Shown here: positions 1-41,183 of the stretch, piece after piece
Position numbering within the stretch: position 1 is the stretch's first letter
How the letters are laid out: each line of letters begins with the position of its first letter
Assembly: GCA_022827905.1 (NCBI GenBank)
Contig: JAJEIQ010000041.1
Span: 1 to 41,183, forward strand
DNA: 41,183 bases
Reading direction: 5' to 3'
Source: Pseudomonadales bacterium
GTDB lineage: Bacteria; Pseudomonadota; Gammaproteobacteria; Pseudomonadales; Azotimanducaceae
Notes under the pieces: model-generated
Told to the model about the DNA's origin: nothing
The model's database searches: none
The model's input: only the letters and a program-made list of their open reading frames with translations
Made by a program: the position numbers and the translations under genes

Positions 1-122
1 GCCGACACCCAAAATCCTCGCCTGAATCGGCCAATGCGCCCCACGCTGGTCGGTGGCTTGTAGTGCCGACCTATGGCCTCCAACAACCAAAAATCAATGA
101 CTTGCGCTTGAATCAGCGTTGA

Positions 123-803
123 GTTGCGGAAGTCGGGCTAGCACTGGAAATTGGCCTAGATGTTGCGCCGGTTGAGATCAGAACCATCGGCAACCGACAG
201 GTTCTATTGATTGAGCGTTACGACCGCGCGGTTGTTGAGGGACGCATCCGCCGCTTGCACCAAGAGGATTTCTGCCAAGCCCTCGGTCTAACCTCCGCCA
301 ACAAATACGCGGCCGACGGCGGCCCCCTGTTCCGCGATTGCTTCGCTCTTCTGCGCCGCACCGCAGCACGGCCCGCAAGGGAAGTCCTCAAGCTGTTCGA
401 CGCAGCGACGTTCAATCTCATCATCGGCAATGCCGATGCTCACGGCAAGAATTTCAGCTTGCTCCATCGCCGCACCGGCATCGAATTCGCACCCCTATAT
501 GATCTACTTTGCACCGTCGTTTATCCGCAGATCAGCCCCAAAATGGCCATGAAGATGGCAAAGCGGGCGAGCTTGGAAGCCATCAAGGCCAGCGATTGGA
601 AAGTGTTCGCCATGGAGACCGGCCTAAATGAGCCCTACATCCGCAGACGCATAGGTGAACTCACCGATGCTGTGGAAAGCCAAATCGAACACGCAGCCGC
701 TTCGTTAGCTCCAACTGCCGGCGGCACACAAGTCCTTGAACGCATTGCTGATCAGATCCTGCACCGCATCGTCGAACTTCGGCGAACCTGCCGCAAGACC
801 TGA
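123..803 (+). pseudogene. hipA: Decayed 3' fragment of a HipA-type toxin kinase gene
   Basis: HipA is the Ser/Thr kinase toxin of HipBA modules. Only the C-terminal half is readable. An in-frame stop lies at 120-122, and the frame then runs through residues resembling the HipA stretch 'ALEIGLDVAPVEI' and 'LLIERYDR'. The kinase core follows: 'NADAHGKNFSLL' is the catalytic loop (N-x-D-x-H-x-K-N) and 'PLYDLL' is the metal-binding Asp site. The first possible start is a TTG at 207, with no good ribosome binding site. Just upstream, another frame (about 110-133) reads as the HipA-like stretch preceding this one, which suggests a frameshift. About 200 residues of a usual 400-440 remain. The N-terminal subdomain and any hipB are not visible inside the window. 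An intact gene split by a sequencing error near the window edge cannot be excluded. Confidence 0.72.
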
Positions 804-817
804 GGCACCCTAAGGGT

Positions 818-1873
818 TCACAACCTCATCAATCGTTCCGCATTCGGGGTCAGCGCGGCGTCGAAATCGGTCGCCGGGCTGGACGGCGTATCCCAGCCGC
901 CGAAGTTGGTGCCGAACACCAGCCGTTCCTGGCCGACCGCCTCGACCAGCAGATTGCGCGCTGCCTCACCCTCCACGTGGGCGTCGTACCAGAGCTTGCG
1001 CGCTTCGTGGCGGAAGCCGTGCTCACGCACCGTTTCCGGCGCCCAGGCCCGGAGCCGCGCCATGCCGTCGTAGCGCCCCATCAGGAAGGGCAGCGCGCCG
1101 CCGCCGTGGGAGATGCAGATGTCCACATCGGGATGCCGTTCCATCACGCCACCGAAAATCAGGTTCGCCACCGCCAAGGATTCGTCATAGGCGTAGCCGA
1201 CGATCAGGCCCAAGTCAAAGTGGTTCAAACGCTCGTCCGCCGGCGGATTGGCGCCGTCGGTGGAGGCGGGGTGCAAAAACAAGGGCACGTTCAAAGCGAC
1301 TAGGGTCCGGTAGAAATCGTCCAAGCAAGGATCGTAAAGCGGAAAGGGGTAGTCGGTGCCAGTGTGGGCGGCCGTCAGACCCAAGTCCCGCACGGCCCGC
1401 TCCAACTCCCGGCAAGCTGCCTCCGGATCCTGCATGGGCAGCGCCGCCGCGCCCAGCAGTCGATGCGGATGCTTGGCCACAACTTCGGCCATGGCGTCGT
1501 TGTGAACACGGCAAAAGCGCTCGGCGATGTCCGCCTCAATGCCGTGGAACATGGTCAGCGGGTTGGGCGAAAGCAGCTGCAGGTCGATGCCGAGCCGGTC
1601 CATCAGCGCCAAGCGCTTGTCCACGTCCATGAACACCGTGCCCCGGTAGGCCATGGGCTTCATCCGGTAGGCACCGATGCGGAAGTACGACACACCATCG
1701 CCGTCCACCGCCAGTTCGGGGCCGTAACGCCCTGCCACGCCGAAGCCCGCCTCCAGCACGATGTGGGCGTGCAGGTCGACGATGCGTCCGCGGACCTTCG
1801 GTCCGTTGGAGTTTGGCTGAGGCCAAACTCCCTCACTACCGAGCGCTTCTGGAGGACGCTCCATGGCCCCCAT
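818..1873 (-). CDS. Amidohydrolase 2 (ACMSD-like) family metal-dependent hydrolase
   Basis: This is a TIM-barrel metallohydrolase or decarboxylase of the amidohydrolase-2 group, which includes ACMSD and gamma-resorcylate decarboxylase. The 351-residue protein carries the metal-binding HxH at residues 35-37 (DLHAHI), a barrel His in 'LFLHPAS', the 'ISHGGGALPF' motif, and a final 'FGTNFGGWDTP' near 321-330. In the last motif the usual GTD/GSD Asp is Asn, but an Asp follows at 328. The ATG at 1873 lies 9 bases after the stop of the ABM-domain gene, so the two are probably co-transcribed. The first ~28 residues are low in family similarity and are encoded by palindromic DNA, so the real family core begins near residue 29. 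The substrate is unknown; an aromatic or CoA-linked acid is plausible from context. Confidence 0.85.
   Translation of the reverse strand: MGAMERPPEALGSEGVWPQPNSNGPKVRGRIVDLHAHIVLEAGFGVAGRYGPELAVDGDGVSYFRIGAYRMKPMAYRGTVFMDVDKRLALMDRLGIDLQLLSPNPLTMFHGIEADIAERFCRVHNDAMAEVVAKHPHRLLGAAALPMQDPEAACRELERAVRDLGLTAAHTGTDYPFPLYDPCLDDFYRTLVALNVPLFLHPASTDGANPPADERLNHFDLGLIVGYAYDESLAVANLIFGGVMERHPDVDICISHGGGALPFLMGRYDGMARLRAWAPETVREHGFRHEARKLWYDAHVEGEAARNLLVEAVGQERLVFGTNFGGWDTPSSPATDFDAALTPNAERLMRL
1792..1831. repeat. Two short palindromes inside the 5' end of the amidohydrolase gene
   Basis: Two perfect hairpins lie back to back: ggacc-ttc-ggtcc at 1792-1804 and gagtttggc with its complement gccaaactc, separated by a 3-4 base loop, at about 1810-1831. 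They encode the poorly conserved N-terminal extension just before the metal-binding HxH motif. They resemble in form the other palindromic elements in this window, which suggests that the extension came from such an element. Confidence 0.6.
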
Positions 1874-1882
1874 AGTGCTGCC

Positions 1883-2242
1883 TTAAGGCTTGCCGCCGAA
1901 AAAGGCTTCGGCTTCCCGGGGCTGCCCTTCGGCGTCGTAAACGGGTTCATCGTCCGTGACCCGATACATCCGGTTCCAGTTGTTGACGATGCCGTACTTG
2001 CCGAGCACGGTCTTCATGTCCTCGTAGTTCTGGTGCTTGAAGTGCTCCGCCAAGGTCGGACCGTCGTCCCAGAGTTCATAGACCTGGATGCGGGTCGGCA
2101 CGCAAGGGTCCGCGGCGAAGCAGTAGGCTTGGCAGCCTGCTTCATCGTCCCGGGTGGCCTTTTGCACCGGCCCGGTTTCCAGCACCGCTTGGTCGCGGTC
2201 GGCTTGGTTGGCAAAGTCGATCATGGCGGCAACGACGATCAT
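1883..2242 (-). CDS. ABM-domain (antibiotic biosynthesis monooxygenase-like) small protein
   Basis: This 119-residue protein has the dimeric ferredoxin-like fold of the ABM/quinol monooxygenase group. Visible signs are the opening strand 'MIVVAAMIDF', a central 'GCQAYCFAAD' strand, the 'RIQVYELWDD' strand and the 'LAEHFKHQNYEDM' helix typical of ABM proteins. Family members are cofactor-free oxygenases or small detoxifying proteins. The C-terminal tail (residues 95-119) is longer than in minimal ABM proteins. The start has 'gggagaaaca' upstream as a Shine-Dalgarno-like sequence. It is the first gene of a two-gene unit with the downstream amidohydrolase, which suggests a shared catabolic role. 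The substrate is not predictable. Confidence 0.82.
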   Translation of the reverse strand: MIVVAAMIDFANQADRDQAVLETGPVQKATRDDEAGCQAYCFAADPCVPTRIQVYELWDDGPTLAEHFKHQNYEDMKTVLGKYGIVNNWNRMYRVTDDEPVYDAEGQPREAEAFFGGKP

Positions 2243-2332
2243 TGTTTCTCCCGTTCTTCTAAACTAGTGAATGCCATAAGTTAGGCGATGATGGCTCCAA
2301 TCATACACGGCCCGACCCGCCGTTCTTTCGCC

Positions 2333-3139
2333 TCAACCGCCACCCGTCTGGCCGTTCGCGGCTCGGCGGGACATGATCAGGTCGTAGGAGGCCTTGATCT
2401 CCGCAGTGCGTTCCGTTGCCGCCCGCATCATGTCTTCCGGCAATCCCTTGGAGACCAGCTTGTCCGGATGGTGCTGGCTGATTAGGCGCCGGTAGGCGCG
2501 CTTGATGTGGGCATCGCTGTCCGCCGGCGAGACGCCGAGGGCTCGGTAGGCGCCGTCAAGGTCGGCTTGGCTCGACGGCTGCGGCCCGCCGCTTCGATGG
2601 GCACGCCCCGCCATGGCCGCCACCAGCGCTTCGACCTGCCGAAACGCCACCTCAGGTATGCGCAGCCGCCCGGCAATCTCGTGCAGCACACTGCGCTCGG
2701 CGGCACCAACCTCCCCGTCCGCCCAAGCGGCCGACATCTGGATTTGCAGAAACACGAACTTAAGCTGGGCGGCTCGCCCATAGGCCGATTGGAAGGCATC
2801 CAATGCCTCGGCCAGATCGAAGTCCGGTGCCTTTCCGGCCCGGAACATGGCTCGAGCCTCGGCACGGCGCGCCTCGCTGAGACGCAGTTGGTCCATCACC
2901 CCTTCGGCGGCGCGAATCTCCTCCGCCGACACGCGGCCATCAGCTTTGCAGAGGTGCCCCATGACCGCAAAGGTCGTGTTGAAAAAGGTGGTGTGGTCCC
3001 GGGCACGGCTGAACCCGACGCCGCCGACAACCCGATTCGAATCCACCAGATGACCAAGCACCAAGCCGATCAGCGCGCCGATCGGCCCGCCAATCACAAA
3101 GCCAAGGATGCCCCCAACGACCTTGCCGCTAATGCCCAT
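2333..3139 (-). CDS. djlA: Co-chaperone DjlA (TerB-like plus J domain)
   Basis: DjlA is a membrane-anchored J-domain protein that stimulates DnaK at the inner membrane. The 268-residue length is typical. In order: a Gly-rich N-terminal membrane segment (about residues 8-30), which in the family forms a dimerising anchor; a TerB-like helical domain (about 50-165, with 'CKADGRVSAEEI' and 'AWADGEVGAAE'); and a C-terminal J domain (about 193-258) with the essential HPD motif at 224-226. The gene is separated by about 30 bases from the upstream SDR gene and by 90 from the ABM gene, so it may be transcribed alone. The family is common in gammaproteobacteria, which helps place the organism. Confidence 0.95.
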   Translation of the reverse strand: MGISGKVVGGILGFVIGGPIGALIGLVLGHLVDSNRVVGGVGFSRARDHTTFFNTTFAVMGHLCKADGRVSAEEIRAAEGVMDQLRLSEARRAEARAMFRAGKAPDFDLAEALDAFQSAYGRAAQLKFVFLQIQMSAAWADGEVGAAERSVLHEIAGRLRIPEVAFRQVEALVAAMAGRAHRSGGPQPSSQADLDGAYRALGVSPADSDAHIKRAYRRLISQHHPDKLVSKGLPEDMMRAATERTAEIKASYDLIMSRRAANGQTGGG

Positions 3140-3168
3140 GAGGGACTGTCAAGCCCTCCGCCCTGGGT

Positions 3169-3918
3169 CTAGAGGCCGCCGGTGACGTACAGGCATTGGC
3201 CGGTGATCCAGCCGGCCGCCGACGAAGCCATGAAGACAACGGCGTAGCCGATGTCCTCCGGAGCGCCGAGACGGCCCAAGGGCACGCCGATGAGCTTCTC
3301 GATCGGCTTGCCCTCGGGGAAATTGGTGGACTGATTGAAGTTTTCGGTCGGAATCGGGCCTGGCGCGACCGCGTTGACGCGGATGTTGGGCGCCAACTCC
3401 GCCGCCAGGGTCTGGGTGAGGCTGTTCACGGCCGCCTTTGAGGCCCCGTACGGGCCGTTCTTGAGTTGCGGCCCCATGGCGGCCCGCGAGGAGATGTTGA
3501 TGATGCTGCCGGACTCCATGGCCGCCGCCGCCCGCACCGCGCCCATCCAGACTGCCTTGAGGTTCAGGTCAAGCTGCGCATCCCAACGATCCTCCGGGGT
3601 GCGGGTTAGATATCGGGGGGTGGCATCGGGCAGCCCGCCGGCGTTGTTGACCCAAATGCTCAAGGCTCCCAAATCCTCGGCCGCCGCGATGAGCGGCTCA
3701 AGCTGTTCGCCTTCGGTCACGTCCGCCGGAACGACTTCAGCCCGCCGCCCCTTAGCGCGAACGGCGTCAGCCACCTCTTCGAGATCCGCCCGCGTTCGCG
3801 CGCTGACGACCACATCGGCGCCGGCCTCGGCCAAGCACAGGGCAATGCCCCGGCCGATGCCCTTGCCGGCTCCCGTAACCACGGCCACTTGGCCATCCAA
3901 TCGAAATGCATCCATCAT
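3169..3918 (-). CDS. Short-chain dehydrogenase/reductase (classical SDR)
   Basis: This NAD(P)-dependent oxidoreductase of 249 residues has all classical SDR marks. The cofactor motif 'TGAGKGIGRG' is near residues 15-24, 'NNAG' near 91-94, the catalytic Ser is in 'INISSRAAMG', the Tyr/Lys pair is in 'YGASK', and it ends with 'ITGQCLYVTGG'. The pattern is that of FabG/7-alpha-hydroxysteroid-dehydrogenase-like enzymes. Two Met codons start the frame; 'ggggaag' lies just upstream as a ribosome binding site. The gene is transcribed divergently from the P450 operon across a 200-base region with a perfect palindrome, so the two may share a regulator. The substrate is not predictable. Confidence 0.9.
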   Translation of the reverse strand: MMDAFRLDGQVAVVTGAGKGIGRGIALCLAEAGADVVVSARTRADLEEVADAVRAKGRRAEVVPADVTEGEQLEPLIAAAEDLGALSIWVNNAGGLPDATPRYLTRTPEDRWDAQLDLNLKAVWMGAVRAAAAMESGSIINISSRAAMGPQLKNGPYGASKAAVNSLTQTLAAELAPNIRVNAVAPGPIPTENFNQSTNFPEGKPIEKLIGVPLGRLGAPEDIGYAVVFMASSAAGWITGQCLYVTGGL

Positions 3919-3945
3919 TTCTTCCCCAAACCATTGTGTTGGCTC

Positions 3946-3957
3946 CGAAACGTTTCG
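3946..3957. promoter_or_regulatory. 12-base perfect palindrome, possible operator
   Basis: The sequence cgaaacgtttcg is perfectly self-complementary. It lies about 28 bases before the start codon of the minus-strand SDR, in the divergent region shared with the P450 operon. Position and symmetry suit binding by a dimeric repressor of the TetR or LacI type. No regulator gene is next to it, so this is inference from symmetry and position only. Confidence 0.35.
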
Positions 3958-3975
3958 AAGCGTCCGAATTCACGC

Positions 3976-4017
3976 CGAGTTGCGCAGCAACTCGAACGCT
4001 TCGCCGTAGGCGAAGCG
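3976..4017. repeat. Double-hairpin palindromic element
   Basis: Two adjacent perfect hairpins: cgagttgc-gca-gcaactcg (3976-3994) and cgcttcgcc-gta-ggcgaagcg (3997-4017). The gagttgc...gcaactc core recurs at 9333-9387. The preceding 'aattcacgccg' recurs twice at 6750-6776. This looks like a dispersed REP-like element sitting between divergent genes. There is no T-run, so it is unlikely to be a terminator. Confidence 0.7.
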
Positions 4018-4025
4018 CAACCCCT

Positions 4026-4053
4026 GTGACAGATGCGCCTTTTACACTATATT
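4026..4053 (+). promoter_or_regulatory. Probable sigma-70 promoter of the P450-SDR-yjbQ operon
   Basis: GTGACA (4026-4031, five of six matches to TTGACA) and TATATT (4048-4053, five of six to TATAAT) are separated by 16 bases. The site starts immediately after the palindromic element and leaves a leader of about 60 bases before the P450 start. This is the only strong match I see between the divergent genes. Confidence 0.55.
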
Positions 4054-4120
4054 GAACGCCAATGCCTTGTTGAGCATCCCATTTCCTGCCTTTTCCCCTG
4101 CGCGACCGGAGGTTCGCCAC

Positions 4121-5416
4121 ATGACGCAACTGGCCAGCTACAACCTGATGGAGGATAGTACGCGGGAGTGCCCATTCCCCTACTTCAAGGCCATCCGGCA
4201 CGAAGCCCCGGTTTACTTCATGGCGGAACTCGGCGCTTGGTACGTCTCCCGCTACGAGGACCTGCGCTACGTCAAGAAACACCCGGAGCTGTTTTCCAAC
4301 AACATCTATGAGTTCGGCGCCCGCCAGGGCGAAAGCCGCGACATCGCCGAAACCTACCGCAGCGAACACGGCTGGGAACGGGTCTCCACCCTGCAGCGCA
4401 CCGACCCACCGGTGCATTCAAAGTACCGCAAGCTCATCAACCACGCCTTCACCGTGAAACGCATCCGCGCCATGACGCCCTACGTGGAGACGGTGGTCAA
4501 CGACCTCATCGACGCCTTCATTGACTGCGGGGAATGCGACTTTGTCCGCGACTTCGCCATTCCCCTGCCCTGCACGGTCATCGCCGACCAACTCGGCGTG
4601 CCCCGGGAGAAGATCTGGCAGCTTAAGGCGTGGTCCGACGCCATGCTGGCCCCCGGCGGCGGCTTCGTTGACGAGGCTGAGGCACTGCAATGCGGCAAGC
4701 TGGTGGTGGAGGCTCAGCGCTTCTTCGCCAGCGTCATCGAGGAGCGGCGGCGCGAGCCCCGAGACGACATCATTTCCGACTTGGCCCACGCCCGGGTGGT
4801 CGATGAGCGCTGCGGCCCAGGCGAGGAGCGGGGCCTCGACATGCACGAGTTGCAGGATCTGCTCGACCAACTGCTCACCGGCGGTAACGAGACCACCACC
4901 AACGCCATCGGCTCGGCACTGATGCTGCTGCTTCAGCGTCCCGGCACCATGGAGCGGATGCGCGACGATCCCAAGCTGCTGCGCAATTTCATCGAGGAGT
5001 CGCTGCGCTTTGAGACGCCCGTCATTCACCTGTGGCGGGTCACCACCCAGGATACCGAGCTCGGCGGCGTGCAACTGCCCAAGGGGGCAAGCTTGGCGCT
5101 CGGCTACGCATCGGCCAATCGGGACGAGGCGGTGTTTGAGGACGGCGAGACCTTCGACATCGCCCGCAAGAGGGCGGGCGCTCATCTCGCCTTCGGCTCC
5201 GGCCCGCACCACTGCCCCGGCGCGGCGCTGGCCCGCCAAGAGATGTTCTCCACCTTCACCATCCTGCTGAACCGCCTGCAGAACATCCGCCTCAAGGATT
5301 CGCAAGACGCCTTCGAGCACGTGCCGAGCAATTTCCTGCGCGGGCTCAAGCAGCTCGACATCACCTTCGACGTGCGTAACCGGGCCCCGCACCATCCGGG
5401 CGCTTCAGCGTACTAG
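4121..5416 (+). CDS. Cytochrome P450 monooxygenase
   Basis: This soluble bacterial (class I type) P450 of 431 residues would need separate ferredoxin and reductase partners, none of which are nearby. The I-helix oxygen-activation motif is 'GGNETTT' (254-260), the K-helix ExxR is E293-R296 and the heme-binding loop is 'FGSGPHHCPG' with axial Cys375. I chose the ATG at 4121, not an upstream in-frame start, because GGAGG sits eight bases before it and the protein then begins at the usual place relative to the first conserved 'FPYFKAIRHEAPVYF'. The next gene starts one base after the stop. The sequence style resembles P450s acting on steroid, terpenoid or fatty substrates, but the substrate is inference. 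Confidence 0.93.
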   Translation: MTQLASYNLMEDSTRECPFPYFKAIRHEAPVYFMAELGAWYVSRYEDLRYVKKHPELFSNNIYEFGARQGESRDIAETYRSEHGWERVSTLQRTDPPVHSKYRKLINHAFTVKRIRAMTPYVETVVNDLIDAFIDCGECDFVRDFAIPLPCTVIADQLGVPREKIWQLKAWSDAMLAPGGGFVDEAEALQCGKLVVEAQRFFASVIEERRREPRDDIISDLAHARVVDERCGPGEERGLDMHELQDLLDQLLTGGNETTTNAIGSALMLLLQRPGTMERMRDDPKLLRNFIEESLRFETPVIHLWRVTTQDTELGGVQLPKGASLALGYASANRDEAVFEDGETFDIARKRAGAHLAFGSGPHHCPGAALARQEMFSTFTILLNRLQNIRLKDSQDAFEHVPSNFLRGLKQLDITFDVRNRAPHHPGASAY

Positions 5417-5417
5417 C

Positions 5418-6311
5418 ATGGGGCGCCTGACTGGAAAACGCATGGTGATAACCGGTTCGTCCCGGGGCTTGGGCCGGGGCTTCGCCGCTGCGGCGGCGGC
5501 CGAGGGCGCTTCGGTCATCGTCAATGGCACCAACGAGGCTGCGCTCAACGAAACCGCCGAAGCGATTCGCGCCGCTGGCGGCAACGTGGCCGCGGTTCCA
5601 GGTTCCGTGGCGGAACCCGCCGTCGCCGAAGCCTTGGTGGAAACTTGCGTGGAGCGCTTCGGCGGCATCGACGTGATGGTCAACAACGCCGGCATCGTGC
5701 GCGACCGCACCCTGCTCAAAATGACCGTAGCGGAGTGGGACGCCGTCATCGAAGTGCATCTGCGCGGTGCCTTTCTCTGCACCCAGCAGGCTGCGCTGGC
5801 GATGCGCGAGGCCGGCGGCGGCCACATCATTCAGGTCATCTCCGCCTCCGGACTGGTCGGCGGCTTCGGCCAAGGCAACTACGCCGCCGCCAAGGAAGGC
5901 ATGATCGGCCTGATGCGCACCGCGCTGCTGGAGTTCAGCCGCTTCAACATCCGCAACAACGCGCTGTGGCCCATCGGCCAAACTGACATGACCCAAGTGG
6001 TCTTTGAACGGGCGCGGGCCGCCGCGGCCCAACAGGGGGAACCGGCTCCGGACCCGGTGGCCATGGGATTCGGCACCCCAGAGGAAGTGGCATCGGGGCT
6101 CGTCTGGTTGGCCAGCGATGGCGCAGCCCACTTCAACGGCCAGATTCTCACCTTCAATGGCCGCAAGACCGGCCTGTGGACCCACCCGGCGGAGCGCCAC
6201 GTCTCCTTTCGCGATGCGCCCTGGTCACCCGATGACCTGGACGCCCACTACAAGGACGTGGAGCCGCTGGCGGTCAACGCGCCGGAACGAACAGCGCCCA
6301 GCGGGAAATAA
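5418..6311 (+). CDS. SDR family oxidoreductase (FabG / MFE-2-like)
   Basis: This 297-residue short-chain dehydrogenase starts one base after the P450 stop, so the two are certainly co-transcribed. Motifs: TGSSRGLG (12-19), NNAG (89-92), catalytic Ser in 'ISASG' near 142-144, Tyr155 and Lys159 in 'NYAAAK'. At the tetrad Asn position the protein has 'EVHLRGAF', with His, as seen in beta-oxidation-type (MFE-2-like) 3-hydroxyacyl-CoA dehydrogenases. A ~45-residue C-terminal extension ('TGLWTHPAERHVSF...') goes beyond a minimal SDR. A likely role is oxidising the hydroxyl made by the P450 or a 3-hydroxyacyl-CoA; neither is shown directly. Confidence 0.9.
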   Translation: MGRLTGKRMVITGSSRGLGRGFAAAAAAEGASVIVNGTNEAALNETAEAIRAAGGNVAAVPGSVAEPAVAEALVETCVERFGGIDVMVNNAGIVRDRTLLKMTVAEWDAVIEVHLRGAFLCTQQAALAMREAGGGHIIQVISASGLVGGFGQGNYAAAKEGMIGLMRTALLEFSRFNIRNNALWPIGQTDMTQVVFERARAAAAQQGEPAPDPVAMGFGTPEEVASGLVWLASDGAAHFNGQILTFNGRKTGLWTHPAERHVSFRDAPWSPDDLDAHYKDVEPLAVNAPERTAPSGK

Positions 6312-6333
6312 CTGGACCAAGCAAGGGCTTTCC

Positions 6334-6744
6334 ATGAACCTGACGTTGAACGTACGCAACAACGGCCAGGGCTTAAGCGAAATCACGGCGGAAGTGGCGG
6401 CAGCGGTGCAAGGCTGCGGGGTGCGGGACGGGCTGGCCACCCTCTACATCAGGCACACATCGGCAAGCCTGATCATCCAGGAAAACGCCGACCCCAGCGT
6501 TGTGCAAGACCTGCAGCACTGGCTGAACCGGTTGGTGCCGGAGAACGATGACCTCTACACCCACACCGCGGAAGGCCCGGACGACATGCCCGCGCACATC
6601 AAGTCCGCGCTAACCGCCACCAGCCTGTCGATTCCGCTAGTGAACGGCGAACTGGCCCTGGGAACCTGGCAAGGCGTCTTCCTGTGGGAGCACCGCCACC
6701 ATCGCGGCGAACGGCAGGTGTTGATCAACGTGCTTGGCGAGTAG
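6334..6744 (+). CDS. yjbQ: YjbQ family (UPF0047) protein
   Basis: This 136-residue protein of the UPF0047/YjbQ family is annotated elsewhere as secondary thiamine-phosphate synthase; its physiological role is unsettled. Family marks are 'LYIRHTSASLIIQENADP', 'DDMPAHIKSAL', 'LALGTWQGVFLWEHR' and the invariant histidines in 'RHTSAS', 'PAHIK' and 'WEHR'. The start is ATG 6334, because the protein then begins at the normal family N-terminus; the same frame is open far upstream but antisense-like. It lies 22 bases after the SDR stop, likely in the same transcript. YjbQ genes are often found with unrelated neighbours. Confidence 0.92.
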   Translation: MNLTLNVRNNGQGLSEITAEVAAAVQGCGVRDGLATLYIRHTSASLIIQENADPSVVQDLQHWLNRLVPENDDLYTHTAEGPDDMPAHIKSALTATSLSIPLVNGELALGTWQGVFLWEHRHHRGERQVLINVLGE

Positions 6745-6750
6745 CGAGCA

Positions 6751-6776
6751 ATTCACGCCGTAAATTCACGCCGTAA
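6751..6776. repeat. Perfect 13-base tandem duplication
   Basis: attcacgccgtaa occurs twice head to tail just after the yjbQ stop. The first ten bases also occur at 3969-3978 directly before the palindromic element there, so the unit is probably part of the same dispersed element, partly duplicated here. No terminator-like hairpin is visible in the 100-base gap. Confidence 0.7.
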
Positions 6777-6847
6777 CTCAAGGCTTCCCGTTCGGCCCGG
6801 AATGGGGTAAAAAGCTCCTTTCCACGGTAATCCACTTGGGGGAGTTG

Positions 6848-7288
6848 ATGCCGAGCATCGCAGACCAGATTCCAATCGCCGAAGGGCTGTTCACTTGGCC
6901 GTCCAACGACCCGCGCTTGATCGGCAGCAAGTGCAACGATTGCGGGACGGTCACTTTCCCCGCCCAGTCCGGCTGCCCGGCCTGCTGCGGGGAGAACACC
7001 GAGCCCATTGAGCTTGAGCGCAAGGGCAAGCTCTGGACTTGGACCATTCAGGGTTTTCTGCCCAATCGCCCGCCCTACGAAGGCCCGGAGACGCCCGAGA
7101 CCTTTGAGCCCTTTGGCGTCGGCTACGTGGAGTTGCCGAATCAGGTGCGCGTCGAAACCCGCATCCAAACCGAGGACATCGCCAAGTTGCGCATCGGCAT
7201 GGAAATGGACTTGGTGGTCGAAAAGTACATCGAACGCGATGGCAAGGACATCATCGCCTATTTCTTCCGGCCAGCGGACGAGAGCTGA
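6848..7288 (+). CDS. DUF35 zinc-ribbon/OB-fold protein (thiolase partner)
   Basis: This 146-residue protein of the DUF35 type has an N-terminal zinc ribbon with two Cys pairs ('CNDCG' and 'CPACC') and a C-terminal OB-fold ('GKLWTWTIQGF', 'PFGVGYVEL', 'GMEMDLVVEKY'). DUF35 proteins partner with thiolase-fold proteins. In steroid degraders, DUF35 plus Ltp2-type proteins form a CoA-ester aldolase. The thiolase-like gene follows after 62 bases, in that usual order. I place the start at ATG 6848, with a G-rich 'gggggag' before it, rather than the TTG 12 bases earlier. Confidence 0.9.
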   Translation: MPSIADQIPIAEGLFTWPSNDPRLIGSKCNDCGTVTFPAQSGCPACCGENTEPIELERKGKLWTWTIQGFLPNRPPYEGPETPETFEPFGVGYVELPNQVRVETRIQTEDIAKLRIGMEMDLVVEKYIERDGKDIIAYFFRPADES

Positions 7289-7310
7289 GCAACGGAGCCT
7301 GTTTCCTGAA

Positions 7311-7332
7311 CCATGACCAACCCATGACCAAC
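7311..7332. repeat. Perfect 11-base tandem duplication before the thiolase start
   Basis: ccatgaccaac is repeated head to tail between the DUF35 gene and the thiolase-like gene. The Shine-Dalgarno 'gaaggag' of the thiolase gene follows immediately. Each copy contains an ATG followed by a short frame. It is likely a replication-slippage duplication. Confidence 0.65.
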
Positions 7333-7350
7333 TCTTGAAGGAGCACACTA

Positions 7351-8493
7351 GTGGACGTAGCAATCATTGGCATCGGCATCCATCCCTTCGGCCGCACCGA
7401 GGGCGTCACCGGCCTCGAGCAGGGCGTGCACGCGGCCCGGGAAGCGCTCAAGGACGTGGGCCTCGACTGGAACGACATGGAGTTCGCCTACGGCGGCTCA
7501 TCGGCGGCCGGCAACGCCGACTCCATGGTCTCCAAGCTCGGGCTGACCGGCCTGCAGTTCATCAACGTCTCCAACGGCTGCGCCACCGGCGGCAGCGCCC
7601 TGCAGTCGGCCTACATGGCCATCCAATCGGGCATGTTCGACATCGGCATGGCGGTGGGCTTCGACAAGCACCCCCGGGGCGCCTTCACCGTCAACCCAGA
7701 GGCCAGCGGGCTCGGCAAGTGGTACGGCGACATCGGCATGGCGCTGACGCCGCAGTTCTTCGGCATGAAGATCCAACGCTACATGCATGAGTACGACATC
7801 AGCGAGGACACGCTCATCCGCGTCGCCGTCAAGAACTTCAAGAACGGCGCCAAGAACCCCAACGCCTGGCGGCGCAACGCCTTCAGCTACGACGACGTGG
7901 CGCAGTCGCAGATGGTCTGCCATCCGCTGCGCAAGTACATGTTCTGCTCCCCGGCGGAGGGCGGCTGCGCCATGATCCTGTGCCGCGCCGACAAGGCCAA
8001 GCAGTACACCTCCAACCCGGTGTTCCTGAAGGCCGTGGCGGTGAAAACCCGGCAATTCGGCTCCTTCGAGGTGTTCTCCCAATCCCAGGCCCTCGAACGG
8101 GCGCCCGCGCCGACGGTGCAGGCCTCCACCGCGGCCTTCGAGATGGCCGGCATCGGCCCCGAGGACATCGACGTCGCCCAACTGCAGGACACCGAATCCG
8201 GCGCCGAGATCATGCACATGGCCGAAAACGGCTTCTGCGCAGACGGCGACCAGGAGAAGTGGCTGCGTGAAGGCCACACGGAAATCGACGGCAAGCTGCC
8301 GGTCAACACCGATGGCGGCTGCCTCGCCAACGGCGAGCCGGTGGGTGCTTCCGGCCTGCGGCAGGTCTATGAAATCTGCCTGCAACTGCGCGGCGAGGCG
8401 GGCGAGCGCCAAGTGCCGAACGACCCGAAGACCGGCTACACCCATGTGTACGGCGCACCGGGGCTGAGCGGCGTCACCATCATGGCGGCTTAG
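7351..8493 (+). CDS. Thiolase-fold acyl-CoA protein (lipid-transfer-protein/SCPx type)
   Basis: This 380-residue thiolase-superfamily protein has a GTG start with 'gaaggag' eight bases before it. The nucleophile-position Cys is present at 77 ('SNGCATGG'). However, the motif that normally reads GHPxGATG reads 'GEPVGASG' (328-335), so the catalytic His is replaced by Glu329. The C-terminal 'GAPGLSGVTIM' lacks the usual CxG Cys. This is the pattern of non-thiolytic family members ('lipid-transfer protein' types), some of which act as retro-aldolases with a DUF35 partner. The DUF35 gene is directly upstream. Expected work: C-C bond cleavage or formation on a CoA-ester. A plain thiolase reaction looks unlikely. 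Confidence 0.88.
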   Translation: MDVAIIGIGIHPFGRTEGVTGLEQGVHAAREALKDVGLDWNDMEFAYGGSSAAGNADSMVSKLGLTGLQFINVSNGCATGGSALQSAYMAIQSGMFDIGMAVGFDKHPRGAFTVNPEASGLGKWYGDIGMALTPQFFGMKIQRYMHEYDISEDTLIRVAVKNFKNGAKNPNAWRRNAFSYDDVAQSQMVCHPLRKYMFCSPAEGGCAMILCRADKAKQYTSNPVFLKAVAVKTRQFGSFEVFSQSQALERAPAPTVQASTAAFEMAGIGPEDIDVAQLQDTESGAEIMHMAENGFCADGDQEKWLREGHTEIDGKLPVNTDGGCLANGEPVGASGLRQVYEICLQLRGEAGERQVPNDPKTGYTHVYGAPGLSGVTIMAA

Positions 8494-8538
8494 CGAAGCA
8501 AGCACTGAGCAAGTTGCCCAATCGGCAGGAGTCCTAGG

Positions 8539-9330
8539 ATGCCTGGCACTGAAGCCACGCTCTATGAAGTGGGCACGGGCGCTGCTTGGATCACGCTGAA
8601 CCGGCCCGAAAACCGCAATGCGCTATCGGCGGTGCTGGTCAACGAGCTGTTCGACCACATCCAAGACGCCTTGGCCGACGATGCAGTGCGCAGCATCGTC
8701 ATCACTGGCGCGGATCCCGCGTTCTGCGCCGGCGCGGATCTCAAGAGCCCGCCGGGCGAAATCATCGACGGTCAGCGAACGGTGCCCTACACCGATGTGT
8801 TGAACGCCATCCTGGAAAGTCCCAAGCCAGTCATCGCGGCCGTCAACGGCGCGGCGTTTGCCGGGGGCTTGGGCTTGGTCGGCGCCGCCGACATCGTCCT
8901 GATGGCCGAAGAGGCGCAATGCAGCTTCAGCGAAGTGCGCATCGGCGTCATACCGGCCGTCATCTCGGTGGTCTGCCTGCCGAAGCTTGGCGTCCACCAC
9001 GGCATGAAGCTGTTTCTGACCGGCGAACGCTTCAACGGCACCCAAGCCGTGACCATGGGCTTGGCCCACCGGGCGGTTCCGAGGGCCCTGCTCACAGCCG
9101 CCGTCCAAAAGGAAGTGGACATGATCAATCTCGGCGGCCCCATCGCGGTGACCGAGTGCAAGAAGCTGGTGCGTCGGGTGCCGGAACTGTCCATTGAGGA
9201 AGGCTTCGAGGTGACCAGCGAATGGAGCGGGCGCATGTTCCGCTCGGACGAAGCCGCCGAGGGCATGGCGGCGTTCAGGGAGAAGCGCAAGCCGAGCTGG
9301 GTCGAAGACGCCTCGCCTTCGGCGAGGTGA
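8539..9330 (+). CDS. Enoyl-CoA hydratase (crotonase family, methylglutaconyl-type)
   Basis: This crotonase-fold hydratase has 263 residues. Oxyanion-hole segments are 'FCAGADL' (62-68) and 'AFAGGLGL' (106-113). The catalytic Glu is at 132 in 'FSEVRIGVIPAVIS', a form typical of methylglutaconyl-CoA and isohexenyl-glutaconyl-CoA hydratases of the Leu/isoprenoid (Liu/Atu) routes. The last residues (ASPSAR) and the stop are encoded by a palindromic element, so the native C-terminus probably ended near 'PSWVED'. 'aggag' lies before the ATG. It sits between the thiolase-like and AtuA-like genes on one strand, consistent with one CoA-ester pathway. Confidence 0.92.
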   Translation: MPGTEATLYEVGTGAAWITLNRPENRNALSAVLVNELFDHIQDALADDAVRSIVITGADPAFCAGADLKSPPGEIIDGQRTVPYTDVLNAILESPKPVIAAVNGAAFAGGLGLVGAADIVLMAEEAQCSFSEVRIGVIPAVISVVCLPKLGVHHGMKLFLTGERFNGTQAVTMGLAHRAVPRALLTAAVQKEVDMINLGGPIAVTECKKLVRRVPELSIEEGFEVTSEWSGRMFRSDEAAEGMAAFREKRKPSWVEDASPSAR

Positions 9331-9387
9331 TCGAGTTGCTGACGCAACTGCGCGAGCAAGCTCGCGTTTGAGTTGCTACGCAACTCA
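9311..9387. repeat. Cluster of four palindromes overlapping the end of the enoyl-CoA hydratase gene
   Basis: Hairpins in order: cctcgcc-ttc-ggcgagg (9311-9327, coding, directly before the TGA); gagttgc/gcaact (about 9333-9348, imperfect); cgcgagc-aa-gctcgcg (9351-9366); tgagttgc-tac-gcaactca (9369-9387). The gagttgc/gcaactc unit is shared with 3976-3994. The cluster fills the whole gap up to the AtuA-like gene's ribosome binding site. Confidence 0.75.
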
Positions 9388-9417
9388 GCGTAGGTTGCAA
9401 GAACTGGAAGGGAAACC

Positions 9418-11193
9418 ATGAGCGACATCATCCGAATTGGCAACTGCAGTGGCTACTACGGCGACCGCCTCGCCGCAGCCCGGGAACTGATCGACGGCGG
9501 CCCCATCGATGTGCTGACCGGCGACTACCTAGCCGAACTCACCATGTCCATCCTGCACAACCAACGCACCACCCGGGGCGAGCACCTCGGCTACGTCGGC
9601 ACCTTCCTCAAGCAGGTGCGGGACGTGGCCGCCGATTGCGTGGCTCGGGGCATCAAGATCGTCACCAATGCCGGCGGCCTCAATCCCAAGGGCATGGCGG
9701 ACGAAGTGGAGAAAATCCTGGCCGAATTGGGGGTGGAGGCCAAGGTCGCCTACATCGATGGCGACGACCTGCTCGGCGACCTTGAGACCCTCCAAGCCGA
9801 GGGACAGGCGTTCACCAATCTCGACACCGGCGCCACCTTGGCCGATTCCGGCCAAGAGGCGCTCACCGCCAACGTCTATTTCGGCGCTTGGGGCATCAAG
9901 GAGGCCTTGGACCAGGGCGCGGACATCGTGATCTGCCCGCGAGTGACCGACGCCGCAGTGGTCATCGGCCCGGCGGCCTGGAAGTTCAACTGGCGGCGCA
10001 ACGACTACGATGCCCTGGCCGGGGCCTTGGCCGCGGGACACATCATCGAGTGCGGCACCCAATGCTGCGGCGGCAACTACTCGTTCTTCGAGGAAGTCCC
10101 CTCCTTCCGCAGCATGGGCTACCCCATCGCTGAGATCGAGGCCGACGGCAGCTTCACCATCACCAAGAATCCGGGCACCGGCGGGCTGGTCTCGGTGGGC
10201 ACGGTGACCGCCCAACTGCTCTACGAGATATCCACGCCGGCCTACATGAACCCCGACGTCATCGCCCACTTCGAAACCATGACGGTCCAACAGGACGGCG
10301 AGGACCGGGTGCGGGTCACCGGCGTGCGCGGCAGCAGCCCGCCGCCAACCCACAAGGTCTGCTTCAACACCTTGGGCCCCCACAAGCAGACCGCCGAAGT
10401 GCTGCTGACCGGTCTCGACATCGAGCGCAAGGCCGAGGTTCACGTCGATCAGATGCTCCACAATCTTGGCGGCCGCGAACAGTTCGACGACGTGGACGTT
10501 CAGTTGCTTCGCACCGACCATGAGGATCCGGATTGCAACGAGGCCGCCCATGCCATTCTGCGCGTGACCGTGACCACCCAAGACCCGGCCAAGGTGGGAC
10601 GCCTGTTCGACGCCAAGGTCATCGAACTCGCCCTAGGCGCCGTGCCAGGGAACGCCGGCGCTGGGGGCGGGGGCTTCAAGGGCGGGCGCGCCACCATCCA
10701 CTGGCCCGCCGTCATCGACAGCGAATGGGTCACTGAGCGGGTGCATTGCGCCGGTAAAACCACGGACGTGCTGCCGACCCAACGGTTGGGCCTTGAGGAA
10801 ATCTACTATCAGCAACCGCCCGCCGACATCGCCCCCGCCCCCGCCGGCGAAGCCACCAAGTTGCCCTTTGGACGGCTGTTCGGCACCCGCTCCGGGGACA
10901 AGGGCGGCAACGCCAACTGCGGCGTCTGGGCGCGCAGCGACGCAGCCTACAGCTTCCTCCACGAATACCTGACGGTGGATGAGTTCAAGCGCCTGCTGCC
11001 GGACATGGCGGCCTATGCGGTGGAGCGCTACGAGCTGCCCAACCTGCGCGCCCTGAACTTCCACATCCGCGGCGTGCTCGGCACCGGCGCAGCGTCCAAC
11101 CACCGCATCGACAAGCAGGCCAAGTCACTCGGCGAATACCTGCGCGCCAAGCACATCGAAGTGCCCCAGCCCCTGGCCCGGGCCGCTTCCTGA
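9418..11193 (+). CDS. AtuA-like (acyclic terpene utilization, DUF1446) protein
   Basis: This 591-residue protein has two parts: the large AtuA domain (about 4-440; start 'IRIGNCSGYYGDR', with 'IVTNAGGLNPKGM' and 'VICPRVTDAAVV') and a small C-terminal AtuA-like domain (about 485-585; 'FGRLFGTRSGDKGGNANCGVW', 'YELPNLRALNFHI', ending in 'LGEYLRAKHIEVP'). AtuA is encoded in the citronellol/geraniol degradation cluster of pseudomonads, where its exact reaction is unresolved; relatives appear beside acyl-CoA carboxylases and hydratases. 'gaaggga' precedes the ATG. The other Atu genes (carboxylase AtuC/F, lyase) are absent from the window, so a complete acyclic terpene pathway is not supported here. 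Confidence 0.9.
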   Translation: MSDIIRIGNCSGYYGDRLAAARELIDGGPIDVLTGDYLAELTMSILHNQRTTRGEHLGYVGTFLKQVRDVAADCVARGIKIVTNAGGLNPKGMADEVEKILAELGVEAKVAYIDGDDLLGDLETLQAEGQAFTNLDTGATLADSGQEALTANVYFGAWGIKEALDQGADIVICPRVTDAAVVIGPAAWKFNWRRNDYDALAGALAAGHIIECGTQCCGGNYSFFEEVPSFRSMGYPIAEIEADGSFTITKNPGTGGLVSVGTVTAQLLYEISTPAYMNPDVIAHFETMTVQQDGEDRVRVTGVRGSSPPPTHKVCFNTLGPHKQTAEVLLTGLDIERKAEVHVDQMLHNLGGREQFDDVDVQLLRTDHEDPDCNEAAHAILRVTVTTQDPAKVGRLFDAKVIELALGAVPGNAGAGGGGFKGGRATIHWPAVIDSEWVTERVHCAGKTTDVLPTQRLGLEEIYYQQPPADIAPAPAGEATKLPFGRLFGTRSGDKGGNANCGVWARSDAAYSFLHEYLTVDEFKRLLPDMAAYAVERYELPNLRALNFHIRGVLGTGAASNHRIDKQAKSLGEYLRAKHIEVPQPLARAAS

Positions 11194-11240
11194 CCTGCTA
11201 TCCAATCAAGACCAACGCGAGAGCTTAAGGCACCAAATAC

Positions 11241-13241
11241 ATGAACAGTTTCCCACCAGGGATCGGCGCGCTGGCACCGATGCTCTTCAGTGCGCTGCTG
11301 CTCAGCGGCTGCGGCTCAAGTGACGCACCCTCCGGGGAGGCGGTGGAAAGCCCGGCGGACGTTGCCGCCGCCGACCGGGACAAGGACAACACGGCCCAGA
11401 CCAACTTGGACTTGGTCCTAGCCAGGCAAGCGATGCCGGGCAGGCCCATCTACGAGGCGGCTTGCGCGAGCTGCCATGAAGGTGCGGTGAAGAAGGCCCC
11501 GCATCGGGACATGATCGGGCTGATGCCCCCGGAAGCCATCCTGCGGTCCATGGAACAGGGCATCATGCAGGTGGAGTCCTCGGGGCTGACCGCTGATGAA
11601 CGTGTGCAGGTCGCCGAGTTCCTGGCCGGGGTCGCCATGGGCACCGTTGCCGCCTCCGACCTGCCGGCCTGCGCAGACGACGTGCCGCCGCCGGACTTCA
11701 GCGCGGCGCCTGAGGTGATCAACTGGGGATTGGAGCCAACCAACACCCGCCACATCCCGGCAGCCGCGGCGGGGCTGTCGGCGGACCAACTGCCCAACCT
11801 CGAACCGCGCATGGCGATCCGCTTTCCAAGCGCCAATCGCGCCCGCTCCCAGCCCACCTTCGTCGGCGGCGCCATCCTGGTCGGCTCCCACAGCGGCAAG
11901 GTGTACGCCCTCGATCAGGCGAGCGGCTGCGCCCATTGGTCCTACCAAGCCTCATCGGAAGTGCGTACCGGCATCGTCATCGGACGCATGAAGGCGGATC
12001 AAGGCGCACCCATGACTGCGGCGTTTTTCGGCGACCTGCTTGGGCACGTTTACGCCGTCAACGCCAGCACCGGCGAGGAACTATGGCGCCAACGGGCGGA
12101 CGACCACCCCAACGCCACCATCACCGGAACGCCCTCCCTGCACGACGGCGTGCTGTACACCCCGGTGTCGAGCCTAGAGGTCAACCTAGGGCTCGACCCC
12201 TACTACGAGTGCTGCACCTTCCGCGGCTCGGTGGTCGCCTACGCCGCCGCCACCGGCGAGCCGCTGTGGCAGACTTACACCATCGATGAGATCGCTGTGG
12301 TGCAGAGCCAGAACCGGGCCGAAACCAACATGTGGGGTCCGTCCGGGGCGGTGATCTGGAACAGTCCGGCCATCGACGCGAAGCGCAACCAGCTCTACGT
12401 GGCCACGGGCGAGAACATGTCCTCCCCCGCCACCCTGACCAGCGACGCCATCTTCGCCATGGACCTCGACGACGGCGCCGTGAACTGGGTGTTCCAAGCC
12501 ACCGTCAACGATGTCTGGAACACAGCCTGCGACACCGAAAACGACCATAGCTGCCCGCCGGAGGGCGGGCCGGACTTCGACTTCGGAGCGGCCACCATGC
12601 TCTTGACCACCAGCGACGGGCAGGAACTCGTGATCGGCGGCCAAAAGTCCGGTATCGTCCATGCCGTCAATCCGGATGACGGCAGCGTGGTCTGGCAAAC
12701 CCGGGTCGGACGCGGCGGCATTCAGGGCGGGGTGCACTTCGGCATGGCGGCAGCCGGCGACCGCCTGTTCGTCCCCATCTCCGACATGGCCGACGGCCGC
12801 GAGTACGACAACCCGGACCGGCCGGGCCTGCATGCCGTGGACATTCGCACGGGCGAGATTCTCTGGTCGGCACTGAATCCCGACGTCTGCGACGGCCGCG
12901 ATTTCTGCCATCCGGGCATCTCGCAGGCGGTGACTGTGGCGGGCGACCTGGTGTTCGCTGGGGCCATGGACGGGGTGCTGCGGGTGCACGACGCGGAAAC
13001 CGGCTCCGTGCTCTGGGAACTCGACAGCACCAAGGAGTTCACCACCACCACCGGCGAAACCACCCACGGCGGCTCCTTCGGCGGCGCCGCCGGCCCGATC
13101 ATCCACAACGGCGAATTGGCGATCAGTTCCGGATACGGCATCTACAACCACATGGCCGGCAACCTGCTGCTGGTGCTCGCGGCTTCAGAGCCGTCATCGG
13201 AGCGAGGGCATCAACGAACTTCAGTTCGCGCCCTCGATTGA
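11241..13241 (+). CDS. Quinohemoprotein dehydrogenase lipoprotein (polyvinyl-alcohol-dehydrogenase-like)
   Basis: This 666-residue exported lipoprotein has a signal peptide ending in lipobox 'LLLSGC' (Cys24) and an N-terminal cytochrome c domain with heme motif C75-A-S-C78-H79. An eight-bladed PQQ-type beta-propeller follows (about 180-650; repeated 'V.A.DA.TG..LW' blade motifs). It also has vicinal cysteines C324-C325 in 'YYECCTFRGSV', as in PQQ alcohol dehydrogenases. Heme at the N-terminus is the arrangement of polyvinyl alcohol dehydrogenase, so a periplasmic alcohol oxidase feeding cytochromes is likely; the true substrate is unknown. No PQQ synthesis genes are nearby. The last 18 residues (after 'LVLAAS') are encoded by a palindromic element. 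A cytochrome lipoprotein gene faces it. Confidence 0.88.
   Translation: MNSFPPGIGALAPMLFSALLLSGCGSSDAPSGEAVESPADVAAADRDKDNTAQTNLDLVLARQAMPGRPIYEAACASCHEGAVKKAPHRDMIGLMPPEAILRSMEQGIMQVESSGLTADERVQVAEFLAGVAMGTVAASDLPACADDVPPPDFSAAPEVINWGLEPTNTRHIPAAAAGLSADQLPNLEPRMAIRFPSANRARSQPTFVGGAILVGSHSGKVYALDQASGCAHWSYQASSEVRTGIVIGRMKADQGAPMTAAFFGDLLGHVYAVNASTGEELWRQRADDHPNATITGTPSLHDGVLYTPVSSLEVNLGLDPYYECCTFRGSVVAYAAATGEPLWQTYTIDEIAVVQSQNRAETNMWGPSGAVIWNSPAIDAKRNQLYVATGENMSSPATLTSDAIFAMDLDDGAVNWVFQATVNDVWNTACDTENDHSCPPEGGPDFDFGAATMLLTTSDGQELVIGGQKSGIVHAVNPDDGSVVWQTRVGRGGIQGGVHFGMAAAGDRLFVPISDMADGREYDNPDRPGLHAVDIRTGEILWSALNPDVCDGRDFCHPGISQAVTVAGDLVFAGAMDGVLRVHDAETGSVLWELDSTKEFTTTTGETTHGGSFGGAAGPIIHNGELAISSGYGIYNHMAGNLLLVLAASEPSSERGHQRTSVRALD
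13198..13236. repeat. Palindromic element inside the 3' end of the quinohemoprotein gene
   Basis: Outer arms cgagggc (13203-13209) and gccctcg (13230-13236) enclose an inner hairpin cgaac-ttca-gttcg (13215-13228). The left flank cggagcgagggc (13198-13209) is the exact reverse complement of 14431-14442, so the two belong to one element family. The element provides the final codons of the gene and ends just before its TGA. Confidence 0.75.
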
Positions 13242-13291
13242 CCGAAAGGAAGACGCTTTACGTCGAGAGGTTGGCAGTTCGTGGAAATGCG

Positions 13292-13843
13292 CTAGCGGGC
13301 AAAGTCCAAAGTTTCAAACTGAGCGCCGCCGCGGTACTCCACGGCCCGGTCGTAGTAGCCGGCGGTTTCCAAGCGCACCGTGGCGTTGGCCTCGCCGCGG
13401 TTTTCCCAGAACCAGCCGTGCAGGCCAGTGAAAGGCGCGATGTAGGTGCCGGAGGCGTTGGTTCCGCGTGTTTGGTCGAAGCTCTCGGCGTAGCCCGGCG
13501 GGCCGATGGCCGGTTCGCTGTGCAGGTCCGAGACCACGTCGCCGGTGGCCTGCCAGGAAAAGACCAGCGCCTGGTCCTTGGCTAGGCCGTACTTGTACTC
13601 CACGGATTCGAACGGTGTGAGTTCAAACTCCACGCGGTCCACCCGGTAGGCGGTCGTCTCACGCAGCACCGGGTCGTCCTGGTCCTCGCCCAGATAGACC
13701 AGCTTCAGCAGCCTTCCGGTGCCAAGCGGATCCAAGTTGTATTCGGCGGGCAGAACGATGGCCACCACGATCAGCGCTGCCGCCACAAAGGCGCTCGCCA
13801 CCTGCAACCCGATGCGGCGCAGTGAGCCTTTGGCTGGCGTCAT
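13292..13843 (-). CDS. Membrane-anchored periplasmic protein of unknown function
   Basis: This 183-residue protein has one N-terminal membrane segment (about residues 11-32, 'IGLQVASAFVAAALIVVAIVL') followed by an extracytoplasmic domain. The domain is beta-rich, with 'VEFELTPFESVEYKYGL', 'ALVFSWQATGDV', 'GLHGWFWENRGEANATVRLE'. The last part resembles the end of GOLD/emp24-like beta-sandwiches; this is a similarity I infer by eye. Its start overlaps the end of the upstream cytochrome gene by four bases (ATGA), so translation is coupled. It converges on the quinohemoprotein gene. It could help anchor or assemble a periplasmic redox complex, but no function is established. Confidence 0.7.
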   Translation of the reverse strand: MTPAKGSLRRIGLQVASAFVAAALIVVAIVLPAEYNLDPLGTGRLLKLVYLGEDQDDPVLRETTAYRVDRVEFELTPFESVEYKYGLAKDQALVFSWQATGDVVSDLHSEPAIGPPGYAESFDQTRGTNASGTYIAPFTGLHGWFWENRGEANATVRLETAGYYDRAVEYRGGAQFETLDFAR

Positions 13844-14319
13844 GGCGCGCCTTCAGCTTGAGTGGCGGCAAAGCGGCCCTCCCGCCAATAGATCTGATGG
13901 CAGGAGACGCACACTTGGTAGAGGAGGCCACCCTCCTTGAAGAGCGCCTGCGCATCCTGCGCTTCGGCGGCCCGCTGGACGCGGGCACCGGCCCGAACCA
14001 TGCCCCGGGAAATCTCCACCCAATCCGGCCGCTCCTGGGCGAAGTGGGGCATCATCAGCAGATTGCCCAGCTCCGAAACCAGCGCCGCCTGGTTGCGCAC
14101 CGCATCCCAACCTTCGTCCGTGGTCGGCGCCAACTCCTCGACGCCCGCCTCCGTGATGACTTGGCCCGCGGAATCCCAGATCGCATCCGCCGCTGGTTCA
14201 AGCAGCCACGCCATGAACTCTGCAATCTCGGTCGCCTGTTCGTAGGGCGCCGGGGGCGGCGGAGCCTCGCAACCCAACACGCTAAGCGCAACAACCAAGG
14301 CCAAACCGCAGCGCCGCAT
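13840..14319 (-). CDS. c-type cytochrome lipoprotein (cytochrome c'-like)
   Basis: This is a 159-residue exported lipoprotein: signal peptide 'RRCGLALVVALSVLGC' with lipid-attachment Cys17, then an all-helical domain and a single heme-binding motif C137-V-S-C-H141 near the C-terminus. A C-terminal heme on a helical bundle is the layout of cytochrome c' / c556 proteins. I chose the ATG at 14319 over TTG 14343 and ATG 14322 because GGAG lies seven bases upstream and the signal peptide is then normal. Its stop overlaps the start of the membrane-anchored protein. Together with the facing quinohemoprotein it may carry electrons in the periplasm, which is inference from proximity. Confidence 0.82.
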   Translation of the reverse strand: MRRCGLALVVALSVLGCEAPPPPAPYEQATEIAEFMAWLLEPAADAIWDSAGQVITEAGVEELAPTTDEGWDAVRNQAALVSELGNLLMMPHFAQERPDWVEISRGMVRAGARVQRAAEAQDAQALFKEGGLLYQVCVSCHQIYWREGRFAATQAEGAP

Positions 14320-14418
14320 CATTGCGCTCCAAGTGAAATTCAAGCAAGGCTAGCGGAAAACTCAGCGCTTGCAAACGCTCGCTCTGGTTGAGTCCATTGC
14401 GGATTCGGGCATCCAGTT

Positions 14419-14480
14419 CGAGGGCGGGACGCCCTCGCTCCGGGCGTCAGCTTCGACCTCGCTCCGGGTGTCAGCTTCGG
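14419..14480. repeat. Palindrome plus 24-base tandem duplication
   Basis: Hairpin cgagggcg-gga-cgccctcg (14419-14437) is followed by two head-to-tail 24-base copies (14433-14456 and 14457-14480) that differ at two positions; each begins cctcgctccggg. The second copy overlaps the stop codon of the dimethylformamidase-like gene (minus strand). The gccctcgctccg part matches 13198-13209 in reverse complement. Confidence 0.75.
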
Positions 14481-15922
14481 CCCGTGAAGCGGCGCAGCAG
14501 GTTGCGGGTCACGGTCGCCACGTCATCGCATTGCAGGCCGTAGGCCCAGTCCGTGCAGCCGGTGGTGAACACTTCCCCCTTGCCACGCCGGAAGGTGCCC
14601 ATGACGGCGTGGCCCTCTTCGAAGCGAGCCCGGTTCTCAGGGGTGTCGCCGCCGCCTAGGCGTTCGGCCACCCAGTTCAGTTCGCCGATGTAGCTGTCGT
14701 GTAGCCCATCGGGTGCCTCCTGGGTCTCCCACAACCGGGCGGGCGCGCTGGCCAGCACTTGGAAGCCGTCGGGCGCGCCGCCAGCCGCAGCATGCGGCAC
14801 GCCCTCTCGCTCAACGAGTGCACAGCCGTCGCACTCGTAGCCCACCACCAAGCCATCAGCGCCCAGCGGCGCCCCCGGTTCAAGCGACAGCGACTCGAAG
14901 GCCCAATGATCGGGCTGCCAGACTTGGTAGCCGCCGGTGCCCCGAGGCGCGTTGGGCATGTGCGCATAGCCGCCACGGGTGAACGACACCCCGGTCATCA
15001 GGCTCTCCGGCCTTCCCACGAGGGGATCGGACCACATCGTGGAGAGATGGGGAGCGTGAACCGGGTCATGCAGCGGGTCGGCCTCAAACGCCGTCTTGTA
15101 GCACACCAAGCGGCTGTGCCCCGCCTCGAAGCGGGCCTGCCAGAAGGCCGTGTTGCCGGACAGAAAGGCGGCGTTGCCGCCGTCGTCAATGTACGCCTCC
15201 ACTTGGTCCCGCATGCCCGCCGTCCAGTACTCGTCGTGGCCGATGGAGAGAGTGCAGGGATAGCCGTCCAGCAGGCTCGCATCCCGGTCCAGATCGGCGC
15301 TGGTCGCATAGCCGAGCCGAAACCCCTGCGCCTCCGCCCAAGCGACGAACAACCGCTCCCAATTAGCCCAGCCCGCGGCCATGCACCAAGGTGAATGGCC
15401 CGCCTTGGCAAAGCTGCGGGCATCGTCCTTCGACCAATCCCGATAGCGGGCGATGCGATGGCGCATCGGATCGCTTTTCTCCAGGAAGCCCGGCGGCAGC
15501 GGGCGGCGCAACGAGCCGGTTTGGCCGCCGGTGTAGAAGCTCGGTCCGCCCCAATTGTTGTAGGCGGTCCAAGTTGAGGTGGACAGGACCAGCAGGGCAT
15601 CCGCAGGCTCCGCCGCGCGCACTACGAAGAAGGCGTCACCCCGTTCGCCGCTATCGTGGATCAAGCGAACCAAGTAGAAACCCGATGGCCAATCCGCCCC
15701 GACCTCAAAGGTGAGGCTCGGCTGCCAGTCGCAGCCTTGGGACGCGAGGTCGCCATCGAGCGGTTGCGGACCCAAGGCGATGCCCGTTCGATCAAGCACC
15801 GTCTGCTCCCCAGCGCCCTGGCGGACCACCTGCGCACGGACCCGCCCCGCCTCGCCGTGGCAGTACAGGGTTACCGTTTCCCCCGGCCGTAAACTCTGCG
15901 GCCAACAGTACCCGGCGAGCAT
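14471..15922 (-). CDS. N,N-dimethylformamidase large-subunit-like protein
   Basis: This 483-residue protein is related to the beta (large) subunit of dimethylformamidase, an iron amidohydrolase with a two-Tyr-one-Glu metal site. Recognisable segments are 'LLVLSTSTWTAYNNWGGPSFY' (about 111-130), 'LSIGHDEYWTAGMRDQVE' (about 225-242), 'NAAFLSGNTAFWQ' and the C-terminal 'AVMGTFRRGKGEVFTTG'. Tyr121, other nearby Tyr residues and Glu231 are candidate ligands, but I cannot assign them one by one. It is shorter than the ~760-residue enzyme and lacks most of the N-terminal lectin-like part. No small-subunit gene is seen. It starts directly after the stop of the CaiB gene (TAG-ATG, no gap), so they are co-translated. 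The substrate is unknown. Confidence 0.82.
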   Translation of the reverse strand: MLAGYCWPQSLRPGETVTLYCHGEAGRVRAQVVRQGAGEQTVLDRTGIALGPQPLDGDLASQGCDWQPSLTFEVGADWPSGFYLVRLIHDSGERGDAFFVVRAAEPADALLVLSTSTWTAYNNWGGPSFYTGGQTGSLRRPLPPGFLEKSDPMRHRIARYRDWSKDDARSFAKAGHSPWCMAAGWANWERLFVAWAEAQGFRLGYATSADLDRDASLLDGYPCTLSIGHDEYWTAGMRDQVEAYIDDGGNAAFLSGNTAFWQARFEAGHSRLVCYKTAFEADPLHDPVHAPHLSTMWSDPLVGRPESLMTGVSFTRGGYAHMPNAPRGTGGYQVWQPDHWAFESLSLEPGAPLGADGLVVGYECDGCALVEREGVPHAAAGGAPDGFQVLASAPARLWETQEAPDGLHDSYIGELNWVAERLGGGDTPENRARFEEGHAVMGTFRRGKGEVFTTGCTDWAYGLQCDDVATVTRNLLRRFTGRS

Positions 15923-17179
15923 CTACGCGGAAGAGAGCTGCGCACGCACCCGGGCCGAGTGCGCCTGGACTTGGTCGATTTCCTCAGCGGAAAAGCCCAG
16001 TTCCCCCATCACCGCTTCGGTCGCATCGCCGAGGTCAGGCGGCGGTCCCTTGAGACTGCCGGGCGTGGCGCTGAGCTGCACCGAGTTGCCGACCACCCGC
16101 GCTTCGCCCACCCCAGCGAGGACCATCGGCACGACGTAGTCGTTGGCCAAGGTTTGCGGATCTGCAGCGACTTCAGCGTGATCGAGGATGCGCTCAACGA
16201 TGACATCATCGCGGGCACGGAAAAACGCCTCCCAAGCCTCGGTATCCCGAGTGGCGAAGATGCGCTTCATCGCGGCCCTCACCTCGGTCACCGCCGCATC
16301 GTCCTGGGCGTCGGGCAGCGCGCCCATGCGCTTGACCGCATTGTCCCAAAGCGGATCCTCAGCCAATTCGGGCAGACCGCCGAATGCGCAGAATGGTTGC
16401 CAAGCCGAGTCCGCGACCAAGGTGAACAGGAAGAGCCCGCCATCGCTGGCAGAATACACGCCATAGGGACCCCTAATGTTGGGCATGTGGCTGCCGGCGC
16501 GGTGCAAAGGACGGCCAGTCAGCAGACAGTGCTGCAATTCCCAGGATTGAAGCCAAAGCTGGCCGCCGAGCGCCGAGGTGCTCACCTTCTGCCCGGTCCC
16601 GTGACGCTCCCTCGCCAAAAGCGCAGTAACGATGGCCAGCGCGAACTGCATGGCCCCGGCAGCATCCGCAATAGTGGCGCCAGCCGGCATCGGCAGCCCG
16701 TCGGCCGGTCCACAAAGGCTGGCCAGGCCACCCCGAGCTTGGGCCGCGCCCTCCACCATAGGCCGGTCCGCATCCGGCCCCAACGGACCGAAGCCATTCA
16801 CCACCGCATAGATGAGTTTCGGATGCCGTTCAGCAAGGCTGTTGTAGCCCAGCCCCAAGCGGTCCAGGAACGAGGCCCGGTAGTTGCTCATGAAGACATC
16901 GGCCCGGCCGATGAGTCGGCGGGTCACTTCAAGGCCGGCGCCCGCATGCAAGTCCAAGCAGACCGACCGCTTGCCCCGATTGCCGGCGATGAACATCGCG
17001 CTTTGGGTTTTTGGCGGTGTGCTGTTGCCAACCCCGCGATGAAAGCGGCTGGAATCGCCGATAGGCGGTTCGATCTTGATGACCTCGGCGCCCATGTCCG
17101 ATAGGTAAACGCCGGCCAGCGGACCCTGAATGGCGGTGCCCATCTCGACCACTCGAAGCCCGGACAATGGCTGCGGCAT
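15923..17179 (-). CDS. CaiB/BaiF family CoA-transferase (class III)
   Basis: This 418-residue class III CoA-transferase moves CoA between acids. It shows the family start 'LSGLRVVEMGTAIQGPLAGVYLSDMGAEVIKIEPP', 'NRGKRSVCLDL', and the catalytic Asp, likely D172 in 'ATIADAAGAMQ', before the conserved 'ALLARERHGTGQ'. It lies directly upstream of the dimethylformamidase-like gene with no gap, and 22 bases downstream of an SDR gene. This forms a three-gene minus-strand unit. Expected role: CoA activation of a carboxylic acid substrate, with the SDR and hydrolase-like protein acting on related compounds; this is inference from order. Confidence 0.93.
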   Translation of the reverse strand: MPQPLSGLRVVEMGTAIQGPLAGVYLSDMGAEVIKIEPPIGDSSRFHRGVGNSTPPKTQSAMFIAGNRGKRSVCLDLHAGAGLEVTRRLIGRADVFMSNYRASFLDRLGLGYNSLAERHPKLIYAVVNGFGPLGPDADRPMVEGAAQARGGLASLCGPADGLPMPAGATIADAAGAMQFALAIVTALLARERHGTGQKVSTSALGGQLWLQSWELQHCLLTGRPLHRAGSHMPNIRGPYGVYSASDGGLFLFTLVADSAWQPFCAFGGLPELAEDPLWDNAVKRMGALPDAQDDAAVTEVRAAMKRIFATRDTEAWEAFFRARDDVIVERILDHAEVAADPQTLANDYVVPMVLAGVGEARVVGNSVQLSATPGSLKGPPPDLGDATEAVMGELGFSAEEIDQVQAHSARVRAQLSSA

Positions 17180-17201
17180 GGCGGCGGCTCCCCAAGGACG
17201 C

Positions 17202-17966
17202 TCAGTGGTTCCACCAGGGCCGGTCGGAGAACGAGCGCAGGTCGATCTCGAAGGTCCAGGTGGAGCGGTGTTGCTGGGCGAGATGGTAGTAGGTTTCGGC
17301 GATCTTGGCGGGCAGCATCAACCCGTCATGGATCGTACCCCGGCTCTCCCTGAGTTGCTGGAAGCGCTCCGGACCCAGCATTTTGCCTAAGGTGTCCGGG
17401 GCATCGACCGCGCCGTCGATCAGCACGTGGGCCACGTGGATGCCCTTGGGGCCGAACTCCGCGTTCAGCGACTGGCAGAGCATGCGCCGCCCGCCCATCG
17501 CCGCGGCATGGGAGTGCTGCCCCTTGTTGCCGCGCACCGCGGCGGTTGCGGATGTCACCAGGAGGGTGCCCTTGCCGCGCTCCCCCATCAGCGGGCAAAC
17601 CGCAGAGGCCAAGCGGAACAGGCCGAAGGTGCCGAGCCGCCAGCCCATCTCGAAAGCCCGGTGGCTGGTGTCCTGAAGCGCCCGGTCGCCGATCTGGGCG
17701 CCGAGGTTGTAGACCGCCACCTCGATGGGGCCGATATCGGCCTCAATCGCTGCCACCTGCTCTTCGATGGCGTTCTCGACCACGGCGTTGAGCAGGAAGC
17801 CCGAAGCCGAGCCGCCCTCGCCTTCGATGCCCTCCACGAGCCGCTTTAAGCCATCCTCATCACTGCGGCGGCACAGGCAGGCGTGGTAGCCCGCAGCGGC
17901 GAAGCGCCGGCCCACGCTGCCGCCGATGCCGGCACCGGCCCCAATCACTAAGCACACTGGTTTCAT
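17202..17966 (-). CDS. Atypical SDR-fold protein lacking the catalytic Tyr and Lys
   Basis: This 254-residue protein has an SDR fold. The cofactor loop 'GAGAGIGG' (9-16) is intact, but the NNAG motif reads 'YNLGA' and the active-site YxxxK is replaced. Aligned on 'GNxGQ..YAAAK', the protein has 'GNKGQHSHAAAM', giving His153 for Tyr and Met157 for Lys; Ser139 is kept. A standard hydride-transfer reaction is therefore doubtful. The protein could use His153 as an acid, or be a structural or regulatory partner. The C-terminus ends in an unusual aromatic tail ('FSDRPWWNH'). It heads the CaiB / dimethylformamidase-like unit and diverges from the symporter gene. Confidence 0.85.
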   Translation of the reverse strand: MKPVCLVIGAGAGIGGSVGRRFAAAGYHACLCRRSDEDGLKRLVEGIEGEGGSASGFLLNAVVENAIEEQVAAIEADIGPIEVAVYNLGAQIGDRALQDTSHRAFEMGWRLGTFGLFRLASAVCPLMGERGKGTLLVTSATAAVRGNKGQHSHAAAMGGRRMLCQSLNAEFGPKGIHVAHVLIDGAVDAPDTLGKMLGPERFQQLRESRGTIHDGLMLPAKIAETYYHLAQQHRSTWTFEIDLRSFSDRPWWNH

Positions 17967-18056
17967 GGCCTAAGGACTCCCATTTCGGTTGGCAACATGG
18001 AGCCCATCGGCGACGATGGCTCCGCGTGGGGCGATTTGACGCTCAAACGGGTGCAA

Positions 18057-18070
18057 CATTCAACTGAATG
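18057..18070. promoter_or_regulatory. Palindrome between divergent SDR and symporter genes
   Basis: cattca-ac-tgaatg is a perfect 6-base inverted repeat with a two-base centre, in the middle of the 156-base divergent region. It could be an operator for both directions. No clear -35/-10 pair is evident near it. Confidence 0.3.
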
Positions 18071-18122
18071 CCCGATTCATGGGTTAACCTTGTCCCGCAG
18101 TTAGGAAAATAAGCCCAAGCGC

Positions 18123-19454
18123 TTGCAGTCAGCTCTTTCCAAACGGGTTCTCGCCAGCTATTCCGGGGTCGGTGCGCCGTTGGCCGCGATGACGATGCCC
18201 ATCGCAGTCTATTTGCCGCCCTTCTATGGCGAGAGCATGGGCCTAAGCCTCACCACGGTGGGCCTGATCTTCACCCTTGCCCGCATCTGGGATGTGGTCA
18301 CCGACCCGATCATGGGCGCGATCATCGACCGCTTCGACACCCGCTGGGGACGCCGCAAGCATTGGATCGCGATTGCCCTGCCCCTGCTGATGGTCTCGGT
18401 GTGGATGGTGTTCATGCCCAATCCCGACCGGGTCTCGCCTACCTACCTCGGGTTCTGGTTGCTTCTGCTGTATGTGGGCTACACGATGATGACCATCGCC
18501 CATCAGTCCTGGGGCGCGGAGTTGACCACCACCTACGACGACCGATCCCGGCTGTACGGCTGGCGGGAGCTGTTCGTGATCGGCGGCATGACCCTGGTGC
18601 TTGCCATTCCCGCGGCGGTGGAGCTGCTCGGTTCCAGCGAGGCCGCGCTGAAAGTCGCCAGCATGGGCGTCTTCTGCCTGATCCTGTTTCCGCTGACCGC
18701 CGTGCCGATGCTCCTGTTCGTCCCCGACGCCCGCAGCGTCGCCAACATGGCCATCGACTGGAAGGAAGCCGTCAAGGTGATGCTCGCCAACCGCACGCTG
18801 TGGCGGCTGCTGGTCACCGACCTGACCACCGGATTCGCCTCCACCGCCTCCGGCGTGCTGTACATCTTCTTCGCCACCTACGTCTTCGAACTGCCGGAAC
18901 ACGCCAGCATCGCCCTGCTGTTCTATTTCCTGGCCAGCTTCGCCGCCATGCCGGCTTGGCTGAAGATCGCCTACCGGCTCGGCAAGGACCACACCATCAA
19001 GATCGCCCTGCTCTACGGCGTGACCATCAAGGTCGGCCTCTACTTCGTCGCCGAGCCCGGCAACGTGGCCCTTCTCTGGGGCTACACCCTCATCTACGGC
19101 GTGGCCTTCGGCGCAGCGCCCGCCTTGCTGCGCTCCATGATGGCCGACCTCACCGACGAGAACGCCCTGCGCACCGGCAAGCAGCGCGCCGGCCTGTTCT
19201 TCGCGCTCCTGACCACCACCAACAAGCTCGGCAGCGCCATCGCCGTCGGCGTCGTGCTCACCCTGATCGAACGGTTGTTCGGCTTCACGCCCGGCGCCGA
19301 CAACAGCCCAGCCGCAATCGACGGCTTGTTCATCACCTACTGCGCCGCGCCATTCCTGGCCCTGGGCATCGCCTACCTGCCGCTGATCCGCTATCCACTC
19401 AGCCGCCAACGGCACGCGGAGATCCGGGCGCGGTTGGCGCGAGCCAACGCTTAG
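18123..19454 (+). CDS. GPH-type (MFS_2) sugar/cation symporter
   Basis: This 443-residue inner-membrane transporter has about 12 hydrophobic segments. It resembles the glycoside-pentoside-hexuronide:cation symporter family: the N-terminal 'MTMPIAVYLPPFYGESMGLSLT', the loop 'RIWDVVTDPIMGAIIDRFDTRWGRRKHW', and 'RSRLYGWRELF' after the fourth helix. The N-terminus given starts at TTG 18123; an ATG at 18189 would remove part of helix 1, so the upstream start is preferred, though with a weak ribosome binding site. Its stop overlaps the converging gene by four bases. The transported compound is unknown; in such catabolic islands GPH members often import organic acids or glycosides. Confidence 0.85.
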   Translation: MQSALSKRVLASYSGVGAPLAAMTMPIAVYLPPFYGESMGLSLTTVGLIFTLARIWDVVTDPIMGAIIDRFDTRWGRRKHWIAIALPLLMVSVWMVFMPNPDRVSPTYLGFWLLLLYVGYTMMTIAHQSWGAELTTTYDDRSRLYGWRELFVIGGMTLVLAIPAAVELLGSSEAALKVASMGVFCLILFPLTAVPMLLFVPDARSVANMAIDWKEAVKVMLANRTLWRLLVTDLTTGFASTASGVLYIFFATYVFELPEHASIALLFYFLASFAAMPAWLKIAYRLGKDHTIKIALLYGVTIKVGLYFVAEPGNVALLWGYTLIYGVAFGAAPALLRSMMADLTDENALRTGKQRAGLFFALLTTTNKLGSAIAVGVVLTLIERLFGFTPGADNSPAAIDGLFITYCAAPFLALGIAYLPLIRYPLSRQRHAEIRARLARANA

Positions 19455-20578
19455 TCCGAAGCGCCGTCCAGCAAGGATCTGAAGCCGGCTGGGGCGTAGG
19501 GCCCGATGACAGCCTGCTCGACGATGCCGATACCTTCCCCGGAACCGTCCCGGGCCCGCACCACCTGTTGCACATGCAGGTTTTCCAATGACAGCAGATT
19601 GAGGTCTTCGGGGTCGAAGGACTCGTGGCCGGTGGCCAACTCCCCCTGCCAAGCGCCCTGTCGCCATTTGGGATGGTTGTAGCCGAGCCCCTTCATCTGA
19701 AAGCGCAGCATGGGCTCCAGGCTGATGGTCCTTGTGTCGCCGCCGAGCCGGGTGAGATCCAACTCGACGCGTTCGGCAAGGCGGGTGCCCGGATGGTAGC
19801 GGACGCGGTGCGCGACGCCCGCCATGCGCTCAACGCCCTCGTCCTCGACACCCGGCACCGCGCTTTCGTCCCCATGGAGGGGCGCGGTGAGCGCTTCGCG
19901 CACCAGGGCCTCCCCGCCCGGACCGTCGAAGAAGATGGCATGGGAGACATGGTCCTCCCAAAACAGCGGCGCCCACAGGAAGAAGAAGCTGCCCGGTGCC
20001 TGGGGCGCACCGCCGACTTCCGGCTCCCCTACCCCGCGCAAGCCCCAGGAGCGGTCCTTGGTGGCCCGGCATTGGGCTTCGTGTACGGCGATATCCCCAT
20101 CCGGGGTGCGCACGGTACCGCTCCAAGCCCCGAACTGAGCAAAGCGGGTGGCGTCCATCACCCGGCGGGTGCCTTGCCAGAGGGTCTGCCGCCGCTCCTG
20201 AATCGCCGCCGTGCGCGCCGAGAACAGCAGCTCGCAGCCAAGGCCGCTGTCATTGTCGTCGAGCGTCACCCGCGCCCGCTTCATCGGCTCGAGCACCTCG
20301 ATGCGCATGGGGCCAACCTGCATCTCCGTGCGTTCCACGGGTGCCCGCCTTGACGCGAAGAAGCAGTGCTGCAGCCCGCCGGGGCGCACCACGCTGAAGG
20401 CGCAGTCGAGCACGCCGCGATGGGGGTACACGGCCATGCCAATGCCGAAGTAGTAGCTGCCGTCGGCGGCATAGCCGTTGTACCAAGTGCGGTCGTAGGC
20501 GTTGCGGTCGCTGGTGGCCGGGTGGGCGAGCGGCTCCGGCGTCTGATGGACCGGATAGTCGTCGAGTTTGTTGAGCAC
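19451..20578 (-). CDS. Lipocalin-like (AttH/CrtC-type) protein of unknown function
   Basis: This 375-residue protein has a GTG start after a strong Shine-Dalgarno (ggaggag). I recognise no close family with certainty. Stretches such as 'YYFGIGMAVYPHRGVLDCAFSVV', 'MRIEVLEPMKRARVTLDDN', 'ATKDRSWGLRGVG' and 'FFFLWAPLFWEDHVSHAIFFDGPGG' look like the two-lobed lipocalin-like fold of AttH and the CrtC carotenoid 1,2-hydratases. In those, a 'D-x-SWG.R' motif is typical. No signal peptide is seen, so it is probably cytoplasmic. It precedes the LLM flavin gene's 3' end by about 20 bases on the same strand; a shared role on a hydrophobic substrate is plausible but inferred. Confidence 0.6.
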   Translation of the reverse strand: MLNKLDDYPVHQTPEPLAHPATSDRNAYDRTWYNGYAADGSYYFGIGMAVYPHRGVLDCAFSVVRPGGLQHCFFASRRAPVERTEMQVGPMRIEVLEPMKRARVTLDDNDSGLGCELLFSARTAAIQERRQTLWQGTRRVMDATRFAQFGAWSGTVRTPDGDIAVHEAQCRATKDRSWGLRGVGEPEVGGAPQAPGSFFFLWAPLFWEDHVSHAIFFDGPGGEALVREALTAPLHGDESAVPGVEDEGVERMAGVAHRVRYHPGTRLAERVELDLTRLGGDTRTISLEPMLRFQMKGLGYNHPKWRQGAWQGELATGHESFDPEDLNLLSLENLHVQQVVRARDGSGEGIGIVEQAVIGPYAPAGFRSLLDGASD

Positions 20579-20601
20579 GGCTCCTCCTATGAATTGATGA
20601 A

Positions 20602-21702
20602 CTACGCAGGTCGGTTGGTGCGCTCGGCAAAGAGCGCCTGTGGCCTGATCCGCTCATATTCGCGCAGCACCGGGGCGAACTCCTCCGGGGTGCTGGCATG
20701 GATGATGATGCCGTCGGCGCCCGCCTCGAACTCCTCCAACCAGCGGGCGGCGCAGGTCTTGGCGTCACCCACCGCCGCTGGCCGCCAGGATTCCGGCAGC
20801 AGCTTCTCCACGGCGGCGATTTGCTCAAGCGAGGCGACGCTGTCGATCAATCCCGGTATCGCCCGCACGGCCGCATCGGCTCGAAACCGCTCCAAAACAT
20901 CCACATCCCAACCGTTGACGGCCACCAGCATTTCGCCGTAGCCGGGAATCTGCAGATAGGAGGCCAACCGTGCCACGATCAGCCGCAGGTAGCGCTCCTC
21001 GGACGCATCGCAGGCGGTGGCCAGCACCGACCACACCTTGACCGTGCCCGGCGCCCGGCCAGCCTCCCGCTCGCCCTGCCGCACCTGGGCCACGGCGCCA
21101 CGAAGCGCCTGATCGCCCATGAATGTGTGCAGGTGGACGCCATCGTAGATGCGCCCGGCATTGACCACGCTCTTCGGGCCAAAGCCGACGTAGAGGATGG
21201 GAATGTCCTCATCGATGTAGTCGGCCAGGCCGATCTGTCCGAAATCGCCGAGTTCGCCTTGATGCCCGCGGACGGTCTCGCCCCGCCACAGGCGGCGCAG
21301 CAGGTCGATGAACTCCCGCTCCCGGGCGTAGGTGGGGAAGTCGAGGCCCAAGGCCCGCCAACGCATGCCCACCCCCTTGGCAAGGCCGAGCGCAAAGCGG
21401 CCGTTGGACAACCGGTTGAGCGTGGAACCCATGGAGGCCGTCACCAGCGGATGGCGGACGTTGAGGTTGGTCGCCGAGGTGCCGATGCTGATGGACTCCG
21501 TGACCGCGGCGCAGGCACCGCAAATGGCCGCAATCTCCTTGTAGTCGGCCCGTTCCGAGATCATCACATTGCCGACGCCGAGCGCCTCCGCATCACGCGC
21601 CTGCTGCAGAATGTCCCGCGGCGTGCGGGTGTGGCCCGGCAGGCCGTAGAAGCCGAGTTCCGGAAACTTCGAGCGGTACACGGGGTAGGTTTGGCCGGAC
21701 AT
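20602..21702 (-). CDS. LLM-class flavin-dependent (F420-type) oxidoreductase
   Basis: This 366-residue luciferase-like monooxygenase-fold enzyme shows the LLM core: 'ARDAEALGVGNVMISERADYKEI', 'IGTSATNLNVRHPLVTASMGSTLNRLSNGRFALGLAKG', the hallmark 'FPTYAREREFIDLLRRLWRGE', and 'IPILYVGFGPKSVVNAGRIYDGVHLHTFM'. The pattern suits F420-dependent LLM enzymes more than FMN-dependent luciferases, but the cofactor cannot be proved from sequence. No F420 synthesis gene is in the window. It starts at ATG 21702, close to a palindrome (tgatagtatca near 21730), and is followed about 20 bases later by the lipocalin-like gene. Confidence 0.88.
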   Translation of the reverse strand: MSGQTYPVYRSKFPELGFYGLPGHTRTPRDILQQARDAEALGVGNVMISERADYKEIAAICGACAAVTESISIGTSATNLNVRHPLVTASMGSTLNRLSNGRFALGLAKGVGMRWRALGLDFPTYAREREFIDLLRRLWRGETVRGHQGELGDFGQIGLADYIDEDIPILYVGFGPKSVVNAGRIYDGVHLHTFMGDQALRGAVAQVRQGEREAGRAPGTVKVWSVLATACDASEERYLRLIVARLASYLQIPGYGEMLVAVNGWDVDVLERFRADAAVRAIPGLIDSVASLEQIAAVEKLLPESWRPAAVGDAKTCAARWLEEFEAGADGIIIHASTPEEFAPVLREYERIRPQALFAERTNRPA

Positions 21703-21774
21703 GGGGCTCCTTCATCGCAAAGCCGCTCATGATAGTATCAATCGCCTTTGCAATCCCCCCGAGCTGTCGAAACC

Positions 21775-22848
21775 ATGCCGCCCTCCAAGGCCCCGGTCCT
21801 GTCCAGTCCGGAGCAAGTGACCGCCGCCGATCTAACCGCCATCCTCAACCAAGCAGGCTTTTCGGGCACCGTGGAATCGGTCGCTTGGCAGCGCATCGGC
21901 GCCGGCCAAGTCGGGCAGAACGCCCGCTTCACGCTGACGGCGGACGGCGACCTGCCGAAGACCCTAGTGGGCAAGTTCCCCGCCACCGACCCCACCAGCC
22001 GGCAGACCGGCGTTCTGCTGCGCAACTACGAACGGGAGGTGTTCTTCTATTCCACCTTGGCTGCCACGGTGGACATCCGCACCCCCACTATCCTTGCGGT
22101 GCAATTCGACCCGGACACCCACGAGTTCATGCTGCTGATGGAGGATCTGGCGCCCGGCTTCCAAATCGACCAGCGCTCGGAAGCCAGCACCGACCAAGCC
22201 GCCTTAGCGTTGGAGGAACTCGCCAAACTGCAGGGCCCGCGCTGGGGCGATGCGACCCTCGCCCAGCATGACCTGCTGGTCCGCCCAGCCTCCAGCCCCG
22301 ACGAGCCGCCGATTTACAACACGACCCAGCAGGGCTTCGTTGAGCGCTACGCCGACCGGCTCAGCGCCGCCGAACTAAACGCGGTGGCCCAATTCGGCGA
22401 GGTGCAGCCGGAATACGCCATCAATGAGGCACCCCAATCCCTGATCCACATCGACTACCGGCTCGACAACATGATCTTCGGCGAGGCGAGCGACCGCCCG
22501 CCGCGTCCGCTCACGGTGTTTGACTGGCAATCGGTGGGGCTCGGCTGCGCCCTCAATGACGCGAGCTACTTCATGGGCACGTCACTGACCCCCGAGCACC
22601 GCGCCAATGAGGAGCGTGGGCTGCTCAAGCACTACCTAGACGTGCTACGCAGCTACGGCGGCGATCTGAGCTGGGACACCTGCTGGAACCTGTACCGCCG
22701 CTACGCACCCGCCGGCCTGCACATGGCGGTGGTCGCCTCCATGATCGTCGGCGAGACCGAACGCGGCAACGACATGTTCATGACCATGGCCAAGCGCAGC
22801 ATCGCGATGTGCGAGGACTTGGGGAGCCTCGGCCTGCTGAGCGCCTAG
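21775..22848 (+). CDS. APH-fold phosphotransferase
   Basis: This 357-residue kinase-like protein belongs to the aminoglycoside phosphotransferase / choline kinase superfamily. The catalytic loop is 'HIDYRLDNMIF' (His225, Asp227, Asn232), followed by the metal-binding Asp250 in 'FDWQ', and 'LMEDLAPG' marks the hinge. In catabolic gene sets such proteins accompany acyl-CoA dehydrogenases and CoA-ester enzymes, so a real aminoglycoside substrate is unlikely. I chose ATG 21775 over TTG 21748; both have weak ribosome binding sites. It diverges from the LLM gene. Confidence 0.85.
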   Translation: MPPSKAPVLSSPEQVTAADLTAILNQAGFSGTVESVAWQRIGAGQVGQNARFTLTADGDLPKTLVGKFPATDPTSRQTGVLLRNYEREVFFYSTLAATVDIRTPTILAVQFDPDTHEFMLLMEDLAPGFQIDQRSEASTDQAALALEELAKLQGPRWGDATLAQHDLLVRPASSPDEPPIYNTTQQGFVERYADRLSAAELNAVAQFGEVQPEYAINEAPQSLIHIDYRLDNMIFGEASDRPPRPLTVFDWQSVGLGCALNDASYFMGTSLTPEHRANEERGLLKHYLDVLRSYGGDLSWDTCWNLYRRYAPAGLHMAVVASMIVGETERGNDMFMTMAKRSIAMCEDLGSLGLLSA

Positions 22849-22850
22849 CT

Positions 22851-23603
22851 TCAGTCCGCTGGCTTGGTCAGCTTGTAGAGCACCCGATCGGTCTGGCCGC
22901 GAATGGCTGGGTTGAAGACCATTGCGCTGCGGTCGTCATCGGGGTTTCTTAGCAGGTCGGAGGACGCCATCTCGAAGCCAGCCGCTTCGATGATCGGCAG
23001 GGCGGCCTCCACATCGAGCCGGTGCAGTGCGGCGTTGTCCTTGTCTGGATCGCCAACGTGGTCGATCAAGCCGAGCACGCCGCCGGGCTTGAGCAGCCCC
23101 TTGACCACGGCCAAGAATCCGGCACCAGCCTCAGCACCGCCGGGATTGTTGACAATGTCATGAAAGTTCAAAGCGGTGATGGCCGCATCCAGCGAGTCGG
23201 GCTCCAATCCAACCTCACCAAGATCGCGGTCCAAGCGCACCACGTTTGCTAGGCGGCCGTCCGCCAAACGGGCGCTCAGCGCCTTGTCGTAGAAGCCGTC
23301 GCGGAAGTTGTAGATCATCGGCGGGTTCTGCGCGTACACCACGCCCTCTGAACCCACGGCGAGAGACAGCACTTCCGTGTACCAGCCCCCGGAGGCGACC
23401 AAGTCCATGACGGTCATGCCGGGGCCGATGCCGAGCCAATCCAGCACTTCCGCGGGCTTGCGCCCAGCGTCCCGAACCTGGTCCTCCGGCGAACGGGCCG
23501 ACAGGTCCGCGGCCAAATCGGCTTGGATGGGATGGGTGGTCAATGCCAATGCGGCCAAAGCTAGCGTCCGCAGAGCGGCAGCAAAGGGGTTTTTGTCCGT
23601 CAT
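22851..23603 (-). CDS. Exported class I methyltransferase-like protein
   Basis: This 250-residue protein starts at ATG 23603, with GGAG seven bases before it. The N-terminus has a signal peptide ('TLALAALALTTHPIQA', cleaved near residue 28). A Rossmann methyltransferase fold follows: 'GPGMTVMDLVASGGWYTEVLSLAVG' (motif I region), 'LNFHDIVNN' (motif IV), 'LLKPGGVLGLIDHVG' and a C-terminal 'AAGFEMASSDLL'. The combination of an export signal with a SAM-binding fold is recurrent in this family, but SAM is not normally available in the periplasm, so activity is questionable. It converges on the phosphotransferase gene with two bases between. Confidence 0.85.
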   Translation of the reverse strand: MTDKNPFAAALRTLALAALALTTHPIQADLAADLSARSPEDQVRDAGRKPAEVLDWLGIGPGMTVMDLVASGGWYTEVLSLAVGSEGVVYAQNPPMIYNFRDGFYDKALSARLADGRLANVVRLDRDLGEVGLEPDSLDAAITALNFHDIVNNPGGAEAGAGFLAVVKGLLKPGGVLGLIDHVGDPDKDNAALHRLDVEAALPIIEAAGFEMASSDLLRNPDDDRSAMVFNPAIRGQTDRVLYKLTKPAD

Positions 23604-23721
23604 AAGTACTCCTTGATGGTTGGCAGACGCCGACGCAACGCTTGCCCCGCATTGTAGCCATATCGAGGTTATCCCGTTCCTCAAGCGCCTTACTATCTTG
23701 GACGGTAAAATCGCCCAGCGT

Positions 23722-25728
23722 ATGAACGGCACTATTTCACCATTGGCGGCGGCGGTTGTCGCGCCGTTCCTACTGGCCGCCTGCGGCACGGAGCTACCGC
23801 CGGAGACGGTGTACGACGCGGTGGACTTGCGGGCGCCCGAGCAGCGCGCAGAGCGGGTGCGGTGCCGCCACCATGTGACCACCCGCCAAGCGTTTTTCGG
23901 CGACCTGCACGTTCACACTGCCCTGTCGTTGGATGCTTGGTCGCTCGATGTGCGGGTTGGGCCGGACGACGCCTACCGATACGCCTTCGGGCAATCGATT
24001 CGGCTGCCCCTGAACGGTGCGACAAAGGCGCGCGAAGTGCGCATCGACCGTCCCCTGGACTTTGCCGCGGTCACCGACCATGCGGAGTTTCTCGGCGAGC
24101 AGGCGCTGTGCCTTGATGCTTCGGATGACGGCTACGATTCCACGTTCTGCGAAGCCGTGCGCTCCCCGGAGCGTCTCGAACCGCGCCTCATCATGAAGGT
24201 TGCCGTGCCCTTCTCATGGCGCGACCGTGCGCTGTGCGGCGCCGATGGCGAGCGCTGCGCCCAAGCCGCGCAAGGGGTGTGGCGCGAGGTCGTGGCCGCC
24301 GCCGAGCGCTGGAACGACGCCAGCGCCGATTGCCAGCGCACCACCTTCGTTGGCTACGAGTACAGCTCCCTGCGGCTGATGTCGAACCTGCACCGCAACG
24401 TCATCTTCCGCAACGCGGTGGTGCCGAACCGGCCAATCTCCTATCTGGACGCCATCCGGGAGTGGGACCTGTGGCGCCTGCTCAAGGAACGCTGCCTGGA
24501 CGGCCATCCGCAGTGCGATGTCCTGGCCATCCCGCACAACTCGAACATCAGCAACGGGCGAATGTTCGCCGTGGACTATCCCGGCGCGGACTTGCCCGAG
24601 GCCAAGCGGCAACGCGCGGCGCTCCGGGCCGGCTTGGAGCCGCTGGTGGAGATCATGCAGCACAAAGGCAGTTCGGAGTGCCGCAACGGGTTGGACGGCG
24701 TGCTCGGCGATGACGAGCAGTGCGGCTTCGAGCCGTTTGTCGATATGGTGTTCGACCAGAGCTGGCCGGAAAGCGTGGATTCCTGCCCCGAGGGCGCGGT
24801 GGCGGACTGGATGCCGCACTGGGGGCCGGATTGCCTAAGCCCGCTGAGCTACGTCCGCTACGCCTTGATCGAGGGGCTGCGCCAGGAGCATGAACTCGGC
24901 GTGAACCCCTTCAAGTTCGGCCTCATGGCCAGCACCGACACCCACAACGCCACCGCCGGCGGCGTCAGTGAACGGGACTACCAAGGCCATTTGGGCTACG
25001 GCGATGACAGCGCCGCCGAGCGGGTTCAATTCGGCGACTCGACCTTCGCAGGGGTGAATCACAACCCCGGAGGCCTGATCGGCATCTGGGCGGAGGAGAA
25101 CAGCCGCGACGCCCTGTTCAACGCCATGCAACGGCGCGAGACCTTTGCCACCAGCGGACCGCGCATCCGGCCCCGGTTCTTCGGCGGCTGGAATCTGGCG
25201 CCGGATCTGTGCGAGCGCCCCAACCGGGTGGCCGAGGCCTACGCCCAAGGCGTCCCCATGGGCGGCGACCTGCCCCCGGATGACAGGGGTGCCGCGCCCG
25301 CCTTCCTAGCCAGCGCCAGCGCCGATGCCGGTGGCGAGGCGACGCCCCTGCAGCGGCTGCAGGTGGTCAAGGGCTGGGTGGAAGACGACGGCCGCTACGC
25401 TCAGCAGGTCTTTGAGGTGGCCGGTGATCCGCACAACGGCGCAGGCGTTGACCCCGCCACCTGCGTCCGCCATGGCGAGGGCTTCGCGCAACTGTGCGCC
25501 GTCTGGCGCGACCCCACCTTCGAGCCCAGCCAGCGAGCGGTGTACTACCTGCGGGCGCTGGAAAACCCAAGCTGCCGCTACAGCGCTTGGCAGTGCCTGG
25601 CGATGGCGCCCGAGGAACGTCCGGCGGACTGTGCGGACCCGCAAACGCCCGTCGCCATACAGGAACGGGCCTGGTCATCGCCCATCTGGTACACGCCACC
25701 AAGTCCGTTGCCAACGGACGGCCAATAA
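23722..25728 (+). CDS. DUF3604 (PHP-like) lipoprotein
   Basis: This 668-residue protein has a lipoprotein signal ('FLLAAC', lipid Cys21) and a DUF3604 domain, which belongs to the PHP metal-dependent phosphoesterase-like fold. Metal-binding motifs: 'GDLHVHT' (His63, His65), 'TDHAEF' (Asp119, His120), a distant 'AIPHNSN', and 'ASTDTHN'. DUF3604 proteins are widespread in marine bacteria and their substrate is unknown. I place the start at ATG 23722, since the frame upstream (from 23620) has no signal-peptide character. Many Cys residues and a long C-terminal part suit a periplasmic location. It is divergent from the exported methyltransferase-like gene across 118 bases. Confidence 0.88.
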   Translation: MNGTISPLAAAVVAPFLLAACGTELPPETVYDAVDLRAPEQRAERVRCRHHVTTRQAFFGDLHVHTALSLDAWSLDVRVGPDDAYRYAFGQSIRLPLNGATKAREVRIDRPLDFAAVTDHAEFLGEQALCLDASDDGYDSTFCEAVRSPERLEPRLIMKVAVPFSWRDRALCGADGERCAQAAQGVWREVVAAAERWNDASADCQRTTFVGYEYSSLRLMSNLHRNVIFRNAVVPNRPISYLDAIREWDLWRLLKERCLDGHPQCDVLAIPHNSNISNGRMFAVDYPGADLPEAKRQRAALRAGLEPLVEIMQHKGSSECRNGLDGVLGDDEQCGFEPFVDMVFDQSWPESVDSCPEGAVADWMPHWGPDCLSPLSYVRYALIEGLRQEHELGVNPFKFGLMASTDTHNATAGGVSERDYQGHLGYGDDSAAERVQFGDSTFAGVNHNPGGLIGIWAEENSRDALFNAMQRRETFATSGPRIRPRFFGGWNLAPDLCERPNRVAEAYAQGVPMGGDLPPDDRGAAPAFLASASADAGGEATPLQRLQVVKGWVEDDGRYAQQVFEVAGDPHNGAGVDPATCVRHGEGFAQLCAVWRDPTFEPSQRAVYYLRALENPSCRYSAWQCLAMAPEERPADCADPQTPVAIQERAWSSPIWYTPPSPLPTDGQ

Positions 25729-25771
25729 ACGTAGTCTATTCGGCCTGCAACCCTTGAATGGAGCGACGCCC

Positions 25772-26248
25772 ATGGGGCGAATCGAAACACGGCTCGATGA
25801 GCTCGGCATCGTGCTGCCGAAGCCCATGGATTTGGGGCCACTGCCCTTTGAATTGGTGCGTATCCACGGCGAGCGGGCCATTCTTTCCGGCCACTTGCCG
25901 TTGGACGCCGAAGGCGCCCTCGCCCAGCCACTCGGCAAGGTGGGCGCGGAGGTCAGCGCCGAGCAGGGTTACCAAGCGGCGCGGCTGGTGGGTTGTGCGC
26001 TGCTGGCGAGCCTTAAGCAGGCGCTTGGCGAACTCGACCGGGTGGTGGGTTGGGTGCGGCTGTTCGGCATGGTCAATGCAGCACCCGGCTTCAACCGCCT
26101 GCCGGCGGTCATCAACGGCTGCTCGGAACTGGTCCTTGAGGTCTTCGGCCCGGAAGTGGGCGCCCACGCCCGCTCGGCGGTGGGCTTGGCGGAACTGCCC
26201 TTCGGCGCCCCGGTGGAGCTGGAAGGCGAAGTGCTGATCCGTCCATGA
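25772..26248 (+). CDS. RidA (YjgF) family protein
   Basis: This 158-residue protein has a RidA-type fold: 'IHGERAILSGHLPLD', 'GYQAARLVGCALLASLKQALGELDRV', 'RLFGMVNAAPGF', and a final 'ARSAVGLAELPFGAPVELEGEV', where the Arg corresponds to the substrate-binding Arg of RidA deaminases. It is longer than the ~128-residue RidA, as in the RutC/Rid-4-7-like groups. Expected activity: hydrolysis of reactive enamines/imines. Its stop overlaps the start of the dihydroorotase gene (ATGA), so the two are translated together; a link to an N-containing intermediate is plausible. Confidence 0.9.
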   Translation: MGRIETRLDELGIVLPKPMDLGPLPFELVRIHGERAILSGHLPLDAEGALAQPLGKVGAEVSAEQGYQAARLVGCALLASLKQALGELDRVVGWVRLFGMVNAAPGFNRLPAVINGCSELVLEVFGPEVGAHARSAVGLAELPFGAPVELEGEVLIRP

Positions 26249-27567
26249 GCAGGCAACGCATCGTCAACGCCCGCATCGTCAACGAAGGCGCCGTCATTGA
26301 AGGGGATGTGCTGATCGAGGACGGGCGCATCGCCGCGGTCGGCACGGCACCGGATGGACCGGGCGACGTCACGGACGCCCAAGGCGCTTGGCTGCTGCCG
26401 GGCATGATCGACGATCAGGTGCATTTCCGGGAGCCCGGCCTCACCCACAAGGGCAACATTGCCAGCGAGTCGGCGGCGGCGGTGGCCGGGGGCATCACCA
26501 GCTACATGGAGATGCCGAACTGCGACCCGCTGACCATTAATCAGGCCCGACTCAACGACAAGCGCGAGCGCGCCGCAAGCTGTTCGCACGCCAACTACGC
26601 CTTCTACCTCGGCGCCACCAACGACAACCTAGAGGACATCAAGTCGATTGATCCGGCCAGCGCCTGCGGCGTCAAGGTGTTCATGGGGGCGAGCACCGGC
26701 GACATGCTGGTGGACGACCCCGAGGCTTTGGAGGGCATCTTCGCCTCGACGCCCCTGCTGATCGCCACCCACTGCGAGGACACGCCCACCATTGAAGCCA
26801 ACGAGGCCGCTGCCTTGGCCCGCTACGGCGAGGACATCCCCATCTCGGAGCATCCCCGCATCCGCTCGGAGGAGGCCTGCTACAAGTCATCTGAGTTGGC
26901 CGTCCAACTGGCCAAGCGGCACGGTTCCAAGCTGCATGTGCTGCATCTCACCACGGCGCGGGAACTGGCCCACTTCGCAACCGGCGACCTAGCTGGCAAG
27001 CGCATCACCGCCGAGGCCTGCGTGCACCACCTGTTCTTTGACGAGAGCTGGTACGCCAAGAAAGGCAACGACATCAAGTGCAACCCGGCCATCAAGCGCA
27101 CCGAGGACCGGGAGGCGCTGCTGGCGGCGGTCAGCGACGGGCGCATCGACGTGATCGCCACTGACCACGCACCGCACACGCGGGAGGAGAAGTCCCGTCC
27201 CTTTCGGCAGGCACCCGCCGGGCTGCCGCTGGTCCAGCACGCCTTGCTGAGCCTCTTCGAGCATTGCCGCCGGGGCCTGTTCGACGTGACCACCATCGTC
27301 CAAAAGACCGCCCACGCCCCGGCGCGGCTGTTCGGCGTCCGTGAGCGGGGCTTCATCCGCGAGGGCTACCACGCCGACCTCGTGCTGGTGAGTGAAGACC
27401 CCACCGACGGAGGCGCCAACCTCCTCGCCAAGTGCGGCTGGAGCCCCTTTGCTGGCATCGAATTCAGCCACCGCATCAAAGCCACTTGGGTCAACGGCGT
27501 GCAGCGCTTCGCCGACGGCAAGCTGCTGGACGGCCTGTTTGGGCAAGCCCTCGAATTCAACCGCTGA
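26245..27567 (+). CDS. pyrC: Dihydroorotase-like cyclic amidohydrolase with variant metal motif
   Basis: This 440-residue member of the dihydroorotase/hydantoinase family would act in pyrimidine synthesis (carbamoyl-aspartate to dihydroorotate) if it is a true dihydroorotase. The usual HxH is 'D57-Q58-V-H60-FREPG', so the first metal His is Gln. The bridging Lys is likely K144 ('GVKVFMGAS'); His176 ('THCED'), 'HVLHLTTA' and Asp in 'ATDHAPH' are kept. The form 'DDQVHFREPGLTHKG' is one I know from a recognised subgroup of dihydroorotases. It overlaps the RidA-like gene by four bases. A catabolic dihydropyrimidinase-like role is the alternative. Confidence 0.88.
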   Translation: MSRQRIVNARIVNEGAVIEGDVLIEDGRIAAVGTAPDGPGDVTDAQGAWLLPGMIDDQVHFREPGLTHKGNIASESAAAVAGGITSYMEMPNCDPLTINQARLNDKRERAASCSHANYAFYLGATNDNLEDIKSIDPASACGVKVFMGASTGDMLVDDPEALEGIFASTPLLIATHCEDTPTIEANEAAALARYGEDIPISEHPRIRSEEACYKSSELAVQLAKRHGSKLHVLHLTTARELAHFATGDLAGKRITAEACVHHLFFDESWYAKKGNDIKCNPAIKRTEDREALLAAVSDGRIDVIATDHAPHTREEKSRPFRQAPAGLPLVQHALLSLFEHCRRGLFDVTTIVQKTAHAPARLFGVRERGFIREGYHADLVLVSEDPTDGGANLLAKCGWSPFAGIEFSHRIKATWVNGVQRFADGKLLDGLFGQALEFNR

Positions 27568-27577
27568 GATAGGACCT

Positions 27578-28678
27578 ATGAAAAAAGCACTCATCATCAT
27601 TGGCGCAGCTATCGCGCTCATCGCCATTGCGGCGTTCGTCTTTCGCGCCCCCCTGCAGTTCGCGCTCTTCTCCTTCATGATTCAACCCGCCGAGAGCTTC
27701 GCCGACACGGAGCCGCCGCCCGCCCCGGACTACGCCAACGCCGATCACTGGGCGGCCTTGCCGGAGCGTGAGGACTTGGCGGACGTTACGCCCAACGAGG
27801 CCGTTCAAGACAACCAGGCCGAAGCCGAGGTCGATGTGTTCTTCATCCACCCCACCACCTTCTACGAAGGCAGCGGCTGGAACCAGGACCTGACCGATGA
27901 GGCCACCAACCACATCACCGACCACGCGGTGATGCGCAACCAAGCGAGCGTGTTCAACAGCTGCTGCCGCGTCTATGCGCCGCGCTACCGTCAAGCCACC
28001 CTGTATTCGTTCTTTGACCGGGAAGGCGGTGGCCAGGACGCCATCGACTTCGCCTATGAGGACGTGGCGCGGGCCTTCCGCCACTACTTGGACCACTACA
28101 ACCAGGGCAGGCCCTTTATTCTGGCCGGGCACAGCCAGGGCGGCCTGCACGTGGACACCCTGCTGCGCCAGGAGATGCTCGGCTCGCCCGAGGCCGAACG
28201 CATGGTCGCCGCCTACCCCGTCGGCTACTACCTGAGCAGCGACAACGGCTTCCCGGTCTGCGAGAGCGCCGAGCAAACCGGCTGCCAAGCCACTTGGAAC
28301 GCCGTCTCCCCGGCGGCGGAGCCCTATGGCGAGGTCGCCGACCCCATCTGCGTCAACCCGCTGACTTGGCGGGCCGATGGCGCCTACGCCGACTTTAGCG
28401 CCAATCTGGGCGCGGTGAACTTCGGCTTCGGCGACGAGGAGGTGCCGCCGCCCACGGCCTTCGAGCCGGGCATCGCCGACGCCCAGTGCATCGACGGCGC
28501 CCTGATCGTCAGCGAAGTGCGCTCCGAGCACTATCCCCCCTTCACGCCGGGCGACACCGACTACCACATCTACGACTACAACTTCTTCCACATGAACCTG
28601 CGCGCCAACGCCGAAGCGCGCACCCAGGCCTTTCTAGAGGCGCAGGCCGCAGCTTCCGATCCCATCGATGAGGGTTAG
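27578..28678 (+). CDS. DUF3089 alpha/beta-hydrolase, membrane-anchored
   Basis: This 366-residue protein has an N-terminal membrane segment ('KKALIIIGAAIALIAIAAFVF') and a DUF3089 domain. Features are 'VDVFFIHPTTFYEG', 'ITDHAVMRNQASVFNSCCRVYAPRYRQATL', and the nucleophile elbow 'GHSQGG' with Ser186. The late 'DYHIYDYNFFHMNLRANAEARTQAFL' carries the candidate catalytic His. DUF3089 is a lipase-like esterase family of unknown physiological substrate, here likely anchored at the periplasmic face. 'taggacc' precedes the ATG, 10 bases after the dihydroorotase stop, so it belongs to the same operon. Confidence 0.9.
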   Translation: MKKALIIIGAAIALIAIAAFVFRAPLQFALFSFMIQPAESFADTEPPPAPDYANADHWAALPEREDLADVTPNEAVQDNQAEAEVDVFFIHPTTFYEGSGWNQDLTDEATNHITDHAVMRNQASVFNSCCRVYAPRYRQATLYSFFDREGGGQDAIDFAYEDVARAFRHYLDHYNQGRPFILAGHSQGGLHVDTLLRQEMLGSPEAERMVAAYPVGYYLSSDNGFPVCESAEQTGCQATWNAVSPAAEPYGEVADPICVNPLTWRADGAYADFSANLGAVNFGFGDEEVPPPTAFEPGIADAQCIDGALIVSEVRSEHYPPFTPGDTDYHIYDYNFFHMNLRANAEARTQAFLEAQAAASDPIDEG

Positions 28679-28716
28679 CTTGGGAGGATTCACGAGCACC
28701 ATGCGGGTTTAACCCG

Positions 28717-30204
28717 ATGGACCGTCGTCCGTTCTTCACCCCAGCCCGATGGGCGGCCGCCGCGGTGCTGGGGTTCGTGGCGGGTTGCGGTGAACCGGCC
28801 CGCGAGGTGCCGCCCGCACCACCCACGAGCGCCGGCCAACCAGCCAACCTCAGCCACCTCGCCCTGGTCACGGAGCCGCACACCGACGATTTCGACGGCA
28901 TGGCCGAGCGGCGCACCATCCGGGCGCTGGTGGTGCGCAGCAAGACCTTCTACTTCTTTGATGGCGCCGTTCAGCGCGGCCTCTCCTACGACCGGCTCAA
29001 GGCGTTCGAGGCCTACGTCAACGACCGGCGCGGCACCGGCACGCTCAAGATCAACATGGTCTTCCTGCCAGTCACCCGCGACCAACTCATTCCGGCGCTG
29101 CTGGCGGGCTACGGCGACCTTGCCGCCGCCAACCTGACCATCACCCCGGAGCGCCAAGCCCAAGTCGACTTCTCCATTCCGGTGCAGCGGGACGTGCGGG
29201 AGGTCTTAGTGACCGGCCCGGCCAGCGAACCGATCGCCTCGGTGGAGGCCCTGTCCGGCAAGACCCTGCACACCCGCCGGTCAAGCAGCTACCACGAGAG
29301 CTTGGTGGCGCTCAACGAGCGCTTTACGGCAAACGGTTTGCCGCCCGTCGACATCATCACGGTGGATGAGCACATCGAGGACGAGGAACTGCTCGAGATG
29401 GTCAACGCCAGCCTGATCCCCCGCATCCTGATCGACTCCCACAAGGCCGGGTTCTGGGCGCAGATATTCGATTCGATCGAAGTGCATGCCGACATCGTCC
29501 TGCGCGACCAAGCCGACATCGCCTGGGCGTTTCGACCCGGAAGCCCCAAGCTCAAGGCGATGGTCGATGACTTTCTCATGAACGTCCGAGAGGGTTCGCT
29601 GACCGGCAACCTGCTGCTGCAGCGCTACCTGAAGGAGACGAGCTATGTGGAAAACGCCCTGCACTCCTCAGAAATGCGCAAGTTCGACGAGACCGCGCAC
29701 CTGTTTCAGGAATACGGCGACCGCTACGCCTTCGACTGGCTGATGGTCATGTCCCAGGCCTATCAGGAGTCCCACCTCGACCAGAGCCTGCGCAGCCACG
29801 CCGGGGCCATCGGGGTGATGCAGTTGCTGCCGAGCACCGCCAAGGACAAGAACGTCAACGTCGGCGACATCACCGAACTGGAAAACAACATCCACGCCGG
29901 CAACAAGTACCTGCGCTTCATCCGCGACCGCTACTTCGAATCCGAGCCCATGGACGACCTCAACAAGACCCTGTTCGCCTTCGCCTCCTACAACGCCGGC
30001 CCGGCCCGCGTCAGCCGGCTGCGCGCCGAGGCGGAGCAGCAAGGCCTCGACCCCAACCTCTGGTTCGACAACGTTGAAGCGGTGGCCGCGCAGCGTATCG
30101 GGCGCGAGACGGTGGACTACGTCAGCAACATCTACAAATACTGGATCGCCTACCGCCTAAGCCGGGAGCAACTCGCCCAAGCCGCCGCTGAAGGACGCAC
30201 CTGA
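28717..30204 (+). CDS. mltF: Membrane-bound lytic murein transglycosylase F
   Basis: MltF is an outer-membrane lipoprotein that cleaves peptidoglycan. The 495-residue protein has a lipoprotein signal with Cys24 ('FVAGCG'), a solute-binding-like domain (about 65-290, 'ALVVRSKTFYFFDGAVQRGLSYD', 'DLAAANLTITPERQ'), and a C-terminal SLT domain with catalytic Glu351 ('QAYQESHLDQ'), 'GAIGVMQLLPSTA' and 'FASYNAGPARV'. The domain order and length match MltF. A short hairpin cgggt-tta-acccg lies immediately before the ATG. The gene follows the DUF3089 gene after 38 bases and is likely the last gene of that run. Confidence 0.94.
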   Translation: MDRRPFFTPARWAAAAVLGFVAGCGEPAREVPPAPPTSAGQPANLSHLALVTEPHTDDFDGMAERRTIRALVVRSKTFYFFDGAVQRGLSYDRLKAFEAYVNDRRGTGTLKINMVFLPVTRDQLIPALLAGYGDLAAANLTITPERQAQVDFSIPVQRDVREVLVTGPASEPIASVEALSGKTLHTRRSSSYHESLVALNERFTANGLPPVDIITVDEHIEDEELLEMVNASLIPRILIDSHKAGFWAQIFDSIEVHADIVLRDQADIAWAFRPGSPKLKAMVDDFLMNVREGSLTGNLLLQRYLKETSYVENALHSSEMRKFDETAHLFQEYGDRYAFDWLMVMSQAYQESHLDQSLRSHAGAIGVMQLLPSTAKDKNVNVGDITELENNIHAGNKYLRFIRDRYFESEPMDDLNKTLFAFASYNAGPARVSRLRAEAEQQGLDPNLWFDNVEAVAAQRIGRETVDYVSNIYKYWIAYRLSREQLAQAAAEGRT

Positions 30205-30213
30205 CGGGACGCC

Positions 30214-31170
30214 TCAAGAGAGGTATTCCGAAGCCAGCCGCCCAATTTCCTGGAAGAACTGATCGCGCACCTCGGCGATGATCTCGGCGACCGGGCGAAC
30301 GGCGTCGATGCGGCCGCAGACTTGGCCGCTTAGGGCGATGCTGGCTTCCATGTCGCCGCCAAAGTAGAGGTCCAAGGCGGTGCCGAACTCGGTCATGGCG
30401 TTGGTTTCGGTGTCGTACTCCAAACGGCTGGTCTTCTCGGTGCGCAGGGCGCGCAACGCCGGCGAGGCATGGCGGTTGAGAAAGACGGTGTCGGTTTCCC
30501 TGGCTTGGATGACAGCGTTCTTCCAGTTCTCATGGACCGGCGATTCGGCGGCCGACACCATGCGGGTGCCCATCTGCACCCCTTCCGCACCCAGGGCGAA
30601 GGCCGCGGCCATGGAGCGGCCATCGACAAAGCCGCCCGCGGCGATGATGGGCACATCGACCTGGGAGCGCACCAAGGGCAGCAGCACCATGCTGGCCACC
30701 TCCCGGGGGTTCTTGAAGCCGCCGCCCTCGCCGCCTTCCACCACCAAGCCGTCGACGCCGCAGGCCACCGCCTTCTTAGCCGCGCCGAGGCTCGGCACCA
30801 CATGGAAGACGGTCAGGCCCGCATTCTTCAACTCCTCCGTGTAGCGTTCCGGATTGCCCGCCGAGGTGGTGACGAACTGCACACCCTGGTCGATGACGAA
30901 CTGCACGATGTTCGGGTCGCGCACGAAGGCCTGGGCGATGTTGACCCCGAAGGGCTTGTCGGTGAGTTGGCGCATCTTCAGGATTTCGCCGCGCACGGCG
31001 TCGAGTTCCCCCGACGAGGTTTCGATGATCCCGAGCGCCCCAGCATTGGAGACCGCCGAGGCAAGCGCCGAACGGGCAATCCAGCCCATGGGCGCCTGCA
31101 CGATGGGCGTCTCCACGCCCAGCATGCGGGTAACGCGATTGTCGAAGGAAGCGGATTGAGCGTGTTGCAT
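30214..31170 (-). CDS. Nitronate-monooxygenase-like FMN protein lacking the catalytic His
   Basis: This 318-residue TIM-barrel FMN protein belongs to the 2-nitropropane dioxygenase/FabK superfamily. The FMN-binding parts are 'TPIVQAPMGWIA', 'KPFGVNIAQ', 'VPIIAAGGFVDGRSMAAAFALGAEGVQMGTRM'. In true nitronate monooxygenases a conserved His lies in 'AGGHRG'; here the segment is 'EGGEGGGFKNPREV', with Phe152 at that place. The protein may be a reductase or related oxidase, not a nitronate enzyme. I start at ATG 31170 because GGAGG lies 11 bases before it and the family N-terminus follows. It converges on mltF and diverges from the second enoyl-CoA hydratase. Confidence 0.87.
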   Translation of the reverse strand: MQHAQSASFDNRVTRMLGVETPIVQAPMGWIARSALASAVSNAGALGIIETSSGELDAVRGEILKMRQLTDKPFGVNIAQAFVRDPNIVQFVIDQGVQFVTTSAGNPERYTEELKNAGLTVFHVVPSLGAAKKAVACGVDGLVVEGGEGGGFKNPREVASMVLLPLVRSQVDVPIIAAGGFVDGRSMAAAFALGAEGVQMGTRMVSAAESPVHENWKNAVIQARETDTVFLNRHASPALRALRTEKTSRLEYDTETNAMTEFGTALDLYFGGDMEASIALSGQVCGRIDAVRPVAEIIAEVRDQFFQEIGRLASEYLS

Positions 31171-31366
31171 AGCCGGTTGGCCTCCAAGTAGAAAGAAGAC
31201 AGCGAAGCGGTCAGCCAAAGAGCGGCAGTTTACTTGAGTGCCCGCAAGGGGACCATTCGCATGGATTGGCATAACAGCCTCTCCAGACGGCTCGCTGCGC
31301 ATCAGGCAATCTGCCAGAATGCGCGTCGCTCAACAGCGTACTAATCGGACTCAAAAGGAGACCCAG

Positions 31367-32164
31367 ATGCCAGTCGTGAATCTCGAACGGCGGGGCCATG
31401 TCGCCCTAATCACCCTAGATCGGCCCGAGGCGCTCAACGCCATCAGTCCGGAAGTGGCCGTGCGCCTGGACCGCATCTGGCACGAGGTGCGCGACGACGA
31501 TGCCATCAGGGTGGCGGTCCTCACCGGCACCGGCCGCTCATTCTGCGCCGGGGCCGACCTCGGCCAGATGATTCCCCTGGTGTCCGGCGCCCGTCAGCCG
31601 GAGAACGAGTGGGATGAACAGATTCTGAAGGACCCCGGGACCGGAGGACGCGCCCTGCTGCGCAACTTCGACCCCGACAAGCCGGTCGTCGCCGCCATCA
31701 ACGGCCACGCCATCGCCGGCGGCATGGAGTTGGTGCAGGGCACCGACATCCGCATCGCCGCGCCAGCCGCCAAGCTTGGCGTGCAGGAGGTCAAGTGGGC
31801 ACTCTTCCCAGCCGGCGGCTCCACGGTGCGCCTGCCCAACCAACTGCCTTTCAGCAAGGCCATGGAACTGCTTTTGACCGGTGACCTGATCAGCGCCGAC
31901 GAAGCACTTCAGCTCGGCTTCCTGAACTACGTTGACAAGGAACCGCTGGAGCGGGCCATGGGGGTCGCCGAGAAGATCGCCGCCAACGGTCCCTTGGCGG
32001 TGCGGGCGATTCGCCGCTCTGCCCGCGCCTGCGCTGGCCTGCCGGAAGCGGAGGCGCTGAAGGTCGAAAGCCAGTTCTCGGCTCCGGTGTTTCAAACCGA
32101 GGACGCCCGGGAGGGCCCGCGCGCCTTCATGGAAAAGCGCCAACCCAACTACCAAGGCCGTTAG
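31367..32164 (+). CDS. Enoyl-CoA hydratase/isomerase (crotonase family)
   Basis: This 265-residue crotonase-fold protein begins at ATG 31367, preceded by an excellent 'aaaaggag' ribosome binding site. Oxyanion-hole segments are 'FCAGADLGQM' (59-68) and 'AIAGGMEL' (115-122). The catalytic Glu position is E141 in 'VQEVKWALFPAGG'. The protein differs from the crotonase gene at 8.5 kb and is not a duplicate of it. It probably hydrates an unsaturated acyl-CoA; which one is unknown. It is divergent from the NMO-like gene and followed after 30 bases by the M50 protease gene. Confidence 0.92.
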   Translation: MPVVNLERRGHVALITLDRPEALNAISPEVAVRLDRIWHEVRDDDAIRVAVLTGTGRSFCAGADLGQMIPLVSGARQPENEWDEQILKDPGTGGRALLRNFDPDKPVVAAINGHAIAGGMELVQGTDIRIAAPAAKLGVQEVKWALFPAGGSTVRLPNQLPFSKAMELLLTGDLISADEALQLGFLNYVDKEPLERAMGVAEKIAANGPLAVRAIRRSARACAGLPEAEALKVESQFSAPVFQTEDAREGPRAFMEKRQPNYQGR

Positions 32165-32194
32165 CCCCACCACCCTGTCCAATCGAGGCCGGCC

Positions 32195-32827
32195 ATGATC
32201 AATCTGCTGTTCGGCGGCCAGTACATGATCTTCGCGCTGCTGCTGATCGCGTTGGTGGTTTCCCTGTCGTTCCATGAATTCGGCCACGCGCTGGTGGCCA
32301 AGTGGCATGGCGACGACACGGCGCAGCGGGCCGGCCGGCTGACGGTCAATCCGCTGGCCCACATCGATCCCGTGGGGTTGTTGATGGTGGTGCTGGTGGG
32401 CTTCGGCTACGCCAAGCCGGTGCCGACCGACCCGCGCAATTTCCGATCGGCAACATCCGACCTTTGGGTCGCAGCGGCCGGCCCGTTCATGAACTTCCTG
32501 TTGGCCCTCGTCACTTGGAACTTCTACTTGGCGCTGCGGGCAAACGGTTGGGACAACGCCGGCGCCGAGGTCTTCTTCGCCCTGTTGGCGCAGATCAACC
32601 TGCTGCTGATGGTCTTCAACCTGATCCCCTTGGGGCCTCTGGACGGGCACTACATCCTGCCCCACTTCCTGCCGGCCCATTGGGCCAGGCGCTATCGCCA
32701 GTTCAACCACCGCTACGGCACGGGGGTGTTTCTGGCGCTGATCGTGCTGGGCATCGCCGGGCTGCCCTTGTTTCGATACCTGGCGGAGTTCTCATTCAGC
32801 CTGTTGGGCTGGATCACGTTGGTTTGA
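32195..32827 (+). CDS. Site-2 protease (M50 family) membrane protease
   Basis: This 210-residue integral membrane zinc protease has the HEFGH zinc motif at 27-31 within the first helical pair, and the third ligand in 'NLIPLGPLDGHYIL'. About five hydrophobic segments fit the short bacterial M50 members without a PDZ domain. Its substrate is unknown; a role in membrane protein turnover or signal release is expected. It follows the crotonase gene after 30 bases and is followed by a promoter and the bactofilin gene, so it is probably the end of its own transcript. Confidence 0.9.
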   Translation: MINLLFGGQYMIFALLLIALVVSLSFHEFGHALVAKWHGDDTAQRAGRLTVNPLAHIDPVGLLMVVLVGFGYAKPVPTDPRNFRSATSDLWVAAAGPFMNFLLALVTWNFYLALRANGWDNAGAEVFFALLAQINLLLMVFNLIPLGPLDGHYILPHFLPAHWARRYRQFNHRYGTGVFLALIVLGIAGLPLFRYLAEFSFSLLGWITLV

Positions 32828-32871
32828 CCATCTATGGCGAGTTTTCGGGCGCAAAGAGGAAAGTCCCCGAG

Positions 32872-32900
32872 TTAAATCAACGTGAAAAAGGTGGTATAAA
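32872..32900 (+). promoter_or_regulatory. Probable sigma-70 promoter of the bactofilin gene
   Basis: TTAAAT (32872-32877) and TATAAA (32895-32900) are separated by exactly 17 bases. The -10 box matches TATAAT at five of six bases, while the -35 box is weaker. This is in the locally AT-rich 105-base gap before the bactofilin gene, with its 'gagggaag' ribosome binding site some 30 bases further. It is the best AT-rich promoter-like stretch in the area. Confidence 0.55.
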
Positions 32901-32932
32901 GTTCACAATCTTAGGGAGAAGCAGAGGGAAGC

Positions 32933-33505
32933 ATGAGCATGTTTGACAAACGCGGCCCAACGGACACCAAGAGCACTTCCGCGGCCGTCCAACCAACGCG
33001 GCCGCAGCAACCATCTCCAGCGGCCAATCCGAAACCCCAAGCCAGCGCCGTCATCGGTCCGGGGATCAGCGTGTCGGGCGAAGTCACCGGCAGCGAGGAC
33101 CTGCGCATAGACGGCAAAGTGGATGGGACCATCAGCCTGCGCGACAACGTGGTCACCGTGAGCCACTCCGGCGAAGTTCGGGCTAACATCACGGCTTCCA
33201 CCGTGAACATCAGCGGCCAGGTGGTGGGCGACATCGCAGGCATCGAGCAAGTGGTGCTCACCAAGAGCGCTCGGGTACGGGGCAACATCATCGCGCCCCG
33301 GGTGAATCTGGAGAACGGCAGCAAGTTCAAGGGCAGCATCGACATGGACCCGGTTGAGGAGAAGGCGCCGCAGAAGGCGAAGGCCAGCAAGAGCCAATCG
33401 CCGCCTCAACCCGCCGCGCCTTTGGCCGCCGCATCAGCCAAGGCCGAGGATGCGCCCGTCAAGCGCGCCGCAGCGAGTCCACGGGAGAGCGCAGCGCGGC
33501 CTTGA
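32933..33505 (+). CDS. Bactofilin (polymer-forming cytoskeletal protein)
   Basis: This 190-residue bactofilin self-assembles into filaments and often recruits peptidoglycan enzymes. The core (about 38-140) has the regular beta-helix repeats: 'VIGPGISVSGEVTGSEDLRIDGKVDGTI', 'VTVSHSGEVRANITASTVNISGQVVGDI', 'VVLTKSARVRGNIIAPRVNLENGSKFKGSI'. The N-terminal ~37 and C-terminal ~50 residues are Pro/Ala/Lys-rich and disordered, as usual. Start ATG 32933 has 'gagggaag' before it. A promoter-like site lies 33 bases upstream. The nearby mltF could be functionally connected with cell-shape work, though they are not in one operon. Confidence 0.93.
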   Translation: MSMFDKRGPTDTKSTSAAVQPTRPQQPSPAANPKPQASAVIGPGISVSGEVTGSEDLRIDGKVDGTISLRDNVVTVSHSGEVRANITASTVNISGQVVGDIAGIEQVVLTKSARVRGNIIAPRVNLENGSKFKGSIDMDPVEEKAPQKAKASKSQSPPQPAAPLAAASAKAEDAPVKRAAASPRESAARP

Positions 33506-33536
33506 TGCGGCTCGGACCGATACCGGCGGGAACTCC

Positions 33537-34304
33537 ATGAATTCCACATCGGAAAAAGCCTTCCGGTTGCCAGCAGACCAGCGGTCCGTGGTCATCGAAA
33601 CCGCGTTGCTGGCTTGGGTGTTTGAGGCGATGGATTCGCCTGGCCAGATCAACGTCCTGGATGTCGGCCCCGCCATGCCCCGGACCATCGAGTTTCTCAA
33701 CGCCATGCGCTGCCGCGTGCACATAGCAGATCTTTTCGACAGCACGCTCATCGAGCAACAGAAGCATTTGGACCCAGACGCCCTGACGGACCGCTTCACC
33801 GAAGCCCTGTGGATGCTTGACGGACCGTTGCATGCCTGCCTGCTGTGGGACTTCCCAAACTATCTCGCCCCCCCGGCTTTAGAGGCTTTGAACCGAGCGC
33901 TGAGCCCTTGGGTGACCGCCGATACCAGGGCGCACGCATTTTGCGCGGTAAAACGAGCGGCGCCTCTTATGCAGCATCAATACAGCATTCTCAGCGCCAG
34001 CGAAATCGTCCAAAAGGCCGCCCCCGAGCGCCCGCCGGCCGACTACCCCCATCCTTGGCGGCGGTTGGTCGGGGCATTGGATTTGTTCGACGTCGACCGA
34101 GGCGCCTTGCGAGCCGGGGGGTTGGTGGAAGTCATCCTGCACGGCACAGCCCAGCAATCCGCCGAACCGCCGTTGCGGACCATTGAGAAGGTCAAGGACA
34201 TCCCCCTTCGCCCATCGGCAAGCCAAAGCCAGCCTCGAGCCCAGCACGCCGCGCGCCCGGTTGCGGACTCTCAGGGGGCAACGCCGCGGGCGATCTCCCG
34301 GTAG
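33537..34304 (+). CDS. Rossmann-like protein with a methyltransferase-type motif, unknown function
   Basis: This 255-residue protein has an ATG at 33537, 31 bases after the bactofilin stop. 'INVLDVGPAMPRTIEFLNAMRCRVHIADLFDS' resembles motif I and the acidic loop of SAM-dependent methyltransferases, and 'LLWDFPNYLAPPALEALNRALSPWVTADT' resembles the motif IV/V region, though residues are not diagnostic. From about residue 225 the tail is low-complexity and overlaps the opposite gene. The function is unknown. The operon position behind a bactofilin suggests envelope or cell-shape work; this is inference. Confidence 0.7.
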   Translation: MNSTSEKAFRLPADQRSVVIETALLAWVFEAMDSPGQINVLDVGPAMPRTIEFLNAMRCRVHIADLFDSTLIEQQKHLDPDALTDRFTEALWMLDGPLHACLLWDFPNYLAPPALEALNRALSPWVTADTRAHAFCAVKRAAPLMQHQYSILSASEIVQKAAPERPPADYPHPWRRLVGALDLFDVDRGALRAGGLVEVILHGTAQQSAEPPLRTIEKVKDIPLRPSASQSQPRAQHAARPVADSQGATPRAISR

Positions 34305-34993
34305 ATATTGCTCATCTTCAGCGTGAACAGCCGCCGCATGCGCTCCTGCCAGGGCGTGACGCTGTAGTTGGCGAACTTAGGGTTCTGAAAGGCCTCGATG
34401 CCGTCGATATCCCAGATGGACAGGTGGGTGAACAATTCGCCGCCCTCGCCGAGTATCGGCGGAAACTCGTCGCTGCGATGCACATAGCGGCGCACGGTGT
34501 TGAACCCCGGCTCGCACAGCACCAACGGCATGTGCTCCTCCACGTACCACTCGTTGAATTCCTCGTGGATCGCCTCGGGCACCTCGTGGGCGGAAAGGAA
34601 CACGTACTTGGTATCCGGCAGCAGCGGCTGGTTCGGTTCCGGATACTCACCAATCAGTTCCAGCACCCCCCGGGCCAGCTTCGGCAGCGTCATGGTCAGG
34701 TGCTCGAAACTGTCGGGCGGCGTTGCCATCCAGCGCTCGGTGACCGCATCGTAGGCCGGCCCGGTCAGCACATCGGTGTCGGGCAGTTCCATGATCGCGA
34801 GGTACTTGGCCTGGCCACCTTGGCGGGTGTCAACCTGCGGCTGGTCGGGGACGATCTCGAAACGGCGGAAGGCCAGGAAGCCGCACTCGAAACGGCCGGG
34901 CGAGTGTACGCTGGAATACCAATCGTTCCATTCGTCTTCGCGTTCCTGGGGTGGATCCGTCTTGATTACCGTTATCGCACGGGGCTTGGACAT
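34271..34993 (-). CDS. Tandem EthD-like (dimeric alpha/beta barrel) protein
   Basis: This 240-residue protein is made of two related ferredoxin-like halves. The first holds 'NDWYSSVHSP' (23-32), the second 'NEWYVEEHMP' (147-156); both match the 'W....H.P' pattern of EthD / DUF4286-like small barrels. EthD-type proteins accompany oxygenases and carry out unclear accessory steps on aromatic or ether compounds. The internal duplication gives one chain with both halves of the usual dimer. Its last 34 bases overlap the 3' end of the opposite gene. It is transcribed away from the MFS gene at 35 kb, which might share a regulator. Confidence 0.8.
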   Translation of the reverse strand: MSKPRAITVIKTDPPQEREDEWNDWYSSVHSPGRFECGFLAFRRFEIVPDQPQVDTRQGGQAKYLAIMELPDTDVLTGPAYDAVTERWMATPPDSFEHLTMTLPKLARGVLELIGEYPEPNQPLLPDTKYVFLSAHEVPEAIHEEFNEWYVEEHMPLVLCEPGFNTVRRYVHRSDEFPPILGEGGELFTHLSIWDIDGIEAFQNPKFANYSVTPWQERMRRLFTLKMSNIYREIARGVAP

Positions 34994-35020
34994 GTTCGTC
35001 TCCTTTGTTTGGGGCTTCCG

Positions 35021-35032
35021 GTCAGCGCTGAC
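35021..35032. promoter_or_regulatory. 12-base perfect palindrome in a divergent gap
   Basis: gtcagcgctgac is perfectly self-complementary and lies between the divergent EthD-like gene (minus) and the MFS transporter gene (plus), in a gap of only about 60 bases. This is a plausible operator position. No regulator gene is adjacent, so it is a candidate only. Confidence 0.35.
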
Positions 35033-35049
35033 GCTGGCATAGTAGCAGC

Positions 35050-35066
35050 ATCCGGTTGACCCGGAT
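35050..35066 (+). promoter_or_regulatory. Hairpin around the predicted start codon of the MFS gene
   Basis: atccgg-ttgac-ccggat folds with the TTG at 35056 in its loop. No clear Shine-Dalgarno precedes it. Either the hairpin affects initiation, or the real start is the GTG at 35071, five codons on. Confidence 0.3.
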
Positions 35067-36447
35067 CATCGTGGAGGCAGAACCCATCGACCCCGCAGCG
35101 GATTCCAGAGCTCGGCCCGACCCCGGCGAACAAGCGCCGGGAACCCGGCTAATCTACCCTTGGTACGTGGTCGTGATCCTATTGCTCGCGATGGTGGTGT
35201 CGTTCATCGACCGGCAAGTGATCACCCTGCTCGTGGCGCCAATTCGCGCCGATCTCGGCATCAGCGACACGCAGATGAGTCTCTTGATGGGGTTCGCCTT
35301 TGCGATTTTCTATGTGACCATGGGCGTTCCCATCGCCCGTTTGGCAGACCGTTACAGTCGGCGCACCATCATCGCCGCCGGCATCTTCCTGTGGAGCCTG
35401 GCCACCGCAGCGTGCGGCTTGGCCCGCAGTTTTCTGCAACTGTTCACCGCCCGGGTCTTCGTCGGCGTGGGCGAGGCCACCCTGACGCCGGCCGCCTACT
35501 CCATGATCGCCGACTACTTTCCGCCGGAACGCTTAGGCCGCGCCATCGCCGTTTACGCCACCGGCGTCTTCATCGGCGGCGGCCTCGCCCTCGTTCTCGG
35601 CGGTGCTGCCATCCGCCTGATCACCGAGTCGGGGCCGATGGACCTGCCGCTGGTGGGCACGCTCGCTCCCTGGCAACTCACTTTTATCGTGGTGAGCCTC
35701 CCGGGCCTGTTGATCGTGCTCCTGATGATGTTCACGGTGCGCGAGCCGGTGCGCAGGAACTTGGCCAAGACCACCGAAAAGAGCATCCCCGTACGGGAGG
35801 TGGCACAGTTCATGTGGACCAACCGGGGCACCTTCGGCTCCATCTTTTTCGGCTATGGCTCCGGTGGCATCGCCTTCTACGGCTTCATGTCCTGGGTGCC
35901 GGAGTTCATCCGCCGCACTTACGGCTGGAACATCTCCGATGCTGGGATCGTGTTCGGCGCGCAACTCATGGTGCTGGGGACGCTCGGCACCTACGCTGGG
36001 GGCTGGTTCTGCGACTGGCTGACCGCCCGCGGCTACAAGGATGCGGCAATGCGCTCACTGGCCGCGTTCTTCGCGCTGGCCATGCCGTTCATGGCCATAG
36101 CGCCGCTCATGCCGACGGCGGCATGGGGCATTCCCGCATTGGGCGTCGCCGCATTTACCCTGTCGCTGCAACAGGCGCTATCACCCGTCGCAATCCAGCT
36201 TTTCACACCCAACCAGATGCGCGCCCAGGTGGTGGCCGTGTACTTCGTGATCTCCGTGTTCGCCGCCATCGCCTTCGGCTCCCTGTCGGTGGCGGTGATG
36301 ACCGACTATGTCTTTAAGGACGACGACGCCCTAGGCCTCTCGCTTGCCGTTGTTTCAGCAGTCACCATGACTTTGGCCGCAATCAGCCTGGCACTCGGCA
36401 TCAAGCCCTACCGGAAAAGCTTGGAACGGGCAGCCGCGTGGCGCTGA
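35056..36447 (+). CDS. MFS transporter (spinster-like / phthalate-permease-like)
   Basis: This 463-residue transporter has 12 predicted membrane segments starting at 'YPWYVVVILLLAMVVSFIDRQVI'. Family marks are 'DRQVITLLVAPIRADLGISDTQMSLLMGFAFAIFYV', 'RLADRYSRRTIIAAGI' (motif A) and 'FVGVGEATLTPAAYSMIADYFPPERLGRAIAVY'. This is the group near spinster and organic-acid MFS permeases common in catabolic clusters. The start is TTG 35056 or GTG 35071. Its substrate is unknown. The stop is next to the broken thiamine-binding-type gene stump on the other strand, so the 3' end lies at a probable rearrangement junction. Confidence 0.88.
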   Translation: MTRIIVEAEPIDPAADSRARPDPGEQAPGTRLIYPWYVVVILLLAMVVSFIDRQVITLLVAPIRADLGISDTQMSLLMGFAFAIFYVTMGVPIARLADRYSRRTIIAAGIFLWSLATAACGLARSFLQLFTARVFVGVGEATLTPAAYSMIADYFPPERLGRAIAVYATGVFIGGGLALVLGGAAIRLITESGPMDLPLVGTLAPWQLTFIVVSLPGLLIVLLMMFTVREPVRRNLAKTTEKSIPVREVAQFMWTNRGTFGSIFFGYGSGGIAFYGFMSWVPEFIRRTYGWNISDAGIVFGAQLMVLGTLGTYAGGWFCDWLTARGYKDAAMRSLAAFFALAMPFMAIAPLMPTAAWGIPALGVAAFTLSLQQALSPVAIQLFTPNQMRAQVVAVYFVISVFAAIAFGSLSVAVMTDYVFKDDDALGLSLAVVSAVTMTLAAISLALGIKPYRKSLERAAAWR

Positions 36448-36521
36448 GTATGAAAGTCGTCGATGGACTGCATGTGCTCATCGTGGAGGGGATACATGGT
36501 TATCTCAACGAGCAAGTTCAT
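36408..36521 (-). pseudogene. 5' stump of a thiamine-binding (YkoF/MTH1187-like) protein gene
   Basis: On the minus strand, three bases after the methyltransferase stop, an ATG opens a 37-codon frame. It begins 'MNLLVEITMYPLHDEHMQ' and goes on 'SIDDF'. This closely resembles the N-terminus of small thiamine/HMP-binding proteins of the YkoF/MTH1187 family ('..SVEISMYPL.D.Y...I..FI..L'). The likeness ends after 23 residues, just where the oppositely oriented MFS gene ends (36447), and the frame then reads antisense to that gene to a TAG at 36408-36410. I infer a gene that once followed the operon and was cut by a deletion or insertion. A functional 37-residue peptide is unlikely. Confidence 0.6.
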
Positions 36522-36524
36522 GGT

Positions 36525-37421
36525 TCAGCCTCCCGGCCTGCGCATCAACAGCCCAAGTTCACTCGGGGTTTCAAATTCCGACTCAACCACCAGCCCATGG
36601 CGCTTGGCGAACGAGCCGATCACCGCTCGTTCCCGGCGGCTAATGTCCTGGCGCCGGGCCAGCGCTTGGCGGGAGCCGGTGACCACCAGCCAGTCCGCCG
36701 GCGCATCCGCCAGCATTGCCAGCAAACGAGGCTGCTGGCGCGCCACCACCGGCACCAGCTTGAGCAGTAGGGCCGCATCATAGCGCTGGATGCCGGTTTG
36801 AGTCGCCAAGGCTTCCCAGCCATCGCCGATGTCCCAAACGTGGCCTTCCAAGACACCCGGCGTCACTTGACCGTATGCATTGATGGCTTCGATGCATCGC
36901 GCATCCCGGTCGCAGGCCACGTAGCGCTGGAGGCGGCCATCAACCCGGTCAAACGGAAACAGTAAGGGCATCAGGCCACAGCCGATGTCCAGCAGCGTGG
37001 CGCAATCGCCCCAAACCGGATGGGTGCGCTCCAGGAATCCGTCCAAGTCCGGCCACCGCTCAGCGGTGCTGGCGTGGCTGCGGGCTAGGGCCTCGCACGC
37101 CGCTTGGCACTCCGCACCCGCGGCGGCACGGCGCAACCGTTCAAGCCCCTCGGAAAACTCGTCGGATTGCGGGCGATAGCGCCGCAAACGGTAGTAGATG
37201 TCCTTCTTGGCCTGCGACGCCGCCTGCCGATAGAGGCGGGTGCGGGCCAATGCGCGGGGCGAAGGGGTCTTTCGGGCCAGCGCCCGCAGCGCCTGATGGC
37301 TGAGCCACGATCCTTCGATGCGGGCGCGGGCCTGGTCCGCGCCGATGCGGTAGCGCCGGGCCGCTTCCTGCGCCACCTGCTCCGCGAGTTGCGCCAAAAC
37401 GGGCTCCAATGCGTCACTCAT
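36525..37421 (-). CDS. FmrO/Rmt-family 16S rRNA (m7G1405) methyltransferase homologue
   Basis: This is a 298-residue homologue of the FmrO family, whose characterised members (Sgm, ArmA, RmtB) methylate N7 of G1405 in 16S rRNA and give high-level aminoglycoside resistance. Seen: a helical N-terminal domain, 'HASTAER' (116-122), a hallmark of the family, SAM motif I 'LLDIGCGLMPLLFPF' (143-157), and a C-terminal 'SRQALARRQDI' where family members have 'RSLGGR'. The start ATG 37421 overlaps the stop of the transglycosylase gene by eight bases, so translation is coupled. It is divergent from the antibiotic-resistance members; whether it acts on G1405, or on any rRNA, is unknown. Confidence 0.78.
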   Translation of the reverse strand: MSDALEPVLAQLAEQVAQEAARRYRIGADQARARIEGSWLSHQALRALARKTPSPRALARTRLYRQAASQAKKDIYYRLRRYRPQSDEFSEGLERLRRAAAGAECQAACEALARSHASTAERWPDLDGFLERTHPVWGDCATLLDIGCGLMPLLFPFDRVDGRLQRYVACDRDARCIEAINAYGQVTPGVLEGHVWDIGDGWEALATQTGIQRYDAALLLKLVPVVARQQPRLLAMLADAPADWLVVTGSRQALARRQDISRRERAVIGSFAKRHGLVVESEFETPSELGLLMRRPGG

Positions 37422-38475
37422 GCAGCGCTTCCCAAGTGGGCCCCAGCCGGCTTTCCGGAAACCAGCGTTGGTGGACGTCAAGCAACGCCTGCAAGTGGTG
37501 ATTCAAGTCGCCGTCCCGCGCAAGCAAGGCGCGCAGTTCCCGAACCGTGTGGCAGATGGTCCACAGGTTGTGGGCCTTGAGCGCTTCAAAGTCCGCAAAC
37601 ACCGCCTCAACCGATTCAGCCCCGACACAGTGGGGGCAGGGACAGCGATACTCGCCCGCCAGCAGCCGCCCTGGATCGGCCAAAGCGCCGTAAGGGGTCA
37701 TGTACCAGCCGCCGCGCGCGTAGTGGGCATAGGAGGACGAATCGAAGACATCCGCTCCCAGCGCCACCATGAAGGGCAGTTCCACCGGCTCGCCGGCGCC
37801 GTACACGTGCATCGGCACTTGCTCGCCGATCAGCCGGCGCGCGTCGCGCAGCACGGCGCCGGCAAAGGCCAAGCTGTGCGCCCGATTGAAGAAGGGCACG
37901 AGGCTGCCGATGGCCAAGTACTCGACTTCAAGCTCGGCCATGTGGGCGGCGCTGTCGCGACGGAGATCCAAGAAGCGTCCGCCTTGCTGCACCCCGGCCA
38001 CCAAGCCACGCTCGGCGATGGCCAGCGCTTGGCCCACCCGCTTGTGCGTGGTGCGCATCTTGCCAAGGGCCGTGGTCCGCTTATCCCCCGGCGGCGTGAT
38101 GAGGTCCAAGGGCGAAATGATGTCGCTGCCAATGCGGTCCTGAAAGCGCACGATGTCCGCGTTCTTGAGATACAGCCGCCGGGTCAGTCCCTGAAAGGCC
38201 CCGGAATCCGTGGCGATCAAGCCTGAAAAACCGACGTGGGCCTTGAGCGACGACGGACCGGTGAGCCATTCGGCGTACCGTTCGGCGAGCTGTTCGCGCA
38301 GTTCCCGCTGCTTGTAGAGAAAATAAGCGTTGACGATGCAGCCGTCGATTTCCTCGCGGGCCAATTGGAATACCGGCTCCCGAGGTTGGTAAACCGGCAG
38401 GAAGAGCGGCAAGGCATGGCGCACGCCATCCTTGGTGCGCAGCGTGCGACGATCGGCCATCGAACCCAAGCTCAT
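37414..38475 (-). CDS. Archaeal-type guanine transglycosylase (TGT) catalytic core
   Basis: This 353-residue protein has a tRNA-guanine transglycosylase fold. Its motifs match archaeosine TGT, not bacterial queuine TGT: 'NAYFLYKQRELR' (49-60), catalytic 'DSGAFQ' (90-95), 'FQDRIGSDIISPLDLITPPG', 'HVYGAGEPVELPFMVALGADVFDSSSYAHYA' with the nucleophile-position Asp235, zinc ligands C268-x-C270-x2-C273 and H292 ('AHNLW'). The archaeal C-terminal PUA domains are absent. ATG 38475 overlaps the MFS stop (ATGA). TGTs swap guanine for a 7-deazaguanine; the target here (tRNA, rRNA or DNA) is unknown. Confidence 0.88.
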   Translation of the reverse strand: MSLGSMADRRTLRTKDGVRHALPLFLPVYQPREPVFQLAREEIDGCIVNAYFLYKQRELREQLAERYAEWLTGPSSLKAHVGFSGLIATDSGAFQGLTRRLYLKNADIVRFQDRIGSDIISPLDLITPPGDKRTTALGKMRTTHKRVGQALAIAERGLVAGVQQGGRFLDLRRDSAAHMAELEVEYLAIGSLVPFFNRAHSLAFAGAVLRDARRLIGEQVPMHVYGAGEPVELPFMVALGADVFDSSSYAHYARGGWYMTPYGALADPGRLLAGEYRCPCPHCVGAESVEAVFADFEALKAHNLWTICHTVRELRALLARDGDLNHHLQALLDVHQRWFPESRLGPTWEALHE

Positions 38476-39776
38476 CGGGCCGGCGCCGGTGCGCCGCCCG
38501 GTTGGGGCAGGCGCAGCATGGCCACCGCCGCCATGGAAAAGGCAATCCCGACGATCACCACCACGAACGCCGGCAGGTAGCTGCCGGAGGTGTCGAAGAC
38601 CAGGGAGGCGAAGGGAAAGCCCAACAGCGAGAACAGCGTGGTCATGGGCGTCATCAGCCCCATCACCCGGGCGAAGGCGGCACGGCCGAAGAGCGTGCCC
38701 ATGAACACCGTCCACATGGGCATGACCGCGCCGTAGCCGAGCCCGAAGAAGAACGCCGCCACCATCAATCCAGCGGAATTGGTCAGCGCCACAATCAGCA
38801 CCAAGCCGATGGTCTGGGACACCAGCGAGGCGGCCATCATCAGCCGCTGGTTCAAGATGTCCGCCAAAACGCCGAACAAGGGCTTGGCCAAGGCCGCCAT
38901 GAAGGTGGCAACGGCCACCACCGAGGACGCTTGGACGGCGGACAGGCCCATGTCCGTGATGTGGGCGTGCAGGGCCAACAGCACGGCGCCGACCCCGAAG
39001 AAGCTCGGCCCCACGATGACGACCAGCAGCCAAATGCGGCGGTCGCGAAGCGCCCGGGCGAAGTTCCATGTGGAGACCGGCTCGCCAACCGGCTCGCCGT
39101 GCTCCTCCCCGCCGTCCGCCACCCATTGCCCATCCGGCTGAAGGTCCCTGTCCTCGGGACGGAAGACGGCGAACTTCCAGACCAAGGGAATCAACACGGC
39201 CCCCAAGGCGAGCCCCATCGAGGTCACTGCCCAGCGCCAGCCTTGGGTCTCCACCAGCCAGGACACGATCGGGACCATGACTGCCCCGGAAATTGAAATG
39301 CCGAACTGGGAGATGCCCAAGGCGGTGCCCCGCCGCTTGACGAACCAGTTGGCGATCATCGCATTGCTCGGCAATGCACCGATCAGGGTGCTGGCAACGG
39401 CCAGCACGATGCCGAAGGCCATGCACAGGTGCAGCCAATGCCGGGCTTGGCCAAACGCGACGAAGCCCAGAATCAACGCCGCAACGCCAATGCCCATCAG
39501 CTTGCGGATGGGCGTGCGCAGGATCAGCTTGCCCACCCAGGGGCTTAAGCACGCCACCACCAGGGTTTGCAGGGAAAAGGCCAGCGACACCGCGAACCGG
39601 TCCACCTCCAGCGCCTCGCTCAAGGGCTTCTGCAGCACGCCATAGGTGTAGAACATGCCCCCGACGGTGAACTGGGTCATGAAGGTGAAGGCAACGATGG
39701 ACCAGCCGAAGAAGAACGTTCGCGGCGCACCGGGGGGAGTGCTCAAAGATTGCCCCTTTCGATTCAAGCCCGTCAT
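38472..39776 (-). CDS. MFS transporter (monocarboxylate/OxlT-type)
   Basis: This 434-residue MFS protein has about 12 membrane segments. The opening 'FFFGWSIVAFTFMTQFTVGGMFYTYGVLQKPLSEAL' and 'KRRGTALGISQFGISISGAVMVP' are typical of the OxlT/monocarboxylate group, which moves organic acids. I begin at ATG 39776; the earlier GTG at 39797 has no ribosome binding site. It is the first gene of the operon and overlaps the transglycosylase gene by four bases (ATGA), so the three genes are tightly coupled. It could export or import a small acid or a base; no substrate can be assigned. Confidence 0.87.
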   Translation of the reverse strand: MTGLNRKGQSLSTPPGAPRTFFFGWSIVAFTFMTQFTVGGMFYTYGVLQKPLSEALEVDRFAVSLAFSLQTLVVACLSPWVGKLILRTPIRKLMGIGVAALILGFVAFGQARHWLHLCMAFGIVLAVASTLIGALPSNAMIANWFVKRRGTALGISQFGISISGAVMVPIVSWLVETQGWRWAVTSMGLALGAVLIPLVWKFAVFRPEDRDLQPDGQWVADGGEEHGEPVGEPVSTWNFARALRDRRIWLLVVIVGPSFFGVGAVLLALHAHITDMGLSAVQASSVVAVATFMAALAKPLFGVLADILNQRLMMAASLVSQTIGLVLIVALTNSAGLMVAAFFFGLGYGAVMPMWTVFMGTLFGRAAFARVMGLMTPMTTLFSLLGFPFASLVFDTSGSYLPAFVVVIVGIAFSMAAVAMLRLPQPGGAPAPAR

Positions 39777-39844
39777 TCTATAGACTTGCCCCGCCACGCC
39801 AAAACACCATCATGGGCGTTGGGCTAAACAATCGGGAGGAAGAC

Positions 39845-39907
39845 ATGGCCAATCCGGCGCAACGGGGCAAAGCGGGTGGAAGCGATTTGATGCGGACCCG
39901 CACCTAG
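39845..39907 (+). other. Short frame with an excellent ribosome binding site, possible gene remnant
   Basis: ATG at 39845 is preceded by 'gggaggaagac', a near-ideal Shine-Dalgarno, but the frame ends after 20 residues at 39907. The GTG of the nuclease gene lies 21 bases on, in another frame. It may be the stump of a gene cut when the nuclease gene arrived, or a leader frame. Peptide function is not supported. Confidence 0.25.
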
Positions 39908-39927
39908 GGCTTCGCTCGGACCGGCTG

Positions 39928-41067
39928 GTGATACAGGGGGATTCGCAAGTAAGCCCAGCGGAGCGCGTGGGCCTGTTTTTCGCCTCAATTGAGAGGAATC
40001 TGACCGATGCGCGGGAGGCGCACCGGCACCAGTGCATAGGATTTTTCAATCAGCTTGAGCCCCGGCTGACGGCGGCCCGCGAACTCGACCGCGAGTTGAA
40101 TCATCATCTCGCGCACCGCTTCAACGTGTTCCGCTATCTGAAGGATGACGAACTCGGCCTCTCCCGAGTTATCGCGGATCTGCTCAATCCCCTAGCCGAC
40201 CACGGCCAAGGTCCGTTGTTTCTGCGTCTATTGCTGGACAAGCTCAAGCTGGATTCACCTGCTGCGGATGTCAGCGGAGCCAAGGTGTTCGTGGAGCGCT
40301 CCATCGAAGAAAACCGGCGTATCGACATTTATGTGGAGATGTCATCCGGGGAAAAGCGCTATGGCCTCGCCATTGAGAACAAGCCCTATGCGGGCGACCA
40401 ATATGAGCAAGTAAAGGATTACCTTGAACACTTGGACGGACGATTCGATCGATTCCATCTGATCTATCTGTCGCCCACTGGGGAATCGCCCGGAGAAACC
40501 AGCTTGCCCAATTCCGAGTACAAGAACTGGCAGGATCGCTTTCTCATCATGCCGTACCACCATCGGCGCGCCAGTGTGGGTGATGCCGACGGTGAAGGCA
40601 GCGGGGACGCCTTTGAGCGGTATCGAGCGCCCTGCTCCCTGACCCAATGGCTCGCCACCTGCCGCACCCAATGCGAGGCGCAGCGTCTGCGCTGGTTTCT
40701 GGGCGACGCCGAATCCTATTGCCGAAGAACCTTTGGAGATGCTGACATGGCAAGTGATCTCGAAACCAAGACAGTGGTCGAATTGCTGGAGTCTGAGCCA
40801 AACCATCTTGAAACCGCCAGAGTCATCTATGAATCCTGGCCGGAGGTCAGGGACAGGATATGCAGGAGATTTCTGGTGCGCTTGCGCGGCTGCGTTAAAT
40901 CAAGACTAGAGGAAACCCTAGGCGATTCCGCGCAAGACATTCGCCTTGAGGCGCGTTATGACGGCACACACAAAAACGCCGTGAATAAACTTGGCATCTA
41001 CTGTTCATCATGGCCAGTGCACCAAGGCGATGATTCTGTTGCACAGTGTTTTCCAATATGGAAATGA
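39928..41067 (+). CDS. PD-(D/E)XK nuclease superfamily protein
   Basis: This 379-residue protein begins at GTG 39928. The nuclease core is seen in 'FNVFRYLKDDELGLSRVIADLLNP', 'HGQGPLFLRLLLDKL', and 'RRIDIYVEM' plus 'YGLAIENKPYAGDQYEQVKDYLEHL', which give D-x(n)-E-x-K (Asp of 'RRIDIYV', Glu-Asn-Lys of 'AIENK'), as in the PDDEXK_4 families. These are found beside defence and mobile genes; the activity is inferred. From about 40700 on, codon use changes: more AGA/AGG Arg codons and lower GC than neighbours, a sign of transfer. The frame may be cut at the 3' end, because a +1 frame runs on from about 41025. Confidence 0.83.
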   Translation: MIQGDSQVSPAERVGLFFASIERNLTDAREAHRHQCIGFFNQLEPRLTAARELDRELNHHLAHRFNVFRYLKDDELGLSRVIADLLNPLADHGQGPLFLRLLLDKLKLDSPAADVSGAKVFVERSIEENRRIDIYVEMSSGEKRYGLAIENKPYAGDQYEQVKDYLEHLDGRFDRFHLIYLSPTGESPGETSLPNSEYKNWQDRFLIMPYHHRRASVGDADGEGSGDAFERYRAPCSLTQWLATCRTQCEAQRLRWFLGDAESYCRRTFGDADMASDLETKTVVELLESEPNHLETARVIYESWPEVRDRICRRFLVRLRGCVKSRLEETLGDSAQDIRLEARYDGTHKNAVNKLGIYCSSWPVHQGDDSVAQCFPIWK

Positions 41068-41152
41068 GCCTGAAGGAAGGGGGTTGCGGGGAAGTCCTGC
41101 CGGGCCGGTCTCCGGGGGTTGGTTTGAGCGCTGATGATGGTCCCTCCGGGCG

Positions 41153-41168
41153 CTCCGCGCAAGCGGAG
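41153..41168. repeat. Hairpin with GCAA tetraloop at the right edge
   Basis: ctccgc-gcaa-gcggag (41153-41168) is a perfect six-base stem with a GNRA-type loop, in a C/G-rich stretch after the nuclease stop. It has no T-run, so it is not a classical terminator; it resembles the other palindromic elements. From 41068 to the window end I see no gene. Confidence 0.4.
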
Positions 41169-41183
41169 GGCGGCCCTTGGAGG

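Follow-up and report, generated by a model that had tools for sequence, protein, structure and literature searches.

Do an archaeal-type guanine transglycosylase (TGT) and a methyltransferase of the FmrO/Rmt kind, encoded by overlapping genes in a gammaproteobacterium, belong together, and if so, what would they modify? The window, i.e., the whole stretch of 41,183 nucleotides of Pseudomonadales DNA analyzed here, carries on its minus strand the following features:

39776-38472, minus strand: MFS transporter, 434 aa, with all NCBIfam matches below cut-off
38475-37414, minus strand: archaeal-type (arcTGT-like) guanine transglycosylase (TGT), 353 aa, PF01702
37421-36525, minus strand: FmrO/Rmt-like SAM methyltransferase, 298 aa, with HASTAER at residues 116-122
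38472-38475, minus strand: 4-base overlap between the MFS stop and the TGT start
37414-37421, minus strand: 8-base overlap between the TGT stop and the methyltransferase start

The two overlaps, noted already in the initial annotation, are real, and both recur at 4 and 8 bases in all four other gene-carrying genomes of the window's genus, where starts were set by alignment to the window. Across five species of the genus, pairwise dN/dS is 0.08-0.14 for the TGT, 0.15-0.24 for the methyltransferase, and 0.16-0.26 for the MFS gene. We detected the TGT in 19 genomes from five phyla, and in 17 of these the methyltransferase follows it directly, in fixed order and with overlap or close spacing; in another it lies 3.4 kb downstream, and for L041 no methyltransferase was found within 12 to 18 kb of flank. 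The arrangement thus goes beyond chance, given the overlaps repeated within the genus, the low dN/dS, and the pairing across five phyla. The proposal that the two enzymes form a conserved unit is therefore borne out, adjacency being the rule rather than the exception.

The transporter, which had been counted as a third member, does not belong to this unit. By tblastn (with G831 and G1595 outside the search), the flanks of 5 of the 19 TGT genomes contain its gene, all five from the window's genus, which led us to reject the transporter as a core part, and its best NCBIfam matches, of lactate and oxalate/formate types, all fall below cut-off. The TGT and the methyltransferase are the only families common to the flanks of all lineages, once antisense open reading frames of both are set aside, and the conserved core is this pair. 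It is a real, conserved module and also a rare one: a close match is missing from 4 of the 9 searched genomes of the window's genus. Among the matches listed for open-license PMC papers, the titles and abstract beginnings hold no description of a TGT-FmrO pair (subscription literature lies outside this scope).

Two other origins for the locus were considered and rejected. A phage origin finds no PHROGs match, and two scans of viral contigs returned no relative; identity to the two matching phage records is about 24%. A mobile island in the window's genus is at odds with homologues of the bactofilin gene and orf33354, which adjoin the triple in all four other members. In the window itself, two additional genes, one EthD-like and the other a further MFS gene, lie between the triple and these conserved neighbors. 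No known RNA element reaches gathering score at the pair in the window, and the 11 other loci scanned yielded one riboswitch for TPP and none for preQ1.

The window TGT scores 130.7 bits against Pfam PF01702 (cut-off 26.3), and judged by sequence its nearest family is arcTGT: TIGR00432 is its best NCBIfam model, at 193.4 bits and below the cut-off of 350, while bacterial Tgt (TIGR00430) gives 57.2 bits, below a cut-off of 306.75. The profile covers only residues 25-344 of the 582 in arcTGT (1iq8), leaving a catalytic domain with its zinc site and no PUA region. All 17 aligned TGTs keep what we take to be the catalytic aspartates, the substrate-binding Asp/Gln, and the CxCxxC...H zinc site, for which an alignment to 1iq8 was used as well.

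The methyltransferase matches Pfam FmrO (PF07091) with 42.4 bits, over the gathering cut-off of 27, and NCBIfam Rmt (NF000466) with 73.8 bits, below the cut-off of 250; the latter model matches all 16 pair methyltransferases at E values up to 0.01. The aminoglycoside-resistance signature HASTAER, read earlier from the translation, stands up to comparison: all 16 aligned proteins have the H, S, T, E, and R of HxSTxER without exception. The predicted model fits best to the Rmt/ArmA/Sgm 16S rRNA methyltransferases and contains the catalytic-domain fold of the Rmt G1405-N7 enzymes. For the N-terminal helical region that binds the 30S subunit, six rows of the structural alignment start at model residue 8-31, with rmsd of 5.3-7.5, and those of RmtC and ArmA begin at model residue 80-85. 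A structural match by itself is no proof of substrate, and since both proteins of the pair score below their NCBIfam equivalog cut-offs, target and position may differ from those of arcTGT and Rmt.

Which base the TGT might insert is indicated by the actinobacterial carriers. In all seven, QueC, QueE, and QueD are encoded close to the pair (QueD having been located by tblastn), QueF was found in none of the seven, and the five tested have no TGT over cut-off besides that of the pair. Taken together, these observations indicate that the base used there is probably preQ0. QueC over cut-off is missing in 4 of 17 genomes (G801, G812, G814, and G815, all draft assemblies), so preQ0 supply is indicated for part of the carriers only.

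The genomic setting differs among carriers. In three actinomycetes (G831, G1595, and A. globicatena) the pair lies inside a polyketide synthase-nonribosomal peptide synthetase (PKS-NRPS) cluster, and QueC-QueE-QueD and the pair fall within that one region; three more Actinokineospora have cluster genes in common with it. The regions of G831 and A. globicatena hold PKS and NRPS-type genes, and aminocyclitol genes were not noticed there on inspection short of a family-level search. The actinomycete cluster also encodes an amino acid:acyl carrier protein (ACP) ligase, an ACP, and two dehydrogenases, presumably reminiscent of the aminomalonyl-ACP cassette of zwittermicin or guadinomine; among the matches listed for open-license PMC papers, nothing decisive emerged on such a cassette. 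Gene-by-gene reading of the flanks covered the window, L037, L038, L042, and L043 (four other gammaproteobacteria were left out, and L039 and L040 are short), and no PKS or NRPS genes were seen around the pair in the translations read. The suggestion of resistance to a ribosome-targeting compound moved by the transporter thus survives in part: resistance has become more likely, as a PKS-NRPS cluster surrounds the pair in some actinomycetes, while the transporter stands outside the conserved unit.

We tentatively favor, at a little under even confidence, a two-enzyme RNA modification module, probably acting on 30S rRNA, that would protect against a ribosome-targeting compound. The TGT would exchange a guanine of RNA for preQ0 (7-cyano-7-deazaguanine), and the methyltransferase would methylate a guanine of 16S rRNA in the 30S subunit, at N7 to judge from its family. 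Both marks would most likely lie in one ribosomal region and exclude the compound. Within the actinomycete PKS-NRPS cluster the pair may serve self-protection, and elsewhere, as in the window's genus, it may protect from compounds made by others. This reading is weakened by the loci read without PKS or NRPS genes, by the lone TGT of L041, by the four genomes without QueC over cut-off, and by one supported grouping within the window's genus in which the two gene trees differ. The initial annotation had also allowed for successive action at one RNA (or DNA) site, which the known chemistry of the enzymes excludes for a single base: 7-deazaguanine has no N7, so the two enzymes cannot act in sequence on one base. 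What chemistry permits is two different guanines, or competition for one.

A more specific form of this reading, possible but doubtful in our view, is base exchange in rRNA as ribosome protection, in which the TGT would use preQ0 made by the cluster to swap a 30S guanine for 7-cyano-7-deazaguanine, its partner would N7-methylate a neighboring guanine, and the PKS-NRPS antibiotic would be locked out. No 7-deazaguanine is known from rRNA, and TGTs are not known to act on substrates other than tRNA and DNA. If true, this would be, as far as is known, the first case of a 7-deazaguanine in rRNA and of antibiotic resistance based on transglycosylation.

The best-surviving alternative, which we hold to be unlikely, is a tRNA modification system, with the TGT placing preQ0 in the D-arm as in archaeosine formation and the methyltransferase adding a second tRNA mark, to the benefit of translation or stress tolerance. 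It draws on arcTGT as the closest family and fold, on the pairs lying away from visible biosynthetic clusters, which would fit a general function, and on a title cited by PMC6313347. It sits poorly with a methyltransferase whose sequence and fold resemble those of 16S rRNA methyltransferases and which matches METTL6, a tRNA enzyme, far more weakly (E of 3e-4 to 6e-4), and with the very rare and patchy distribution of the pair, as in the genus of the window.

A biosynthetic role, in which preQ0 would be built into the cluster product and the methyltransferase would decorate it, appears improbable. Nucleoside antibiotics derived from preQ0 are known (PMC11888242), and the placement of QueC-QueE-QueD and the pair in one PKS-NRPS region in G831, G1595, and A. 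globicatena agrees with such a role. Against this, the pair keeps identical conserved residues in the window and the four other loci read without visible PKS/NRPS genes, and its catalytic and zinc residues and RNA-enzyme folds are retained.

Still less probable, to our mind, are independent enzymes that travel together, each with an unrelated RNA substrate of its own. L041 has its TGT without a methyltransferase nearby, and the two gene trees disagree in one supported grouping inside the window's genus; yet the order and spacing are held across five phyla, TGT and methyltransferase distances are correlated, and in four samples (two of which yielded the center genome only) every FmrO-type gene over threshold had a TGT as neighbor. 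DNA modification or phage defense, in the manner of Dpd islands where a TGT relative inserts 7-deazaguanines into DNA, is highly improbable: at E up to 0.01, 13 of the 17 pair TGTs are hit by the DpdA model, with 5.7e-10 as the lowest value, a PADLOC TGT model gives 22.2 bits, and two haloarchaeal plasmid TGTs adjoin defense-type genes, but the window protein scores only 10.4 bits for DpdA (NF041059, cut-off 200), far from its arcTGT score, and the pair alone is common to the flanks of all lineages, as compared across families rather than for Dpd partners singly.

A TGT conserved next to a methyltransferase of ribosomal type hints at a possible third TGT substrate and at base replacement as a possible resistance principle that resistance surveys would hardly seek. 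The pair also provides a handle for mining genomes of Actinokineospora and its relatives for their unnamed PKS-NRPS product. The proposal is directly testable, since DSM numbers exist for all four Actinokineospora strains that carry the pair.

Set beside known systems, each half of the pair has a recognizable counterpart. Archaeal arcTGT (TgtA, P. horikoshii), an enzyme of tRNA G15, measures 582 aa and has C-terminal domains with PUA, whereas the pair TGT, at 353 aa, is without them, is bacterial, stays below the equivalog cut-off, and has a methyltransferase partner. Bacterial Tgt of queuosine synthesis shares its fold and type of chemistry but uses preQ1 made by QueF, the enzyme not found in the actinobacterial carriers; a separate Tgt exists besides the pair TGT in 11 of 17 carriers searched. 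DpdA belongs to the same superfamily and sometimes has preQ0 genes alongside, according to PMC11888242, whereas no neighbor other than the methyltransferase recurs beside the pair TGT in all lineages. With Rmt/ArmA/Sgm/FmrO, the pair methyltransferase has the catalytic-domain fold, HxSTxER, and the SAM site in common, and differs from them in its identity of at most 25% in structural alignments, in another C-terminal stretch (DIxRRE, as aligned), in its TGT partner, and in that any surrounding cluster is of PKS-NRPS type.

The arrangement that the initial annotation read as three overlapping genes on one strand is borne out by the coordinates, with overlaps of 4 bases (MFS/TGT) and 8 bases (TGT/methyltransferase):

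39776-38472, minus strand: MFS transporter
38475-37414, minus strand: guanine transglycosylase (TGT; PF01702, E 9e-38)
37421-36525, minus strand: FmrO-like methyltransferase (PF07091, 42.4 bits)

The nearest curated model for the window TGT is that of arcTGT (TIGR00432, 193.4 bits; cut-off 350), and the Q-Tgt and DpdA models likewise score under their cut-offs (57.2 bits against 306.75 and 10.4 bits against 200). The methyltransferase lies above the PF07091 cut-off of 27 bits and under that of the Rmt model NF000466 (73.8 bits; cut-off 250). Judging by these scores, superfamily membership of both proteins is clear, and both stay below the equivalog cut-offs of the characterised families. In the TGT family tree, 14 pair TGTs are placed beside arcTGT (90/84), and the eight rows of ordinary or phage Tgt lie apart (the row of locus L043 being disregarded). 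The window TGT carries 8 residues after RELRE (window ~38264-38295, residues ~62-69) that are extra relative to four genus orthologues.

Of nine genomes searched in the window's genus, five carry the TGT, each time within the same set of three genes. The remaining four and 49 others of the family and order (58 genomes in total) gave weak matches (<=48 bits) or none. Class-wide, one of 369 genomes was positive at E <=1e-15, namely the window's own, and the methyltransferase profile found two genomes among 398 Pseudomonadota, the window's and one Magnetococcales genome in which a TGT adjoins the methyltransferase. A non-exhaustive species-level scan (two peptide patterns run against 84,980 species, each represented by a single genome) recovered 16 loci: the four other TGT-carrying, gammaproteobacterial genomes of the window's genus, the same Magnetococcales genome, four Actinokineospora, one more actinomycetote, Lentisphaerae, four Desulfobacterales, and Sumerlaeia. 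Profile searches added two actinobacterial genomes, G831 (2/249 genomes of the order positive, including the query genome, G806) and G1595 (2/300 of the family, including the query, G831). The order search yielded 45 matches at E <=1e-6, and since scores drop from 546-611 bits for the top two to 63 for the next, the pair TGT group is sharply bounded.

Co-occurrence of the two families, by which the initial annotation proposed to judge the pairing, is found well beyond the window. The window's genome, those of the 16 loci, G831 and G1595 make 19 TGT-carrying genomes from five phyla, and in 17 of them the methyltransferase directly follows the TGT on the same strand, overlapping it or at most ~50 bases away. 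At locus L039 two very similar tandem copies of an ATPase-like gene (1138-4391) come between the two, so that the methyltransferase is 3.4 kb downstream of the TGT; at the Desulfobacterales locus L041 no methyltransferase was found. Conversely, 296 Actinomycetota held two FmrO genes over the cut-off, both beside a TGT and one from the query genome (one extra match, in G1072, was below it); in the class of carrier G815 (1/147) and the phylum of carrier G811 (1/115), only the query itself exceeded it. An all-versus-all ORF comparison of the 16 loci found no third family common to all lineages, antisense ORFs of the pair genes aside.

In G831 the pair sits inside an NRPS-PKS region. Besides the TGT and methyltransferase, this region contains QueC-QueE-QueD, genes for an ATP-grasp protein, a thioesterase and NRPS, isopropylmalate-synthase-like, ACP and amino acid:ACP ligase genes, acyl-CoA dehydrogenase, amidinotransferase-like (our interpretation, Pfam yielding only a short arginine deiminase match) and carbamoyltransferase genes, and genes for 3-hydroxyacyl-CoA dehydrogenase, two 2OG oxygenases and PKS. 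G1595 has the same gene set. A. globicatena has, within ~10 kb, QueC, QueE, QueD, ATP-grasp, ligase, ACP, both dehydrogenases and PKS genes, with no 2OG oxygenase found in the stretches examined. Over the 13-kb loci compared for the three other Actinokineospora, L035 holds this whole set minus PKS, plus one 2OG oxygenase; L034 shows no match to ACP or 3-hydroxyacyl-CoA dehydrogenase; and L036 holds only ATP-grasp, 2OG oxygenase, QueC, QueE and QueD. Identities to the G831 counterparts span ~28 to 82%. An NRPS operon adjoins the Magnetococcales pair, and L041 has a malonyltransferase-PfaD polyketide gene (7524-10940) next to its TGT (5896-7011), its contig (L088) also holding FolE2 and QueE. 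No PKS/NRPS-type genes were seen in translations near the pair in the window, L037, L038, L042 and L043. In the window, an EthD-like gene (named from its translation) and a second MFS gene (34271-36447) separate the pair from the bactofilin region; neither gave a match (E 1e-10) in the equivalent regions of the four other genus members. The rest of the window is seemingly catabolic, with cytochrome P450, N,N-dimethylformamidase-like and dihydroorotase-like genes (4052-5416, 14471-15922, 26245-27567; also named from translations).

According to a passage in PMC3660597, archaeal Tgt inserts preQ0 and bacterial Tgt inserts preQ1, which is completed by the nitrile reductase QueF. The pair TGT is the sole TGT over the cut-off in all five actinobacterial genomes tested (G808 has a second match, below it), and QueF was found neither in these nor in G831 and G1595. 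QueC, QueE and QueD adjoin the pair in the four Actinokineospora and the actinobacterial locus L037, and lie ~14 kb from it in G831 and G1595. This combination points to preQ0 as the likely base inserted in actinobacterial carriers. However, QueC exceeded the cut-off in 13/17 genomes but not in the draft assemblies G801, G812, G814 and G815, which counts against preQ0 as a general rule for all carriers. G815 yielded neither a second Tgt nor QueF; in G814, FolE2 and QueE share the TGT contig. Carriers without QueC over the cut-off may salvage the base. QueC, QueF and an ordinary Tgt all occur in the genome from which the window comes.

The pair, a compact arcTGT-like enzyme with an Rmt-like one, is kept across phyla; actinobacterial carriers have preQ0 genes close by, and in some of them the pair is part of a biosynthetic region. 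Gene pairing, folds, residues, preQ0 genes and cluster membership are observed; the simplest reading is that the pair forms an RNA modification module, probably acting on the 30S subunit. Its marks would serve self-protection in producers and protection in other carriers. We infer the RNA target, the methylated atom and resistance alike. The initial annotation also envisaged the unit modifying one RNA or DNA site in alternative or successive ways; successive action of the two enzymes on the same base is impossible by known chemistry, since 7-deazaguanine has no N7.

The strongest rival is that the pair makes a tRNA mark. A biosynthetic role is another; the clusters around some pairs speak for it, and the loci with no such genes seen speak against it. 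A DNA mark is also a rival. Haloarchaeal plasmids have TGT genes by defence-type genes (L101:1090-2148, with DUF6884 and phospholipase D-like neighbours; L102:1042-2076, with EVE and BREX ATP-binding domain neighbours), perhaps another DNA-modifying TGT group. Lastly, the two genes might travel together by coincidence; their distance matrices are correlated (r = 0.93 over 18 loci and 0.79 over 10 representatives; 0/2000 permutations each), and both trees recover supported groups for the actinobacterial, the gammaproteobacterial and the Desulfobacterales rows. The trees disagree in one supported grouping within the window's genus, L028 falling with the window and L031 for the TGT and with L029 and L030 for the methyltransferase, and they place the Magnetococcales row differently without strong support.

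Among the open-licence PMC papers that our literature searches listed, we found no description of a TGT-FmrO-like methyltransferase pair. Both enzyme families are already known; rRNA as the substrate of a TGT, if that is what the pair TGT acts on, would be categorically new.
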